From Micromonospora sp. FIMYZ51 (GTDB taxonomy: Bacteria; Actinomycetota; Actinomycetes; Mycobacteriales; Micromonosporaceae), in assembly GCF_038246755.1 (NCBI RefSeq), contig NZ_CP134706.1:6513501-6577500 (forward strand): a stretch of DNA of 64,000 nucleotides. Direction: 5' to 3'. Below, piece by piece: positions 1 to 64,000 of the stretch. The position numbers and the translations under genes are program-made. How positions within the stretch are numbered: position 1 is the first letter of the stretch; each line of letters opens with the position of its first letter. The notes beneath the pieces are model-generated. The model worked only from the letters and a program-made list of their open reading frames with translations, was not told the DNA's origin and ran no database searches.

Positions 1-195
1 CCGGGAGCCTCCGTGTCTGCACGAACGGTGATTGGTTGCGTGCACACTAGTGCTCGAAACTAGGATCAGGCAAAACCTCTCGTTGCTCGATTGCGCCTGC
101 GGTTGCTATTTCCACCAGGTTTCACGCAGAATGACGCGCGAAAGATGGGACTAACGAGCCGTATTGCGCAGCGGCCCGCCCGGCGAGGAGTTCTC
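1..195. other. Upstream region of the amino-sugar operon
   Basis: This stretch has no convincing gene. It precedes the SIS gene and should hold the promoter of the amino-sugar operon. A small palindrome CACTAGTG lies near 46-53, and a purine-rich CGAGGAG lies about 6 nt before the ATG at 196 and decides that start. I searched by eye for a DasR-type site (two ACTGGTCTAGACC-like half sites) and found no good match. Confidence 0.4.
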
Positions 196-1125
196 ATGGC
201 GTATGTCCACGCGGAGATCGCGAGCCAGCCGGACTGCTGGCGCAAAGCAGCGGAAGTCGCACCCAGCGTGCTGGACCGGCTGCCCCGCCCCGGCGAGCGG
301 GTCGCCGTCGTCGGCTGCGGCACGTCGTGGTTCATGGCGATGGCGTACGCGGCCCGCCGGGAAGCCGCCGGCCAGGGCGAGACGGATGCCTTCCAGGCCA
401 GCGAGTTCCCCGCCGGCCGCCGCTACGACCGGCTGCTGGCGATCACCCGCTCCGGCACCACGACCGAGGTACTGGACCTGCTCACCGCGCTACGCGGGCA
501 GACCCCGACCACGGTGCTGGTCGGCGATCCCGACTCCCCTGCGGTGAGTGTCGCGGACGCCGCCGTCACCCTGCCGTTCGCCGACGAGCGCTCGGTGGTG
601 CAGACCCGCTTCGCCACCACCGTGCTGGCCCTGCTCCGCGCCCAACTCGGCGACAACATCACGGCACTCGTCGCCGACGCGGAGGTCGCCGTGCGGGCCC
701 CGCTGCCGATCGACCCGGGCCTGATCGAGCAGGTCACCTTCCTCGGCCGGGGCTGGACGGTCGGGCTGGCCCAGGAGGCGGCGCTGAAGTGCCGCGAGGC
801 GGCCACGTTCTGGGCCGAGGCGTACCCGGCGATGGACTACCGGCACGGCCCGATCTCCGTGGCCGCCCCCGGCCGGCTGGTCTGGGCCTTCGGCGAGCTG
901 CCCGACGGGCTGCCCGAGGACGTCGCCGCCACCGGCGCCGCGTTCGCGCACAGCCGCACCCACGGGGTGCGTACCGTGCTGGGCCGGTGGGCCGCCGGGC
1001 GTACCCCGGTCGACCCGATGGCCGACCTGATCCTGGCGCAGCGTTTCGCCGTCGCGCTGGCGACCAGTCGCGGGCTCGACCCGGACGCACCCCGGCACCT
1101 GAGCCGCTCCGTGGTGCTCACGTGA
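196..1125 (+). CDS. SIS-domain sugar isomerase/deaminase-like protein
   Basis: The protein has 309 aa and two sugar isomerase (SIS) folds, like the isomerase half of GlmS but without the glutaminase domain. The first SIS core carries VVGCGTSWFM and then ITRSGTTTEVLDL, the phosphosugar-binding Ser/Thr loop; the second has FLGRGWTVGLAQEAALKCRE followed by MDYRHGP, typical of the GlmS/AgaS group. The ATG at 196 is preferred over upstream in-frame starts because CGAGGAG sits just before it and the extra N-terminal residues do not resemble the family. It is followed by a ROK kinase and nagA on the same strand, so a role in isomerising or deaminating amino-sugar phosphates (GlcN-6-P type) is likely. 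The exact reaction is inferred. Confidence 0.85.
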   Translation: MAYVHAEIASQPDCWRKAAEVAPSVLDRLPRPGERVAVVGCGTSWFMAMAYAARREAAGQGETDAFQASEFPAGRRYDRLLAITRSGTTTEVLDLLTALRGQTPTTVLVGDPDSPAVSVADAAVTLPFADERSVVQTRFATTVLALLRAQLGDNITALVADAEVAVRAPLPIDPGLIEQVTFLGRGWTVGLAQEAALKCREAATFWAEAYPAMDYRHGPISVAAPGRLVWAFGELPDGLPEDVAATGAAFAHSRTHGVRTVLGRWAAGRTPVDPMADLILAQRFAVALATSRGLDPDAPRHLSRSVVLT

Positions 1126-1135
1126 GTTCCTCGCC

Positions 1136-1191
1136 AGGAGATCTTGGTACGAATCTGCCCCCGCAGGGGCGCTCCCGCACCAAGATCTCCT
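1136..1191. repeat. Long inverted repeat between SIS and ROK genes
   Basis: Two perfect 13-nt arms, AGGAGATCTTGGT at 1136-1148 and ACCAAGATCTCCT at 1179-1191, enclose a 30-nt spacer that contains a second dyad (GCCCC...GGGGC). The spacer separates two genes that otherwise look like one operon, so the hairpin may cap or attenuate the message. It could also be a dispersed palindromic repeat of the genus. Confidence 0.8.
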
Positions 1192-1219
1192 CGCGGCGGG
1201 GTACGCCGCAGGGGATGCG

Positions 1220-2377
1220 GTGGTGAGTGGCGGGCAGGTTGCCGTCGCGCTGGACGTGGGCGGCACCGGGATGAAATGCGCGCTGATCGGCACGGACGGT
1301 GCCGTGCGGCACGCCGAACGGCACCCCACCGACGCCGGGCGCGGTCCCGATGCCGTGGTCGAGAAGATCCTCACGGTGGCCGAGGGACTGGCCGGCAAGG
1401 CGCGCGTGGACGGGCTCGATCCGATCGCGCTCGGCATCGTGGTGCCGGGCGTCGTGGACGAGGCGCGCGGCGTCGCGATCTGGTCGGCGAACGTCGGCTT
1501 CCGGGACGTACCGCTGCGGGAGCTGGCGTCCGCGCGGCTCGGCCTGCCCACGGCGCTCGGCCACGACGTGCGCGCCGGTGGCCTCGCCGAGGCGCGGCTG
1601 GGCGCCGGCCGCGACGCCGGGCACGTGCTCTTCGTGGCGATCGGTACCGGCATCGCCGCCGCGCACGTGGTGGCCGGCTCGGCCGCCACCGGAGCGCACG
1701 GCGCCGCCGGAGAACTCGGCCACATCCTGGTCCGCCCGGACGGGCCGGTCTGCGGTTGCGGTCGGCCCGGCTGCCTGGAGGCGATCGCCTCCGCCTCGGC
1801 CATCGCCCGCCGCTACGCCGAACTCACCGCCACCGAAACCGACACCACTACCGGCACCACCGGCCTCGCCACCGCCGACACTGCTACCGACACCACCGGC
1901 ACCGGCACCGTCGACACTGCTACCGACACCGGCACTGGCACTGGCACTGGCACCACCGGCACCGGCACCGGCACCGGCACCCCTGATACCGGCACCGGGG
2001 CTACCGGACCTGTGGACAGCGCAGCGGACGAGGGGTCCGCCGCTGGAGCGGCCCCGGGGCGGACCATGGTGACCGCCGCCCAGGTGGCGGCCCGGGCGGC
2101 GGCGGGCGAGGAAGTCGCCAGCCAGGTCTGGCGAACGGCCGTCGAGGCGCTGGCCGACGGTCTCGCCACCGGCCAGGCACTCTTCGACGTGCAAACGATC
2201 GTGCTGGGCGGCGGCCTCGCCCAGGCCGGCGCCGGGTTGTTCGACCCGCTGCGGACCGCGCTGCGGGACCGCTTGACCTTTCACCGGGAACCACTACTGG
2301 TCCCGGCCGCCCTCGGCGACGAGGCCGGATGCCTCGGCGCCGCCCTGCTCGCCCTCGACCAGCTGGAGACGAGATGA
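1220..2377 (+). CDS. ROK-family sugar kinase with Thr/Gly-rich insert
   Basis: This 385-aa protein belongs to the ROK group (glucokinase, GlcNAc or ManNAc kinase) and should phosphorylate a sugar with ATP in the cytoplasm. Visible motifs are the N-terminal phosphate loop LDVGGTGMKCALIG (about 11-24), the catalytic loop with GHDVRAG near 114-120, IGTGIAAA near 141-148, the zinc region GELGH plus CGCGRPGCLE (164-187) and a C-terminal GGGLAQAG. Residues about 203-263 are an unusual Thr/Gly/Asp repeat not expected in ROK proteins, inserted right after the zinc motif helix. GTG codons at 1220 and 1223 are both possible starts. The gene overlaps nagA by 4 nt (ATGA), so GlcNAc or a related amino sugar is the likely substrate. 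Confidence 0.88.
   Translation: MVSGGQVAVALDVGGTGMKCALIGTDGAVRHAERHPTDAGRGPDAVVEKILTVAEGLAGKARVDGLDPIALGIVVPGVVDEARGVAIWSANVGFRDVPLRELASARLGLPTALGHDVRAGGLAEARLGAGRDAGHVLFVAIGTGIAAAHVVAGSAATGAHGAAGELGHILVRPDGPVCGCGRPGCLEAIASASAIARRYAELTATETDTTTGTTGLATADTATDTTGTGTVDTATDTGTGTGTGTTGTGTGTGTPDTGTGATGPVDSAADEGSAAGAAPGRTMVTAAQVAARAAAGEEVASQVWRTAVEALADGLATGQALFDVQTIVLGGGLAQAGAGLFDPLRTALRDRLTFHREPLLVPAALGDEAGCLGAALLALDQLETR
1826..2008 (+). repeat. In-frame hexamer-type coding minisatellite
   Basis: Degenerate repeats built from ACCGGCACC, GACACC and ACTGGC units encode about 60 residues of Thr, Gly, Asp and Ala inside the ROK kinase. The reading frame is kept throughout. It looks like a slippage-prone insertion in a surface loop. 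Confidence 0.85.
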
Positions 2378-3483
2378 CCCTTCGGGTGAACGGCAAGGTG
2401 GTGACCCCGACCGGGGTGATCCAGCAGGGTTGCGTGGAGGTCAGGGGCGACCGGATCAGCGCCGTCGCGGAGTATCCGTCGATCCGGGACGGCCACTGGA
2501 TCGTGCCCGGCTTCGTGGACATGCACACCCACGGCGGGGGCGGACACACCTTCACCACCGGCGACGCCGACTCCGCCCGTGCCGCCGCCCGCTTCCACCT
2601 GGGCCACGGCACCACAAGCATGCTGGCCAGCCTGGTCAGCGCGCCCTTCGAGCTGATGCGCTCGGCCACTGCGGCCTTCGCGCCGCTGGTCCGCGAGGGA
2701 GTGCTGGCCGGCATCCACTTCGAGGGGCCGTACCTCTCCGCCGCCCGGTGCGGCGCACAGAACCCGGAGTTCCTCCGCGACCCGTCCGCCGACGAGCTGA
2801 CCGAGCTGATCAAGCTCGGCGAGGGGGCGGTACGGATGGTCACCCTCGCCCCCGAGCGGACCGGCGCGATCGAGGCCATCGGTCTGCTCACCGGGCAGGG
2901 TGTCGTGGTCGCGGTCGGCCACACCGACGCCACGTACGAGCAGACCTGCGCCGCCGTGACGGCCGGCGCCAGCGTGGGCACCCACCTGTTCAACGGGATG
3001 CGTCCGGTGCACCACCGGGACCCGGGGCCGGCGGTGGCGCTGCTGACCGCGCCGAACGTGTTCTGCGAGTTGGTCGCCGACGGGGTGCACCTGCACGAGG
3101 GCACCCTCACCTTCGCCGTCGCGACCGCCGGCCCGGAGCGGTGTGCGCTGGTCACCGACGCGATGGCCGCCGCCGGGATGCCGGACGGCGAGTACGAGCT
3201 GGGCGGTCAGGCGGTGACCGTGGCCGACGGGGTGGCCCGACTCGCCCGCGACGGCGCGATCGCCGGCAGCACTCTCACCATGGACGCGGCGCTGCGCCAC
3301 GCGGTCGCCGTCGGCATGCCGGTGCCCGACGCGGTACGCATGGTGTCCACCACCCCGGCCCTGGCCGTCGGAATCGGCGACCAGGTCGGTGCCCTTCAGG
3401 CCGGTCTGCGCGCCGACCTGGTGGTGCTCGACGACGACCTGAACGTGGTGCAGGTGATGCGCGCCGGCAAGTGGGTGCAGTGA
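2374..3483 (+). CDS. nagA: N-acetylglucosamine-6-phosphate deacetylase
   Basis: This 369-aa amidohydrolase removes acetate from GlcNAc-6-P to give GlcN-6-P, the committed step of GlcNAc catabolism. The motifs fit: GFVDMHTHGGGG near the N terminus, HFEGPYLS (metal-binding Glu), GHTDATYEQ, GTHLFNGMRPVHHR and the catalytic Asp in LVTDAMAAAG. The ATG at 2374 overlaps the ROK kinase stop (ATGA), which shows translational coupling; an upstream in-frame extension has no family resemblance. With the SIS protein and the kinase it makes a three-gene amino-sugar unit, probably fed by chitin breakdown. Confidence 0.95.
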   Translation: MTLRVNGKVVTPTGVIQQGCVEVRGDRISAVAEYPSIRDGHWIVPGFVDMHTHGGGGHTFTTGDADSARAAARFHLGHGTTSMLASLVSAPFELMRSATAAFAPLVREGVLAGIHFEGPYLSAARCGAQNPEFLRDPSADELTELIKLGEGAVRMVTLAPERTGAIEAIGLLTGQGVVVAVGHTDATYEQTCAAVTAGASVGTHLFNGMRPVHHRDPGPAVALLTAPNVFCELVADGVHLHEGTLTFAVATAGPERCALVTDAMAAAGMPDGEYELGGQAVTVADGVARLARDGAIAGSTLTMDAALRHAVAVGMPVPDAVRMVSTTPALAVGIGDQVGALQAGLRADLVVLDDDLNVVQVMRAGKWVQ

Positions 3484-4692
3484 TCAGCTCTTGGACATCT
3501 CGACACCGAGCACGGCCTGCTCGTCGGGGCGGTGCACAAGCACGTCGGTCAGGTACGACTGCACCGCCTGGCGCATCCCGACGTCCCGTCCGGCCCGCTC
3601 GGAGAGCAGCCACTTGTGCTCGATGATCTGGGCGAACAGCTCCTGCGGCTCCAGCTTGCGCCGCAGGTGCGCGGGTACCGCCCGGACCACCGGCTCGAAC
3701 ACCTCGGTGAGCCAGCGGTGGGCGGCCTGCTGCTCGTCGATCAGGTCGCTCTCCGCCCGGTACGCGTCGAGGTCGTTGAGTAGCTTGCGGGCCTGATTCT
3801 CCTCGGCGTCCAGGCCGGTCAGCCGGATCAGTCGCCGGTGGTGGTAGCCCGCGTCGACGACCTTCGGCCGGACCAGGTACCGCCCGTTGTCGATCGTCGA
3901 CATGGCCACCTCGGCCACGTCGAAGCCCAACTCGTTGAGGCGGCGGATGCGTCCCTCGATGTCGTGTCGCGCGTCCCGCTCGACCTGCTGCTCGTAGGTG
4001 ATCTCGTGCCAGAGGCGCTCGTACCGCTGCACGACCTCCTCGCAGACCACCTCGGGGTCGATCGACTCGTGCAGCAGGCCGGCGGCCTGAAGGTCCAGCG
4101 CCTCGCCGAAGATGTTGACCCGGGCGATCTCCAGGTCCTCGCCCCGTTGACCGTTGGAGAGAATGTTGCGCAGCGCCCCGGTCTCGGCGTCGACCAGGTA
4201 CGCGGCAAAGGCACCGGCGTCCCGCCGGAACAGCGTGTTGGACAGCGAACAGTCGCCCCAGAAGAAGCCGGTCAGGTGCATCCGGACCAGCAGTGCGGCG
4301 AGCGCGTCGAGCAGCCGGCCCATCGTCTCCGGCCGCAGCGTGTGGGAGAAGAGCGCCCGGTAGGGCAGGGAGAACTGGAGGTGCCGGGTGATCAGCACCG
4401 GGTCGAGCGGCTCGCCGGCCTCGGACTCCCGGTCGGCGACGATCGCCACCGCACGCACCGACGGAAAGTCGATCCGCTCCAGGGCGCGCAGCAGGTCGTA
4501 CTCCCGCTCGGCCACCCGCTCGCCGGTCTCCTTGACCGCGTACACGTATCCGCCCAGTTGCACGAAGCGCACCACGTGCCGGGAGATGCCCTGCGGCAGC
4601 GCGACCAGGTGCTCGGCCGGCCACTCCTCGAGCGGGGTCGACCAGGGCAGGTCGAGCAGCGCCGGGTCGACGAGAGCCGAAGTGATCCGCAC
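3484..4692 (-). CDS. DUF4032 / LPS-kinase-like protein
   Basis: This 402-aa protein matches the actinobacterial DUF4032 architecture. An N-terminal kinase-like half has KETGERVAEREYDLL and MHLTGFFWGDCSLSN (the WGDCSLSN segment resembles a kinase catalytic loop), followed by LVDAETGAL, a DFG-like position. A C-terminal DUF4032 half contains STIDNGRYLVRPKVV and an RxTGLxAEENQAR segment. I took GTG 4692 (VRITSALVDP) as start; upstream sequence in frame is poor. It converges on nagA with no gap between stops. The substrate is unknown; function as a sugar or lipid kinase is only inferred from the fold. Confidence 0.85.
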   Translation of the reverse strand: MRITSALVDPALLDLPWSTPLEEWPAEHLVALPQGISRHVVRFVQLGGYVYAVKETGERVAEREYDLLRALERIDFPSVRAVAIVADRESEAGEPLDPVLITRHLQFSLPYRALFSHTLRPETMGRLLDALAALLVRMHLTGFFWGDCSLSNTLFRRDAGAFAAYLVDAETGALRNILSNGQRGEDLEIARVNIFGEALDLQAAGLLHESIDPEVVCEEVVQRYERLWHEITYEQQVERDARHDIEGRIRRLNELGFDVAEVAMSTIDNGRYLVRPKVVDAGYHHRRLIRLTGLDAEENQARKLLNDLDAYRAESDLIDEQQAAHRWLTEVFEPVVRAVPAHLRRKLEPQELFAQIIEHKWLLSERAGRDVGMRQAVQSYLTDVLVHRPDEQAVLGVEMSKS

Positions 4693-4804
4693 GGCGTCCA
4701 GTCTGACGCGTGCCCGGCCAGAACGCTTCCCCACGTGGCTGGTCCCACAGCCACCCCCGCACCGCGCGAGCCCGGCCGCCGCGTCGGGCCGGTAGCGTGA
4801 TCGG

Positions 4805-5572
4805 GTGCGGGAAACCATTACGGTACGCAGAGAGCTGCGCCTCGCGCCGGTCCGGCCGGCCGGCTGGTGGTTCGACGCCGTGCTGCTGGTCGCCCTGGTC
4901 GGGCTGACCGCCGCGCTCACCGCCGGGATGTTCTTCGGGCTCGACCGCGCGGTGGCCGACTGGGCCGACGCGCACCGCCCGACCGCCGCCCGGTGGATCG
5001 CGATCGTGCTCAACTATCTCGGTCAGGGCACCCCGCTGACGCTGCTCGCGACCGGTTTGGCCGGGTTGCTGGCGGTCCGGCTGCGCTCGGTGCGTCCCCT
5101 GCTCGTACCGGTGACCGCCTTCGTGTTCACCCTGCTGACCATCGGTCCGCTGAAGGTGTGGACGGCCCGGCCCGCGCCGAGCGCCAGCAGCAAGGAACCG
5201 TTCCTGCCGCCGGAGCAGACCCTCCCGCTCTTCCAGGACGAGCTGCCGGTCCGGTTCGCCCAGTCGTACCCGTCCGGGCACGTCGCCAACGCGATCGTCT
5301 GGTACGGCGTACTCGCCCTGCTGCTCGCGCCGCTGCTGGCCGACCTCGGCCGCGCGCTGCCCCGCCGGCTGGTGCTGGTGATCCGGATCGGGCCGCCGGC
5401 CGTGGTGCTCTGCACCACCACCTATCTGGGTTGGCACTGGTTGACCGACTCGGTGGCCGGGCTGCTGCTGGGGCTGCTGCTGGACCGGCTGCTGCACCGG
5501 GTGCCCTGGGATGACCTGCCGCTGCCCGCGAGGTTACGGCGATGGGACCGTCCGTTCACCCGGCCTGTCTAG
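4805..5572 (+). CDS. PAP2-superfamily membrane phosphatase
   Basis: The 255-aa polytopic protein has the three PAP2 (type 2 phosphatidic acid phosphatase) signatures in order: KVWTARPAP, PSGHVAN and a C-terminal histidine/aspartate motif GWHWLTDSVAG. It should dephosphorylate a lipid phosphate or pyrophosphate (phosphatidate or undecaprenyl-PP type) at the membrane, using the two histidines. About six hydrophobic segments are visible. The GTG at 4805 is used. The APC permease starts 9 nt downstream and is probably cotranscribed, though no functional link is evident. Confidence 0.9.
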   Translation: MRETITVRRELRLAPVRPAGWWFDAVLLVALVGLTAALTAGMFFGLDRAVADWADAHRPTAARWIAIVLNYLGQGTPLTLLATGLAGLLAVRLRSVRPLLVPVTAFVFTLLTIGPLKVWTARPAPSASSKEPFLPPEQTLPLFQDELPVRFAQSYPSGHVANAIVWYGVLALLLAPLLADLGRALPRRLVLVIRIGPPAVVLCTTTYLGWHWLTDSVAGLLLGLLLDRLLHRVPWDDLPLPARLRRWDRPFTRPV

Positions 5573-5581
5573 GGTACGGCT

Positions 5582-6814
5582 GTGGATCAGTTGGCCCGCC
5601 GGTTGGGCGTACCGGATGCCGTGGTTATCGGTCTGGGGTCGATGCTCGGCGCGGGCGTCTTCGTGGTTTTCGCCCCGGCTGCGGCGGCGGCCGGCGGGAC
5701 CGGGTTGCTTATCGCGGTGGCCGTGGCCGGTTTCGTCGCCTACTGCAACGCGACGAGTTCGGCCCGGCTGGCGGCCCGCTACCCCGAGTCCGGCGGCAGC
5801 TACGTGTACGGCCGGGAGCGGCTCAACCCGTTCGCCGGGTTCCTCGCCGGTTGGGGCTTCGTGGTCGGCAAGACGGCCAGTTGCGCCGCGATGGCGCTGA
5901 CCATCGGGGCGTACCTCTGGCCGGGGCAGGCCCGGGTGGTCGCGGTGCTGGCGGTGCTGGCGGTGACCGCCGTGAACCTGCGTGGCATCGGCAAGACCGC
6001 CGCCGCGACCCGGGTCCTGGTCGTCCTGGTGCTCGCCGTGCTCGCCCTGGTCGCGGTGACCGGGGCCGGGCACGTCCGGCTGGACCGGCTGGCCGGCTCC
6101 GACTCCGTCGGGCGGGGCGTGCTCACCGCCGCCGGCCTGCTCTTCTTCGCCTTCGCCGGGTACGCCCGAGTGGCCACCCTCGGCGAGGAGGTACGCGACC
6201 CGCGACGCACCATCCCCCGGGCGATTCCGCTGGCGCTCGGCATCGTGCTGGCGATCTACCTCACGCTGGCGTTTGTCACCGTCGGCGTGCTCGGTGCCGA
6301 CCGGCTGGCCGCCTCCGCCGCGCCGCTGGCCGACGTGGTGAGCGCCGCCGGTCTGCCCGGCCTGGCGTGGGTGGTCCGGGCGGGGGCCACCATCGCGGTG
6401 ACCGGGGTGCTGCTCTCCCTGCTCGCCGGGGTCGGCCGCACCACCCTGGCCATGGCCCGCCGCCACGACCTGCCCGGCCCGCTGGCCGCCGTGCACCCCC
6501 GGCACCGGGTGCCGCACCGCGCCGAACTGGCGGTGGCCGCCGTGGTGATCGTGGTGGTCGCCCTGGCCGACGTGCGCGGGGCGATCGGCTTCTCCAGCGT
6601 CACGGTGCTGGTCTACTACGCCATCACCAACGCCGCCGCGCTGACTCTCGGCCGGGACCGGGAGCGCCGGTTGCCGGTGCAGTCACTCGCGGTCGCCGGG
6701 CTGATCGGTTGCGTGTTGCTCGCGGTCAGCCTGCCACTGACAAACGTGCTTGCCGGTTTCGGGGTGCTCGCTCTCGGCGCCGCCTGGTACGCGCTGCGCC
6801 CCGCCCGGCACTGA
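5582..6814 (+). CDS. APC-superfamily amino acid permease
   Basis: The 410-aa protein has about 12 hydrophobic segments and the start of the amino acid-polyamine-organocation family: GLGSMLGAGVFV in helix 1 (the unwound GxG substrate site), then ESGGSYVYGRERLNPFAGFLAG. It should import an amino acid or amine by proton symport. The GTG at 5582 fits the usual N terminus (short leader LARRLGVPDAV). Substrate cannot be told from sequence. It ends 21 nt before the converging gene at 6836. Confidence 0.9.
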   Translation: MDQLARRLGVPDAVVIGLGSMLGAGVFVVFAPAAAAAGGTGLLIAVAVAGFVAYCNATSSARLAARYPESGGSYVYGRERLNPFAGFLAGWGFVVGKTASCAAMALTIGAYLWPGQARVVAVLAVLAVTAVNLRGIGKTAAATRVLVVLVLAVLALVAVTGAGHVRLDRLAGSDSVGRGVLTAAGLLFFAFAGYARVATLGEEVRDPRRTIPRAIPLALGIVLAIYLTLAFVTVGVLGADRLAASAAPLADVVSAAGLPGLAWVVRAGATIAVTGVLLSLLAGVGRTTLAMARRHDLPGPLAAVHPRHRVPHRAELAVAAVVIVVVALADVRGAIGFSSVTVLVYYAITNAAALTLGRDRERRLPVQSLAVAGLIGCVLLAVSLPLTNVLAGFGVLALGAAWYALRPARH

Positions 6815-6835
6815 CTCGACCCGGCCGGGCCAGGG

Positions 6836-7423
6836 TCACCCGCCGACCTCACTGACCTGGACGAACGGACGATCGTCCCACCACATCGCGTGGATGATGA
6901 AGCTGTGGTTCGGCTCGTTGAAGTAGACGGCCATGTTGTCCGGTGAGTTCTGCACCTGCTGCACGGCGTACCCGTCCGCCGGGGTGGCCGTGACCAACTC
7001 GACCACGCCCGTAGCGCTCATCCGGATGACCGCCTGACCGCCTTCGACTCGAAACGAGCGGACATAGCTGCGTACCCCGTCGGCTCCGGTGGTGACCGTC
7101 CAGCCGTCCTCGATGGTGCTCGTCGGCGCGGTGGCCCGCGGCGGTCTCGGCGTTGGTCGGCTGCTGCCCGTCGGGGCCGCTTCGGTCGTCGCCGACGTGG
7201 TCGGACGTGGAGCTGGCCGGGTCGTGGCGGGCACCGCCTCGACAGCCGACGAGGGCAGCGGCGCCGGCAGACCTGGTGCCTGCGTCGACGGCAGTTGGCT
7301 CAGCGGGATGTCCGGCACGGCGGGCGTACGCAGCACGGGCAGGATCGCCATCGAGGCGAGCAGGATGCTGGACGCGGTGGCGATGCACCACCCCACGATC
7401 GGTGTCCACCGGGAGAACGGCAC
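6836..7423 (-). CDS. Single-pass membrane protein of unknown function
   Basis: I do not recognise a family. The 195-aa protein has one N-terminal transmembrane helix (about 9-30), then a Pro/Thr/Ser-rich low-complexity stretch (about 45-105) that looks like an extracytoplasmic linker, then a compact C-terminal domain of about 90 residues with YVRSFRVEGGQAVIRMSATG and NMAVYFNEPNHSFIIHAMWW. It is transcribed away from the response regulator gene, so both may share the 7424-7459 promoter interval. Confidence 0.75.
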   Translation of the reverse strand: MPFSRWTPIVGWCIATASSILLASMAILPVLRTPAVPDIPLSQLPSTQAPGLPAPLPSSAVEAVPATTRPAPRPTTSATTEAAPTGSSRPTPRPPRATAPTSTIEDGWTVTTGADGVRSYVRSFRVEGGQAVIRMSATGVVELVTATPADGYAVQQVQNSPDNMAVYFNEPNHSFIIHAMWWDDRPFVQVSEVGG

Positions 7424-7459
7424 CGGGACATCGTCTCATTTACCCATATGGTGTACGCC

Positions 7460-8146
7460 ATGGCGCTGATCCTGTTGGTCGAGGACGACCGCAACATCGC
7501 GGCTGCCCTCACCCGTGCGCTCACCGAGGCCGGTCACGTCGTACGGCCAGCCGGCCGCGCCGCCGAGGCGTTGAAGATCGCCACCGAGGAGCGGCCGGAC
7601 CTGGTCATCCTTGATCTGGGCCTGCCCGACATCGACGGTGCCGACGCGCTGCGGATGATGCGCTCGGTCTCCGACGTGCCGGTGATCGTGGCGACCGCAC
7701 GCCGCTCCGAGACCGACATCATCAGCCTGCTCAGTGCCGGTGCCGACGACTACGTGACCAAACCGTTCTCCGGCGGACACATCCTGGCCAGGATCGACGC
7801 GGTGCTGCGCCGGGCCCGGCCGGCCGCGGACCAGGCCGCCAAAGTGATCACCGTGGGCGAGTTGACGATCCGGCCCCGGCAACGCCTTGCCGAGTTGGCC
7901 GGGCGGCCGTTGCAACTGACCCGGCGCGAGTTCGACGTGCTCGCGTACCTCGCCGAACGGGTCGGCCAGGTGGTCAGCCGCCGTGAGCTGATGACCGAGG
8001 TCTGGCAGCAGGCCCGCATCGGCGAGGAACAGACCATCGACGTGCACATCTCCTGGCTGCGTCGCAAGCTCGGGGAGACCGCCGCGAAGCCCCGGTTCCT
8101 GCGCACCGTACGCGGCGTCGGCGTGATGATGGTCGACCCCCGATGA
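7460..8146 (+). CDS. OmpR/PhoB-type response regulator
   Basis: The 228-aa protein has a receiver domain (acidic pair VEDD at 7-10, phosphoacceptor Asp in LVILDLGLPD at about 52, conserved Lys in DYVTKPF) and a C-terminal winged helix with LTRREFDVLAYLAERVGQVV and IDVHISWLRRKLGE. It should bind promoter DNA when phosphorylated by the next gene's kinase, with which it overlaps by 4 nt. An ATG at 7448 is an alternative start giving four more residues. The downstream LPMO gene is a plausible but unproved target. Confidence 0.93.
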   Translation: MALILLVEDDRNIAAALTRALTEAGHVVRPAGRAAEALKIATEERPDLVILDLGLPDIDGADALRMMRSVSDVPVIVATARRSETDIISLLSAGADDYVTKPFSGGHILARIDAVLRRARPAADQAAKVITVGELTIRPRQRLAELAGRPLQLTRREFDVLAYLAERVGQVVSRRELMTEVWQQARIGEEQTIDVHISWLRRKLGETAAKPRFLRTVRGVGVMMVDPR

Positions 8147-9456
8147 GGTGGGCGCTCAACCGGTTGGCCCTCGCCATCACCTCGATGGTGGCGCTCGCCT
8201 TCCTCGTGCCGCTCGCCGTGGCGACCGGTCAGATCGCCGAGGACCGGGCGGTAAGCGACGCCCGCCAGCAGGCCACCTCGCTGGTCACCGTGCTGGGCAT
8301 GGACGCCGACCCGACGCTGCTCACCAACGCGGTGGCCAGCACCACCGCGGGCAGTACGGGTCGACTCGCCGTACACCTGCCGGACCTCGTGCCGGTCGGC
8401 ACCTCGCACGTCACCGACGCCCAGGTGCAGACCGCCGCCCAGAACCGCCGGCCGACGCTGGCCCCGACGGGCGACGGCGTGGCGTACCTCCAGCCCACGG
8501 TGCTCGCCGACGGTCGCACCGTGATCGTCGAGGTGTACGTGCCGGGGGCCGAGTTGCGGCGCGGCGTCCGGACCGCCTGGATCGTGCTCGGCGCGCTGGC
8601 GGTCGGGCTGGTCGCCGGCTCGACGCTACTCGCCGACCGGCTCGGCAGCCGACTCGTACGCGCCACCCGGGAGCTCTCCGACTCGGCCCGTCGGCTCGGC
8701 GGCGGCGACCTGACCGTCCGGGTCGAACCGAAGGGCCCACGTGAACTCCAGGACGCCGCGCACTCGTTCAACACCATGGCTGGCGACCTGCGGCGCCTGA
8801 TGGACCGGGAACGCGAGCTCTCCGCCGACCTGTCGCACCGGTTGCGTACCCCGCTTACCGCGCTCCGCCTCGACGCCGAGGCGATGCCCCCGGGCCCGAT
8901 CGGTGACCGCATGCGGCAGGCATGTGACCTGCTCGACGAGGAGTTGGAGGCGATCATCCGCGGGGTCCGGCGCGGCACCGACGGGCAGCGCAACCAGAGC
9001 GCCGACCTGGTGGAGGTGCTGGCCGACCGGCTGGCCTTCTGGTCGGTGCTGGCCGAGGACCAGGAGCGTCCGTGGGAGGTGGCGGGCGGTGACGTACCGG
9101 TGGTGCTGCCGATGCCGCGCAGCGAGCTGATCCTGGTGGTGGACGCGATGCTCGGCAACGTCTTCTCGCACACCCCGGACGGCACCGCGTTCCGGGTCAG
9201 CATCTCGCCCGACGGGCTGCTGGTGGACGACGCCGGGCCGGGCATCGCCGACCCGACCAGAGCGGTGCAGCGGGGCGTGAGCGAGGCTGGCTCTACCGGC
9301 CTCGGCCTGGACATCGTGCGGCGGGCCGCAGAGACCGTCGGCGGCCAACTGATGGTCACCCGCAGTCCGCTCGGCGGTGCCCGGGTCGGCATCCTGCTGC
9401 GGCCCGCCGATGCTGTTCCGGAGCAGCCCAGGAGCGACCGTCGCCGAGTTTCATGA
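8143..9456 (+). CDS. Sensor histidine kinase (HAMP, HisKA, HATPase)
   Basis: The 437-aa kinase has TM1 at about 9-27, an extracytoplasmic loop of about 115 residues, TM2 at about 145-163, a HAMP segment, a dimerisation helix with the phosphorylated His in LSADLSHRLRTPLTALRL (His about 232), and a compact ATPase with DDAGPGIADP and GSTGLGLDIV. It starts inside the stop of the response regulator (ATGA). The sensed signal is unknown. The ATP-binding core is short, as in many actinobacterial kinases. Confidence 0.93.
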   Translation: MRWALNRLALAITSMVALAFLVPLAVATGQIAEDRAVSDARQQATSLVTVLGMDADPTLLTNAVASTTAGSTGRLAVHLPDLVPVGTSHVTDAQVQTAAQNRRPTLAPTGDGVAYLQPTVLADGRTVIVEVYVPGAELRRGVRTAWIVLGALAVGLVAGSTLLADRLGSRLVRATRELSDSARRLGGGDLTVRVEPKGPRELQDAAHSFNTMAGDLRRLMDRERELSADLSHRLRTPLTALRLDAEAMPPGPIGDRMRQACDLLDEELEAIIRGVRRGTDGQRNQSADLVEVLADRLAFWSVLAEDQERPWEVAGGDVPVVLPMPRSELILVVDAMLGNVFSHTPDGTAFRVSISPDGLLVDDAGPGIADPTRAVQRGVSEAGSTGLGLDIVRRAAETVGGQLMVTRSPLGGARVGILLRPADAVPEQPRSDRRRVS

Positions 9457-9542
9457 TCCTTTCGGGGTTCGTTAAGGCTCCTTTATGGAATTCCGGCTTA
9501 GCGTCTCGCCATCACCGCTGGATCGAGTCGCCCGGAGTCCCC

Positions 9543-10361
9543 ATGCGCAGAAAGATCACCTATCCACTGGCAACCCTCGGCCTGGTCGCCACGAGCCTGG
9601 CGGTGCCGTCCCCCGCCCAGGCCCACGGATACGTGTCCAACCCGCCCAGCCGGCAGGCGCTGTGCGCCGCCGGTACGGTCCGGGACTGTGGCCCGATCCA
9701 GTTCGAGCCACAGAGTGTCGAGGCGCCGAAGGGTTCCCAGCGCTGCGACGGCGGGGTCGGGCAGTGGTCGGTGCTCTCCGACGAATCCCGCAACTGGCCG
9801 GCCCGGAACGTGGGCAGCTCGGTGACCTTCACCTGGGTGCTGACCGCCCGGCATCGGACCGCCGACTGGCAGTACTTCATCGACGGCACCAGGATCGCCA
9901 CCTTCGACGGTGGGAACGCCCAGCCGGACGCGACCGTGTCCCACACCATCAACCTGAGCAAGTTCCCGGGTCGGCAGCGGCTGCTCGCGGTCTGGAACAT
10001 CGGCGACACCCCGATGGCCTTCTACAACTGCGTCGACCTGAACGTCAGCGGTGGCGGCGCCCCGCCGGCCGCAGCTCCGCCCGCCGAACCGCCCGCCGCC
10101 CCGCCCGCCGAAGCACCGCCCGCCGAGCCGCCCGCCGCCCCGCCGGCTGCGGCACCGCCCGCTGCCGCACCGCCGGCCGCACCGCCCGCCGCAGAGCCGC
10201 CACCGGCCGGCGACGGCGCCGCCTGGGCAGCCGGCGTCAGCTACCGGACCGGCGACGTGGTGACCTACCAGGGCAAGCGCTACCAGTGCCGGCAGGGCCA
10301 CACCTCGCTGCACAGCTGGGAGCCCTCGATCTACACCCTCGCGTTGTGGCTTCCGCTGTGA
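9543..10361 (+). CDS. Secreted AA10 lytic polysaccharide monooxygenase with C-terminal chitin-binding module
   Basis: The 272-aa precursor has a signal peptide ending PAQA, so the mature protein begins with His (about residue 28, HGYVSNPPSRQ). This is the copper 'histidine brace' of AA10 enzymes; the second ligand is probably the His in TARHRTADW (about 104). The catalytic domain ends near NCVDLNV. A roughly 40-residue Pro/Ala/Glu linker follows, then a CBM5/12-like module with AAWAAGVSYRTGDVVTYQGK, YQCRQGHTS and a Trp-rich end. It should oxidatively cleave crystalline chitin outside the cell. The ATG at 9543 starts the signal peptide. It overlaps the DUF305 gene by 4 nt. Confidence 0.94.
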   Translation: MRRKITYPLATLGLVATSLAVPSPAQAHGYVSNPPSRQALCAAGTVRDCGPIQFEPQSVEAPKGSQRCDGGVGQWSVLSDESRNWPARNVGSSVTFTWVLTARHRTADWQYFIDGTRIATFDGGNAQPDATVSHTINLSKFPGRQRLLAVWNIGDTPMAFYNCVDLNVSGGGAPPAAAPPAEPPAAPPAEAPPAEPPAAPPAAAPPAAAPPAAPPAAEPPPAGDGAAWAAGVSYRTGDVVTYQGKRYQCRQGHTSLHSWEPSIYTLALWLPL

Positions 10362-10960
10362 GGCGCCGGCTGGTAGCTGCCGTCCTGCTCGCGCCGTTCC
10401 TGCTCGGCGCGTGCAGCACGCCCGACGCGGAGTCCCGCCCGGCCGCCGGTGACCCGGTGGGCTCCGAGACGGTCGCCGAGATCAAGGCGAGCGAGGACTA
10501 CAACGACACCGACGTGATGTTCCTCCAGATGTTCGTCCATCACCAGCGGCAGGGCCTACAGATGACCGCCACTGCGGCAGACCGGGCGCAGGACCCCGAG
10601 TTGCAGACGCTGGCCCGCGCGGTGCAGGCCACCGAGCAGGACGAACTGACGATGATCGAGGGTTGGCTCGAAGACTGGGGCAAGCCCACCGAGGTCGACA
10701 CCGCACCCAACCTGCATGCCGATCATGGTGGGCTGCCCGGCACCGGCCCGGCCGAGATCGCGGCGTTGACGACGGTGCCGGACGCGGAGTTCGACACCAC
10801 GTTCCTGAGCCTCTTCCTGGCCCATCAGCACAACGCGATGGAGCTGGCCAACCTCGTCAAGGACGGCGGTAAGAACGCCGACACCAAGGCCTTCGGCGAG
10901 CGAGTGCGAGCTTCCCGGCAGGGCGAGATCCAACAGATGCTGAAACTCATGAACAAGTAG
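10358..10960 (+). CDS. DUF305 family lipoprotein
   Basis: The 200-aa precursor has a lipobox (FLLGAC) after a short hydrophobic stretch, so it should be lipid-anchored outside the membrane. The rest is a DUF305 ferritin-like helical domain with the paired signatures FLQMFVHHQRQGLQM and FLSLFLAHQHNAMELA and closing RASRQGEIQQM. DUF305 proteins are often His/Met-rich and suspected of metal binding. The start GTG overlaps the LPMO stop (GTGA); coupling to a copper enzyme suggests, without proof, a role in copper supply. GTG 10346 is an alternative start. Confidence 0.88.
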   Translation: MRRRLVAAVLLAPFLLGACSTPDAESRPAAGDPVGSETVAEIKASEDYNDTDVMFLQMFVHHQRQGLQMTATAADRAQDPELQTLARAVQATEQDELTMIEGWLEDWGKPTEVDTAPNLHADHGGLPGTGPAEIAALTTVPDAEFDTTFLSLFLAHQHNAMELANLVKDGGKNADTKAFGERVRASRQGEIQQMLKLMNK

Positions 10961-10964
10961 CGGC

Positions 10965-11374
10965 CTACTCTGCCGGCTCGCGGGATTCCGGCACTTCGGG
11001 CGAGGGCTCGGGCGGGGCGGCCCGGCGGAGCAGGGCATTCAACCCGGCCCGCCGGGCCACCACGGTCAACCGGTCCCCGGCCGCGATCGGCTGACGCCGC
11101 TCCGGCGTCCAGTCGTACCGCTGGCCCGGCCGGGCATGCGCGAGCAGACGCACGCTGCCCGTCCGACTGACCGTGCCGAGCGGACGACCCTCCAGGGCCG
11201 AACCAGCGGCCACCGCGATCTCGGTGACCAGCAGGGCGTGCCGGCCAACCGGAATGGTGGCGATCACCGCCCGGTCCAACAGCGCGGCGGCGAACGACGG
11301 CGCGGCCAGATAGGAGACGCTACGCGAGGTGCCGATGCCGAAGGCCCGCTGCACCCGCTCGGCGAAGTCACCGT
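10965..11374 (-). pseudogene. Truncated 3' copy of the TrkA/RCK channel gene
   Basis: The segment repeats the last part (about residues 455-575) of the intact channel protein at 21750-23519: DFAERVQRAFGIGTSRSVSY through GLNALLRR. Protein identity is complete except one Thr/Ala change, and the extreme C-terminal tails differ (EPSPEVPESREPAE here). Upstream of 11374 the homology stops abruptly, so there is no Rossmann domain or membrane part. It is a remnant left at the left edge of the genomic island. An in-frame ATG at 11399 exists, but the resulting short protein is unlikely to be functional. Confidence 0.9.
11014..11374 (+). repeat. Left copy of the 361-bp direct repeat flanking the island
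   Basis: Positions 11014-11374 match 21796-22156 at a constant offset of 10782 nt with a single difference (T at 11174, C at 21956). Both edges are sharp. Recombination between the copies would delete the island and leave one intact channel gene carrying the left-hand C-terminal tail. Confidence 0.93.
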
Positions 11375-11492
11375 GACTGGCACTCGATGTTTGCCCCACC
11401 GCGCCACTCCGACGTCAACACCATCCACCAACAGGCGCACGGATTCGGATTCGCTTGCGGCTGATTCCACCGAACATCATCGGCGTCGCTGG

Positions 11493-11516
11493 TGACAGCA
11501 GCCATGACAGCAACAC
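11493..11516 (+). repeat. Tandem TGAC motif, copy 1
   Basis: TGACAGCAGCCA is followed directly by TGACAGCAACAC, a 12-bp period. Copies with the same geometry and orientation lie at 12637, 14350 and 15494. It sits between the left island edge and the first toxin-antitoxin module. The rest of 11375-11624 shows no gene. Confidence 0.7.
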
Positions 11517-11624
11517 CCACGCACGCCGGGACATACGGCGAATCTGATGTCCCAGGCCATCACCGGTGGAGGAGCGGCGAGCCAGCCGGGAGCTCCACGC
11601 CGCCAGGGCACCGATCTGGACGGC

Positions 11625-11865
11625 TTACGAGTAGACGTCCTTGCGATGCCCGACCGCGTGGATGGTCAACTCGTCACCGTCGAGGCGGTAGAGGACCCGA
11701 TAGTCACCGACACGCAGACGCCGCCCGGATCCGTCGCGCATCTCGGTCGAGCTCTGTGGCTCAGGGTCGGAAACCAGGCCGAGGATCGCGCTCAGGACGG
11801 CCAGGAACGTTGCGGGGCTGCTTGTGTAGCCAGACCAGCACATCCCGGTCGATCTGAACCTTCAC
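11625..11865 (-). pseudogene. RelE/ParE-type toxin, frameshifted
   Basis: A GTG at 11865 overlaps the antitoxin stop (GTGA) and begins VKVQIDRDVLVWLHKQP, a RelE-like N terminus, but that frame stops soon after. The RelE core continues in the next frame: FLAVLSAILGLVSDPEP, then RRLRVGDYRVLYRLDGDEL and HAVGHRKDVYS. The frames join near 11810-11825 in a CACAAGCAGCCCCGCAACG stretch, so a single-base indel explains the break. The intact protein would be a ribosome-dependent mRNA interferase of about 80 aa. As read, it is inactive. Confidence 0.82.
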
Positions 11866-12161
11866 GCCGCCGCACCGCCGGCCCGGTCGGCCAGCAGCGC
11901 CTCCACCTCACGAGGATCGACCCCGAGTGACTCCAGAGCCGCCGACAGCGGCACGAACTGGCCCTCGGCACGGGAACGAGCGATCACCGCAGCGTCCCTG
12001 CGGTCCCGGAACGCCTCGATCTCCTCCCACTCGTCAATGCCCACCAGCACGGCCACCGGCCGCTCGTACTTCGTGATGATCACCGGCTCCCCGGTGCGCT
12101 CAACCCCGTCCAGCACCCGACCCGCGCCATCGCGAAACTCCCGCAGCGTAATCCTCACCAT
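11862..12161 (-). CDS. Phd/YefM-type antitoxin
   Basis: The 99-aa protein has the Phd/YefM fold: VRITLREFRDGAGRVLDGV, then GEPVIITKYERPVAVLVGIDEWEEIEA. The C-terminal half would wrap the RelE toxin. ATG 12161 is chosen over an upstream in-frame codon because the family begins at this point. The downstream toxin overlaps by 4 nt but is frameshifted, so the antitoxin may now be an orphan repressor or a protective antitoxin. Confidence 0.9.
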   Translation of the reverse strand: MVRITLREFRDGAGRVLDGVERTGEPVIITKYERPVAVLVGIDEWEEIEAFRDRRDAAVIARSRAEGQFVPLSAALESLGVDPREVEALLADRAGGAAA

Positions 12162-12767
12162 GCACGAGCTGTACCACGCGGTACCGTATAGCTCAGGGGG
12201 CAACGGGCAGCATCAGCTCCGAGACGCCATCCAGGCTCTGCCACCGAAGCAGCCACCGGGCTAAAAGTTGCTTCACCTAATCAAGCAGTGAGCCAGCCGG
12301 ATCAAGGGGGTCGACCAAGATCCGACTAGCTCAAAACTGCTCTACAGGATTCAAGTACGGCCCGGCAGAGCCGGGCCGCGCGCACGCGCTACGGCCTACG
12401 GCCCCGCGCGCACGCCCACCAACACCAGGCCGGCCACCACCGAGGGCTGACCGAGTCGGCGCCGAGGCCGTGACGATCGCTCAACCACGGAGCCAACAAT
12501 ACGGTTCCGGCAATCGACGCCGCACCGCTACGCGGCACGCCACCGCAACTCCTGCCCCAGCATGCGCCAGCGCCAAGAAACGAGGCGCACCACCCTTGCA
12601 GCAGCCATCAATCTATGCGCATGTGATGCACATGCTTGACGGCAACCCTGACGGCAACGCAGACCAACCGCCAACGACCCGTAGGACCAACCGACACGCT
12701 CCGCATACGCGGACGTCCCCGCGCCGCAGCCGCACAACACACATTACTGGGACAGTTCGCCGCCGTT
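12162..12767. repeat. Intergenic region with repeat R1 and tandem TGAC motif, copy 2
   Basis: No gene is credible here. From about 12340 to 12660 the sequence resembles 15190-15520 in the same orientation (diverged, with small gaps). Shared marks are CTGCTCTAC, a perfect hairpin CGGCCCGGC-AGA-GCCGGGCCG near 12358-12378, CCGCGCGCACGCGC runs, an ATCGACGCCGC stretch, ATCTAT and the tandem TGACGGCAACCC/TGACGGCAACGC at 12637-12660. The hairpin has a terminator shape without a T-run. Confidence 0.65.
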
Positions 12768-13115
12768 TCACTTCGAGCGAAGGGCATAGGTTTCGATGTC
12801 ATCCAGGGCGTCCTGTGCAATTCCTCCGAACGCGGAGCTCTGAATCAAGTCGTGTAATACAGGCAGCACAGCCTGCCGACCAACTTCCCGGTGTATGCGA
12901 GCGAGGTGCCCCAGGCACGTGATTGCCAATGATCGCACCCGCATTTCCATGTCATCGTCTGCAACCACACCTAACAAGATACTTTCAACCCAAGCACGAT
13001 CCGGGTCATGGTATGTGAGGGACAGTAAAGCATCAGTCGCCTCCGCGAGACCACTACCATGAACGTCGGCGAGCATCGCTGCACGCCAGGCGGGGTCAGG
13101 TTGCGCTGGATCCAT
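12768..13115 (-). CDS. HEAT-repeat-like immunity protein
   Basis: The 115-aa protein is all-helical, with HEAT-like pairs such as AEATDALLSLTYHDPDRAWVE and EMRVRSLAITCLGHLARIH, and ends in an acidic DALDDIETYA. Its ATG overlaps the stop of the preceding toxin fragment (TGATG), the same junction seen for the terminal rhs toxin and its immunity gene. By context it should bind and neutralise that toxin in the cytoplasm. The gene is fully open although the toxin is detached from any delivery protein. Confidence 0.8.
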   Translation of the reverse strand: MDPAQPDPAWRAAMLADVHGSGLAEATDALLSLTYHDPDRAWVESILLGVVADDDMEMRVRSLAITCLGHLARIHREVGRQAVLPVLHDLIQSSAFGGIAQDALDDIETYALRSK

Positions 13116-13507
13116 CAACGGATGTTCCCCTTACGATCGACAAGCCCGCCTCGGCGTAACGCGTTCTGCATGTCAACATGCAGATCACCCCACGGTTTGA
13201 CATGGCCATGCCAAATGTTGTTTACCCCGCCGGCGCCGTCACACCCGCATGCTGCTTGGCGTGTCCGGTCGAGTACGACAATTCCACCGCTATCCCTATC
13301 AACTCCGACGCGCCTGGGCGACGTACCCTTTACCTGGACCGAATTCTCTAAGGCAGCCTGACCATTTGTCGGCTCAGCACTGTTCATTCCGCGCGAAGTG
13401 CCGCGAGCGGTGGCCCCGCGCTTTCCGCCAGCCTCGTAAATGTCTCCGCCGCAGTTATGCACCAATACCGGCGTGGTGCCGGCCACCACATAGTACGTGT
13501 GGGATTT
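13115..13507 (-). CDS. Displaced polymorphic-toxin C-terminal cassette (type 17-like)
   Basis: The frame opens just after a stop with HTYYVVAGTTPVLVHNC, the end of a Hint/pre-toxin region, and continues as a toxin domain of about 110 residues with VQVKGTSPRRVGVDRDSGG, WHGHVKPWGDLHVDMQNA and GLVDRKGNIR. From memory this resembles polymorphic toxin type 17; I could not check. No normal start codon with a ribosome site is seen (a GTG lies at 13489), so it is a silent displaced tip able to recombine with the rhs gene through the shared junction. The reading frame itself is intact. Confidence 0.72.
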   Translation of the reverse strand, partial: KSHTYYVVAGTTPVLVHNCGGDIYEAGGKRGATARGTSRGMNSAEPTNGQAALENSVQVKGTSPRRVGVDRDSGGIVVLDRTRQAACGCDGAGGVNNIWHGHVKPWGDLHVDMQNALRRGGLVDRKGNIR

Positions 13508-13560
13508 TCACCCCGTCACGCAATGCGACTTGAGTTCTCGCCTCATCGGCATGCCTCACA

Positions 13561-13800
13561 TCAGAGCCCACCATCTGGCAATTCCGGAGAGGTTAGGTAC
13601 TCCGTTGGCCCCTTCCCATCTTCCCAGAAAACCCAAAGGCGCATACATTTTGGGCAATGCAAAACAATTCTCGCCAACCCGAAGAGGTGGGAGCTATCGA
13701 GATCCACATCGAACTCACGACGAGACAGCAAGAGCAGGCTGTCGTCGGGATCGTCATCCCTTAGGATCGTCCCGCACACACAAATCATCTTGGCCACCAC
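13561..13800 (-). CDS. Zinc-ribbon-like immunity protein
   Basis: This small protein (79 aa from GTG 13800; GTG 13797 and ATG 13788 are alternatives) carries two Cys pairs, ICVCGT near the N terminus and HCPKCMRLW near residue 49, spaced like a zinc ribbon. Between them are acidic runs (RDDDPDDS, EFDVDLDSS). It begins on the last base of the stop of the tRNase-like toxin (TAGTG), so it is the probable cognate immunity gene. The frame is intact while the toxin is frameshifted. Confidence 0.72.
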   Translation of the reverse strand: MVAKMICVCGTILRDDDPDDSLLLLSRREFDVDLDSSHLFGLARIVLHCPKCMRLWVFWEDGKGPTEYLTSPELPDGGL

Positions 13801-14250
13801 TACCCGCCCATAAATTCCAGGCCACCGATCGGCTGCTTGCCCCAGCTTCCGATCATCCCATTGACTCTTCCCAGCGCATTGCCGAACTGGCCTGCCGACA
13901 GGCCCGTGCCGCTAAGGTCAACAATGACGCCACCCCCATTCACCTGGGAATGTTTCTTGGCAACATTGGTCAGGACGTTGTTGATGGATCGGCTTGTTGG
14001 CGAATAGACATCCCAGGCACACCATCCACCAGCAGATCGCTAGTCATTCCTCCTGATCTTGTGCCAACCGGATCACGAAGAACAACGTTACCTCCACGAG
14101 CCGCCAGGTGCTGCGCAGCCGCAACCTCAGATGCGGACGGATTCGCTGCCGACACTCGGAGAGATCCCAAATTTGGGCCAGCGATTACCCCTTCCCCACA
14201 GTTGTGTACGAGTACGGGGGTGTTGCCCGCGATCACATAGTACGTGTGGC
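13800..14250 (-). pseudogene. CdiA-CT-like nuclease toxin cassette, frameshifted
   Basis: The cassette begins with HTYYVIAGNTPVLVHNC, then ASEVAAAQHLAARGGNVVL and SGGMTSDLLVDGVP. There the frame is lost; the next frame continues DVYSPTSRSINNVLTNVA, HSQVNGGGVIVDLSGTGLS and ends GGLEFMGG. The order (SADLLV-like, DVYSPT, QVxGGGVxVDL) is that of the contact-dependent inhibition tRNA nuclease family. One missing base near 14013-14017 (GTGCCTGGGATG) accounts for the break. It lacks a start codon and a delivery domain as well. Confidence 0.8.
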
Positions 14251-14349
14251 ATGTTCGCGGGCCAGCACGGAGCTTAGCTGTTGGGACTGCGGATTTGACC
14301 TGCGGTTTTGTGGCAGCCTTCTGCCGGCGCCGATGCGCCCCAAGGAAGT

Positions 14350-14373
14350 TGACGGCTACCGTGACGGCAACCC
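14350..14373 (+). repeat. Tandem TGAC motif, copy 3
   Basis: TGACGGCTACCG is followed by TGACGGCAACCC (12-bp period). It lies between the displaced toxin cassettes and the second toxin-antitoxin module, exactly 1144 nt before copy 4. Copies 1 and 2 are also 1144 nt apart. Confidence 0.7.
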
Positions 14374-14440
14374 GGAGAGACGGCCACGCACCGCAGGCAC
14401 CGACGGCCGTGTGCACTCAACCACCAGGTTTACTGTTCGC

Positions 14441-14446
14441 TATACT
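14441..14446 (+). promoter_or_regulatory. Candidate -10 box for the RelE/XRE module
   Basis: TATACT lies 6 nt before the GTG at 14453, so the message would be leaderless or nearly so. No clear -35 hexamer is seen. Leaderless starts are common in actinobacteria. Confidence 0.4.
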
Positions 14447-14452
14447 CATCGG

Positions 14453-14820
14453 GTGGCAACCGGCGAGTGGGAGATGCATCTCGTAGACGAGGTAAGGGAC
14501 TGGATCGACAGCCTTGATCCAGTAGCCCATGCACGTGTCGTGCAGGCCCTCGACCTGCTCGCCGAGGCGCCGGTCCAGGGCTCGGCCGACCGCTGGTCGA
14601 CACGATCCACGGCTCGACGATCGCCAACCTCAAGGAGCTACGCCCCGGCAGCGTACGCATCCTGTTCGCGTTCGACCCCTGGCGTTGCAGCATCCTGCTC
14701 GTCGCCGGCGACAAGGCCGGACGCTGGAACCAGTGGTACACCGAAGCCATCCCGCTGGCCGAGCTCCGCTACGAGACGTACCTGAAAGAACGCACCGAGG
14801 AAGAAGGCGGCACGCCATGA
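14453..14820 (+). pseudogene. RelE/HigB-like toxin, frameshifted
   Basis: The N-terminal frame from GTG 14453 reads VATGEWEMHLVDEVRDWIDS then ARVVQALDLLAEA. The C-terminal frame reads GRPLVDTIHGSTIANLKEL, RPGSVRILFAFDPWRCSILL, GDKAGRWNQWY and AELRYETYLKER, the usual core of RelE/HigB toxins paired with an XRE antitoxin. The two frames join around 14565-14580 (a base lost or two gained). As read, the toxin would be truncated after the first helices. It overlaps the antitoxin by 4 nt (ATGA). Confidence 0.82.
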
Positions 14821-15134
14821 GCAGCTACACGCGGTGGAGCGACATCCGCAGCGACCACGTCGAGCGGGCCGGCGGCCAGGAAGCGGTCGACGCAGGCAAA
14901 CAGGAACTGCTCGCGACGATCGTCGGGCACCGGCTCGCCGAGATCCGCCGCACCCGAGGACTGACCCAGCAGCAGGTCGCCGAACGCATGGGCGTGACCA
15001 AAGGACGCGTCTCCCAGATCGAACAGGGCAAAATCTCCGGCCAAGACGTCCTCGCCCGCTACGCCGCCGCCATCGGCGGACGCCTCCACCAGGCCATCTA
15101 CTTCGACGACGGCAACATCGCCGCCATCGCATAA
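14817..15134 (+). CDS. XRE-family antitoxin (HigA-like)
   Basis: The 105-aa protein has a Cro/C1 helix-turn-helix, RLAEIRRTRGLTQQQVAERM then GVTKGRVSQIEQGKI, and a short C-terminal part with ARYAAAIGGRL. It should repress its own operon and bind the RelE-type toxin. Its ATG overlaps the toxin stop. The antitoxin is intact while the toxin is frameshifted. Confidence 0.9.
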   Translation: MSSYTRWSDIRSDHVERAGGQEAVDAGKQELLATIVGHRLAEIRRTRGLTQQQVAERMGVTKGRVSQIEQGKISGQDVLARYAAAIGGRLHQAIYFDDGNIAAIA

Positions 15135-15644
15135 CGGGAGCGTTCGGATCCCCGGGAGCAGTTAACCCGGAACAGGCTGGTCCAAATCTGCTCTACATAA
15201 TCAAGAGCGGCCCGGCTGACGCCGGGCCGCGCGCACGCGCTACAGCCGTCCCGGCCCCGCGCGCACGCGCCCACGCAAAAGACCACCCGAACCCGCCAGA
15301 CGCAGCCAGCCACCGGCGCGGCAGCAAGCAGTCATCGAGACACCAGGCCGCGACGATCCCTTCACCGAGCAAGCGCCGCCATGGCTTCCGGGGATCGACG
15401 CCGCGACGCTTCGCGCCGCGCCACCGGACGTCCTACCCTCATCGTCAAGGTAGGACGGATTACATCTATACATGTATATGCATGATCACCGATTGACAGC
15501 ATCGCTGACAGCAACCCCGACGAACAGCCATGACCACCAGCGCACGACGGAGTGGCACCAATACGCTTGGTAGTAGCGCCACTCCGCCTGCAATTGCGCT
15601 ATCGATCACCGCACGCAAGGCAGTCTTGTGCCTTCTGTTGTCCG
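15135..15644. repeat. Intergenic region with repeat R2 and tandem TGAC motif, copy 4
   Basis: No gene is credible here. About 15190-15520 is the second, diverged copy of R1 (12340-12660), with the hairpin CGGCCCGGC-TGAC-GCCGGGCCG near 15209-15230. The tandem TGACAGCATCGC/TGACAGCAACCC lies at 15494-15517. Around 15460 the sequence turns AT-rich (ATACATGTATATGCATG). The last 100 nt before the immunity gene stop show nothing clear. Confidence 0.6.
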
Positions 15645-15947
15645 TTAGCCGACCGCCTCATCGCCAATCGCGCGAAGGACATCCGCAAGCCAGACAAGCC
15701 CGTAGCCAAGCACCCTTGATTCATCCTCCAGCATCCCGGAGAGGTTTTCCCACGACTCGGAGATTTGCCCGATCGTAAGGTCACGTGGCTCGTTATACAC
15801 GTCGTATCGCGCCGACTCCGGAATCGACCAGAAGTAATCTTTCGCGATCGAAAGCTCCGCGCCCGACCTTCCAGCTACGTGGGACACGAGCAGCTCAAAC
15901 ACCTGTCGCAACTGGTCTACGGACACCCGCACCACTGGTTCTGACAT
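15645..15947 (-). CDS. Immunity protein for the terminal Rhs toxin
   Basis: The 100-aa acidic protein starts at ATG 15947, overlapping the rhs stop (TGATG). It contains RVSVDQLRQVFELLVSHV, YFWSIPESARYDVYNEP, TIGQISESWENL and ends in a helix GYGLVWLADVLRAIG. Proteins of this kind occur directly after polymorphic toxins in actinobacteria. Position and junction make it the cognate immunity gene; no enzyme motif is visible. Confidence 0.8.
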   Translation of the reverse strand: MSEPVVRVSVDQLRQVFELLVSHVAGRSGAELSIAKDYFWSIPESARYDVYNEPRDLTIGQISESWENLSGMLEDESRVLGYGLVWLADVLRAIGDEAVG

Positions 15948-18900
15948 CAGCACATCCCGCCTAGCCTTTTGAGATTATCGACCTGCTTGTTGAAGCCGTC
16001 GATCTCTTTCTGTAGGTGCTTGATTCGACCGTCGATAATACGCTGCCGGATCTCTGGCGTCGGCGCATTCTTGAGACGACCTTCGTTGTCGAAGGCGTCT
16101 GGGTTAGCGCGGTAGGCATCCAACTTCGCCTGGTGTTCAGCGGAGCGCGCTTGCAGCGACCTCAGCGACCTTTGCTGCTCGGGTGTAAGCCCGCCATCGT
16201 TGTGCACGAGCACCGGCGTGTTGCCGGCCAGCACATAGTACGTGTGGATGTCTGCGACGGTGAGGTTGTAGGCGGTGCCCTGCTGGACGGTGTTCCAGTC
16301 GACTCCCGTGACGGTGAGGGTCGCCCCGTTGGCCGTGTGCAGCAGGTCGCCAGGGTCGAGATCCTGACTGTCCTGCCACTGCTGGTCGGTCACGTTCCAG
16401 AACGGGTGGTCCTCCGTGGTGGTGACTTCCCCGCCACTCACCTTCAGATCGACGAGCTGGTCCTCGTGGACCCACAGGTGGGTCACCTCTCGGGCGCCTT
16501 CCTCCCCCGTTTCGGGGTCGGTGGCCAGGACAACGTCGCCGACCTCGACATCCTCGATCGGCTTCTTGCTGCCGTCCGCCATCACGACTTCGGTGTCACC
16601 GCTGAAGCTGCGGAAGCCACAGGCACCCCCAGCACCACCACCACGGGCCGCCGATCGCGCTCCGGCACCTGCCATACCCACCGACGTGCGCAGCCCTGCC
16701 CCACCGGCAAGGCCGAAGGCCCCTGCACCGAGGGCTGGCAGGAGAACCGCACCACCTGCGCCCAGCACACCGCCGACGGCCCCACCGAGGACGGCTTCGC
16801 CAGCGAGCTGCAAGAAGCTTTCCTCGTCGGCGTCCAGGCTGTTGGTGGTCAATGAGGCGACATAGCCGCCGACGAACCCGCCGATCGCTGCGCACCCGAC
16901 GGCACCCACACCGAAGCTGCCGGCGGTGCAGGCTCCGCCGACGATGACACCGGCGGCGACACCGGCCACCGCGCCCACTGCCCCGGCGTTACGGCACCAG
17001 AAGCTGGACTGGCACTCCCGCTGCTTGCGTTCTCTTTCGGCGCGTTCGTTGCTGGCCTGCCGGAACGCCTCGCGCTGCTGCTGACAGCTGGATCCACAAG
17101 CTGGGGGAACGTACTTCTTGATGATCTTGATTTCGTTCTTGCCGGAGGAAGTGGTGGTGACGTGAGCGCGGTCCCCGGTGTCCTCGTTGTTCTCCGTGAA
17201 GTACAGGCCGGTGGGATCGGCATTGTCGATCGGGTTGTTCCCGCCGTACTGGTACCCGTTGTACTGAGCGGGGCTGTCCGCGACCAGGACCGGGTCCACC
17301 GAGATGAACCGGCCGAGCGTCTGGTCGTACTGTCGGGCACCGACGTTGGTCAGACCGGTGGGGTCGATGTCCCCACCGACGAAGCCCTTGTTGTTCACCC
17401 AAACCGGGTTCGCGCCGCGCGGCGCACCGTACGGAGTTTGACGGCGGATCGAAACCGCCTGCGTGCCGGCGTTCACCGCGACCTGCTGGGTGCCCTGATG
17501 ATCGTTGAAGAGCCAGGTCAGGTCCGTGCTCGCCGAACCGCCCGTGCGGGATGCGCAGACGTTGCCGGCGAAGCTGTAGTAGCGGGTGCCGGTGTTGACG
17601 CTGCCTTCCCGGCGGATCTCCTGCCCCGGCAGGTAGAGAGTCGTGCCACCGCTGTCCCGACGGATGATCCTGGTGCCGTTCGGGTCGTAGATGTTGGTCT
17701 CGATGGTCTGGCCGCCAGCTGAGACGGTGGTCAGCTTGCCCTCGGCGTCCCAGCCCAGGGTCTGACTGTTGGTGCCGGTGCCACAGTCGTTCGCGGCGGT
17801 GCCGGTCGGCCGGCAGATGGTGTTCCCGGCGCCGTCGTAGGCGTAGGTGTTGACGACGTTGCTCTGGCCGGGCGCCTCGGTCGTCATCGCGGTGACGGCG
17901 TGTGGGCGTACCGCGTCCTGGCCGCCGGTCGGCACCGCGTAGGTGCGGGTGGTGTCGCCACCGGCGGTGTGGCTGGTCTCGGTCAGGCGGGAGTTGGTGG
18001 TGTTGAAGGTCCAGTCGTGCCAGTACGGCGCCGGACCCCCCAGGTTGGCCACGCTGGGATCGGTCTGGCAGTCCACTCCGGACTTCGGGGTCCACGCCGT
18101 GCTGAGCCGGCCCAGCGGATCCTGCCGGAAGCACTGGGTTTCGGCCTGGCCGATCTGCGGCTTCTCCTCGATCGAGGTGATGTTGCCGCTGTCGTCGTAG
18201 GTGTAGTTGCGGTCGGAGACGGTGCCGACGGTGGTTTCCCGCTGCACGGTGGTGCGGTCGATGCGACGGGTGGCTTCGTCGCGGTAGACGGTGTCCTGAG
18301 TCCACACGCCGCCGGGCATCTTGTAGATCGAGCCGTTGCGTTCGCCGTAGGCGGTGTAGCTGGCGGTGGCCATCGTGCCGGCTGCTCCGGTGAGGCTGGT
18401 GTCCAGCCGGACGGGCATTCCGGTGGTGTCGTCGTATTCGGTGGTTACCTGCTCGGTGACCAGCCCACCACCGGACGGGTAGGAAATCGACGTCGGGGCA
18501 CCGGTCGCCGCCGAATAACCGTAGGCGTAGATGTAGGTGCCGCTCAGGCCGGTCTCGTTGGTGGGGATGACGTAGTTGACACCCTTGGGCTGGTAGCGGC
18601 CGTCGAAGCTGCGCACCTGCCACCGGTAGGCGTTGGTGCTGCCGGCCGGGTCGTAGCGGATCGCCTGAGTGAGCTGGCCCTTGAAGCCGCTCTGCCCGGA
18701 GTAGAGCGTGTCGTACTTCCACTCGGCACGCAGCGCTCCGGTGGCGGAGTCGTCCCGCAGCTCCTTCTTCCGACCCAGCTCGTCGTAGCCGTACCAGAGC
18801 ACCTCACCGCGGGCGTCGGTGGTCTTGACCAGGTCGTTCTCGTCGTTGAAGGTGCTGGTCGTCGTCCCCTTGTCGGGGTCGGTCGTACGCCACAGGCGGC

Positions 18901-19981
18901 CCTTGGCGTCGTACTCGTTGACCCACCGGTTTCCCGCCGGGTCGACGGTCCTGACCAACTGGCCCTTGCGGTTGTAGACGTACTGGGTCTCCTGGTAAGC
19001 CCCATCGACACCAGCCGTGGTGGTGTGCTGGCGCAGCCCCACGACGCGGCCCTCGCTGTCGGTCACCGTCGTGGTCGGGGTGCCGCCCTTCGGTGGGGTG
19101 ACCTTGGTCAGGTCGCCCTCGTGGTCGGTGACGGTACGCCACTTCTCCACCAGGTTCGTTTCTCCGTCCCCGGCGAGGAAGATCGCGTTCGTGGGGCGAG
19201 ACGCCCGGTCGAACACCGTCTTGGAGACGGCGGGGAGAGACCATTCCGGCTCCCACCACAACGTGCCGGAAGGTGCCCCGGGCTCGGCGTGTGCCCCATA
19301 GGCGGTCGCGGCGCGGCCGAGACTGTCGTAGATCGTGTCGGTGACCACCCGGTTTCCAGTGCCGTCCACCGCCGGACTCTGGGTCTGCCGGGAGCGCAAC
19401 AACCCGTCGAGGATCTCGTACGAGCTGACGTAATTGCCGTTCGCGTTCAGCGCCTGCGTCCTGACGAACGGATAGGCGTTGCGGCTCGCGGCGAAGGTGT
19501 AGGTGTACTGCGCGGATGGGGTGTTCGGGTTGGCCGCCTTGGTCCAGCCCAGCCCCCACACCTTGCTGACGCGGCCGAGTGCGTCGTACTCGACGTCCGA
19601 GACGATCCTGTTGTTGGGATCAGTGGCCTTGACGGTCGAGCCCCAGTAGGGGTTGGTTTCCACGGACGAGGTCCAGCTGAACGGCGCAGGGCCCGTCGTG
19701 GTCACCTTCGTGACCGGGCCCCCCACCGCCGGCGTATAGGCGGTCTTGGTGACGTTGCCCTTGATGTCGGTCGCGCTAACCGGCCGACCGGCGGAGTCAT
19801 AGTTGCCCTGTGACACCACCTGCCACACCGTGCCGGTGCTGGGGGCCCAGTCCTTGAGCTGCTCGCTCTTGGTCACCAACCCGAACGTCGGCGCGGTGTC
19901 GACGCTGCTGGCCCCGTCGTAATAGGTCCGTGCGTCGGAAATGACGTCATCGACGGAGGTCGGATTGGTGCCTGCGTCCGT
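15947..19981 (-). pseudogene. Rhs/YD-repeat polymorphic toxin, 3' part (core, Hint, toxin tip)
   Basis: An open frame of 1344 codons follows a stop at 19982-19984 and has no credible start of its own. It begins TDAGTNPTSVDDVISDARTY and holds many YD repeats (YDSAGRPVSATD, YDALGRVSKVWG, YDAKGRLWRTTD). The Rhs cap is GRFISVDPVLVADSPAQYNG with NADPTGLYF. A Gly/Ala-rich hydrophobic region follows, then a Hint domain (FSGDTEVVMADGSKKPIEDV, TTEDHPFWNV) ending HTYYVLAGNTPVLVHN, and a helical tip of about 85 aa (LDAYRANPDAFDNEGRLKNA, RQRIIDGRIKHLQKEIDG), which from memory resembles polymorphic toxin type 28. The upstream half is in another frame after an internal deletion, so secretion and expression are probably lost. 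Confidence 0.87.
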
Positions 19982-21101
19982 TCAGGTTCATCATCGCGTT
20001 TTCCGACCGCCAACACAGGTCACCGGTGTCCCTGGTGTTGTTCGCGCCGCCCTTCTTCCGGTCCTCCGCACACGGCACATACCGCCGCTCGATGAACCCC
20101 GGCGAGTAGTCGAAACCCTCACCGATCCACGACGGCTGGTTGTTCGTCACCTCGGATCGGCCATCCACGGCTGCCGACGAGTACGCCAGCGCGACCGATG
20201 GCTCCGGGCCAGTCGCCGGCGGCGTACGCAGCGGATAGTTCCACGAGAAGTCGCCGGAGGACCCGCCCGACGACCAGGTCGACGACGGTGCCAGGCTGGT
20301 GGCGGTGAAGTCACCGTCCGCGCCCGAGCCCGCCGCCGCCAAGGCGAGGAGGGAACCGCTGGGCTGGGATGTCGTCTCACCCGACAGGCGTGCCCGCTCC
20401 ACGGATGAGGTCGCGGTGGGGATGGCGGTCACCTCGGCGGTGGCCACTCCCGCACCGAGGTCATTCGTGGTGGGAAGTGGCACCGATCGGCATTCCGGTG
20501 CATCGGGCGTGGACAACGCGCATTCCGGGACCTGCCACAGCCGCAGCCGCGACGCCCAGGACCCACCCACCGCGTGCCGGAACGAACTGTAATCCACCGA
20601 CACTTTTGCCTTGCCGGCAGCGACCCCGACCGGCGTCGAGACTTTCAGCATCAGGCCGTCACGCCATCTGGCCGGCACCGATTCCCGATCCAACACCTGC
20701 ACATCCACGCCGGTGACGCGCGCATCGGCCGTACCGCCGCCGCGGGCGACCCAGACCGGCAGAGCACCCGCCCTGACTCCCCGGCCAGCCCCGCTCGACG
20801 AATCGAGCCTCACCCGGGCGCTACTCGCCGCCGGCCACGCCGGCTTCGGCACCGGTGTCTCCTGCATCAGCTTCTGCGCCCACGCCCGACCCGACACTGG
20901 GCCACCGTGCGAATCGAGCTTCTCCACTAGCGGCCGCGCCGGCTCCGCCCTCGGGACAGCGGCCTCGGCCGGTACGCCGACCAGCAGCGACGCTGCCACG
21001 GGGACGACCGTCAGGCCGGCGATCCACCGGCGCAGGCGGCCAGCGCGATAAGGATTCCGTCGTGGCTGCCGCAGAACGTGGGCAGGTTGTGCAGATATCA
21101 T
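19947..21101 (-). pseudogene. Rhs polymorphic toxin, 5' part (signal peptide and N-terminal region)
   Basis: The ATG at 21101 has a good GGGAGA ribosome site and begins a long signal sequence ([20 protein letters not shown], cleavage near AEA). The rest is the standard N-terminal part of actinobacterial Rhs proteins: SVALAYSSAAVDGRSEVTNN, QPSWIGEGFDYSPGFIERRY, CAEDRKKGG and TGDLCWRSENAMMNL. It then runs directly into sequence that in the family lies several hundred residues further on, in a different frame, and terminates at LNGRRHQSDLRR. The junction near 19985 marks a deletion of perhaps 2 kb (family-length estimate). Confidence 0.85.
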
Positions 21102-21154
21102 GCTTTCTCCCGGTAAGACAGCCGCACGGAGTATCGGGTTCACCTGAATGTCGG

Positions 21155-21466
21155 CCTGCCCTCGTGGCTCGCACCACCAGGTCCACATCGGAGAGCACGT
21201 TCGGGTAGGTCAGTGAGTCCTCCGACAGCGTCGGTACCGGCAACGCCCCTGGCCACGACAACGTGACCGTCCGCCCGGCCCGGCAGCGCGGTCACCTCGG
21301 CGAACTCTGTTCGAGAGTCGTCCACCACCACCGGCTGCCCGCATTAGATCGCCAGCGCACTCGCCTCGACCTCCGTGCTGGCGACCTCTGGGCACTCTGG
21401 TGCCGCCGCAGCCACCGGCTCGGGTGCTGGCACACCGATCACCCCGACAGCCACCACAGCCGTCAT
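21155..21466 (-). pseudogene. Collapsed remnant of a LamG/Rhs-associated scaffold gene
   Basis: A signal-peptide-like start (MTAVVAVGVIGVPAPEPVAA) is followed by an in-frame TAA at 21344-21346, then [20 protein letters not shown], and after a frame change [20 protein letters not shown] and [17 protein letters not shown]. These are separate conserved blocks of the long secreted protein that usually precedes rhs genes in actinobacteria, pressed together by deletions. Only about 310 bp remain of a gene normally near 3 kb. Confidence 0.72.
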
Positions 21467-21749
21467 CCCAGCGGATAACCCACGCTGCCACCGAACGCCC
21501 ACGACACGCACCCCCGACAGAGAGCAAGCAGTGGCAGAGACAGTAGGGCTACGGCCTCAGTTGAGTTGCCCCGTGCCGAAGGTGACGACGCAGCCACCCA
21601 CAGCTAATGATCAAAATTGATCGATCTGAAGCTAGTTCGACGTCGATGAATCACTCAAGGTGATCAAGAACGGTTCGATGACTTTCTATATGTGATCTGG
21701 GGCACACTTTCCCCCAAGCTCTGTCGCCACTGACCGACGCGCGGTTGGT
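21467..21749. other. Non-coding right end of the island
   Basis: No gene is seen. The part from about 21600 is clearly AT-richer than the chromosome (TGATCAAAATTGATCGATC, TTTCTATATGTGATC). It ends just before the stop of the channel gene. I see no integrase attachment core or tRNA here. Confidence 0.5.
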
Positions 21750-23519
21750 TCAGCTGCGAGGTTCGGGCAGCACCGGATCAGGGTCGGGCGGGGGTGGGGC
21801 GGCCCGGCGGAGCAGGGCATTCAACCCGGCCCGCCGGGCCACCACGGTCAACCGGTCCCCGGCCGCGATCGGCTGACGCCGCTCCGGCGTCCAGTCGTAC
21901 CGCTGGCCCGGCCGGGCATGCGCGAGCAGACGCACGCTGCCCGTCCGACTGACCGCGCCGAGCGGACGACCCTCCAGGGCCGAACCAGCGGCCACCGCGA
22001 TCTCGGTGACCAGCAGGGCGTGCCGGCCAACCGGAATGGTGGCGATCACCGCCCGGTCCAACAGCGCGGCGGCGAACGACGGCGCGGCCAGATAGGAGAC
22101 GCTACGCGAGGTGCCGATGCCGAAGGCCCGCTGCACCCGCTCGGCGAAGTCACCGTCGAAGAGTCGCAGCACCACCCGCAGTTCGTCGTTGATGGTCCGA
22201 CCGTTGAGCGCCGCCCGCAGGTTGGCCCCGTCATCGGTGGAGACCACGACCAGCGCCTGGCAGGTGGCCACCGAGGCGGCGCGTAACGTCTCCTCCTGCG
22301 CCGCGTCCCCCACCACCAGCGGTACGCCCAGCCGCCGGGCCAGCCCGGCACCCCGGGCGTCCCGGTTCTTGTCGATCGCCACCACCTCGACGCCGAAGTC
22401 GTTGAGCTGGGCCATCACCCGGGTGCCGATGTTGCCCAGCCCCACCACCACGACGTGCCCGGAGCGCTCGGGCAGGATCCGCCCGGTGTGCAGGGCCAGC
22501 CGGGCGTTTACCACGCCGTCGACCACCACCGCCGTGATCAACGGGATCAACGCCAGCCCGGCGAGGTTGAGCAGCACCTGCATGACCTGTTCGGCACCGC
22601 CCCTGTCGGTGTCCGGATCCTGCCCGGTGAGGGTGGTGACCAGGGTCAGGTACACCGCGTCGGCCAGATTGACCTCGGCCGCGTAGGCGTACAGCCCGCC
22701 CAGCGCGCCCACCACGGCGAGCAGCAGGATCACCGCGATGCCGATCTTGCGGGTGGCGAAGCTGCGGATCGCCCGCAGCACCAGCGCCAGCGGTCGGCGA
22801 CGTCGCCGGGCGCGGGCCAGCCGACGGGCGGCCAACTCGGCGCCGGCCGGTCGGCCCGCCGCCTCGGCGAGCACCACGTCCGCCTCGCGATCGTTCGCCG
22901 GCAGCACCAGGTCCTGCTGGGCATCGCGGGTGTCGGCCACCCCGCAGACGACCTCGCTGGGGCGTACGTCGTCGCGGCGGGCCAGATAGAGGGTGCGTCC
23001 GCCGTGCCGGAAGTGGGTGGGCGCCACCTCGCCGAGCGCGGCGGCGACGAAGGCCGGCGCGGCCATCGACGTGTCCGAGAGGACCGACGAGTCCGGAAAG
23101 ATCTGCCGGACCCCGTTGGCCAGGCCGGTGTTGAACATCCGCACCACCAGTCGCAGCCGGGGCTCGACCTCCTGGGCGCAGAGCGCGGCGTGCATGTTGC
23201 CCACGTCGTCCTGGTGCAGCAGGGCCAACCCCGCCGCCCCGGCCAGCCCGGCCCGGCGGAAGGCGAACTCGTCCAGCCGGTCGGTCCGGATCACCTCGAC
23301 GCCGGGCAGGTCACGGCCGTCCGGCCCGGGAGAGCGCCGACGCTCGGGCACGATCAGCGTGATCCGCAGTCGCCCGGCCTGCGTCTCACCGGCGCGCAGC
23401 GCCCGCACCACCCAGTAGGCGAGTGGATCCTGCCCGCAGATGACGTAGTGCGCCCGCTCACCGTTGGACCGCAGCCGGCGGCCGGCCCGCAGGGCCCGAT
23501 CGAGCAGCGGCTCCGCCAT
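21750..23519 (-). CDS. Ion channel/RCK protein with two TrkA domains and divergent pore
   Basis: The 589-aa protein has an N-terminal Rossmann/RCK region (HYVICGQDPLAYWVVRALRAG), two transmembrane helices (about 258-281 and 313-337) around a pore segment, and a second TrkA-N domain (VVVVGLGNIGTRVMAQL at about 356-372, with the NAD acid in VVAIDKNRDARGA) plus TrkA-C. The pore reads TLVTTLTGQDPD where potassium channels have TVGYGD, so selectivity may differ, as in CASTOR/POLLUX-like channels. ATG 23519 is preferred; upstream frame is unrelated. Codons about 455-575 lie in the 361-bp repeat, so the 3' end may have been supplied by the island. Confidence 0.9.
   Translation of the reverse strand: MAEPLLDRALRAGRRLRSNGERAHYVICGQDPLAYWVVRALRAGETQAGRLRITLIVPERRRSPGPDGRDLPGVEVIRTDRLDEFAFRRAGLAGAAGLALLHQDDVGNMHAALCAQEVEPRLRLVVRMFNTGLANGVRQIFPDSSVLSDTSMAAPAFVAAALGEVAPTHFRHGGRTLYLARRDDVRPSEVVCGVADTRDAQQDLVLPANDREADVVLAEAAGRPAGAELAARRLARARRRRRPLALVLRAIRSFATRKIGIAVILLLAVVGALGGLYAYAAEVNLADAVYLTLVTTLTGQDPDTDRGGAEQVMQVLLNLAGLALIPLITAVVVDGVVNARLALHTGRILPERSGHVVVVGLGNIGTRVMAQLNDFGVEVVAIDKNRDARGAGLARRLGVPLVVGDAAQEETLRAASVATCQALVVVSTDDGANLRAALNGRTINDELRVVLRLFDGDFAERVQRAFGIGTSRSVSYLAAPSFAAALLDRAVIATIPVGRHALLVTEIAVAAGSALEGRPLGAVSRTGSVRLLAHARPGQRYDWTPERRQPIAAGDRLTVVARRAGLNALLRRAAPPPPDPDPVLPEPRS
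21796..22156 (+). repeat. Right copy of the 361-bp direct repeat flanking the island
   Basis: This copy lies inside the intact channel gene. It matches 11014-11374 except at one base (21956). Homology ends at 22156, where the intact gene continues and the left copy switches to island sequence. Confidence 0.93.
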
Positions 23520-23587
23520 GCCCGCATGGTAATCACCGGGTCGTACCTCCGCAGTCCCCCAATGATCATGAAAGTCGCTCGTCCGGC

Positions 23588-24106
23588 ATGTCCGCGCCGG
23601 TGACGGGTACGGCACCCGGCATGCAGACGTTCCTGCCGTACCCGGACTTCCTGGCCAGCGCGCGGGCCCTCGACCAACGGCGGCTGGGCAAGCAGCGGGT
23701 CGAGGCGATCCAGGTGCTGCGCGGGCTGACCTGGCCCGGCTACGGCTGGCGACACCACCCGGCGGTGAAGATGTGGACCGGGTACGAGGAGGCCCTGACC
23801 CGCTACGGGCTGGACGTCTGCGCGGTCTGGTGCGCGACCGGCCGGGCCGACACCTGTGCCGCGACGCTCGCCGCCGACCTCGCCGCCGCCCGTGGCATCG
23901 AACAGGTCCGGTCCCAGCAGGAACTGGCCGTGGCCGGTGAACTGCCGCCCTGGCTCGGCCGCGAGGACCTGCACCTGAGCCACCGCTCGTCACTGCTGCG
24001 CAAGGATCCCGCCCACTACCGTCCGATCTTCGGCCCCGACGTCCCCGACGACCTGGAATACGTCTGGCCCCCCTCCGACCGGATGCAAGGAAGGGCCCCT
24101 TATTAA
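23588..24106 (+). CDS. MSMEG_6728-family protein (pyrimidine-dimer glycosylase-like)
   Basis: The 172-aa protein contains MQTFLPYPDFLASARALDQR, RLGKQRVEAIQVLRGLTWPG, YGWRHHPAVKMWTGYEEAL and LHLSHRSSLLRKDPAHYRPI, the conserved blocks of the actinobacterial MSMEG_6728 family, related to the T4 endonuclease V fold. DNA repair activity is suggested by the fold only. Met 12 (23621) is an alternative start. The last codons and the stop (QGRAPY, TAA) lie inside a dispersed palindromic element, so the native C terminus has been replaced. Confidence 0.82.
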   Translation: MSAPVTGTAPGMQTFLPYPDFLASARALDQRRLGKQRVEAIQVLRGLTWPGYGWRHHPAVKMWTGYEEALTRYGLDVCAVWCATGRADTCAATLAADLAAARGIEQVRSQQELAVAGELPPWLGREDLHLSHRSSLLRKDPAHYRPIFGPDVPDDLEYVWPPSDRMQGRAPY

Positions 24107-24107
24107 C
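24087..24107 (+). repeat. Dispersed palindromic element, single half
   Basis: This is the first half, AAGGAAGGGCCCC plus TTATTAAC, of the element seen complete at 49260, 51684 and 61516. It supplies the stop codon of the upstream gene. The GGAAGGGCCCCTT core can form a short stem. Confidence 0.85.
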
Positions 24108-24190
24108 ACCACCACCACCCGCACATCGCAGAAGAGCGCCGGGCGGCGCCGCGGTGCAGACTAGGGAGGGTCGAGGCCGGGAGGTACGGG

Positions 24191-25717
24191 GTGGCGCTGT
24201 CGCAGGTGGTCGGCCGGCTCATCGGCGTACGCCCACACCAGGTGAACCCGGGCGGCGGTGGCGTGGCCCGGGTGCCGCAGCCGGTCACCGCAGTGGTCGT
24301 CGGCGGCGGGATCGCCGGCATGTCCGCGGCCGTGGTCCTCGCCGAACGGGGTGTCGAGGTGACCGTGCTGGAGGCCGAGCCGACGCTCGGCGGCCGACTC
24401 GGTGCCTGGCCGGAGCGGCTCGGGGACGGCAGCAGCCAGCTCAACGAGCACGGCTTTCACGCGTTCTTCCGGCAGTACTACAACTGGCGGAACATCCTGC
24501 GCCGGATCGATCCGGCGCTGCGCTTCCTGCGCCCGGTGCCGGGTTACCCGGTGCTCAGCGCCCGATGGCCGACCGAGGAGTTCGGGCGGCTGCCACCCGC
24601 ACCACCGGCGAACCTGCTCACCCTGCTGGCCCGCAGCCCCAGCATGCGGCTGCGCGACCTGCGCGGCATGGACCGGGACGCCGCCCTGCCGCTGCTGGCC
24701 TACCATCCGGTACGCACCTACGCCGAGTTCGACCACGCCACCGCCGACGAGTTGCTCACCTCGCTCCGGCTGCCGGACCGGGCCCGGGCGATGCTCTTCG
24801 AGGTCTTCTCCCACTCGTTCTTCAACCACGAGGCGGAGATGTCGGCCGCCGAGATGATCGCCCAGTTCCACTTCTATCTACTCGGCAATCCGGAAGGGCT
24901 GGCCTTCGACTGCCCCGACGAGGATTACGCCACCGCCATCTGGGCACCGCTGACCCGGCACGTCGAGCGGCACGGCGGTCGGGTGGTCACCGGTGCCCCG
25001 GCGACCGCGTTGCACCGGGACCCGGCCGGCTGGCGGGTGGCGACCGCCGAGCGGGCGTACCGGGCCGGGCACGTCGTGCTCGCGGTCGACCCGCCGGCAC
25101 TCGCCGCGCTGGTCGCGGCCTCACCCGGGCTGGCCGACACCGCGCCGGAACTGGTGGCGGCGATGCCCGGGTACGGTCGGCCCGGCCCGCCGTACGCGGT
25201 GGCCCGTTACTGGTGTGACGGGGACGTCGACCCCGAGCGCGCGATCTTCAGCGGGGTGTCCCGCCAGGCGACCCTGGACTCGGTGACGCTGTACCACCGG
25301 CTGGAGCACGAGTCGCGGCGCTGGGCGGAGCGCACCGGCGGCTCGGTCGTCGAACTGCACGCGTACGCCTGCGAGCCGGGCGTGCCCGCGACGGAGCTGG
25401 CCGAACGGATGCGCGCCGAGCTGATCGGGCTCTGGCCGGAGGCGGGCCGGCTGCGGGTGCGTGAACTACGCGCCCGGGTGGAGGCGAAGGCCCCGGCCTT
25501 CACCCCGGGCAGCCACGCGCGGCGGCCCGGGGTACGCACCGAGGTCGACGGGCTCTACCTGGCCGGCGACGGGATCCGCACCGACTTCCCCAGCGCCCTG
25601 ATGGAGCGGGCGGCGGCCACCGGCATCCTCGCGGCGAACCACATCCTGCGCTCGGCGGGTGCCGCCACCGAACCGCTGCGTTCCATCCGGCCGCGCGGCC
25701 TGCTCGCCCGCCGCTGA
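24191..25717 (+). CDS. FAD-dependent carotenoid desaturase/cyclase-type oxidoreductase
   Basis: The 508-aa flavoprotein has the dinucleotide-binding start VVVGGGIAGMSAAVVLAERG and the GGRLGAW motif of the phytoene-desaturase superfamily. ELNEHG-like sequence continuing as HGFHAFFRQYYNWRNILRR is the mark of CrtU/CruE-like proteins (isorenieratene or chlorobactene synthases). It ends with the FAD motif DGLYLAGDGIRTDFPSALME. A carotenoid ring-modifying role is inferred; no other carotenoid gene is nearby. GTG 24191 is used although the first 30 residues are not typical. Confidence 0.8.
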   Translation: MALSQVVGRLIGVRPHQVNPGGGGVARVPQPVTAVVVGGGIAGMSAAVVLAERGVEVTVLEAEPTLGGRLGAWPERLGDGSSQLNEHGFHAFFRQYYNWRNILRRIDPALRFLRPVPGYPVLSARWPTEEFGRLPPAPPANLLTLLARSPSMRLRDLRGMDRDAALPLLAYHPVRTYAEFDHATADELLTSLRLPDRARAMLFEVFSHSFFNHEAEMSAAEMIAQFHFYLLGNPEGLAFDCPDEDYATAIWAPLTRHVERHGGRVVTGAPATALHRDPAGWRVATAERAYRAGHVVLAVDPPALAALVAASPGLADTAPELVAAMPGYGRPGPPYAVARYWCDGDVDPERAIFSGVSRQATLDSVTLYHRLEHESRRWAERTGGSVVELHAYACEPGVPATELAERMRAELIGLWPEAGRLRVRELRARVEAKAPAFTPGSHARRPGVRTEVDGLYLAGDGIRTDFPSALMERAAATGILAANHILRSAGAATEPLRSIRPRGLLARR

Positions 25718-26021
25718 CCCGACGCGACCCGGCTGGCGCTTGACCCCAGCGGCTGGAGCCGCGCCGGACGGCTGGGACCTCGCCGGACGGCTGGGACCTC
25801 GCCGGACGGCTGGGACCTCGCCGCGCGGCCTGGACCTCGCCGGACGGCTGGGACCTCGCCGGACGGCTGGGACCTCGCCGCGCGGCCTGGAGCCGCGCCG
25901 GACGGGCTGGGACCTCGCCGCGCGGCTGGGGCAGGCTGGAGCCGCGCCGGGCAACCGGCAGGCTGGAGCCGCGCCGGGCGGGCTGGGTCGCGTCCGCTGG
26001 TTGGTCAGCGGGGTGGGTTGG
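25718..26021. repeat. 19-bp minisatellite and spacer
   Basis: Between the oxidoreductase and the TetR gene lie about a dozen imperfect copies (25747-25990) of GCCGGACGGCTGGGACCTC and variants (GCCGCGCGGCCTGGACCTC, GCCTGGAGCCGCGCC). Near 26000-26040 a second short tandem, GGTTGGTCAGCGGGGTG, runs into the end of the TetR gene. No gene is present. Confidence 0.85.
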
Positions 26022-26645
26022 TCAGCGGGGTGGGTTGGTCAGGCCGCGCAGGATCAGGGCCAGACCGCCGTCGAACTCGGCGTCCGGGTCGACCTGGCGG
26101 GCGGTGCGGGCGGTGTCGGCGAGGTGCGGGAACGCCTCCGGCGGGAGCTCGGCCAGTACCTCGGTGCCGCGCCCGGCGAGCGGACCCAGATGTTCCAGCT
26201 GGATCGCGCCGAGCAGGTAGCTGAGCAGCCCACGCAGGGCGACCACCCGTTGCGCACCGGTGAGCCCGGCCTCGGTCAACAGCCCGAGCAGCGTCTCCGT
26301 CCAGCGCAGCACGGCCCGGGAGCGGTGCCGATGCACAGGGACCAGGGCCGCCGTCGCCGGGTGGGCGGCGACGGCCGCGCGCATCCGCCGCACCATGACG
26401 GTGACGCGGTCGGCCCAGGGCAGGCCCGGATCGGGCGGTTGGTTGTCGACCCCGTCGAGCACCCGCTCCACGACCAGCCGTTCCAGCTCGCCGCGATCGT
26501 CGACGTAGCGGTAGAGGGCCATCGCGCTCATCGACAGCTCGGTGGCGACCGCCCGCATGGTGAACCCGGCGAGCCCGTCGCGGTCGATCACGGTCAACGC
26601 CGCCGAGGCGATCTGGTCGGGAGTCAGCGAGCGGGGCCGAGGCAT
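26022..26645 (-). CDS. TetR-family transcriptional regulator
   Basis: The 207-aa protein has a TetR DNA-binding domain at the N terminus (LTPDQIASAALTVIDRDG, GFTMRAVATELSMSAMALYR, YVDDRGELERL) and a helical C-terminal ligand domain. It is divergent from the peroxiredoxin-like gene across 60 nt holding a 23-bp palindrome, so it most likely represses that gene and itself. The last codons lie in a GC-rich tandem repeat (ending NPPR). Confidence 0.92.
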   Translation of the reverse strand: MPRPRSLTPDQIASAALTVIDRDGLAGFTMRAVATELSMSAMALYRYVDDRGELERLVVERVLDGVDNQPPDPGLPWADRVTVMVRRMRAAVAAHPATAALVPVHRHRSRAVLRWTETLLGLLTEAGLTGAQRVVALRGLLSYLLGAIQLEHLGPLAGRGTEVLAELPPEAFPHLADTARTARQVDPDAEFDGGLALILRGLTNPPR

Positions 26646-26649
26646 GGCC

Positions 26650-26693
26650 TTGACACCCTACTGCACTCTCGTAGGTATACGTTGTACGCCTAC
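26650..26693 (+). promoter_or_regulatory. Promoter and palindromic operator of the peroxiredoxin-like gene
   Basis: A -35 TTGACA lies at 26650-26655 and a -10 region (TAGGTA/GGTATA) follows about 17 nt later. Overlapping it, 26671-26693 is a palindrome with arms GTAGG, TAC and GTA, CCTAC (spacers 2, 3, 2 nt). Binding of the divergent TetR here would block RNA polymerase. Confidence 0.7.
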
Positions 26694-26705
26694 AAGGAGA
26701 GCCCA

Positions 26706-27260
26706 ATGCGATCCCAATCGATCGTGAGCACCCGGACGCTCACGCCCGTCAACGCCGGACCGGTCGAGTTACCCGACCCGCACCGGCTGGTCCACCTCCA
26801 GTTCCGCCGGTTCGCCGGCTGCCCGGTGTGCAACCTGCACCTGCGCTCGGTGGTAACCCGGCACGCCGAGATCGAGGCGGCGGGCGTACGAGAGGTGGTG
26901 CTCTTCCATTCACCCGCCGACGAGTTGCGCGAGCACGTCGCGGAGCTGCCGGTCGCCGTGGTCGCCGACCCGGACAAGCGGCTCTACCGGGAGTTCGGGG
27001 TCGAGTCGGGACGCCGGTCGCTGCTGGACCCCCGGGCCTGGCTGCCGATCCTCCGCGCGGTGCTGACCGGCGTGTGGCACGTGCTGCGCGGGCGCGAGAA
27101 GCTACCCGCCAGCACGCCGCACGGCGGGCGACTCGGCCTGCCCGCCGACTTCCTGATCGCCCCGGACGGGCGGATCGTCGCCGCCCACCATGGCCAGCAC
27201 GCCTACGACCAATGGTCGGTCGACACCCTGCTGGCGCTGGCCGGCTCGCACCGGCACTGA
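26706..27260 (+). CDS. Peroxiredoxin-like protein
   Basis: The 184-aa thioredoxin-fold protein has FRRFAGCPVCNLHLRS with a CxxC pair at the peroxidatic position, EVVLFHSPADELREHVAELP, VVADPDKRLYREFGVE and a late LPADFLIAPDGRIVAAHHG, typical of AhpC/TSA-like proteins. A peroxide or thiol-disulphide role is inferred. An AAGGAGA ribosome site precedes ATG 26706. It is probably controlled by the divergent TetR regulator. Its last 30 nt are the start of a 53-bp tandem duplication. Confidence 0.88.
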   Translation: MRSQSIVSTRTLTPVNAGPVELPDPHRLVHLQFRRFAGCPVCNLHLRSVVTRHAEIEAAGVREVVLFHSPADELREHVAELPVAVVADPDKRLYREFGVESGRRSLLDPRAWLPILRAVLTGVWHVLRGREKLPASTPHGGRLGLPADFLIAPDGRIVAAHHGQHAYDQWSVDTLLALAGSHRH

Positions 27261-27336
27261 CGCCCGGAGCCGGGACTGCCCACCTGGCGCTGGCCGGCTC
27301 GCACCGGCACTGACGCCCGGTGCCGGGACTGCCCAC
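27231..27336 (+). repeat. 53-bp tandem duplication including a stop codon
   Basis: 27231-27283 and 27284-27336 are identical except one base (GGAGCC versus GGTGCC). The unit covers the last codons of the peroxiredoxin-like gene (LALAGSHRH), its TGA and 23 nt beyond. The second copy is outside the gene. Confidence 0.9.
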
Positions 27337-27369
27337 CAGAAGCGACGCGCACTCCCGGCACCACCGGGA

Positions 27370-28164
27370 TCACTCGGGGCGGGTCCAGGCGAAGCGCGGC
27401 GGGCGACGTTCGTGGAACGCGGCGACACCCTCCTGGGCCTCGCCGCTGTCCCGCATCTGCCGGTACCACCAGGCGACCCGGTCGTCGTCCGCGCGGCCGT
27501 CGACGATCTCCTTCGCGGCGGCGACGCTCAGCTGCGAACGGTCCGCGATGGTGCGGGTGAGCCCGGCGACCCGGGCAGTCAGCTCGGCGTCGGGCAGCAC
27601 CTCGTCGACCAGGCCGATCCGCAGCGCGCGACCGGCATCCACCAGGTCGCCGGTGAACAGCAGGTACTTGGTCGCCGCCGGGCCCACCAGCCGGGCCAGC
27701 CGGCGGGTGGTGGGTGCCGCATAGACCACCCCGAGCCGGGCCGGCGGTACGCCGAACCTCGCGCCCTCGGCGGCGATCCGCAGATCGCAGGCGACGGCGA
27801 GCTGGCAGCCGCCGCCGACACAGGCCCCCTGGATGGCGGCCACGGTCGGCTTGGCGAAGGCGGCGAGCCGTTCCTCGGCCGCGACCGCGATGCCGAGGTC
27901 GTCGGTGAGCAACTCGTCCGGGGAGCCCAGATCCGCACCGGCGCAGAAGGTCCCCTCGGCGCCGGTGAGCACGAGGACGCGTACCGCCGGATCGGCCTCC
28001 AAGCCGTCGAGCAGCACCGGCAGTTGTCGCCACATGGCCGGGGTGAGGGCATTGCGCCGGTCCGGGTTACGGATCACCACGGTGGCCACCGGACCCGTCA
28101 CCTCGACCGTCAGCTCGGCGTCCGCCAAGACCACCGTCACCGCCCCTCCGACCGGCCGGCTCAC
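27370..28164 (-). CDS. Crotonase (enoyl-CoA hydratase/isomerase) family protein
   Basis: The 264-aa protein has the crotonase CoA pocket FCAGADLG and oxyanion-hole segment GACVGGGCQLAVACDLRIAA. Both catalytic glutamates of true enoyl-CoA hydratases appear replaced: GGGCxLA carries Gln, and the usual PE pair reads PP in RFGVPPARLGV. It is therefore more likely an isomerase or another crotonase activity acting on a CoA ester. ATG 28164 gives a short N-terminal extension. No fatty-acid genes are adjacent. Confidence 0.88.
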   Translation of the reverse strand: MSRPVGGAVTVVLADAELTVEVTGPVATVVIRNPDRRNALTPAMWRQLPVLLDGLEADPAVRVLVLTGAEGTFCAGADLGSPDELLTDDLGIAVAAEERLAAFAKPTVAAIQGACVGGGCQLAVACDLRIAAEGARFGVPPARLGVVYAAPTTRRLARLVGPAATKYLLFTGDLVDAGRALRIGLVDEVLPDAELTARVAGLTRTIADRSQLSVAAAKEIVDGRADDDRVAWWYRQMRDSGEAQEGVAAFHERRPPRFAWTRPE

Positions 28165-28280
28165 GACTTCGTACCGGCGTTGGCCGCGAGGTTAGCCTGC
28201 CCGCCGCCCACCGCTGACTGGGCCGGTGGGCGGTGGCGTCATCTCGCCGTGTCCGCTCGGTGTGCCGTGCGTGTTACGGA

Positions 28281-28357
28281 TGGAGCCCCCGGCCGGGATC
28301 GAACCGGCGACATCCCGCTTACAAGGCGGGTGCTCTGGCCAGCTGAGCTACAGGGGC
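28281..28357 (-). tRNA. tRNA-Thr(TGT)
   Basis: The 77-nt minus-strand gene folds as a cloverleaf: acceptor GCCCCTG pairs with CGGGGGC (one G-T), D-arm TAGCTCAGCTGG, anticodon stem CCCGC/GCGGG with loop CTTGTAA (anticodon TGT), T-arm GCCGG-TTCGATC-CCGGC, and an encoded CCA end. It decodes ACA (Thr). Confidence 0.95.
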
Positions 28358-28679
28358 GCTGTGCCGTGGTCAGCATAGCGACCGACGTCCGCTTTTCCCG
28401 CTCGGCAGGGGTCCCGAGCACGGGAAACGTCAACAAGCTGACCTGTGAGCGTCGATTCGTGTTCGAGCGTGCCCGAGTGACCGGTATGCGAATGCTTCTG
28501 ATCCCATCAACGGTCCCGCATCTTGGCAGCGCGGCAAAAGCCGTTTACCGTGCAGTGACACGGACGACATGGGCTGGCCCCTGGCGGCCGTGGCGCCGGC
28601 ACGGGCCCCTTCGTGCCGGTCGCTCCTTCACTCGGATCGTCCGGCACGTTCCTGCCGGTGAAAGGAAGCGTCTCCCCTC
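28358..28679. promoter_or_regulatory. Leader region of msiK with two hairpins
   Basis: No gene is present. Close to msiK are two stems: CCGGCACG with CGTGCCGG (28596-28619) and CCGGCA with TGCCGG (28641-28658). A GAAAGGAAG ribosome site follows. The first part, next to the tRNA, shows no clear promoter hexamers. Confidence 0.4.
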
Positions 28680-29771
<1,092 letters not shown>

Positions 29772-29781
29772 CCTAGCAGGG

Positions 29782-29816
29782 AAGAAGGGGGCGGCCCACC
29801 GGCCGCCCCCTTCTTT
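29782..29816 (+). terminator. Intrinsic terminator of msiK
   Basis: A perfect 15-bp stem AAGAAGGGGGCGGCC / GGCCGCCCCCTTCTT with a 4-nt CACC loop starts 11 nt after the stop. The 3' arm ends TTCTTTCG. Confidence 0.93.
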
Positions 29817-29842
29817 CGTGTCCCTGCCGCCCGGTCCCGTAG

Positions 29843-29896
29843 CCCAGCGGCGCCCGACAGCCCAGCGGCGCCCGACAGCCCAGCGGCGCCCGACAG
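29843..29896 (+). repeat. 18-bp tandem repeat, three copies
   Basis: CCCAGCGGCGCCCGACAG is repeated three times without change. A degenerate continuation runs to the stop of rlmB. It is non-coding, at the convergent ends of msiK and rlmB. Confidence 0.9.
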
Positions 29897-29954
29897 CCCG
29901 GCAGCCCAGCCCCTCGGCGGCCAGCGACCCAGCAGCCCAACGAACCCCGGCGGC

Positions 29955-31079
29955 TCAGCCCTCGGCGGCCCGGCGGCGAGCCACCTCGGCGAGGGTGACC
30001 GCAGCAGCCACGCTCGCGTTAAGCGACTCCACCTCGGAGACCATCGGGATGCTGACGGTCAGGTCGCAGGTCTGCCCGACCAGCCGGGACAGCCCTCGGC
30101 CCTCCGAGCCGACCACCACGACCAGCGGACCGACCGCAGCCTCCAGGTCGTACAGGTCGGTGTCGCCGTCGGCGTCCAGGCCGACAAGCATGAAGCCGGC
30201 GTCCCGACAGGCCTTCAACGACCGGGTCAGGTTGGTGACCTGAGCCACCGGGATCCGGGCCGCCGCGCCGGCACTGGTCCGCCAGGCGGTCGCGGTGATC
30301 CCGGCCGCCCGCCGCTCCGGTACGAAGACGCCCTGCGCGCCGAACGCGGCAGCCGACCGGATCACCGCGCCCAGATTGCGCGGGTCGGTCACCCCGTCCA
30401 GCGCCACCAGCAGCGGCGCCGGCTGTTCCAGCGCGGCGGCGACCAGATCCTCGAACGGCTCGTACGCGAACGGCGGCACCTGGAGACCGACGCCCTGGTG
30501 CAGCACGCCCCCGGTCATCCGGTCCAACTCGGCGCGGCTGATCTCCAGGATGGCGATGCCCCGGTCGGCCGCGGTCCGGACGGTCTCCTTCACCCGGTCG
30601 TCGACGTCGATGCCTTGGGCCGTGTAGAGCGCGGTGGCCGGCACGTGGGCGCGCAGCGCCTCCAGTACCGGGTTACGGCCGACCAGCAGCTCGGGTGCGT
30701 CCTTCGCCGGGTTGGACTTGCGCCCCGGCGCGACCCGGGGTCCGCCCCGCGCGGCGGGTTGCCGGCCGCGGACCGGCTTGCCTGTCGCGGTGGTGCCCCG
30801 ACCGCCGCCCTTGCCCCAGGTGGTGTCCTTGCTGCCGGGCTTGCCGATCTTCGGGGCACGCCCCTCCTCGGCCGCCGCCCGACGTTCCTTCTCCTGCTTC
30901 CAGGCGGTGCGCTGGGGCAGCTTCTCCGTGCCGGAGTACCCCTTGTGCCAGGGCCGTTCGTCGGCGGGCAGGGTCCGTCCACGTCCGGCGAGGGAATCCC
31001 GGTTCTTACCACCGGACCCCTTCGGGGCACCTGCCTTGGACGTGGTCCGCCGGCCACGGCGTTGCGAATTGCCGGCCAT
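29955..31079 (-). CDS. rlmB: TrmH/SpoU-family 23S rRNA (guanosine-2'-O)-methyltransferase
   Basis: The 374-aa protein has a basic, disordered N-terminal extension of about 125 residues (rich in Lys, Arg and Gly), then the RlmB substrate-binding domain from [14 protein letters not shown], and a SPOUT knot with [34 protein letters not shown] and [18 protein letters not shown]. It should 2'-O-methylate a guanosine in the peptidyl-transferase region of 23S rRNA using SAM. It overlaps the stop of cysS by 3 nt (ATGA), so the two are translated together. Confidence 0.93.
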
Positions 31080-32494
31080 CAGTCATGCTCTCCAATTGTC
31101 CAGCGCGGGCCCTGTGGGGTGTCCTCGACCACCACGCCGGCCCGCTTGAGCTGATCCCGTAGCGCGTCGGCGGCGGCCCAGTCCTTGCGGACCCGGGCCT
31201 GCGCACGCTGTTCCAGGGCCAGGGCGACCAGGGAGTCCACCACACCACGGAGGTCACTCGTCCGGGCCCCACCGGTCCACGCCGGGTCGAGGGGGTCGAC
31301 GCCGAGGATATCCAGCATCATGCGCACACTGCCGAGCGCCGTGCGTACGGTCACATCGTCGCCGCCGGCCAGCGCGTTGTTGCCGTCGCGCAGCACCTCG
31401 TGCAGGACGGCCAGTGCGGCCGAGGTGTTCAGGTCGTCGTCCATCGCCGCGGCGAACCCGGCCGGCAGTTCACCGAGCTGACCGGCGCCCACCCGCTCGA
31501 CCGCGCGCTGCACGAAACCCTCGATCCGCCGGTACGCGACGGCCGCCTCGCGCAGCGCCTCCTCGGAGTAGTCGATCCGGGAGCGGTAGTGCGCGGCGAC
31601 GTAGTAGTAGCGCAGCTCGACCGGGCGAACCCCGAGCGAGGCGACGTAGGCGAGGTCGAGGGCGTTGCCCAGCGACTTGCCCATCTTGGTCCCGCCGATG
31701 CCGAGCAGACCATGGTGCACCCAGTACCGGGCAAAGGGCAGGTCGGCGGCCTGGGACTGGGCCACCTCGTTCTCGTGGTGCGGGAAGATCAGGTCGAGCC
31801 CGCCGCCGTGGATGTCGAACTCGGCACCGAGGTAACGCCAGCACATCGCCGAGCACTCGATGTGCCAGCCCGGACGGCCCCGCCCCCACGGCGACGGCCA
31901 GTAGGCGTCCGCCGGCTCGTCCGGTTTGGCGCCTTTCCAGAGCGCGAAGTCGCGCGGGTCCCGCTTGCCGCGCTCGGGGGCGTCGCACGCGGACTGCATG
32001 TCGTCGGGCGACTGGTGGGAGAGCGCGCCGTAGGCCGGCCACGAGCGCACGTCGAAGTACACGTCGCCGGAGTCGTCGGTGGCCGGGTAGGCGTGCCCCC
32101 GCTCGATCAACCGGGCGATCAGTTCGTGCATCTCGGGGATGTGTCCGGTGGCCCGCGGCTCGTAGGTCGGCGGCAGCACGTTCAACGCCCGGTACGCCGC
32201 GGCAAGCGTCAGCTCGTTGCCGTACGCGATCGACCAGAACGGTCGATCCTGCTCCTGCGCCTTGACCAGGATCTTGTCGTCGATGTCGGTAACGTTGCGG
32301 ATGAAGGTGACCTCGTAGCCGGCGGCCAGCAGCCAGCGACGCAGCACGTCATAGTTGACGCCGGAGCGAAGGTGGCCGATGTGCGGCGGCGCCTGCAGGG
32401 TGAGCCCACACAGGTAGACCCCCACCTTGCCGGCTTCCCGCGGAACGAAGTCCCGCACCGATCGGGTGGCGGTGTCATACAGGCGTAGCGTCAC
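31079..32494 (-). CDS. cysS: Cysteinyl-tRNA synthetase
   Basis: The 471-aa class I synthetase has a Cys zinc ligand in [13 protein letters not shown]-type [38 protein letters not shown], the [14 protein letters not shown] block and the KMSKS-type KMGKSLGNA. Length and motifs fit CysS rather than the shorter mycothiol ligase MshC. GTG 32494 ([12 protein letters not shown]) is the natural start; longer upstream frames are not homologous. Downstream rlmB is translationally coupled. Confidence 0.96.
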
Positions 32495-32557
32495 CGTACA
32501 AGGGTAGCCGTCCGTGGTTTCCCCGGTCCGCCGGAGCCGGGTCGTACGCTGCTGGTC

Positions 32558-33325
32558 GTGAATTCCCCACCGGCCTTCGACGCCGACCCGGAACCCGCCG
32601 CCCGCCGTGCTGAGCCGGGGCCGTCCGCCGCGCCCGGCGATGCGGCGGCGGCACCCGCCACCACCCGTGGCGCGCCGGGGCCACCCGTGACGGCCGGTGG
32701 TGAGACGGCGCAGACGTTGGATCGCGGCCTGCGGCTGTTGCATCTGGTCGCGGACGCGCCGGGTGGGCTGACCGTCACCGAGGCGGCGAGCCGGTTGGGC
32801 ATCGGGCGGGCAGCCGTCTACCGGCTGGTCGCGCCGTTGGCCGGGCACGGCCTGCTGCGCCGCGACAACGCCGGCCGGCTCCGCCTCGGCGCGGGCGTGC
32901 TGCACCTGGCGCGGCGTGCCCAGCCACTGCTGGCCGAGGGGGCGCTTCCCGCACTGCGGCGACTCGCCGAACAGGCCGGGGCCACCGCCCATCTCACCGT
33001 GGTCGAGGGCGGCGAAGGCGTCGCGCTGGCGGTGGTCGAGCCGAGTTGGACGTCGTTTCACGTGGCGTATCGGACCGGTGCCCGGCATCCGCTGGAACGC
33101 GGCGCGGCCGGCCAGGCCATCCTGGCTGGCCGGACCGGCGACGCCGGCCCGGTCAGCACCGTCGGCGAGTTGCAACCCGGTGCGTACGGGGTGGCGGCAC
33201 CGGTGCTCGGCGTGCCCGGCCTGGAGGCGAGCGTAGGAGTCGTCGCCCTGGCCCCGCTGGACACCGAGACAGTCGGCGCCCAGGTGCTGGCCGCCGCCAC
33301 CGCCGTCGCCACCGCCCTGACCTGA
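32558..33325 (+). CDS. IclR-family transcriptional regulator
   Basis: The 255-aa protein has a roughly 50-residue Pro/Ala-rich N-terminal extension, an IclR winged helix ([40 protein letters not shown]) and a C-terminal effector domain with [18 protein letters not shown] and [15 protein letters not shown]. It is divergent from cysS. The regulated pathway is unknown; IclR proteins often govern aromatic or carbon catabolism. Confidence 0.9.
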
Positions 33326-33530
33326 CCTGACCCGGGGGTGTGCTCCGTTCCGACGGAATGGCGGTATCCGTCGCCGTCGGATAGCGCTACTCCGTCGAAA
33401 CGCAACCACCGCCGTGCCCGTACCACACGGGCGGGCAGAATGGTGGCTGTCCACAGGAGCGGCTGATCTTGGAGACGCTGGTTGTCCACAGGGGCCTCCC
33501 GGGGCCCGCGTCAGGCCGCACGGTGGAGAC

Positions 33531-34559
33531 ATGCCTCCTTCCCCACCCCGACCCGCCGCGCTCGCCGGGCAGGTGTTTCGCGGCTCCGAGGCGATCCGGG
33601 ACCGCCTGCTGACCCGGCACCAGCTTCGTGGGGCGTCATGGGTCCGCCTGATGCACGACGTCTACGCCGACGCCCGTCTCGAGCGAGATCACGAGTTGCT
33701 CTGCCGGGCGGCCTCGCTACGGCTGCCACCCGACGTGATGGTGGCCGGGCCGTCAGCGGCCTACCTGCACGGCGTCGAGCACGCCGCATCGTTCACCGAC
33801 GACGTGCACGTCCTCGCGCCCGTGCAACTGCGACTCGGTTCGCAGCGTCGCATTCGCGTGCACACCCTCGGTCCACGTCGTCCGCTGACCGTCGACGCCA
33901 GCGGGCCGCAGCATCCCGGGCCAGCCCAGGGCGCAGCCGAGCACTTCCCACTCCGAGCAGCCCCGACGCCCTCGGCGGGCGGTCCACTCACCGCTCTAGC
34001 CCAGCCGGATACGACGGCCAATCCATCCAGCGCGCTGCCCAGATCGAATGCGGTGCACGCCGCCTGGGAATGTGCGGTGTGGCTGGAGCCGGTCCGTGCT
34101 GTGAGCATCATCGACGCCCTGCTACGGCAGGACCTGGTCGACTGGACCGGGCTCGACGTCGTCGCCAGTGCGAACGCGACCCGGCCGGGCGGCCGGCGGG
34201 CGGTGTGGGTGTTCGGTCTGGCCGATCCGGGGGCGCAGTCCCCACCGGAGTCACAGCTACGGGTCCGGCTCGTACTGGCCGGGCTGCCCCGGCCGGTCAC
34301 CCAGCATCCGGTGCGGTTGTCCAATGGACGGGTCCTGCACCCTGACCTGTCCTGGCCCGAACACCGGGTGGCCGTCGAGTACGACGGACTCTGGCACCGT
34401 GACCCCGACCAGATCCACCTCGATCGGCAACGGCTCAGCCAGCTGGTCGGGGCCGGCTGGCGGGTGCTGCACGTGACCAGTCGACGCCTGCACCGCGACT
34501 TTCCCGGGATACTGCGGGAGGTCAGGGCCGCCCTCGCCAACGCGGGATGGCGCCGATGA
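33531..34559 (+). CDS. DUF559/AbiEi-like protein with VSR-type endonuclease fold
   Basis: The 342-aa protein has an N-terminal region like AbiEi antitoxin-type proteins ([35 protein letters not shown]) and a C-terminal PD-(D/E)xK-like region: [52 protein letters not shown]. The Glu, Asp and ExD-like residues fit a VSR/DUF559 nuclease core. Such proteins are common in actinomycetes and their role is unknown. ATG 33531 follows GGTGGAGAC. Similar hairpins flank the gene (about 33350 and 34576). Confidence 0.78.
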
Positions 34560-34575
34560 TCCTCTCCGTACCGCC

Positions 34576-34614
34576 GGAATGGCGGCTACCCAGCCTCCGG
34601 GTAACCGCCATTCC
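34576..34614. terminator. Bidirectional hairpin between convergent genes
   Basis: GGAATGGCGG-C-TACCC pairs with GGGTA-A-CCGCCATTCC around a 7-nt loop. It lies between the stops of the DUF559-like gene and the protease gene. A related but weaker stem lies at about 33355-33395, upstream of the DUF559-like gene. Confidence 0.75.
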
Positions 34615-34633
34615 GACAAAACGGTGCTCGGGA

Positions 34634-36325
34634 CTATCGGTGGGACCTCAGCGGGGTGGTCACCGCCGCGTGGGCGTCGATGATGCCGTGACCGTAGAAG
34701 CCGTTGAAGTTGGTCGGGCCGGCGCAGTAGGCGTCGAACTCGGCCGGCCGACCCTCGTTGGCGTAGCTGACCAGGCGCGGCTGCGGGCAGGCGCGCTCGG
34801 CCGCCGTCCGGTAGAGCTGCTGCTCGACCACGTCCGGTGCCAGACCGAAACCGCCGCCACGCTGCGCCTTGCCGTACCGGCTGACGATGAGCGCGGCCAC
34901 CCCCGAGGCGTGCGGGGCCGCCATCGAGGTGCCCTGGAGGTACGTGAAGTAGGCGCACGCACCGTTGGGCTTGCACTCCTTGAAGACGAAGGTCTCGGCG
35001 CCCGGCACGATGTTGCCGTCCTCGTCGACCGTGCCCTCCTCCTGGAGGACCTTCTTCGGGTACGTGGACAGGATCATGTTGGCGTCGGTGCGGAACGTGT
35101 CGGTGCCGAAGCCGTCCCGGAACCAGCCACCGGGCGCGGCCACGGCCGTCTGCTCGGTGCCGTAGTTGGAGTAGTCGGACTTCTGGCCGGACGGGCCGAC
35201 GGCGGCGACGCTGATCACGTTCGGCCCCTCGGTCGGCATGTTCCAGCAGCTGTTGTTGTCGATCTCCCGGGGGTACGGCGCGACGTCACCGTAGTTCGGG
35301 CTGGAGATGTCGGTACGCGGGTCGCCCAGGTCCTCGTGGTTGTTGCCGAGCGCAGCGACCAGGGTGACGCCCCGGTCGTGGGCGAAGGTCAAGGCCCGCT
35401 TCATGGCCCGGATGGTGGCGCGCTGCGCCGCCTGCGCCGCCGGGGAGTCGGCCGGGTTCGCGGTGCAGTTGTACAACCACGGGTCGACGTAGAAGGACAT
35501 GTTCACCACGTCCAGACCGGACCTACCGGCGTGCAGCAGGGCGTTTACCACGGGGTTCAGGAAGAAGTAGCCCGAGTCCTGCCCGCCCTTGAGATTGACC
35601 AGGGAGACCTTCGGGGCCACCCCGGAAAGGCCGAAGCCGTTGGCGGCGGCACCGATGGTGCCGGCCACATGCGTGCCGTGCCCGCCGTCGTCGGTGCCGG
35701 CCGGGTCGAGGCAGCTCGGCACCTCGCACGGCCCGTCGATCTCGGGGATGTCCGGCGCGAAGTTCCGCGAGAGCCGCCAGTCGAAGTTCGGGGCGATGTC
35801 GGGGTGGCTCGCGTCGACCCCGGTGTCGAGTACGCCGACGGTGACCCGGCGGTCGCCGGCCTCCACCTTGCGCGCCTGGTCGGCCCGGATCATCGCCAGA
35901 CCCCAGAGCTTGTCGTCGAGCGGGTCCAGCTTGGCGGGTTTCTTGCCGGGCTTCTTGCCGGCGCCCTTGGCGGTCGCGGCGGCCAGCAGGTGTTCCTGCT
36001 CGATCCGGTCCAGCTTGGGCTTGCGACCGATCGCCTTCTCTTCGGCGGCCCCGATCAGGGCCGCGGCGGTGGCCACCCGCGCCTGGAAATCAGCCCGGTC
36101 GCTGGTCACCTGGAACACGCCGACCTCGTCGGTCCGGGACACCACGGTCCCGCCGGCCGACCGGATGGCGGCGATCGCCGACTCGGCGGCGTATCCGTCC
36201 TCGGCGACCACGGTGAAGGTCCGGACGGCCGCTGGCTCGGCACTGGCCGGCACGCTCAGACCGGTCACCGTGAGTGCCAGTGTCGCCGCGGTCGCGACCA
36301 CACCGGCGGTGAAGCGCTTGCTCAC
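34634..36325 (-). CDS. Secreted subtilisin-like (S8) serine protease
   Basis: The 563-aa precursor has a signal peptide (KRFTAGVVATAATLALTVTG, cut near ASA), an inhibitor-type propeptide, and a subtilisin domain with the triad in VGVLDTGVDASHPD (Asp), GGHGTHVAGTIGAA (His) and GTSMAAPHASGVAALI (Ser). The oxyanion Asn lies in LVAALGNNHEDLG. A Lys/Pro-rich stretch (GKKPGKKPAK) joins propeptide and enzyme. GTG 36325 is favoured (MSKRF-like start behind GAGAGGA); GTG 36328 is equally near. It should act outside the cell. Confidence 0.93.
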   Translation of the reverse strand: MSKRFTAGVVATAATLALTVTGLSVPASAEPAAVRTFTVVAEDGYAAESAIAAIRSAGGTVVSRTDEVGVFQVTSDRADFQARVATAAALIGAAEEKAIGRKPKLDRIEQEHLLAAATAKGAGKKPGKKPAKLDPLDDKLWGLAMIRADQARKVEAGDRRVTVGVLDTGVDASHPDIAPNFDWRLSRNFAPDIPEIDGPCEVPSCLDPAGTDDGGHGTHVAGTIGAAANGFGLSGVAPKVSLVNLKGGQDSGYFFLNPVVNALLHAGRSGLDVVNMSFYVDPWLYNCTANPADSPAAQAAQRATIRAMKRALTFAHDRGVTLVAALGNNHEDLGDPRTDISSPNYGDVAPYPREIDNNSCWNMPTEGPNVISVAAVGPSGQKSDYSNYGTEQTAVAAPGGWFRDGFGTDTFRTDANMILSTYPKKVLQEEGTVDEDGNIVPGAETFVFKECKPNGACAYFTYLQGTSMAAPHASGVAALIVSRYGKAQRGGGFGLAPDVVEQQLYRTAAERACPQPRLVSYANEGRPAEFDAYCAGPTNFNGFYGHGIIDAHAAVTTPLRSHR

Positions 36326-36360
36326 CACATCGAATCCTCTCGTTGAGGTATGTGGCGTCA

Positions 36361-36753
36361 TCAGACATCAACACATGCTGTTCCGCCAGCCCACCGCCGG
36401 GTACCTGACGATAATTCCGGTTCGCTGGGCAGGTCAGCCAGGACGGCGGGCAACTCGGCCAGGGTGGACACCGCCGCCGCCGGCACGACCCCACCAGGTA
36501 GTTGCTCACCGCGCCGGTGCAGCCAGATCGCCCGCAGACCGGCTCGCTGCGCACCGACCACATCGTGCGCCGCTAGCTCGCCGAAGACCGCGTCCCAGTC
36601 CGACTCCAGGTCCGCCCGGGACACGCCGGCAGCCGCTGGGGTCAACCGCCGCATCTCCTCCGGTACGACCACCAAGCCGCCGGTGATGGCCGGGCGCAGA
36701 TCGAGCAGGGTTTCGTCGGCGTCGAACACCACCGTGCTCAGCATGGCCTCCAC
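36361..36753 (-). pseudogene. HAD-family hydrolase with internal deletion
   Basis: The 130-aa frame starts like a HAD phosphatase (VVFDADETLLDLRPAITGG, then EEMRRLTPAAAGVS) but at DAVFGE jumps straight to AAHDVVGAQRAGLRAIWLHR, which normally follows the GD of motif IV. Motifs II and III and roughly 80-100 residues are missing, so it cannot be a working HAD enzyme. The deletion kept the frame. It follows the EamA gene with a 4-nt gap and may be cotranscribed. Confidence 0.75.
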
Positions 36754-36757
36754 AGTG

Positions 36758-37717
36758 TCACGTCAGGGCCGGCTCTGCGGCCTCCGTCGGTGCCGGTTCG
36801 ACGGGCGTACGCAGCTCGTCGAGGCGGACCAGGGCCACCCCGGCGACGATCAGCGCACCGCCGAGCAGCTGCACGATCGTCGGCAGCTCGCCCAACACCA
36901 GCCAGGCGATCAGCACCGCGAACATCACCTCGGTCAGTCCGACGAAGGAAGCCAGTCGGGCGCCCAGGATGCGGGTGGCGGCGACCCCGGCCAGATAGGC
37001 CACCACCGCCGCCACCAGGGCGAGACCGGCGATCGGAAGCAGCCAGCTGGTGCGCTGGCCGGCGAAGTCCACCGCGCCGAAGGTGGCCCGCAGCGGCAGC
37101 GCCCCGACCAGGCCGAGCAGCAGCAGCGCACCGGCACCGACCGCCATCCCGCCGCTGGCCATCACGATCGACGGCAGTGCGGCGTCGATCCGGCCGGCGA
37201 GCACGAAGTAACCGGCGAGCCCGACCCCGGCGCCCAGCCCCCAGAGCACACCGACCGGGTCGAGCCGACCGGCCCCGGTCAGGTCGAGCACGAAGACCAG
37301 GCCGGTCAGCGCCGCCACCGAGCCGGCCACGGTCAGCCGGCGCGGTCGCTGCCCCTGCACCAGCCAGGTCCAGCCGACGACGAGGATGATGCCGAGATAC
37401 TCCAGCAGCAGCGCCACGCCGACCGGCAGGTAGCGCACGGCGTTGAAGAAGCACACCTGGGCGAGGGCGACCCCGAGCAGCCCGAAGACCCCGATCGCGG
37501 CGAGGTTGCGGCGCAGCACCGGCCAGCGTCCGCGCAGGATGAGCAACGCCGGCAGGGCCAACACCAGAGCGGCGATGCCGACCCGGGCGACGACCACCGC
37601 CTCGGCCGACCAACCGGCGTTGATCAGCGAGCGGGCGAAGGTGCCCGAGGTGGCGAAGGTCACTGCGGAGATCAGCGCCAGGGTGAGGCCGACACCGGTA
37701 GCGGGAGGTTGGCGCAT
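36758..37717 (-). CDS. EamA/DMT-family transporter
   Basis: The 319-aa protein has ten hydrophobic helices in two EamA repeats (LISAVTFATSGTFARSLIN and AYLAGVAATRILGARLASF). It should export or import a small metabolite across the membrane. ATG 37717 is chosen because AAGGAGA lies 8 nt upstream; 37735 is the longer alternative. It is divergent from the CGNR protein, which may regulate it. Confidence 0.9.
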   Translation of the reverse strand: MRQPPATGVGLTLALISAVTFATSGTFARSLINAGWSAEAVVVARVGIAALVLALPALLILRGRWPVLRRNLAAIGVFGLLGVALAQVCFFNAVRYLPVGVALLLEYLGIILVVGWTWLVQGQRPRRLTVAGSVAALTGLVFVLDLTGAGRLDPVGVLWGLGAGVGLAGYFVLAGRIDAALPSIVMASGGMAVGAGALLLLGLVGALPLRATFGAVDFAGQRTSWLLPIAGLALVAAVVAYLAGVAATRILGARLASFVGLTEVMFAVLIAWLVLGELPTIVQLLGGALIVAGVALVRLDELRTPVEPAPTEAAEPALT

Positions 37718-37803
37718 CGGGGCTCTCCTTGGCAAAGCTGGTCGCCATGGGCAAGCTATGGTTACACCGATGACGCTAAAGCGGGGTCGCGACAGGGGTC
37801 AAG

Positions 37804-38352
37804 TTGCTTTTCGCCCATGACACGGAATGTTCGCTCACCGCCGCCGCCGCGCTTGTCAACACCGGCGGTCGGGACGGCGAAGGGCTACCGGACGTCGCCG
37901 CCCTGGACGCCTTCTTCACCGCCCACGCCTACACCGGCCGGCACGAACACACCGAGGCCGAACTGCGGACGGTACGCGCACTGCGCCCTCGGCTCCGCCG
38001 GATCTGGTACGCCGACGTCGACGAGATCGTCGCGATCGTCAACGGGCTGCTCCGTGAGCACCGCGCCCTGCCCCAGCTCATCACGCACGACGACGAGCCG
38101 TACCACCTGCACGCCGTTCCGCGCGACGCCCCGCTGGCCACCCGGATGGCGGTCGAGGCGGCGATGGCGGTCGCGGACGTGGTCCGCAGCGGTGAGCTAC
38201 GCCGGCTGCGTACCTGCGAGCACCCGGACTGCGACAACGTACTCGTCGACCTGTCCAAGAACCGGTCCCGTCGCTTCTGCGACGCCGGCTGCGGCAACCG
38301 CGCCGCGGTCAGCGCCTACCGCGCCCGCAAGGCCGCCGCCACCCGCCCCTGA
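37804..38352 (+). CDS. CGNR zinc-finger (ABATE-type) regulator
   Basis: The 182-aa protein begins LLFAHDTECSLTAAAALVNT (TTG start at 37804), the ABATE domain, and ends in a CGNR zinc finger: RRLRTCEHPDCDNVLVDLSK, RRFCDAGCGNRAAVSAYRAR. The finger is a DNA-binding treble-clef type. It is divergent from the EamA gene across 86 nt and is a candidate regulator of it. Upstream in-frame starts are not apparent. Confidence 0.88.
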   Translation: MLFAHDTECSLTAAAALVNTGGRDGEGLPDVAALDAFFTAHAYTGRHEHTEAELRTVRALRPRLRRIWYADVDEIVAIVNGLLREHRALPQLITHDDEPYHLHAVPRDAPLATRMAVEAAMAVADVVRSGELRRLRTCEHPDCDNVLVDLSKNRSRRFCDAGCGNRAAVSAYRARKAAATRP

Positions 38353-38374
38353 TCCCAAGCCCGGTCGCGGCCGG

Positions 38375-39784
38375 TCAGGGATGGGTCATCCGGAGCAGGT
38401 CGAGCGCCTCCGCCAACTGGGTCTCACTGAGCTTGCCCGAGTCGAGGTGACCCCGGGCGATCACCACCTCCTTGATGGAGATCTGCTTGGCCAGCGCCTC
38501 CTTCGCGATCGAGGCGGCCTCGTCGTACCCGAGGTAGCGATTGAGGGGGGTGACGATCGAGGGCGAGCCCTCGGCGTACGACAGACAGACCTCGGCGTCC
38601 GCGACCAGGCCGACCACGCAGCGGTCGGCCAGCAGGCGGCTGGACGCGGCAAGCAACCGAATCGACTCCAGGATGTTGCGGGCCATCACCGGAAGCATCA
38701 CGTTCAGTTCGAAGTCGCCCTGCGAACCGGCGAAGGCCACCGTCGCGTCGTTGCCGATGACCTGGGCGCAGACCTGCCGGACGGCCTCGCAGACCACCGG
38801 ATTCACCTTTCCGGGCATGATCGACGAACCTGGCTGGAGGTCTGGGATGCGCAGCTCGCGCAGACCGGCTCGGGGGCCCGAGCCCATCCACCGGATGTCG
38901 TTGGCGATCTTGTAAAGACCTACCGCGACGGTACGCAGCTGCCCCGAGGTCTCGACAAGTGCATCGCGTGCGCCCTGCGCCTCGAAATGGTTACGCGCCT
39001 CGGTCACCGGCAGCCCGGTGGAGGCACGCAGCTTCTCGATCACCCGGGCCGCGAACCCGAGCGGGGTGTTGATGCCGGTGCCGACCGCCGTACCGCCCAG
39101 CGGCAGCTCGGCCAGCCGGGGCAGCACCCCCTCGACCCGCTCGATGCCGTAGCGGAGCTGCGCGGCGTAACCGCCGAACTCCTGCCCGAGGGTCACCGGG
39201 GTGGCGTCCATCAGGTGGGTACGCCCGGCCTTGACCACCGTCTCGAACTCCGCGGCCTTCGCCTCAAGCGCACCCGCCAGGTGATCCAGCGCCGGCAGCA
39301 GATCGCGGGCGACCGCCTCGGTGGCGGCCAGGTGGATCGAGGAGGGGAAGACGTCGTTGCTTGACTGCGAGGCGTTGACGTCGTCGTTGGGGTGTACGTC
39401 CCGGCCCAGCTCCCGGCTGGCCAGGCTCGCGATCACCTCGTTGGTGTTCATGTTGGACGAGGTGCCGGAGCCGGTCTGGAACACATCGACCGGAAACTGG
39501 TCGTCGTACCCGCCGTCGGCGACGTGCGCGGCAGCCGCCGCGATCGCGGCGGCCACGTTCGGGTCGATCACTCCCAGATCACCGTTGACCTCGGCTGCCG
39601 CCCCCTTGATCTGCGCCAGTGCCCGGATCTGGGCGGGCTCGATCCCCCGCCCCGAGATCGGGAAGTTCTGCACCGCCCGCTGCGTCTGTGCCCGCCACAG
39701 CGCCTCGGCGGGCACCTCCACCTCGCCCATCGAGTCGCGTTCGATCCGGTAGCCCGTCGCCTCTGGAGTCGTCACGCGTACCAT
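38375..39784 (-). CDS. fumC: Class II fumarate hydratase
   Basis: The 469-aa protein has fumarase C marks: [53 protein letters not shown] (active-site His) and the mobile loop [11 protein letters not shown]. It interconverts fumarate and malate without an iron-sulphur cluster. It converges on the CGNR gene. A class I fumarase occurs 8 kb away, so this strain has two unrelated fumarases. Confidence 0.96.
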
Positions 39785-39829
39785 CCTGCCGCGCCCCGGC
39801 CCGATGTGCAGATGATCGCGGCAGCCAGC

Positions 39830-42808
39830 TCAGGGCAGCTCGGCGAGCAGCCGGCGTACCTCGTGCTGCTCGGGCACGTCGAGTTGCTCGAACAGCGCCA
39901 GCGCCCGGGTCCAGTGGATGCGGGCCGCCGCCGGATCGGTGGAGCGCAGACAGCGGGCCATGCCGTCCTGCGCGCGGGCCTGCTCGTACCGATGGTTGAT
40001 CTTCATGGTGTCGGCAAGCACCCGACGGTGCAGATCCAGCGCGCTGGCGCCGTCGCCCTGTGCCAGCAACGCGCGTGCCAGCAGGTTGCGCGAGCTGCAC
40101 TGCCCGACCCGATCGCCGGCCTCGGCCAGCACGATCAGGGCCTCGCGATGCAACGCCGCGGCTTCCACCGGCCGCCCCGCCTCCCGCTCCATCATGCCCA
40201 GTTCGTTGAGTACCTCGCCCTCGTACACGGCGTTGCCGACCACCCGGTGCAGGCGCAGCGACGCCCGCAGCAACCGCCGGGCGGGCAGCACATCCCCCAT
40301 CCGGAAGCGGATCGCACCGAGATGACCCAGCGCGTTCGCCAGCTGCCGGCGGTCAGCCAGCTCCCGGCTCATCATCAGGTGCTGACGGCTGATCACGAGC
40401 GCCTGGTCGTAGCGACCCCAGACGAACAGCAGAAAGGCCATGTTGTTGAGCAGGACGGACCTCTCGGCGTACCGGTCGGGCGAGCGCAGCAGTTGGGCCG
40501 CCTCGTTGAACAACTCCAGACTGCGTTGGTAGTCGCCGTTGACGAGGTACGCGCCGCCGAGGTTCCACAGGAAGCTCGCCTGCGGGCCGGCGAGTCCCTG
40601 CCGGCGGCACAGCTCGACCGCCTGTTCCATGAGCCGGATGGCTTCCGACAATCGGGCCAACCGGAAGTACGCCGAGGCGAGATAGTTAAGCATCAGGGCC
40701 CGGGCCGACTCGTCACCGAGTGACGTGGCCGCCCGCAGCCCGGCGCTGTGTATCTCGATCACCTCGTCGAGCTGCCCACCGTTGAAGAACGGCCACCAGC
40801 ACGCTCGCGCCAGCTGCCAGCAGCGTTCGGCCACGGCGCTCTCCGCCCACCGGCACAGCGCGAGCAACGCCACCCGGTGCTCGTCGAACCAGGCCAGCCC
40901 CTGCCGGGCGGCGACCGTGCTGAGATCGGGGCGGCGCGGGGCCGGTGGAGTGAAGTTCCGTCGGTTCCCGATCGACTCGAAGCCGCGCGCGATCTGCACG
41001 GCCGTGGCCAGATGATGGTCGAGCAGCCGCGCCAGCGCCGCGTCGCGCTCGGCCGGGTCGGCCAGCTCCGCGAGCAGCCTGCGGGCGTACTCCCGGACCA
41101 GGTCGTGCAGCCGGTACCGGCCCGGCTCCGGCTCCTCGACCAGATGCGCGTCGACAAGTTCGTCGAGCACGTCCTGGGCCTCGGCCAACGGCAGCTCGGT
41201 CAGCGCGGCGGCGACCGTGTTGTCGAAACGAACACCGGGATGCAGGCTGAGCAGCTGGAACATCCGCTGCGCCGCCGGTGCCACCTGGGCGTACGACAGG
41301 GCGAAGGCATCGCCGACGGAACGCTGCTCGGCCGCCAGCTCGGCCAGCGGATCACTGGTGTCGCGCAGGCGTTCGAGGAGGTCCGTGATCCGCCACCGGG
41401 GCCGGTGCGCCAGCCGCGCGCCGGCCAGCCGGATCGCCAGGGGAAGGTAGCCGCACCGGCGTACCACCTCGTCCGCCGCCGCCGGATCGACCACTACCCG
41501 CGCCTCCCCGGCCACCCGGGCGAGCAGTTCGACGGCCTCCGCCGGATCCAGCACCGGCAGTGAGGACGGGTGCCCGCCGTCGAGGTTCACCAACCGGCGT
41601 CGGCTGGTGATCAGGGTGAGACACCCGGCACCGGTGGGCAGCAGCGGGATGACCTGTTCGGCGTCGCCGGCGTTGTCGAGCAGCAGCAGGATCCGCCGCG
41701 CGGCCAACTCGGTGCGCCACATCGCGAGCCGGTCGTCCAGATCCACCGGAATCCGCTCCGGTGGGACGCCGAGCTGCCGGAGCAGGGCCGCCACGGCCGC
41801 AGCCGTGGTCAACGGGGTACGCGCGCTGTGCCCGTGCAGGTCGATGAAGAGCTGGCCGTCGGGGTACTGGTCGCTGAGGCGGGTCGCCAGGTAGACCGCG
41901 AGAGTGGTCTTGCCACTACCCGCCATCCCGTCGATGAGCTGGACCCTGGCCTGGTCATCCTCGATCTCCTTGACCAGCCGCGCGATCGTCTCCTGCCGTC
42001 CGGTGAAGTCGCTGATCACCCGGGGCAGCGCCCGAACCGGCGGCCTCGACCGCGGCCCCGACCCGGCGACGGCCAGGTCACCGGCGAGCAACCGCTGGTG
42101 CAACTCCTGCAACGCGGTACCCGGCTCGATGCCCAGTTCCTGGGCGAACCACCGGCGGCCCTGCTGATAGACGGCGAGCGCGTAGGCGTGCCGGCCGACG
42201 CTCGCCAGGGCGAGCATGAGCTGCTCACGTAGCCGCTCCCGCAGGGGCTGGCGCTCCACCGCCTCGGTCAGCTCGCCGATCAGCTCGGCCGCCAGACCGA
42301 GCCGCAGCTCGACATCGACGCATTCCTCAAGCGTGTCGAGTCGCCGTTCGTCCAGGTCATGGGCGCGCGACCGGACGCTGGGGCTGGTGATGCCGTCGAG
42401 GGCCGGGCCGCGCCAAAGGGCCAGCGCCGCCCGGAAGTGCCGGCGGGCTTCGACGAGCCGACCAGCGGTCAGGGACGCCCGCGCCGCGCACACCTCGCTG
42501 CCGAACACCTCGGCGTCGAGTTCGCCGCTGCGGGTCAACACCCCGTAGCCGACCGGATCGGTGACGATCGTCTCCGGCGGGATACCGAGCGCCGCGAAGC
42601 GCTGCCGCAGGCGCGAGACGCAGGTCTGGAGCTGAGCCCGGGCGGTGGCGGGCGGCCGGATCTCCCAGACCGCGTCGACCAGCTCGTCCACCGGGACGAT
42701 CCGGCCGGCCCGGAGCAGCAACACGGCCAGGACGATGCGTTCCCGCCCGGCGGTCAGCGTGCCCTGGCCGCCAGCGACCTGGAGAGGCCCCAGAATTCCG
42801 AATCGCAT
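39830..42808 (-). CDS. AfsR/SARP-family regulator (BTAD, NB-ARC, TPR), second of tandem pair
   Basis: The protein, about 992 aa, has an OmpR-like DNA-binding domain (1-90, ARAQLQTCVSRLRQRF), a BTAD helical domain (about 100-245), an NB-ARC ATPase with Walker A IDGMAGSGKTTLAVYL (about 295-305), Walker B ILLLLDNAGDAEQ and the SRRRLVNLDGG sensor region, and C-terminal TPR-like helices. Such proteins activate secondary metabolism or related genes in an ATP-dependent way. ATG 42808 aligns with the paralogue's start; GTG 42817 overlaps the upstream stop by 4 nt and may be used instead. No biosynthetic cluster is adjacent. Confidence 0.92.
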   Translation of the reverse strand: MRFGILGPLQVAGGQGTLTAGRERIVLAVLLLRAGRIVPVDELVDAVWEIRPPATARAQLQTCVSRLRQRFAALGIPPETIVTDPVGYGVLTRSGELDAEVFGSEVCAARASLTAGRLVEARRHFRAALALWRGPALDGITSPSVRSRAHDLDERRLDTLEECVDVELRLGLAAELIGELTEAVERQPLRERLREQLMLALASVGRHAYALAVYQQGRRWFAQELGIEPGTALQELHQRLLAGDLAVAGSGPRSRPPVRALPRVISDFTGRQETIARLVKEIEDDQARVQLIDGMAGSGKTTLAVYLATRLSDQYPDGQLFIDLHGHSARTPLTTAAAVAALLRQLGVPPERIPVDLDDRLAMWRTELAARRILLLLDNAGDAEQVIPLLPTGAGCLTLITSRRRLVNLDGGHPSSLPVLDPAEAVELLARVAGEARVVVDPAAADEVVRRCGYLPLAIRLAGARLAHRPRWRITDLLERLRDTSDPLAELAAEQRSVGDAFALSYAQVAPAAQRMFQLLSLHPGVRFDNTVAAALTELPLAEAQDVLDELVDAHLVEEPEPGRYRLHDLVREYARRLLAELADPAERDAALARLLDHHLATAVQIARGFESIGNRRNFTPPAPRRPDLSTVAARQGLAWFDEHRVALLALCRWAESAVAERCWQLARACWWPFFNGGQLDEVIEIHSAGLRAATSLGDESARALMLNYLASAYFRLARLSEAIRLMEQAVELCRRQGLAGPQASFLWNLGGAYLVNGDYQRSLELFNEAAQLLRSPDRYAERSVLLNNMAFLLFVWGRYDQALVISRQHLMMSRELADRRQLANALGHLGAIRFRMGDVLPARRLLRASLRLHRVVGNAVYEGEVLNELGMMEREAGRPVEAAALHREALIVLAEAGDRVGQCSSRNLLARALLAQGDGASALDLHRRVLADTMKINHRYEQARAQDGMARCLRSTDPAAARIHWTRALALFEQLDVPEQHEVRRLLAELP

Positions 42809-42813
42809 CCGGA

Positions 42814-45798
42814 TCACACCGGTGGCAGCTCGTCCAGCTGCCGCTCGACCTCAGCAGCATCGGGCGACTCGACCTGACGCAGCAGCGACAGCGCCCGAAC
42901 CCAGTGGGACCTGGCCGCGACCGGGTCGCGGTCCCGCACGCAGCGGGCGATGCCGTCAAGCGCACGCGCCTGCTCGTAGCGGTGCTCGATCCTCGTGGCG
43001 TCGAGCAACACCCGCCCGAACAGGTCCTGGGCGCTGCGTACGTCGCCCTGGTCGAGAATGGCGCGGGCCAGCAGATTGCGGGACGCACACTGGCCGACCA
43101 GGTCCCCGACCTCGCTGATCAGGATCAGCGCCTGCCGGTGCAACGCCGCCGCCTCCTCCGGCCGGCCGGCCTCGCGCTCGATCACACCGAGCTCGTTGAG
43201 CACCTCGCCCTCGTTGAACCGGCTGTCTACCTCGCGCTGAAGGGCCAGCCCCGCCCGCAGCAACCGCCGCGCCGGCCCGATGTGTCCCAACCGATGGCGC
43301 ACGATGCCGGTGTGCCCCACGGCGTTCGCCAGCTGCCGGCGGTCACCAAGCGCCCGGGCCAGCATCAGGTGGTTGCGGCTGGCCCGCAGCGCCTCCTCGT
43401 ACCGGCCCCAGGAGATCAGTGCGAAGGTCAGGTTGGTCAGCAGAGCCGCCTGCTCAGTTCGCTGGTCAGCGCCGCGCAGCAACGGCGCCGCCTCCCGGAA
43501 GTACGCGGCGGCGCGGCGTGGGCCGCCACTGGTGGAGCTGGCGATGCCGAGGTTCCACAGCGCGTTCGGCAGCAGCTGGGACAGCTCGTTGCGCCGGCAC
43601 AGCTCGACCACCCGCTCCAACAGCCGGATCGCCTGCGCGAAACGGGCCAGCCGGAACTCGGCGGAGGCGAGGTAGTTGAGCAACAGCGCGGTCGCGGACT
43701 CGTCGCCGAGAGTCTCGGCCGCCCGCAGACCAGCATTGTGCGTCTCGACCAACTCATCGAGGTGCCCGCCGTTGTAGAGCAGCCGCCAGCAGGCCCGAGC
43801 CAGCTGCCAGCAGTGCCGGGGAAAGTGTTCCTCCGCCAGTCTGACCAGCGCCACCAACGTCGAGCGCTGCTCGTCGAACCAGGCCACCCCGCGAGCGGCG
43901 CAGACCGCCACCAGGTCGGGTCGCGGCGGATCGGGCAGGGTGAGGGTACGCCGGCTGATCGGCTGCTCGACCTGTCGGCTGATCGTCGCGAGCACGTGCA
44001 GATGGTGATCGAGCAGCCGGTGCAGCGCGGCCTGCCGTTCCGTGGCGTGGGCCGGTTCGCTCAACAGCGTCCGGGCGTACTCCCGGACCAGATCGTGCAG
44101 CCGGTACCGGCCGGGTTCCGGCTCGTCCACCAGATGGGCGTCGACAAGTTCGTCCAGCAGGTCCTGTGCCTCGGGCAGCGGCAGGTCGACCAGGGCCGCG
44201 GCGACCGTGCTGTCGAAGCGTACGTCCGGATGCAGCCCGAGCAGTCGGAAGGTCCGCTGCGCGGCCGGCGACACCTGCGCGTACGACAGGGCGAAGGCGT
44301 CCCCGACGGAGCGTTGCCCGGCGGCCAGTTCGGCAAGCGTGTCACGGCTGCCGGCAAGCCGTTCGGCCAGATCGGCGATCCGCCACCGGGGACGGTGCAC
44401 CAGTCGGGCGCCGGCCAGCCGGATCGCCAGCGGCAGATAGCCGCAGCGGCGTACCACCTCGGCGGCAGCTGCCGGCTCCGCCGCCACCCGCTCACCGCCG
44501 GCCACCCGATCGAGCAGCTCGATCGCCTCGTCCGGGGCGAGCACGGGCAGGGACGACGGTCGCCCCCCGTCCAGACCCACCAGCCGGCGCCGGCTGGTGA
44601 CCAGGGTCAGGCAGCCGGGGCCGTTTGGCAGCAGTGGCGTGACCTGCGCGGCGGTGGCGGCATTGTCCAGCAGCACCAGGGCACGCCGGTCGGCAAGTTC
44701 GGTACGCCAGCGGGCCACCCGGTCGTCCAGCTCGACCGGGATGCGCTCGGCCGGCACCCCGAGCTGCCGCAGCAGGGTGGCCAGCGCGGCGGCCGGGCTC
44801 AGCGGCGCCCGCTCGCTGTGCCCGTGCAGATCGATGAAGAGCTGGGCATCCGGATACTGGTCGGCCAGCTGGGTGGCCACGTGCACGGCCAGGGTGGTCT
44901 TGCCGCTGCCGGCCATCCCGTCGATCAGTTGGAGCCGGGTCTCCCCTTCCTCGATCTCCTTGACCAGCCGGGCGACCGTCTCCGAGCGGCCGGTGAAGTC
45001 GCTGATCGACCGGGGCAGCCCGCGTACCGGGGCGGTGTCGCGGCGGGTCGAACCGGCGACGGCGAGATCGCCGGCGAGCACCCGCTGATGCAGTTCCTGC
45101 AACCCGGCACCCGGCTCGATGCCGAGTTCCTCGGCGTACCGGCGGCGACCTTCCCGGTACAGCACGAGCGCGTCCGCCTGCCGGCCGACCGCCGAGAGCG
45201 CCAGCATGAGCTGTCCGCGCAGGCGCTCCCGCAACGGGTGCTGCTCCAATCGCTCGCTCAACTCGTCGAGCAGCGCCGCCGCGTGGCCGAGCCGCAGCTC
45301 GACGTCCACACACTCCTCGAACACCGCGAGGACCTGTTCGTCAAGCGCCTGGGCCCGCCGCCGCACGCTCTGATTCGGAATCCCGCTGAGCGCCGCCCCA
45401 CGGGACAATTGCAGCGCGGCCCGGAACTGCCGGCGCGCGTCGATCAGCTGCCCGGTCGCGAGCGCGGCCCGAGCGGCATCGACGTGGCGGGCGAAAACCT
45501 CGGTGTCCAGTTCGCCGGGAGCGGTGTGGACGCCATAGCCGACCGGGTCGGTGACGATGGTCTCCGGCGGCAGCCCGAGGCCGGCGAAGCGCTGTCGCAA
45601 CCGGGACACGCAGGTCTGGAGCTGAGCTCGGGCGGTGACCGGGGGATGCTCTTCCCAGATGGCGTCCACCAGCTCATCGACCGGCACGATGCGGTTGGCC
45701 CGCAGCAGCAGGACTGCGAGTACGACCCGGTCTCGACCTGCGGTGATGGTGGTTTCGCCCGCACCGACGCGCAGTGGCCCCAGGATCTGAAACCGCAT
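42814..45798 (-). CDS. AfsR/SARP-family regulator (BTAD, NB-ARC, TPR), first of tandem pair
   Basis: The 994-aa protein is a close paralogue of the next gene over its whole length: MRFQILGPLRVGAGETTITA, BTAD region, Walker A GMAGSGKTTLAVHVA, then ALVLLDNAATAAQ and TPR-like repeats. The two arose by tandem duplication and are translationally coupled. The region 56-101 nt upstream holds YGANAGT heptamers at an 11-bp spacing, as expected for a SARP binding site, so autoregulation is likely. Confidence 0.93.
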   Translation of the reverse strand: MRFQILGPLRVGAGETTITAGRDRVVLAVLLLRANRIVPVDELVDAIWEEHPPVTARAQLQTCVSRLRQRFAGLGLPPETIVTDPVGYGVHTAPGELDTEVFARHVDAARAALATGQLIDARRQFRAALQLSRGAALSGIPNQSVRRRAQALDEQVLAVFEECVDVELRLGHAAALLDELSERLEQHPLRERLRGQLMLALSAVGRQADALVLYREGRRRYAEELGIEPGAGLQELHQRVLAGDLAVAGSTRRDTAPVRGLPRSISDFTGRSETVARLVKEIEEGETRLQLIDGMAGSGKTTLAVHVATQLADQYPDAQLFIDLHGHSERAPLSPAAALATLLRQLGVPAERIPVELDDRVARWRTELADRRALVLLDNAATAAQVTPLLPNGPGCLTLVTSRRRLVGLDGGRPSSLPVLAPDEAIELLDRVAGGERVAAEPAAAAEVVRRCGYLPLAIRLAGARLVHRPRWRIADLAERLAGSRDTLAELAAGQRSVGDAFALSYAQVSPAAQRTFRLLGLHPDVRFDSTVAAALVDLPLPEAQDLLDELVDAHLVDEPEPGRYRLHDLVREYARTLLSEPAHATERQAALHRLLDHHLHVLATISRQVEQPISRRTLTLPDPPRPDLVAVCAARGVAWFDEQRSTLVALVRLAEEHFPRHCWQLARACWRLLYNGGHLDELVETHNAGLRAAETLGDESATALLLNYLASAEFRLARFAQAIRLLERVVELCRRNELSQLLPNALWNLGIASSTSGGPRRAAAYFREAAPLLRGADQRTEQAALLTNLTFALISWGRYEEALRASRNHLMLARALGDRRQLANAVGHTGIVRHRLGHIGPARRLLRAGLALQREVDSRFNEGEVLNELGVIEREAGRPEEAAALHRQALILISEVGDLVGQCASRNLLARAILDQGDVRSAQDLFGRVLLDATRIEHRYEQARALDGIARCVRDRDPVAARSHWVRALSLLRQVESPDAAEVERQLDELPPV

Positions 45799-45853
45799 CC
45801 GCTCCCCCGCCCCGGCGATGGTGCAACTTCCAGCAGAGTAGCTCGGCGATCAC

Positions 45854-45899
45854 CGATAGTCCCATCGAGCTGATAGTGATCTGAGAGTGGATCGACAGT
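45854..45899 (-). promoter_or_regulatory. Heptamer direct repeats, candidate SARP binding site
   Basis: On the plus strand TGATAGT (45871), TGAGAGT (45882) and CGACAGT (45893) are spaced exactly 11 bp, and a fourth CGATAGT lies at 45854. SARP activators bind heptamers repeated every 11 bp, one helical turn, near the -35 region. The site precedes the tandem AfsR/SARP genes. Confidence 0.65.
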
Positions 45900-45947
45900 G
45901 GAAGGTCGGAGACTGTTCCGGGTTGCACGCGCTGCAATCGACGGGGG

Positions 45948-45979
45948 CGGTGCGCCCGCTCAGTGGGGCGGGCGCACCG
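45948..45979 (-). terminator. Terminator after the class I fumarase gene
   Basis: A perfect 12-bp stem CGGTGCGCCCGC / GCGGGCGCACCG with an 8-nt loop lies 28 nt beyond the fumarase stop. A small dyad TTGCA-CGCGC-TGCAA is next to it. No T-run is present, as is common in actinomycetes. Confidence 0.75.
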
Positions 45980-46006
45980 ATGTCGAACGGCGGCCGGGCG
46001 GCCGGG

Positions 46007-47677
<1,671 letters not shown>

Positions 47678-47754
47678 GTCGAGAAAGCCTAGGGCAGATG
47701 GCTCGACCGGTCCCACCCGCCGGGTGGGGTGCGCTCATCCGTCCCGGTGGACGG

Positions 47755-49203
47755 TCACTTGCCGGTGTCCGGGGCCACACACAACTCGTTCTTCGGACCG
47801 CAGCTGTCCTGCGGTCGCGGGCCATCGCCGGGGTTGGCGGGCCCGAGCGCCGGGCCGGTGCCGTCGCCCGGGGGAGCACCGTCGCGCGGTGGGTCGCCCG
47901 CGCCGAACCGGACGTACCCGATCTCGCGCCCCTCTCCGATCACCATGCCGGCCGGCCCGACCGCGAGCGCATTCGCCGAGGTGCGCAGCACCGCCAACTC
48001 CAGTCCGGTGCGGGGATCGAGCGCCGCCAGGCGGTTCGGCTTCTCGTCGGCCAGGACGACGGCGTACGGCGTCAGCGCGGCACCCGCCTTCGCACCGGCC
48101 GGCCGGTTCCACCGCACCTGGCCGGAGCCGAGTTCACGGGTCGAGACCGCACCCCGATCGCCGGTACGCACCACCGCGTACCGGTCGTCCACCGCGAGCA
48201 CCCGTTCGGCGTTCTCGACCACCAGCAGCAGCCGCCCGTCGTACCCGTCGAGCACCGTCTCCCGGCCGTCGGGCGCTACCCCGACCAGCACGTTGCGGGC
48301 ACCGTACGGGTCCTCCCGCTGCACGCACCCGGCGCTGTCGGCGGTACGCAGGTTGAGCCCGGCGCGCTGCCACGTCTCCTGCCCGCTGGCCGGATCCCGG
48401 CCGGAAATGGCGAAGTAGCAGCTGCCGTCCTGGGACCGGGCGGCGATGTGCAGCAGGCGTCCCCCGATCACCGCCAACCGCTCGTCCCGACCGGGTTCGA
48501 CGTTCTGCAACACCCGGCCGGTGGCGGTGTCGACCACGTGCACCCGGCCGTCGACCGGGAAGCCGAGCAGCGGTGGCACCGCTTCCGGGCCGGCCACCTC
48601 GTCGTGGATGCGGGCGGTGGTGAGTCGACGGGTGTCGAGCAAATTCGGGTTGTCGGCGAACAGGCCGCTGCTCACCCCCGGCAGGAAGGCGGTCCACAGC
48701 GGAGCGGTCCCGCGCGGTTCCCAGGCACTGAGGGTGCAGTCCGTCGCCTCGACGCAACGCGCGTCGAGCAACAGGTTCCGGTAGGTCCAGACCGCCACCG
48801 CGTCGTCGTCCCGCCGCCGGGTCGCCCCGGTCGTCGGGTCGAGCACCTCGTACCCCTTGACCAACAGCCGGCCGACGACGACCACGGCTTCGGCACCAGC
48901 GCCGGCCACGGCGGTCCAGTCGGCCTTCCGCTCCCACAGTTGGCTGCCGGCGGCCAGGCTGCGCGCCTCGACCCGGGTACGCTGCTCGACCACCACGGCG
49001 TCACCGGCGATCGTGACGCTGCGCGGGGTGCCACCGATCCGTTCCTGCCAGACCACGTCCGGCTCGGAGATCGGCTGACGGCGGTTGACCCACTCCCACA
49101 TTCCCGGAAACGGATTCCACACTCCGGTCGCCGCGAGCACTACCACGATGATCAGGCCGAGCAGCAGCCCGCCACGTACGCCGAGGCCGCTCCCCTTCGC
49201 CAC
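47755..49203 (-). CDS. Membrane-anchored PQQ-like beta-propeller protein
   Basis: The 482-aa protein has one N-terminal transmembrane helix (GGLLLGLIIVVVLAATGVW) and an extracytoplasmic domain of repeated beta-propeller blades (RTRVEARSLAAGSQLWERKA, DGRVHVVDTATGRVLQNVEP, LGSGQVRWNRPAG, LDPRTGLELAVLRT). PQQ-like propellers of this sort usually do not bind PQQ and act as scaffolds or sensors. GTG 49203 is used (VAKGSGLGVRGG). A second protein of the same design is at 55839-57089. Function is unknown. Confidence 0.82.
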   Translation of the reverse strand: MAKGSGLGVRGGLLLGLIIVVVLAATGVWNPFPGMWEWVNRRQPISEPDVVWQERIGGTPRSVTIAGDAVVVEQRTRVEARSLAAGSQLWERKADWTAVAGAGAEAVVVVGRLLVKGYEVLDPTTGATRRRDDDAVAVWTYRNLLLDARCVEATDCTLSAWEPRGTAPLWTAFLPGVSSGLFADNPNLLDTRRLTTARIHDEVAGPEAVPPLLGFPVDGRVHVVDTATGRVLQNVEPGRDERLAVIGGRLLHIAARSQDGSCYFAISGRDPASGQETWQRAGLNLRTADSAGCVQREDPYGARNVLVGVAPDGRETVLDGYDGRLLLVVENAERVLAVDDRYAVVRTGDRGAVSTRELGSGQVRWNRPAGAKAGAALTPYAVVLADEKPNRLAALDPRTGLELAVLRTSANALAVGPAGMVIGEGREIGYVRFGAGDPPRDGAPPGDGTGPALGPANPGDGPRPQDSCGPKNELCVAPDTGK

Positions 49204-49259
49204 CGGAACACGGTAGCCACCCACACCCCCCACCGCCCGCACCCCACCGCGTGTCGTGC

Positions 49260-49311
49260 AAGGAAGGGCCCCTTATTAACGTCTCAGGTAGTAAAAGGGC
49301 CCCCTTTTAAC
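49260..49311 (+). repeat. Dispersed palindromic element, complete
   Basis: Half 1 (AAGGAAGGGCCCC, TTATTAAC) and half 2 (AAAAGGGCCCCCTTTTAAC) are joined by GTCTCAGGTAGT. Each half can fold on its GGGCCC centre. It lies beyond the 3' end of the MFS gene. Confidence 0.85.
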
Positions 49312-49362
49312 AACCACAGCACGACGCGGCGATCGCCGGGCACGGCTCATCGCCGGCACGGC

Positions 49363-50619
49363 TCATCGCCGGGCACGTGCCGGGGTGAGGACCGGCCACA
49401 GGGTCAGGGTGGCGATTACCGATGCGGCACCGGCGACGGCCATCACCACACCGGGCGCGAGCGTCTCACTGAGCACGCCCGCGCCCGCCGCCGCCAGCCC
49501 CTGTGCGGCCATCATGCCGGTGCTGAGCAGTCCGAACGCCTGCCCCCGGCGTACCTCGGGAACCGCGTCGAGGAACCGCCGCGCCAGCCCGAGCTGATAG
49601 GCGAACCCTGCGGTGGCCACCGCGAACAGCGCCGCCGCCGGTATCAGCGCCGGTGTGGCCAGGAACGCCAGCATGGGCAGGCCGAGCAACAACGCCAGCC
49701 ACGGCGTCCACCGTTCGCGGCGGGCCGGCGCCACGAACCGCCCCACCAGCAGGTCACCGACAAGCATCCCGCCCGCGCCGGCCATCAGCAGTACGCCGGC
49801 ATTCGCGCCCGGCCCCAGGTCGGCCGCGTACGGTACGGCGACTCCTTCCGCGCCGACCAGCAGCGAACCGGGCAACCACTGGGCGAGCAGCAGTCCCCGG
49901 ATCCGACGGTCGGCGAAGAGTTGCCGGTTGACCCGCATCGTCTCGCGGACCGCTCCGGTCCGGGCCGGCCCGTCCGGCGCCGAGATCGAGTGCGACCGGG
50001 CGGGACGGCGGGCCAGGCCGACCCGCACCATCAGCGCGGACAGACCGCAGGTCGCTGCGGTGAGCCAGAGCGCACCGTACGGTCCGACCAGGCCGAGCAT
50101 CAGGCCACCGAGAGCGAACCCGGCCACCTGGGTACCGCCGGCCGCCACGCTGAACAACGAACGTCCCAGCACGTACGCGTCGCCGCGCAGCAGTTCCGGC
50201 AGCAGCGCGTTCCGGGCGGCGCTGCTGACCGGGCCGAACAGTGCCACCACCGCGACCAGACCGAGCATCGCCGAGGGGGAAAGCAGCCCGGTGGCGAGTA
50301 CCGCGACCATGGCCAGTCGCAGCAGGTCGTAGCCGACGATCAGTCCGCGCGCCGGCCACCGGTCGGCCAGCGCCAACAGGAACAGCCCGCCCAGTGCGTG
50401 CGGCAGGAACCCGGTCACGTACGCCAGGGCGGCCAGTAGGCCGGAACCGGTGCGTTCGTAGACGAGCACGGAGAGGGCGAGCATCTTCACCGTCTCGCCG
50501 ATCATGAAGACGCCGAAGCTGGCGAAGACCACCCGGAACTCGGCGACGGCGAAGACGTCCCGGAAGGTGGCCGGCCGGTCCGGCGTCCTCGGGGCTGCCG
50601 TCGTACTGCTGCTGTTCAC
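49363..50619 (-). CDS. MFS transporter (exporter-like)
   Basis: The 418-aa protein has about 12 hydrophobic helices in two halves, with MFS loop signatures ALADRWPARGLIVGYD and ARRFLDAVPEVRRGQAFG. Its likeness to EntS/macrolide-type exporters suggests efflux of a small molecule. GTG 50619 is the start. It is divergent from an ArsR-like regulator across a palindrome and is probably repressed by it. Confidence 0.9.
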   Translation of the reverse strand: MNSSSTTAAPRTPDRPATFRDVFAVAEFRVVFASFGVFMIGETVKMLALSVLVYERTGSGLLAALAYVTGFLPHALGGLFLLALADRWPARGLIVGYDLLRLAMVAVLATGLLSPSAMLGLVAVVALFGPVSSAARNALLPELLRGDAYVLGRSLFSVAAGGTQVAGFALGGLMLGLVGPYGALWLTAATCGLSALMVRVGLARRPARSHSISAPDGPARTGAVRETMRVNRQLFADRRIRGLLLAQWLPGSLLVGAEGVAVPYAADLGPGANAGVLLMAGAGGMLVGDLLVGRFVAPARRERWTPWLALLLGLPMLAFLATPALIPAAALFAVATAGFAYQLGLARRFLDAVPEVRRGQAFGLLSTGMMAAQGLAAAGAGVLSETLAPGVVMAVAGAASVIATLTLWPVLTPARARR

Positions 50620-50653
50620 GCTGGCCAGCGTGCCGGTGCAGTCCGGACCGCAC

Positions 50654-50677
50654 TATGCTTTCGCTGCTGAGCGAAAG
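50654..50677 (+). promoter_or_regulatory. Operator/promoter between MFS and ArsR-type genes
   Basis: A perfect 8-bp palindrome CTTTCGCT-GCTG-AGCGAAAG (50658-50677) overlaps a -10-like TATGCT (50654-50659). It lies 8 nt before the regulator start. It is the likely binding site of the regulator. Confidence 0.65.
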
Positions 50678-50685
50678 GTCGAGTG

Positions 50686-51672
50686 ATGCAGATCGAGGTC
50701 ACCCCGGCCGACCTGGCGGCCAGCCGGTTCGCCATCTCGCCGCTGGGCGAGGCGGTCTGGGCGCTTCGGCTGCACACCGGGCAGCACGCCGTGCCCGGGC
50801 TGATGCCCTGGGTGGCGCGGACCCGACAAGCGTTCGACCGGTTGCGTCGGGAACTGCCGGCAGTGGGGGCGCTGATCGCGCTGCTACGCCGCGGCGGATA
50901 CAACGCCGACTTCATCCAGCCACCGCCGGACGGCACCGGCCGGGATTTCGCCGACGAACTCGCGGTGGTCCGCGCCACTCCGCTTGCGCAGGCCCGCGAC
51001 GAACTGGCCCGCAACCTCACGGGACTTCGAACCCCACCGGCGTACGCCCGCCAGATCTACGACGCCCCGGACGTGGTGGACCAGATCGCCGATGCCATCG
51101 AGGCGTCCTGGACACACCTGGTCGAACCGGACTGGCCCCGGTTGCGGGCGGTACTTGAGCGGGATCTGGTGCGCCGCGCCGGCCGGCTCCTCGCGTACGG
51201 CTGGGGGGCCGCCATCGCGGACCTGGACCCGCGACTGCGCTGGGTGTCCAGCGGCGGCCTCGGCGCGATCGAGGTGGCCGATCGGGATTCCCGCAGCTAC
51301 TCGCTCGACGGCAGCGGCCTGCTGTTCATCCCCACCGTCTTCGGCATGATGATCAATTACGTCCAACCGCCCTGGCCGTACGCGATCGTCTACCCGGCCT
51401 CCGGGGTGGCCGAGCTGCTCGGCCCGCCGGATCCGGCCCGGCCCGACGACGCGCTGGACCGGCTGGTCGGGCGCTCCCGGGCGGCGGTGCTGCGGGCGCT
51501 CGCGCTGCCCGCCACCACCAGTCAGCTCGTCGCCCAACTCGGGCTGAGCCTGGGCGGTGTCGGCGACCACCTGTCGGTGCTGCGGGACGCGGGCCTGGTC
51601 AGCCGGGTCCGTTCCGGTCGGGCCGTGCACTACCGGCGTACCCCGCTGGGCGACGCCCTCGCCGCCGACTAG
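50686..51672 (+). CDS. ArsR-type transcriptional regulator with N-terminal DUF5937-like domain
   Basis: The 328-aa protein has a long N-terminal domain (SRFAISPLGEAVWALRLHTG, WVARTRQAFDRLRREL) and a C-terminal winged helix (RALALPATTSQLVAQLGLSL, GGVGDHLSVLRDAGLVSRVR, GRAVHYRRTPLGDAL) like ArsR-type repressors. The N-terminal part may sense the drug exported by the divergent MFS protein. ATG 50686 follows a GTG at 50683, either of which could serve. Confidence 0.88.
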   Translation: MQIEVTPADLAASRFAISPLGEAVWALRLHTGQHAVPGLMPWVARTRQAFDRLRRELPAVGALIALLRRGGYNADFIQPPPDGTGRDFADELAVVRATPLAQARDELARNLTGLRTPPAYARQIYDAPDVVDQIADAIEASWTHLVEPDWPRLRAVLERDLVRRAGRLLAYGWGAAIADLDPRLRWVSSGGLGAIEVADRDSRSYSLDGSGLLFIPTVFGMMINYVQPPWPYAIVYPASGVAELLGPPDPARPDDALDRLVGRSRAAVLRALALPATTSQLVAQLGLSLGGVGDHLSVLRDAGLVSRVRSGRAVHYRRTPLGDALAAD

Positions 51673-51683
51673 ACGCCGCCGAA

Positions 51684-51739
51684 GTTAAAAGGGGGCCCTT
51701 CCTATACACCAGGCGTTAAGAAGGGGCCCTTCCTTCAAC
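51684..51739 (-). repeat. Dispersed palindromic element, complete, inverted orientation
   Basis: Read on the minus strand it is GAAGGAAGGGCCCC, TTCTTAAC, then GCCTGGTGTATA, then GGAAGGGCCCCCTTTTAAC. It lies between two convergent genes and supplies the last six codons and the TAA of the Lrp-type gene. Confidence 0.87.
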
Positions 51740-52219
51740 CAAGGCGGAGCGGAGGAGGGGGAGGACGCGGTAGGGGATCTGCTCGGCCAGGGCGATGATG
51801 GTGGAGGCGCGGCTGATTCCCTCGTACGCCACGATCTGGTCGATCACCCGTTGCAGGTCGGCGTTCGAGCGGGCCACGATCCGGCAGAGCAGGTCGCTGG
51901 AGCCGGTGATCGTGTGCGCCTCCAGCACCTCCGGGATTCCCGCCAGGTGACTGGTGACCGGATCGTGCCCATGCCGCTGGCTGATCTCCAGGGTGACGAA
52001 GCTGGTCACCGCGAAGCCGATCGCCCTCGGCGCGACCGTGGGCCCGAAACCGCCGATCACGCCCCGGTCGACCAGCTTGTCCAGCCGCGCCTGCACGGTG
52101 CCCCGGGCCACGCCGAGCCGGCGGGAACACTCCAGCACGCCGATCCGGGGTTCCTCGGTGAGCAGTTCGATCAGGGAGACGTCCAGCGCGTCTAGCTGTG
52201 CAGCTTGACCAGCGTTCAT
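51716..52219 (-). CDS. Lrp/AsnC-family transcriptional regulator
   Basis: The 167-aa protein has an AsnC-type HTH (LDALDVSLIELLTEEPRIGV, RRLGVARGTVQARLDKLVDR, GVIGGFGPTV) and an alpha-beta RAM ligand domain (EVLEAHTITGSSDLLCRIVA). It is divergent from hppD and so probably controls tyrosine degradation, perhaps sensing an aromatic amino acid. ATG 52219 is used. The C-terminal EGRAPS and stop come from the palindromic element. Confidence 0.92.
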   Translation of the reverse strand: MNAGQAAQLDALDVSLIELLTEEPRIGVLECSRRLGVARGTVQARLDKLVDRGVIGGFGPTVAPRAIGFAVTSFVTLEISQRHGHDPVTSHLAGIPEVLEAHTITGSSDLLCRIVARSNADLQRVIDQIVAYEGISRASTIIALAEQIPYRVLPLLRSALVEGRAPS

Positions 52220-53562
<1,343 letters not shown>

Positions 53563-53598
53563 AACTGTCCAGCGTGACCCATTCGCTGTCGTACCCGA

Positions 53599-53637
53599 CG
53601 CCGCCGGTCGGTGGGCCGCCGCCCGCCACCGGCGGCG
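53599..53637 (+). terminator. Candidate hppD terminator
   Basis: CGCCGCCGGT pairs with ACCGGCGGCG 37 nt after the hppD stop. The loop is about 19 nt and there is no T-run. The rest of 53563-53764 shows no gene. Confidence 0.5.
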
Positions 53638-53764
53638 CCGGGTTGCGCATCGGTCCGCAGGCTGCGACAGCACCGTACGCCCTGGCTGCGGTGCCGCCAG
53701 GTCGAGTTCCCCGGAACGGTCGTCGTTAAGGTGTCGAGGTGAGCGAGCACAGCGAGGCACCGAC

Positions 53765-54676
53765 GTGAGCGTGGCACCCGGTTGGTATGTCGATCCCGCC
53801 GACCCGCAGACCCGGAGGTACTGGGACGGCGAGGGTTGGATCGGCGCACCCATTCCGGTCGATGCCACCCCGCCCGCAGGCCCACCCGAGCCCGAACCCG
53901 AACCCGAACCGGAGCCGGCGACACCGGCGACCGAGCCCACCGGCCCGCCGGCCGAACGGCACCCCGGGGCGACTCCGTCGTCCGGTCCGCCCGCTGGCTG
54001 GCCGCAGGGCGTACCACCCGGTCAGCCGACCGGTGCCCCGGGAGCCCCGCCGAGCTGGGTGCACCCGCCGACCTGGCCCGGGCAACCGCCGGAGATCCGG
54101 CCGCACGGGCTGCCGCTGGCCTCGTTCGGTGCCCGGCTGACCGCCCGGCTGATCGACTTCGGCATCGTCTTCGCGCTCAACGCGCTGGTGAACGGCTGGT
54201 TCTTCTGGCGCTACCTCGCGGAGCTCTCCCCCGTCGTCGACGAGTTCTGGCGGCGGGTACAGGCCCAGGACCGGACGACCGAGCCGTTTCCGGCCGCAGG
54301 TGAGCAGGCCGGCTCGCTGCTCGTGGTGATCCTGCTGATCGCCACCTCGCTCTGGCTGGCGTACGAGGTGCCGGCGATGGCGGCCAACGGACAGACCTTC
54401 GGCAAGCGGGTGGCCGGCATCAAGGTGCTGCCCGTGGAGGCGGACGCGCCGCTCGGCTTCGGCCGGGCGCTGCGCCGGTGGAACACTCTCGGCCTGCCCA
54501 CCCTGCTCTGGTACTGCTGTGGCCTCGGCCTGCTGCTCCAGCTGATCGACGCGCTCTCCCCCCTCTTCGACCACCCGCTGCGGCAGGCGCTGCACGACAA
54601 GCGTGCGCAGACCGTGGTGGTGAAGGTTCCCCGCACCCCCGCCGACCGCGCCAATCCCCCGGGAGACACCCCATGA
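53765..54676 (+). CDS. RDD-family membrane protein with N-terminal DUF2510
   Basis: The 303-aa protein begins with a DUF2510 motif (APGWYVDPADPQTRRYWDGE), continues with a Pro/Glu-rich linker (repeated PEPEP) and ends in an RDD domain (ASFGARLTARLIDFGIVFAL, NGQTFGKRVAGIKVLPVEAD, LRRWNTLG) with three to four membrane helices. RDD proteins are poorly understood; some are ion antiporters. GTG 53765 is the start. It overlaps the aminotransferase gene by 4 nt. Confidence 0.9.
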   Translation: MSVAPGWYVDPADPQTRRYWDGEGWIGAPIPVDATPPAGPPEPEPEPEPEPATPATEPTGPPAERHPGATPSSGPPAGWPQGVPPGQPTGAPGAPPSWVHPPTWPGQPPEIRPHGLPLASFGARLTARLIDFGIVFALNALVNGWFFWRYLAELSPVVDEFWRRVQAQDRTTEPFPAAGEQAGSLLVVILLIATSLWLAYEVPAMAANGQTFGKRVAGIKVLPVEADAPLGFGRALRRWNTLGLPTLLWYCCGLGLLLQLIDALSPLFDHPLRQALHDKRAQTVVVKVPRTPADRANPPGDTP

Positions 54677-55776
54677 CCGACACCGGACGCCACCGGACAA
54701 CCCCGCGGCTGACCCGCGCCGACCTGGATGCGCTGCCCAACTACGTACCCGGCCGCAGTCCCGCCGACCTGGCCCGCGAGCTGGGCCTGCCCGAGGCGAT
54801 CAAGCTGGCCAGCAACGAGGTCCCGTACGGCCCACTGCCCGGCGTGGTCGAGGCGGTCGCCGAGGCCGTCGCCGGGGTGCATCGCTACCCGGACATGGGC
54901 GTGGTGGCGCTCCGCCAGGCGCTGGCCGAGCGGTACGAGGTGGACCCGGACCGGATCGCCACCGGCTGCGGCTCGGTGGCGTTGGCCGAGCACCTGGTCC
55001 GGGCGACCTGCCTGCCCGGCGACGAGTTGCTCTACTCGTGGCGCTCGTTCGAGGCGTACCCGATCATCGCGGCGACCAGCGGCGCGACCAGCGTGCGGGT
55101 GCCCAACGACGCCGGGCACGGGCACGACCTGGCGGCGATGGCGGCGGCCGTGACCGACCGGACCCGGATGATCCTGGTCTGCAACCCCAACAACCCGACC
55201 GGCACCGCGGTACGCCGGGCCGAGCTGGACCGCTTCCTCGACGCGGTACCGGACGACGTGCTCGTGGTCATCGACGAGGCGTACCGGGAGTTCGTCACCG
55301 ACCCCGAGGTGCCCGACGGGCTCGGCTACGCCGACCGGCCCAACGTGGCGGTGCTGCGTACCCTCTCCAAGGCTTGGGGCCTGGCCGGCCTGCGGATCGG
55401 CTTCCTGGTCGCCCAGCCGGAGGTGGCCGCCGCGGTCCGCAAGGTCGTCACCCCCTTCTCCACCAGCCTGGCCGCGCAGGCGGGGGCGCTGGCCGCCCTC
55501 GACCAGGCCGACGAGGTGCGGCGGCGCTGCGACCTGGTGGTGGCCGAGCGGGACCGGATCACCGAGGCGCTGCGGAAGCTGGTGCCGGACGTGCCGACCA
55601 GCCAGGCCAACTTTGTCTGGCTGCCGCTCGGCGACCGGGCGGTGGAGTTCGGCAAGGCGTGCGAGTCGCGCGGGGTGATCGTCCGGCCGTTCGCTGGCGA
55701 CGGGGTCCGGGTCACCATCGGCACCCCGGCCGAGAACGACACCTTCCTCGCGGCAGCCGAGTCGGCCCTGGCCTGA
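54673..55776 (+). CDS. hisC: Histidinol-phosphate/aromatic aminotransferase (HisC/PatA-like)
   Basis: The 367-aa class I aminotransferase has LASNEVPYGPLPGVVEAVAE, the HRYPDMG substrate segment, PLP-site CNPNNPTGT, IDEAYREFV and the PLP Lys in TLSKAWGLAGLRIGF. Proteins of this length near hppD in actinomycetes are often the aromatic aminotransferase Pat, which would make 4-hydroxyphenylpyruvate from tyrosine; a histidine-pathway role is less likely because no his genes are near. ATG 54673 overlaps the RDD gene. Confidence 0.88.
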   Translation: MTDTGRHRTTPRLTRADLDALPNYVPGRSPADLARELGLPEAIKLASNEVPYGPLPGVVEAVAEAVAGVHRYPDMGVVALRQALAERYEVDPDRIATGCGSVALAEHLVRATCLPGDELLYSWRSFEAYPIIAATSGATSVRVPNDAGHGHDLAAMAAAVTDRTRMILVCNPNNPTGTAVRRAELDRFLDAVPDDVLVVIDEAYREFVTDPEVPDGLGYADRPNVAVLRTLSKAWGLAGLRIGFLVAQPEVAAAVRKVVTPFSTSLAAQAGALAALDQADEVRRRCDLVVAERDRITEALRKLVPDVPTSQANFVWLPLGDRAVEFGKACESRGVIVRPFAGDGVRVTIGTPAENDTFLAAAESALA

Positions 55777-55838
55777 CTGGGCGGTGACCCGTCCGTTCCG
55801 GCGGGCGGGCACCGGCCCACGTCCCGACCGGCGCGCGA

Positions 55839-57089
55839 TCAGGTCGCGGCGATGATCAGTGGCTCGGAGGTGAAGTAGTAGCGCTGCTCGTCCCCGTCGG
55901 GGTCGACGGGACGACGCAGCCGCTCCACGACCACGTACCCGTCGGCCGCGTACGCCAGGCCCGGGGTCCATCCCGTGCCGTCGGAGCCGACGTTGAGCAC
56001 GAACCGGGACAGCTGCCCGCCGGTCGACGGATCCACCGTGACCAGTTCGTTCTCCTCGGTCAGCAGGTGCACCCGCCCGGTCTGCACGGCGACCAGCCGG
56101 CCCAGCCCCACGGCGACCCGCCAGCGCTCGACGCCATCCGGGACCGCGCGGCCGACCAGCTCTCCGTCCGCCAAGGTCACCGCCATCCGGCCGACCAGTT
56201 CGGTACCGGTCGCGGCCAGTGCCGGCACCAGGACCGGGTCACCGGTGCCGAGCAGCCAACTTCGGGCGGTCGCGTCCCCCGGTCCGGCGGTCCGCAGCGC
56301 GGCACAGCCGGCACCGTCCGAGGTGCAGCCGAAGAGCGTGGCGGTGAGGTCGGCACCGGCGTCCGGCGGACGCCAGCGGCCGGTCACCTCACCGGTCGCC
56401 AGGTCGCGGAATTCCACCGTCGGCGGCCCGGCGCAGTCGTCGACGGTCAACAACTGGCCGCTGGTGCTGGGGCCGACCGGTTCCCGACAGCCCGCATCCA
56501 CCTCGGCCCGCCACAGCGGCGTGCCACCGGCCAGGTCGACCGCCGCGACCTGGCCCGCCCCGGAACTCACCAGCACGTCGCGGCCGTCGCCGCTGCGGCC
56601 CAGCGAGAATCCGCGCGGCTGCCAGACGGTGGTCGTACCGGTGCGCCGGCCCGACCGCTCCTGGTCCGGTTCCGGCCCGTCGGCCCGCCACGCGACCTGC
56701 CCGGTACGCGCATCGAGCGCCACCAGCCGCCCGTCCGACCATCGACTCACCACGGTCGTCCCGCTGGCCACCACCGCGTCAAGCGTCGCCGGCCAACGCC
56801 GATACGACCAGTACGGGGTGCGTCGGTGCCGTTCGTCGGCCGGCTGGTCGGCGTAGACCTGTCGCTGTGCGGCGTACACCCGCAGCCGACCGTCGACGAT
56901 CAGCGGCGTGACCGGCAGCCGGCCCACCACGCCGGCCTCGGGGGTGGGCAGCGTCGGGTAGGCGGCCCGGGCGGTGGTGACCACCTCGGCCGGGGCCAGC
57001 ACGCGGTACGCGATGATCGCGGTCGCCGCGGCGACGCCCACCGCCACCACCGCCGCCACGATCCGACGCCCGCCCGTCGCCAACCTCAT
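55839..57089 (-). CDS. Membrane-anchored PQQ-like beta-propeller protein, second copy
   Basis: The 416-aa protein has one N-terminal transmembrane helix (IVAAVVAVGVAAATAIIAY) and a propeller of repeated blades (GRLVALDARTGQVAWRADGP, VAAVDLAGGTPLWRAEVDAG, VEFRDLATGEVTGRWRPPDA, NELVTVDPSTGGQLSRF). The plan matches the protein at 47755-49203, although the sequences are diverged. ATG 57089 follows GGGGAGGTG. Function is unknown. Confidence 0.82.
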   Translation of the reverse strand: MRLATGGRRIVAAVVAVGVAAATAIIAYRVLAPAEVVTTARAAYPTLPTPEAGVVGRLPVTPLIVDGRLRVYAAQRQVYADQPADERHRRTPYWSYRRWPATLDAVVASGTTVVSRWSDGRLVALDARTGQVAWRADGPEPDQERSGRRTGTTTVWQPRGFSLGRSGDGRDVLVSSGAGQVAAVDLAGGTPLWRAEVDAGCREPVGPSTSGQLLTVDDCAGPPTVEFRDLATGEVTGRWRPPDAGADLTATLFGCTSDGAGCAALRTAGPGDATARSWLLGTGDPVLVPALAATGTELVGRMAVTLADGELVGRAVPDGVERWRVAVGLGRLVAVQTGRVHLLTEENELVTVDPSTGGQLSRFVLNVGSDGTGWTPGLAYAADGYVVVERLRRPVDPDGDEQRYYFTSEPLIIAAT

Positions 57090-57119
57090 GCCGCACCTCC
57101 CCGCCCGGCACCCTACCCA

Positions 57120-57248
57120 GCGGCCGACACCGGCCGGGGACGAGCCTGCGCCCCGGGCCGACACCGGCCCGGGGGGCGGGACTGCGCAGGCGGGCCGATC
57201 AGGCGGGCTGCTCAGGCGGTCCGGAGCGGGACTGCTCAGGCGGGCTGC
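57120..57248. repeat. Short GC-rich direct repeats
   Basis: GCCGACACCGGCC occurs twice (57123, 57158). GGGACTGC(G/T)CAGGCGGGC and GGCTGCTCAGGCGG alternate from about 57177 to 57248. They are non-coding, at the end of the SRPBCC gene. Confidence 0.75.
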
Positions 57249-57713
57249 TCAGGCGGCTCGGTGGCGATCGGCGGCGGCGGCCAGGGCGGCGATGTCCTGC
57301 CGCAACACCTTCTCGGCGGCACCTGCGGCCAGGCCGCCGAGCAGCAACGCGACCGCCCGACCGGCCGGCGCGGCGGGCCGGGCCTGCACCGTCACGGTCA
57401 CCGCCGCGTACCGGCGGCGACGGCGGCGTACGTCCCGCAGCGTCCAGGTGATCCGGTAGTCGACGCCGTCGCCGGGCGAGCCGAGCACCAGCCGCCTGGG
57501 TGGCTCGGCCGCCAACACGACGAACTCCTCGGCCAGCGGGCTGCCGTCCGGGCGGATTCGCGTCTCGCGCCAGGCGGTGCCCGGCCCGAACCGCCCGGGT
57601 GTCAGCACCTCGACCGGCACGTCGGGCGGGAAGCGCCGGGGCAGGTCGGTGAGCAGGCGCCACAGGTCGGCCGTGGGCGCCGGGACCAATCTGTTGACCG
57701 CAACCGTCGACAT
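57249..57713 (-). CDS. SRPBCC/START-like protein
   Basis: The 154-aa protein has a Bet-v1-like helix-grip fold start (NRLVPAPTADLWRLLTDLPR), central strands (FVVLAAEPPRRLVLGSPG, DYRITWTLRDVRRRRRRYAA) and a long C-terminal helix. Such proteins bind small hydrophobic molecules. GGGAGGTGGC before ATG 57713 fixes the start. Ligand and role are unknown. Confidence 0.85.
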   Translation of the reverse strand: MSTVAVNRLVPAPTADLWRLLTDLPRRFPPDVPVEVLTPGRFGPGTAWRETRIRPDGSPLAEEFVVLAAEPPRRLVLGSPGDGVDYRITWTLRDVRRRRRRYAAVTVTVQARPAAPAGRAVALLLGGLAAGAAEKVLRQDIAALAAAADRHRAA

Positions 57714-57801
57714 GCCACCTCCCGTGACGTCGACGGTACGCCCGGTCAATGCGGTCCGGGGTCCCCGGGACAGATATTCCACCCCCGGAGACCCCTGTCC
57801 C

Positions 57802-58011
57802 TCAGCGGGTGAAACGGCCCGTCCGGATCGCGTCGACGAACGCGCTCCAGCCGGGCGGGCTGACCGTCAGCACCGGGCCGCTCTGGTCCTTGGAGTCGCG
57901 GATGCCCACCACGCCGTGAGCTCGGGCCAGGTTGTCGGCCACCTCCACGCAGAGACCCTGGTCATTGGAGCGACTGCTGGTACGCCAGACCGCGCCCACG
58001 AAATCGTGCAT
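57802..58011 (-). CDS. DUF397 domain protein
   Basis: The 69-aa protein matches DUF397: VWRTSSRSNDQGLCVEVADN, VGIRDSKDQSGPVLTVSPPG, WSAFVDAIRTGRF. These small proteins usually follow an XRE regulator gene and may act as its partner or antitoxin. No such regulator is adjacent here, so this one is an orphan. GAGGGAGATG precedes its ATG. Confidence 0.93.
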   Translation of the reverse strand: MHDFVGAVWRTSSRSNDQGLCVEVADNLARAHGVVGIRDSKDQSGPVLTVSPPGWSAFVDAIRTGRFTR

Positions 58012-58184
58012 CGTGTCATCTCCCTCGGCTTCGACATGTCGCCAGACCGGGACCGGGCCGACCGAGACGGGGGGCGCGGTCGGCCCGGCGCGGCGTGGCG
58101 ACGGAATTCCGAGGCGATCAACGAGGTTGGTGACGGAGTGTCATCGCACAGCCGGTGCGATAGCGGCCACCTGTCGGAAAGGGG
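58012..58184. other. Intergenic spacer
   Basis: No gene is seen. A short dyad GCACAGCCGGTGC lies at about 58146-58158. It may be part of the fahA operon end. Confidence 0.35.
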
Positions 58185-59381
58185 TCAGCGGGCCGGCTGT
58201 ACCGTGCCCGTCACCTCGCCCAACGCGATGACGCTGCCGTCCGGCCCGGGGGCGGTGGCGGTGATCGTCACAGTGTCACCGTCGGCGAGGAAGGTGCGTT
58301 CCGCTCCGGCCACCGTGACCGGCTCGGCGCCACCCCAGGTGAGTTCCAGGAACGAGCCGACCTGGTCGCGCCGGGGGCCGGAAACCGTGCCGGAGGCGTA
58401 CAGGTCGCCGGTGCGCAGCGAGGCACCGTTGACGGTCAGGTGGGCCAGTTGCTGGGCCGGCGTCCAGTACATCCCGGCGAACGGGGGCTCGCTGACCGGC
58501 TCGCCGTTCCAGCTCACCGTCAGCCGCAGGTCCAGCCCGAGGTGGGGTTCGTCGCGCAGGTACTCGGCCACCGGCGGGTCCTGCTCGGGCGCGGGCACGA
58601 AGGCGTGCCGGAGCGCGTCCAGCGGGGTCACCCAGGCGGCCACCGAGGTGGCGAACGACTTGCCCAGGAAGGGCCCGAGGGGTTGGTACTCCCAGGCCTG
58701 AATGTCCCGGGCCGACCAGTCGTTCACCAGCACCACGCCGAAGACGTGGTCGGTGAAGTCGGCAGCGGCGACCCGACGGCCGAGCGGGCTCGGTACGCCG
58801 ACCACGAAGCCGACCTCGGCCTCGATGTCGAGCCGCGCCGAAGGACCGAAGGTCGGCCCCTCGCGGCCGGGTCGCTGCCCCTGCGGGCGGACCACCGGGG
58901 TGCCGGAGACCACCACCGTGCCGGCCCGGCCGTGGTAGCCGATCGGCAGGTGCTTCCAGTTGGGCAGCAGCGGCGGCTGGCCGGGCCGGAAGATCTGCCC
59001 CACGTTCGAGGCGTGCTGTTCCGAGGAGTAGAAGTCGACGTAGTCGGCGACCTCGAAGGGCAACTCCATCCGCACCTCGGTCAACGGCACCAGCAGCGGT
59101 TCCACCGCCGCCCGGTGGGCCGGGTCGGTGAGCAGCTCGGTGATCCGCTGTCGCACCGCCGTCCACTGCGGTCGTCCCAGTGCCAGGAACGCGTTGAGCG
59201 TCGGTCGGCCAAACGCTCCGCCCGCCAGCACCAGGTCGGCCGCCTCCGCACCGGCCAGGTCGAACACCAGATCCCCGATGCGTACGCCGATCCGTGGCTC
59301 GGCGGAGCCGGTGCGGAACACCCCGTACGGCAGGTGCTGCACGCCGTAACCCGAACCCTGCACACCCGTCACCCAGCTCAT
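58185..59381 (-). CDS. fahA: Fumarylacetoacetase
   Basis: The 398-aa enzyme hydrolyses fumarylacetoacetate to fumarate and acetoacetate, the last step of tyrosine breakdown. Family blocks are YVDFYSSEQHASNVGQIFRP, LPIGYHGRAGTVVVSGTPV, LDIEAEVGFVVG, VLVNDWSARDIQAWEYQPLG, FLGKSFATSVAAWVTPLDAL and GTVSGPRRDQVGSFLELTWG. ATG 59381 overlaps the stop of the preceding unknown gene by 4 nt. Confidence 0.95.
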   Translation of the reverse strand: MSWVTGVQGSGYGVQHLPYGVFRTGSAEPRIGVRIGDLVFDLAGAEAADLVLAGGAFGRPTLNAFLALGRPQWTAVRQRITELLTDPAHRAAVEPLLVPLTEVRMELPFEVADYVDFYSSEQHASNVGQIFRPGQPPLLPNWKHLPIGYHGRAGTVVVSGTPVVRPQGQRPGREGPTFGPSARLDIEAEVGFVVGVPSPLGRRVAAADFTDHVFGVVLVNDWSARDIQAWEYQPLGPFLGKSFATSVAAWVTPLDALRHAFVPAPEQDPPVAEYLRDEPHLGLDLRLTVSWNGEPVSEPPFAGMYWTPAQQLAHLTVNGASLRTGDLYASGTVSGPRRDQVGSFLELTWGGAEPVTVAGAERTFLADGDTVTITATAPGPDGSVIALGEVTGTVQPAR

Positions 59382-60268
59382 GCTCTGTCGCTCCCGTTCG
59401 TGAGGTGGTCGTCGTCGGAGTTCACCAGGCCCAGCCGGATCAGGTCGGCCAGGGGTTCCGCGATGCTGCACGAGCCGAAGCCCACCCAGAGCGGGCGTGC
59501 CGCGTGCCGACGACCATCGGTCCACTGGACCAACGGTCGTTCGTCGCGGACGGTGAGCAACTCGGCGATGGTGTCCACTCCGGCCCCCTCGGCGGCGGCC
59601 AACGTCGCGGCGAGCACGTTGCCGAAGCCGTGGTGGGTGAAGCCCGTCTCCGGGTCGACGTGCCGCACCGCGTGGTGCAGTCCGGCGGTCAGCTTGAACG
59701 GCACCTCCCGGTCCCGGCACGCCCTGATCACCGCGGCCAGCTCGGCCGGGCTGGGAAAGAGCTCGGCGGCCAGCCCACCGGTGCGGAACTTGGCGGCGAT
59801 CGGCAGCCCTCGGCTCCGCGCCTCGGCGAGGGCGTCCAGCGCGCCCGTCAGCCCGAAGGTGAGCGGGATCTCCGCATACACCGGCACGGTCTCCAGCCGC
59901 TGGGTGAGCTTGACCAGCTCGGTCAGGCCCGGCTGGGGGTCCTCGCCCCGCTTGGCCACCGGTGCCTCGATCTGCCGGACGCTCACCCCGAGTGGAGGCA
60001 GGAAGGAGAGCGCGAAGGGCAGCTGGTCGAGACCCGTGTCGCCGATCAGCCCGATGGCGAGGCCCTCAGCGGGGTCGATCAGGCCGTCCAGTTCGCCTGC
60101 GGTGACCGCCGTGGCGGGCAGCAGCAGTGGGCCGACGAGGTCGGCGTACCAGGCCGCCCGGTGTTGCCGGTGGGCGATCACGGCGGCGGGCACCGAGGCG
60201 CTGCCCGGCGGGAAGACGGCGGCGTCGTCGACCAGACCGGCGACGAGTGCGGGCAGCTGCGTTGACAC
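59378..60268 (-). CDS. Unknown protein coupled to fumarylacetoacetase
   Basis: I cannot name the family with certainty. The 296-aa soluble protein has barrel-like alternation and conserved-looking blocks GLVDDAAVFPPGSASV, GLPIAAKFRTGGLAAELFPS, VPFKLTAGLHHAVRH and HGFGNVLAATLAA. The Lys, Arg and paired His residues suggest an enzyme active site. It is the first gene of the fahA operon and is divergent from hmgA. The pathway lacks a visible maleylacetoacetate isomerase, so this is a candidate for that step or for an accessory one; this is inference only. GTG 60268 is the start. Confidence 0.8.
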   Translation of the reverse strand: MSTQLPALVAGLVDDAAVFPPGSASVPAAVIAHRQHRAAWYADLVGPLLLPATAVTAGELDGLIDPAEGLAIGLIGDTGLDQLPFALSFLPPLGVSVRQIEAPVAKRGEDPQPGLTELVKLTQRLETVPVYAEIPLTFGLTGALDALAEARSRGLPIAAKFRTGGLAAELFPSPAELAAVIRACRDREVPFKLTAGLHHAVRHVDPETGFTHHGFGNVLAATLAAAEGAGVDTIAELLTVRDERPLVQWTDGRRHAARPLWVGFGSCSIAEPLADLIRLGLVNSDDDHLTNGSDRA

Positions 60269-60284
60269 GAGACAAGAATGTACG

Positions 60285-60326
60285 GGACGCTGTGATAAGC
60301 GGACAACAGCGTCCGATAATCGGACG
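60285..60326. promoter_or_regulatory. Nested palindromes between the fahA operon and hmgA
   Basis: GGACGCTGT (60285-60293) pairs with ACAGCGTCC (60306-60314). Overlapping it, CGTCCGAT-A-ATCGGACG is a perfect 17-bp palindrome (60310-60326). GATAAGCGGAC and GATAATCGGAC also repeat directly 21 bp apart, two helical turns. A dimeric repressor acting on both divergent operons is likely. Confidence 0.7.
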
Positions 60327-60352
60327 CCACAGGCTCGGTGACCGGAGGCGAC

Positions 60353-61516
60353 ATGCCGTACTACCGCAGCGTCGGCGAGGTGCCACGCAAGCGCCACACC
60401 CAGTTCCGGCAGCCCGACGGCAGCCTCTACACCGAGGAGTTGATGGGCCAGGAGGGCTTCTCCTCCGACTCGTCGCTGCTGTACCACCGGTACGCCCCGA
60501 CGGCCATCGTCGCCGCCGAGGAGTTCACCCCGCCCGCCGTCACCCGGGTGCCCAACCTGCCGCTCAAGCCCCGACACCTGCGTACCCACAAGCTCGACGG
60601 CACCGGCGCCGACCCGATCCTCGGTCGGCGGTACCTGCTCGCCAACGACGACGTACGAATCGCGTACGTGCAGGCCGACCGGCCCTCCCCGCTGTTCCGG
60701 GACGCCACCGGCGACCAGTGTCTCTACGTCGAGGCCGGCACGCTGCGGGTCGAGTCGTCCTTCGGCGTGCTTGACGCGGTGGCCGGCGACTACGTGATCA
60801 TTCCCACCTCGACGGTGCACCGCCTGGTGCCCACCGGCGACTCGCCGACCCGACTGCTCGCCATCGAGGCTTCCGGGCACATCGGCCCGCCCAAGCGCTA
60901 CCTCTCGGTACGCGGCCAGTTCCTGGAGCACTCGCCGTACTGCGAGCGCGATGTCCGGGGACCGGACACCCCGCTGCTTGTCGACGGCACCGACGTCGAG
61001 GTGCTGGTCCGCCACCGACGAGGCTGGACCCGCCACGTCTACGCCAACCACCCGTTCGACGTGGTCGGCTGGGACGGCCACCTCTACCCCTGGGCCTTCT
61101 CCATCCACGACTTCGAGCCGATCACCGGCCGGATCCACCAGCCGCCACCGGTGCACCAGACGTTCCAGGGTCCGAACTTCGTGATCTGCTCGTTCGTGCC
61201 CCGCAAGGTCGACTACCACCCGGACGCCATCCCGGTGCCCTACCACCACCACAACGTCGACTCCGACGAGATGCTCTTCTACACCGGCGGCAACTACGAG
61301 GCCCGGCGAGGCTCCGGCATCGAGCAGGGTTCCATCTCGCTGCACCCGTCCGGTTTCACGCACGGCCCGCAGCCCGGCGCGGCGGAACGCTCCATCGGCG
61401 TGGACTTCTTCGACGAACTGGCGGTCATGGTCGACACCTTCCGCCCGCTCGACCTATGCGACGCCGCCCCCGACTGCGAGGACCCCGCCTACGCCTGGAC
61501 CTGGGCCCGCCGGTGA
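60353..61516 (+). CDS. hmgA: Homogentisate 1,2-dioxygenase
   Basis: The 387-aa enzyme opens the ring of homogentisate to maleylacetoacetate with Fe(II). It shows the cupin metal region PYHHHNVDSDEMLFYTGGN and SISLHPSGFTHGPQPGA, plus QTFQGPNFVICSFVPRKVDY and NHPFDVVGWDGHLYPWAFSI. The ATG at 60353 follows GGAGGCGAC. The gene is divergent from the fahA operon and ends exactly at a palindromic element. Confidence 0.94.
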   Translation: MPYYRSVGEVPRKRHTQFRQPDGSLYTEELMGQEGFSSDSSLLYHRYAPTAIVAAEEFTPPAVTRVPNLPLKPRHLRTHKLDGTGADPILGRRYLLANDDVRIAYVQADRPSPLFRDATGDQCLYVEAGTLRVESSFGVLDAVAGDYVIIPTSTVHRLVPTGDSPTRLLAIEASGHIGPPKRYLSVRGQFLEHSPYCERDVRGPDTPLLVDGTDVEVLVRHRRGWTRHVYANHPFDVVGWDGHLYPWAFSIHDFEPITGRIHQPPPVHQTFQGPNFVICSFVPRKVDYHPDAIPVPYHHHNVDSDEMLFYTGGNYEARRGSGIEQGSISLHPSGFTHGPQPGAAERSIGVDFFDELAVMVDTFRPLDLCDAAPDCEDPAYAWTWARR

Positions 61517-61719
61517 AAGGAAGGGCCCCCTATTAACGCCTGCGGTAGAGGAAGGGCCCCCTTTTAACACCGCGCCGAGCACACACACCGCCCGAGCGCG
61601 CACACCGCCCGAGCACACACACCGCCCGAGCACACACGCAGCCGAGGGCGCAGGCGGCCCGAGCGGGCACGCCAGGGCGGGCACGCCAGGCAGGCGCCCG
61701 GGGCGGACTCGGTCGGGGC
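61516..61719 (+). repeat. Dispersed palindromic element and short tandem repeats
   Basis: A complete element (61516-61568: AAAGGAAGGGCCCCC, TATTAAC, GCCTGCGGTAGA, GGAAGGGCCCCCTTTTAAC) begins at the last base of the hmgA stop. It is followed by degenerate CACACACCGCCCGAG units and CGGGCACGCCAGG tandems up to the TPR gene stop. No gene is present. Confidence 0.85.
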
Positions 61720-63246
61720 TCAGGCCACTGGACGGGAGATGATCGCGAGCTGAGCGGCGACGCCGACTCCGATTGCCAGGATCAGCGGCCACGGCGTGCC
61801 GAAGAGGGCGTAGAACAGGATCAGCGCGGGTGCCGCACAGGCGGCGTAGACGGCCAGGGCGAGCGTGCGGTCGGTACGCCGCAGCACCGGCAGGACCGTC
61901 CGGGTCAGGCCGGGCAGCCGCGACGCCTGCCGCCAGACCACGATCCCGCCGCCAAGGGCAGCCAGCAGGGCGATGAAGCGGGAGAACCCGGGTCCGGTGG
62001 CGGCCGTGCAGGCCACCAGGACCGCCGACACCACCGACCAGCCGGTACCCCAGACCACCAGCTGCCGCAGTGCGGCCGGTACGGCCCGATCCGTCACCGG
62101 CCCCATGCCGGGGTGCCCGGGCTCGAACGGCCCAGCACCGGTCCCACCGGCCCCATACGGCCCACCACCGGTCCCACCACCCGCCCCATACGGCCCACCA
62201 CCGGTCCCACCCGTGCCGTACGGCCCAGCGCCGGTCCCACCCGCTCCGTACGGCCCAGCGCCGGTCCCGCCGACGCCGTACGGACCGGCCGCACTTGAAG
62301 AATCCCGATCCGCGCTCCGCTCGGGTCCGGTCCGACCCTCGTCGACCGGGCGGTCTCCGGCCGGCCAGGCCGGCGGCTCCGAACCAGCACCCCCCGGCCC
62401 GGACACACCGTCCCGGGGCACACCCGACCCCGACCCGTCATCCCGGGACACACTCGGCCCGGGTACGCCGCCTTGCGAGGAGCCGGGCCATGGCGAATCC
62501 GGTCGGGGTTCGTCGAGCGGGCGTCTGTCGTCCTCCGGTCGGCTCGGGTCCTCCGGGCGACCCGGTTCGTTCCGCGTCGTGTCGCGACTGCTCGGGTCGG
62601 CCGACGGCATGCTCGTCACCGCCGCTTCCGCCAGTTGCTCCAGCGTCGCGCTCCACCGGCGTTGCTCCAGTCGCAGCACCCCGACGTCGTCGGTCGCCTC
62701 GGCCAGGCGCGGATCCAACCGCAGCGCCTCCCGGTAGGCCCGTTCAGCCAGGTCGAACATCCGCATGTTGGCCGCGACCAGACCGAGCACCAGGTGCGCC
62801 TGCGGCTCTTCGGGGGCCAACTCCACCCCGTGCCAGGCCGCGTTCAGCGCCGGCTGCCCGTTGCGCGAGCCGGCCAGGATCGCCGCCGCGCTGCGCTGGG
62901 CGTACGCGTCCTGCGGCCCCAACGCCAGAATCTCGTCGGCGGTGCGGGCGGCCTCGGCGTACCGTTCCAGGTCGCCCAGGGCCAGGCCACGGACGACGAG
63001 CGGGGGTACCCGGCCCGGCCCGGCGGCGACGGCGGACTCGGCTACGGCCAGCGCTTCGGCGGGCCGGCCGGCGGCCAGGTGTACCCGGGCCAGCATGATC
63101 AGCGTGTCGACGGCGGCCGGGTCGAGGGCGAGGGCGAAGCCGAGTTCGGTTGCCGCCTCGTCGTAGCGACCCAGCTCGGCGAGGAGCGTGGCGCGCTGGA
63201 GGTAGCCGTCGGCGGCGGACGGGTCAGCGGGAACGTCGGCGGGCAT
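61720..63246 (-). CDS. TPR protein with disordered repeat linker and C-terminal membrane helices
   Basis: The 508-aa protein has N-terminal tetratricopeptide repeats (about 10-205; YLQRATLLAELGRYDEAATE, YREALRLDPRLAEATDDVGV), a long Pro/Ser/Asp/Gly disordered part with five to six copies of a GPYGxGGTGA unit, and a C-terminal region with three to four membrane helices (VVWGTGWSVVSAVLVACTA, ALAVYAACAAPALILFYALF). It may assemble partners at the membrane. It lies 9 nt after ispF and is probably in the same operon. Role is unknown. Confidence 0.85.
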   Translation of the reverse strand: MPADVPADPSAADGYLQRATLLAELGRYDEAATELGFALALDPAAVDTLIMLARVHLAAGRPAEALAVAESAVAAGPGRVPPLVVRGLALGDLERYAEAARTADEILALGPQDAYAQRSAAAILAGSRNGQPALNAAWHGVELAPEEPQAHLVLGLVAANMRMFDLAERAYREALRLDPRLAEATDDVGVLRLEQRRWSATLEQLAEAAVTSMPSADPSSRDTTRNEPGRPEDPSRPEDDRRPLDEPRPDSPWPGSSQGGVPGPSVSRDDGSGSGVPRDGVSGPGGAGSEPPAWPAGDRPVDEGRTGPERSADRDSSSAAGPYGVGGTGAGPYGAGGTGAGPYGTGGTGGGPYGAGGGTGGGPYGAGGTGAGPFEPGHPGMGPVTDRAVPAALRQLVVWGTGWSVVSAVLVACTAATGPGFSRFIALLAALGGGIVVWRQASRLPGLTRTVLPVLRRTDRTLALAVYAACAAPALILFYALFGTPWPLILAIGVGVAAQLAIISRPVA

Positions 63247-63255
63247 CGCGCGAGC

Positions 63256-63738
63256 CTAGGCGCTCGGCTGCTCGTACACCAGCGCCACCGCGATCCCGGC
63301 GAGCCCCTCACCCCGACCGGTGAAGCCCAGGCCGTCGGTGGTGGCGGCGGATACGGTGACCGGCGCGCCGACCGCGGCGGAGAGCACCCGCTGGGCCTCC
63401 TCGCGTCGTGGGCCGATCTTGGGCCGTACGCCGACGACCTGCACCGACACGTTGCCGATGGCGAAACCGGCGGCGCGCACCCGGCGCGCGGACTCGGTCA
63501 GCAGCGCCTGACCGCTCGCCCCGGACCACTCGGGTTTGTCGACCCCGAAGTTGGCGCCGAGGTCACCGAGACCGGCGGCGGAGAGCAGCGCGTTGCAGGC
63601 GGCATGGGCGGCCACGTCGGCGTCGGAGTGCCCGGCCAGACCGTCCTGGCCCGGCCAGTGCAGCCCGGCCACCCAGCACGGCCGCCCGGTCTCGAAGGCG
63701 TGCACGTCGGTGCCGATGGCCACCCGAGGAACGATCAT
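63256..63738 (-). CDS. ispF: 2-C-methyl-D-erythritol 2,4-cyclodiphosphate synthase
   Basis: The 160-aa enzyme of the MEP isoprenoid pathway has the metal motif [17 protein letters not shown] (Asp, His), [17 protein letters not shown] (metal His), [13 protein letters not shown] and the C-terminal [17 protein letters not shown]. It cyclises CDP-ME 2-phosphate. ATG 63738 is the start. ispD ends 17 nt upstream, so the two form the usual ispDF unit. Confidence 0.96.
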
Positions 63739-63754
63739 GAACCGAGGGTACGCG

Positions 63755-64000
63755 TCATCGGCCGGTCGCCAGCAAGTGCTCGGCCAGGGCCAGGTCGAAG
63801 GGCCGGGTGATCTTCAAGGCGTGGTCCGAGCCGGGTACGCAGAACACCGGTACGCCCTGCTTCTCCACCAACCCGGCGTCGTCGGTGAGCGCGGAGCCGG
63901 CGGCGGCGTGCGCAGCGGCGAGCACCGATCGGCGGAAGCCCTGCGGGGTCTGTACGGCTCGCAGGGCGGAGCGGTCGACCGTGCCGAGCACCGTCCCGCC
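63755..64000 (-). CDS. ispD: 2-C-methyl-D-erythritol 4-phosphate cytidylyltransferase, 3' part
   Basis: The window ends inside this gene, so only the last 80 or so codons are present. They read [40 protein letters not shown] and [28 protein letters not shown] and KIT are the C-terminal IspD signatures. It makes CDP-ME from MEP and CTP. The 5' end lies beyond 64000. Confidence 0.93.

Follow-up and report, generated by a model that had tools for sequence, protein, structure and literature searches.

The toxin-rich island in the window, the whole 64,000-nucleotide stretch of Micromonospora sp. FIMYZ51 analysed here, probably has a two-layer origin: two occupants are stacked in an insertion hotspot, and the interior of the island was built by integrative elements recombining at a 16-bp core. 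With somewhat more confidence, we propose that such elements are family-wide and use the HTYYV codons of rhs/PT-HINT genes as their attachment site. Each element would carry a silent tip, with an immunity region, beside attP and thereby re-arm the resident toxin in one step upon integration; older tips would form an ordered record of insertions, and toxin-antitoxin mini-derivatives would hold the arrays in place.

A duplicated channel-gene end

The two copies of the 361-bp repeat (Table 1) are identical except for one base (11174 T / 21956 C), lie at an offset of 10782 and end sharply on both sides. A DNA search across the whole genome found exactly these two copies, and a match of this length with a single mismatch goes far beyond what chance would produce. 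The right copy belongs to an intact RCK channel gene, and the left one is a 5'-truncated remnant that retains TrkA_C and carries a different tail. The right tail (tail B) is that of the rhs haplotype of M. endophytica (G001) and the left tail (tail A) looks like the usual clade type, which is also kept by three other rhs carriers (L034, L093, and L103). The earlier note had described the repeat, the intact gene and the remnant, and had proposed comparing the tails and looking for an empty site with a single gene in relatives; sequence comparison, domain matches, and alignment bear out the description, and an empty site with one gene does exist in relatives.

In a collection of 160 genus genomes, one per species, 110 matched the locus (including G060, matched only in the flank; two candidates were scored per genome), and only the own genome contained two matches to the repeated part. 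A duplication seen in a single genome might suggest an assembly artefact of a repeat, which we find barely conceivable here: the copies differ by one base, their tails and flanks differ, and the genome is one contig.

Fifty-six channel loci were drawn from the 110 matching genomes, mostly the closest. The permease and channel genes are convergent, with a stop-to-stop spacing below 300 bp (at most 142 bp) in 31 loci, 352-1183 bp in six, and 4.8-15.1 kb in 11; in eight loci the permease is absent within 20 kb. This tail-to-tail junction is an insertion hotspot, with conserved flanking genes and variable content between them. A single channel 3' end exists in all 56 loci, including the 11 with the long inserts, and an old duplication of the channel gene was therefore rejected. 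A transposon target-site duplication was rejected because tail B, also present in M. endophytica, is itself the tail of a channel gene. A search for tRNA genes or Rfam families as possible targets at the repeat gave only tRNA-Thr and msiK RNA, located at 28.3-28.7 kb.

Table 1. Features of the hotspot and the island, in positions of the window
Feature	Positions	Strand	Match or basis
Amino-acid permease gene, left border of the hotspot (frame from upstream stop; stop 6812-6814)	5573-6814	+	Pfam AA_permease
First hotspot occupant: minus-strand gene, response regulator/histidine kinase, LPMO_10, DUF305	6836-10961		
Truncated 3' end of RCK channel gene, usual clade tail (tail A)	10965-11374	-	
Left copy of 361-bp repeat	11014-11374	-	Sequence comparison
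6-bp microhomology CACCGT, inner seam	11369-11374		
64-bp fragment of open frame found in M. endophytica island (95%)	11375-11438		
Double arm-like motif, att core side lost at seam	11493-11514	-	
Toxin-antitoxin pair 1 (Phd/YefM antitoxin 11862-12161; partner appears frame-broken)	11622-12161	-	
D4 element, ~330 bp, ending in double arm-like motif 12637-12658	12306-12658	+	
HEAT-like protein, candidate immunity gene of orphan tip 1	12768-13118	-	HEAT_2, under Pfam cut-off
Orphan rhs toxin tip 1, beginning at 16-mer core 13487-13502	13115-13502	-	
Orphan rhs toxin tip 2, decayed, left limit approximate, beginning at 16-mer core 14234-14249	13900-14249	-	
Double arm-like motif of mini-element	14350-14371	-	
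Toxin-antitoxin pair 2 (HTH antitoxin; toxin frame appears broken)	14438-15134	+	
Second D4 element, arm-like motif 15494-15515	15159-15515	+	
Candidate immunity gene of current rhs tip	15645-15944	-	No Pfam match
rhs gene: RHS repeats, PT-HINT, current tip	15947-19879	-	PF05593, PF07591
16-mer core within rhs frame (putative attL)	16232-16247	-	
N-terminal rhs frame, different frame from 15947-19879	19947-21188	-	No Pfam match
Tail B of the channel gene plus the stretch after it, both common to M. endophytica	21547-21795	-	
Intact RCK channel gene (start codon putative)	21750-23543	-	TrkA_N, TrkA_C
Right copy of 361-bp repeat	21796-22156	-	Sequence comparison

Two probably stacked occupants and their seam

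The extra DNA in the hotspot begins at ~6815, not at 11014. Its first part, the two-component/LPMO block, is found elsewhere in four other species (84-87%). Rhs DNA occupies the hotspot in 4 of the 56 relatives' loci, where the main segment is 84-93% identical, roughly following species distance (BLAST matches below 150 bp were left out of the rhs-locus comparisons, and those below 120 bp out of one further BLAST comparison).

The island's inner edge, at 11375, falls within an open frame that in M. endophytica runs on leftwards, and is joined to the repeat by the 6-bp microhomology. The earlier note had offered two origins, an element entering the 3' end of the channel gene with a replacement 3' end and an exchange through homologous flanks; the position and the microhomology of the seam speak against the former, and the latter fits better. 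If an integrative element had targeted the channel 3' end and brought a replacement, the 361-bp pair would be its att sites, and an identical core with differing tails on the 3' side and unrelated DNA on the other side is what such a pair should look like. Nevertheless, this reading is close to refuted, not only by the seam but also by the 11 loci with inserts and a single channel 3' end, by the rhs carriers that lack tail B, and by the absence of a tyrosine integrase within ~210 kb. Neither an integrase (serine recombinases being checked in the scanned window frames) nor a defined att end at 11375 was found.

Exchange between haplotypes through the hotspot flanks is likely. The own permease end and channel end have diverged beyond the background prediction, with modest mean z values of -0.76 and -1.36 (L065, L067, and L069-L072 were left out of this test as too distant), a signal that could instead reflect fast evolution. 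The usual tail in L034, L093, and L103 also counts against this reading. The present order would be a stack of permease-[two-component/LPMO block]-channel(tail A) followed by [toxin-antitoxin/rhs island]-channel(tail B). On one side, homologous recombination in the flanks would have joined the two; on the other, an illegitimate join via the microhomology at 11374/11375, or alternatively a deletion trimming an earlier, larger duplication. Either route would leave the 361-bp channel-gene overlap behind; the direction and order of these events as given here are tentative. A Campbell-type event, in which a circle bearing the rhs island plus part of the channel gene enters by a single homologous crossover and produces reciprocal hybrid copies, would explain one identical core and two tails in a single step. 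We regard it as rather unlikely, because the donor would have to be 99.7% identical in the core and strongly different in the tail, and a separate circle closure would be needed at 11375.

Content of the island

The GC content of the island is 58-70% in 1-kb windows, compared with mostly 70-75% outside. The view that everything between the repeats is foreign is too strong, given the rhs DNA in relatives at this same locus. That no integrase is visible was supported: the nearest PF00589 (tyrosine integrase) match is ~210 kb from the window, and no recombinase family matched among the 20 window frames scanned, nor did rep or FtsK in the scanned frames.

The rhs gene contains RHS repeats, a pretoxin HINT, and a variable C-terminal tip, as Rhs polymorphic toxins do; about 1.8 kb of the rhs region in L093 and L103 is missing from the window. 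In the window cassettes, the D4 element and the arm motif enclose a toxin-antitoxin pair. We take the partner in pair 1 to be RelE-like, and pair 2 is presumably HigBA-like. The mini-element between 14249 and 16247 measures 1,998 bp from core to core. Orphan tip 2 also occurs in an open rhs-type frame of G005; no arm motif was found beside the core of orphan tip 1 (13502), and a core is missing at the outermost arm (11493). An arm-like match at 21223, with up to three mismatches and situated at the start of the rhs region, was dropped. D4 was also considered as an attC of a chromosomal integron and rejected, since its motif is unlike the attC core and the AICE contexts explain D4 better.

The 16-mer core and the arm motif in relatives

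The orphan tips in the window and in relatives begin at the 16-mer CCACACGTACTATGTG, which codes for HTYYV and is preceded at ~100 bp by double arm-like repeats with the motif GTTGCYGTCA. The exact 16-mer is present in 81 of 160 genus genomes and in 145 of 354 genomes from the family, spread over 18 of 44 genera, and the reversed-pattern control gave 0 among the rows listed. Sixty distinct genus sites, taken from the first match of 30 of the 81 genomes, 30 other loci, L033, L034, and the window, comprise 20 preceded by a double arm motif at a distance of 111-133 bp, 35 in an open frame, and 5 with neither; 20 sites from three other genera comprise 5 with the arm motif and 15 in an open frame. 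Conversely, the arm pattern has only four matches in 799 kb of channel-gene loci, all within two core-holding loci, and among 21 arm sites listed, the exact core is next in 15, a one-mismatch core in 2, and none in 4.

Could homologous recombination at the conserved end of the HINT region alone account for the tip exchange, the 16-mer being a by-product of protein conservation? Recombination between rhs orphans and the main gene via homologous DNA is reported for Salmonella in the part of PMC3967940 consulted. In our data, ~70 bp around the core are common to different rhs genes, and for some pairs of open frames with the same tip, the shared DNA starts at -19 or beyond on the upstream side. 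Against this, the leaders 5' of the orphan cores are not rhs sequence; in the orphan/open-frame tip pairs, the common DNA starts at core base 0 in five of six and at -9 in the sixth. TAT serves as the fourth core codon in 20 of 24 genes picked by protein family, whereas it accounts for 96 of all 691 tyrosine codons of these genes; the synonymous positions of the core are therefore kept against codon bias. The AICE units described below, furthermore, have one end at the core and the other at most 48 bp away from it. We accordingly judge homologous exchange alone to be very unlikely. Of 28 PT-HINT genes whose end could be recognised, 16 have the exact 16-mer and 12 do not, and an arm match follows downstream in 7 of the 16 exact and 2 of the 12 inexact ones.

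Complete elements in relatives

In relatives, the 16-mer bounds pSAM2-type AICEs, mostly ~8.5 kb long, which bring in a new toxin tip with an immunity region and contain RepSA, integrase, HTH_17, FtsK, and GntR genes. In the case of L222 (G073), each end has a direct-repeat att site, the 16-mers at 367-382 and 8861-8876, and the distance between the cores is 8,494 bp. Between them are an integrase (PF00589, 2.1e-29; PF14659, 2.2e-08), a RepSA replication initiator (PF20199, 1.7e-115), and a single FtsK/SpoIIIE-type DNA translocator (PF01580, 1.1e-08), the complement expected of an AICE. One unit is 99% identical in two species from the attL core to 48 bp past the attR core, with different flanks.

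The integrases form a group of twelve, including the query, with 71-100% identity, and the next full-length matches reach at most 48%. Nine of the twelve have a core (0-1 mismatch) and an arm 1.8-2.0 kb away; both cores were found for eight, and two run off the contig. L230 has an integrase and arms without a core, and the far core of L297 was looked for and not seen. The window cassettes lack their own integrase, rep, and FtsK and were classed as derivatives, not AICEs. They may be dead, because the window has no integrase and the proteins of its genome nearest to the AICE integrase are only 41-45% identical.

Proposed toxin-tip replacement

The sequences directly show the anatomy, the core-to-core units, and the breakpoints at the core. 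The elements would recombine site-specifically at the 16-bp core within the HTYYV codons of rhs/PT-HINT toxin genes, and the integrase would presumably catalyse this reaction as well as excision. Each incoming element carries its own promoterless tip and immunity region; integration would therefore join the new tip to the rhs gene already in place, the previous tip would end up as an orphan behind the element, and the gene after each tip is presumably its immunity gene. The full elements would be the pSAM2-type AICEs, and those in the window small derivatives in which a toxin-antitoxin pair replaces the backbone. The direction and order of the insertions are inferred. The window core that lacks an arm, the arms that lack a core, the inexact 16-mers in PT-HINT genes, the cases of L230 and L297, and the missing integrase of the window count against this scheme. 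The notion of an element carrying a replacement 3' end survives for rhs and fails for the channel gene.

Comparison with known systems

The complete elements resemble the pSAM2 family in their tyrosine integrase, adjacent HTH_17 gene, RepSA, FtsK-like protein, GntR regulator, and direct-repeat att cores (PMC3218068, in the part consulted). According to that text, in which the word "toxin" does not occur, the vast majority of tyrosine-integrase AICEs reside in tRNA genes, the pSLS subfamily excepted, and some serine-integrase AICEs sit in protein-coding genes. In contrast, the att core here is rhs/PT-HINT coding sequence, and one end of the element is a toxin tip with its immunity region. The decayed AICEs (DAICE) outlined in the part of PMC9513070 consulted have lost integrase and rep genes, keep direct repeats, and may be mobilised in cis, whereas the window derivatives retain a toxin-antitoxin pair and a toxin tip.

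The RHS repeats, PT-HINT, variable tip, and displaced tips with candidate immunity genes downstream are those of the Rhs orphan CT-immunity systems (PMC3967940 and PMC3482391, excerpts). There, tip change is ascribed to homologous or unspecified recombination, and here to an exact 16-bp core; "integrase" has 0 matches in the consulted text of PMC3967940 and in part of PMC3482391, and the latter mentions XerC/D recombinases beside polyimmunity loci. The PEST cassettes of mycobacterial prophages likewise place toxin and immunity near the att end of a mobile element, but those are complete toxins, as far as the consulted parts of PMC10654092 and PMC9934374 go, and not promoterless tips fused to a resident gene. 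Hotspots without mobile elements (Oliveira et al. 2017, PMC5635113, consulted in part) also hold variable DNA between conserved genes with recombination in the flanking core genes; the present one differs in its two stacked occupants with a truncated border gene between them. The consulted part of a Neisseria ICE paper (PMC7371117) contained nothing on toxin-tip integration, and among the partial texts searched we found no report of integrative elements swapping rhs tips at such a core, which is not proof of absence in print.

Implications

In the consulted parts of the literature, tip change in polymorphic toxins is put down to recombination with standalone cassettes, either homologous or of an unspecified kind. 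If the proposed mechanism is true, a site-specific recombination system diversifies these toxins, and conjugative elements that bring a tip and its immunity region would couple gene transfer to bacterial weaponry. Orphan arrays would be explained as an ordered stack of insertions, and the 16-bp handle would predict which toxin genes the elements can enter. The 361-bp duplication, in turn, would be the record of two hotspot haplotypes meeting.

The duplication and the permease/channel junction

The two copies of the repeat (left, 11014–11374; right, 21796–22156) differ by a single base and have sharp boundaries at either end, and a genome-wide DNA search of the 7.05-Mb single-contig genome confirmed the pair described in the earlier note as exactly two copies. 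The right copy is part of an RCK channel gene that encodes TrkA_N and TrkA_C, while the left is a channel gene 3' end from about residue 463 that retains TrkA_C and has a different proline-rich tail, so that the proposed intact gene and remnant stand. Comparing the tails, as had been suggested, showed that the left one (tail A) resembles, by eye, the tails of M. sonchi and M. qiuiae, the closest relatives in most of nine segments compared, and that the right one (tail B) matches M. endophytica, together with ~200 bp downstream. Among 160 genus genomes, with two candidates scored per genome, only the genome's own sequence gave two matches on the repeated part; 110 matched the left copy and flanks at E ≤ 1e-60, G060 in the flank only. 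The proline-rich C terminus (21750–21795 and 10965–11013) is strongly divergent among species and adjoins the insertion hotspot described below.

We fetched 56 loci of ~20 kb around the channel gene, chiefly from the closest relatives. In these loci, the minus-strand channel gene converges tail to tail with an amino-acid permease gene on the plus strand, and the computed stop spacings are <300 bp in 31 (83-bp overlap to 142-bp gap), 352–1183 bp in six and 4.8–15.1 kb in 11; eight loci lack the permease. The empty site with a single channel gene envisaged earlier is therefore present in relatives, each of the 56 loci having one channel 3' end. The junction is therefore an insertion hotspot, and all of the window from ~6815 to 21750 is extra DNA. 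Elsewhere in the window, a 19-bp tandem repeat (25730–25910) lies within an open frame (25659–27260), and 28281–28673 holds tRNA-Thr(TGT) and an msiK RNA motif.

Features of the extra DNA (window coordinates)
Feature	Position	Remark
Two-component system, LPMO_10, DUF305 block	6838–10961	discrete block, first occupant
Arm motif TGACRGCAACNNNGACRGCAAC	11493, 12637, 14350, 15494
Mini-element	14249–16247	1,998 bp core to core

Two occupants and the inner seam

The LPMO_10 block directly adjoins the truncated channel copy at its stop codon and is present in four species at 84–87% identity, in 20-kb loci without a channel match; the rhs island is a distinct occupant. The M. endophytica locus (L033, genome G001) has a HigBA-like pair and rhs between its permease and channel genes, and a longer rhs adjoins the channel gene in L093 and L103, with the permease inside the locus in L103 only. 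The main rhs segment of the window is 93, 87, 88 and 84% identical to L033, L034, L093 and L103, and the pieces closer to the N terminus 75–84%. Because these identities roughly track species distance, rhs looks old at the hotspot and often lost, not freshly foreign, which qualifies the foreign look noted for everything between the repeats. The channel tails in L034, L093 and L103 are of the usual type, so tail B does not accompany every rhs island. A single short match (75%) is present in L046, and L037 (M. zingiberis, G003) carries the rhs core although its rhs has no DNA similarity to that of the window; its hotspot insert has this core and an arm-like match with three mismatches (15088 and 15895).

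At the inner edge of the left copy (11374/11375, the seam), 11375–11438 is 95% identical to L033 12460–12523. An open frame runs on leftwards there in L033, the window turns to channel sequence, and both share CACCGT. An element with its end in the channel gene, as formerly suggested, fits poorly with this cut frame; the seam is an illegitimate join and no attachment site. The other suggestion, exchange via homologous flanks, fared better in part, since divergence from relatives exceeds the background prediction at the permease end (5550–6800, mean z −0.76, with the window/M. sonchi pair ranking lowest among 780) and the channel end (21796–22045, mean z −1.36, the window being in seven of the eight lowest pairs). 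Import through the flanks is our reading of this modest signal, with fast evolution as an alternative. Stacking would combine homologous recombination on one side with microhomology on the other, a join termed homology-facilitated illegitimate recombination; a larger duplication, trimmed later, would fit too. In L033, 8134–10199 may be a recombination tract beside the hotspot, its permease region being 79% identical to the window and the upstream DNA 90–91%.

The rhs array and its core

Direct repeats in the window pointed to rhs tips, the C-terminal toxic ends. In the rhs sense, the island runs from the rhs core through a tip, a candidate immunity gene, a double motif with D4 (a ~330-bp element ending in a double arm-like motif), a toxin-antitoxin pair, a further double motif and a ~100-bp non-rhs leader to an older tip. 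Both such displaced (orphan) tips start at the core CCACACGTACTATGTG, which codes HTYYV, and the arm motif matches seven sites in the genome at ≤1 mismatch, including the four in the window. The mini-element has no integrase. We regard the array as a probable fossil: rhs is broken in frame and missing ~1.8 kb of the L093/L103 rhs, and in both toxin-antitoxin pairs the toxin partner appears frame-broken against the frames of relatives, of which intact ones exist. The outer core was lost at the seam. Locus L217 (G073:C1:5187501-5198500) holds four successive cassettes, each with D4 and motif, with orphan tips between; their cargo includes relatives of both window pairs and what we take to be a helix-turn-helix gene and a GNAT-like pair.

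The exact 16-mer core is present in 81 of the 160 genomes from the genus and, at family level, in 145 of 354 genomes and 18 of 44 genera; the reversed pattern, used as a control, had no match among the matches listed in the genus and family searches. At 21 arm sites (one place twice), the exact 16-mer follows in 15, a one-mismatch form in two and neither in four. Sixty distinct core sites in the fetched genus loci comprise 20 with a double arm motif 111–133 bp upstream, 35 in an open frame of ≥60 codons and five with neither (5, 15 and 0 for 20 sites in three other genera). The leaders upstream of orphan cores are all non-rhs and comprise at least three sequence types. Across 799 kb of channel-gene loci, the arm pattern has four matches, which all fall in the core-bearing L034 and L037.

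As a less biased check, we took 30 PT-HINT loci (L301–L330) by protein family (best matches). The end is recognisable in 28, HTYYV is coded in 24 and the exact 16-mer is present in 16. The third core codon is TAC in 24/24 genes and the fourth TAT in 20/24, against TAT for 96 of 691 tyrosine codons in the same genes; no formal significance is given because the sites are related. An arm match lies ≤1.6 kb downstream in 7/16 exact-core genes versus 2/12 others. The 12 of 28 genes without the exact 16-mer include L304 and L319, with an arm-like match ~1 kb downstream; other core variants may exist.

Proposed rhs-targeting AICEs

Locus L222 (G073) contains two cores 8,494 bp apart, one inside an intact 2,264-aa rhs and the other ahead of a displaced tip. 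Between them lie a helix-turn-helix regulator, a tyrosine integrase, an HTH_17 protein (which we infer to be excisionase-like), RepSA, an FtsK-like protein, a GntR regulator and D4. The genus search with this integrase found 12 complete or near-complete copies at 71–100% (query included), three partial copies at 69–91% and, beyond these, nothing above 48%; the best relatives in the window's genome reach 41–45%. Nine of the 12 have a core (0–1 mismatch) and arm motif 1.8–2.0 kb away and eight have both cores, at core-to-core lengths of 5.5, 8.4, 8.5, 8.5, 8.5, 8.6, 8.6 and 9.8 kb. The elements in L292 and L293 are cut off by the contig end, L230 shows arms without a core, and no far core was seen in the stretch fetched for L297.

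The L228 element and the older one in L226 agree at 99% identity between the attL core and a point 48 bp beyond the attR core, except for L226-only stretches of 2.9 and 1.5 kb; the displaced tips and flanks are different. The pairs L222/L294, L222/L291 and L295/L296 share their backbone at 89–93% but not the first 1.0–1.2 kb after the core (tip and immunity region). The unit is thus core-to-core, with the tip as its cargo. Between orphan and open-frame tips, shared DNA begins at core base 0 in five of six pairs and at −9 in the sixth, the window's orphan tip 2, whose G005 counterpart (96%) is in an open frame. For two open-frame tips, the shared DNA starts at −19 or further upstream, in line with related HINT ends. 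Inside the rhs-targeting AICE of L226 (G113), a gene at 8892–10136 resembles IS110-type transposases.

Excerpts of an AICE survey place tyrosine-integrase elements overwhelmingly in tRNA genes, one subfamily excepted (PMC3218068), and those of a Streptomyces study name tRNA genes and rlmN (PMC9513070). Rhs tip change is attributed, in the excerpts available, to homologous or unspecified recombination (PMC3967940, PMC3482391), and the titles and abstract openings searched gave no pointer to an integrase attachment site inside rhs. We judge the interest of the duplication itself modest and that of the tip-swapping elements high.
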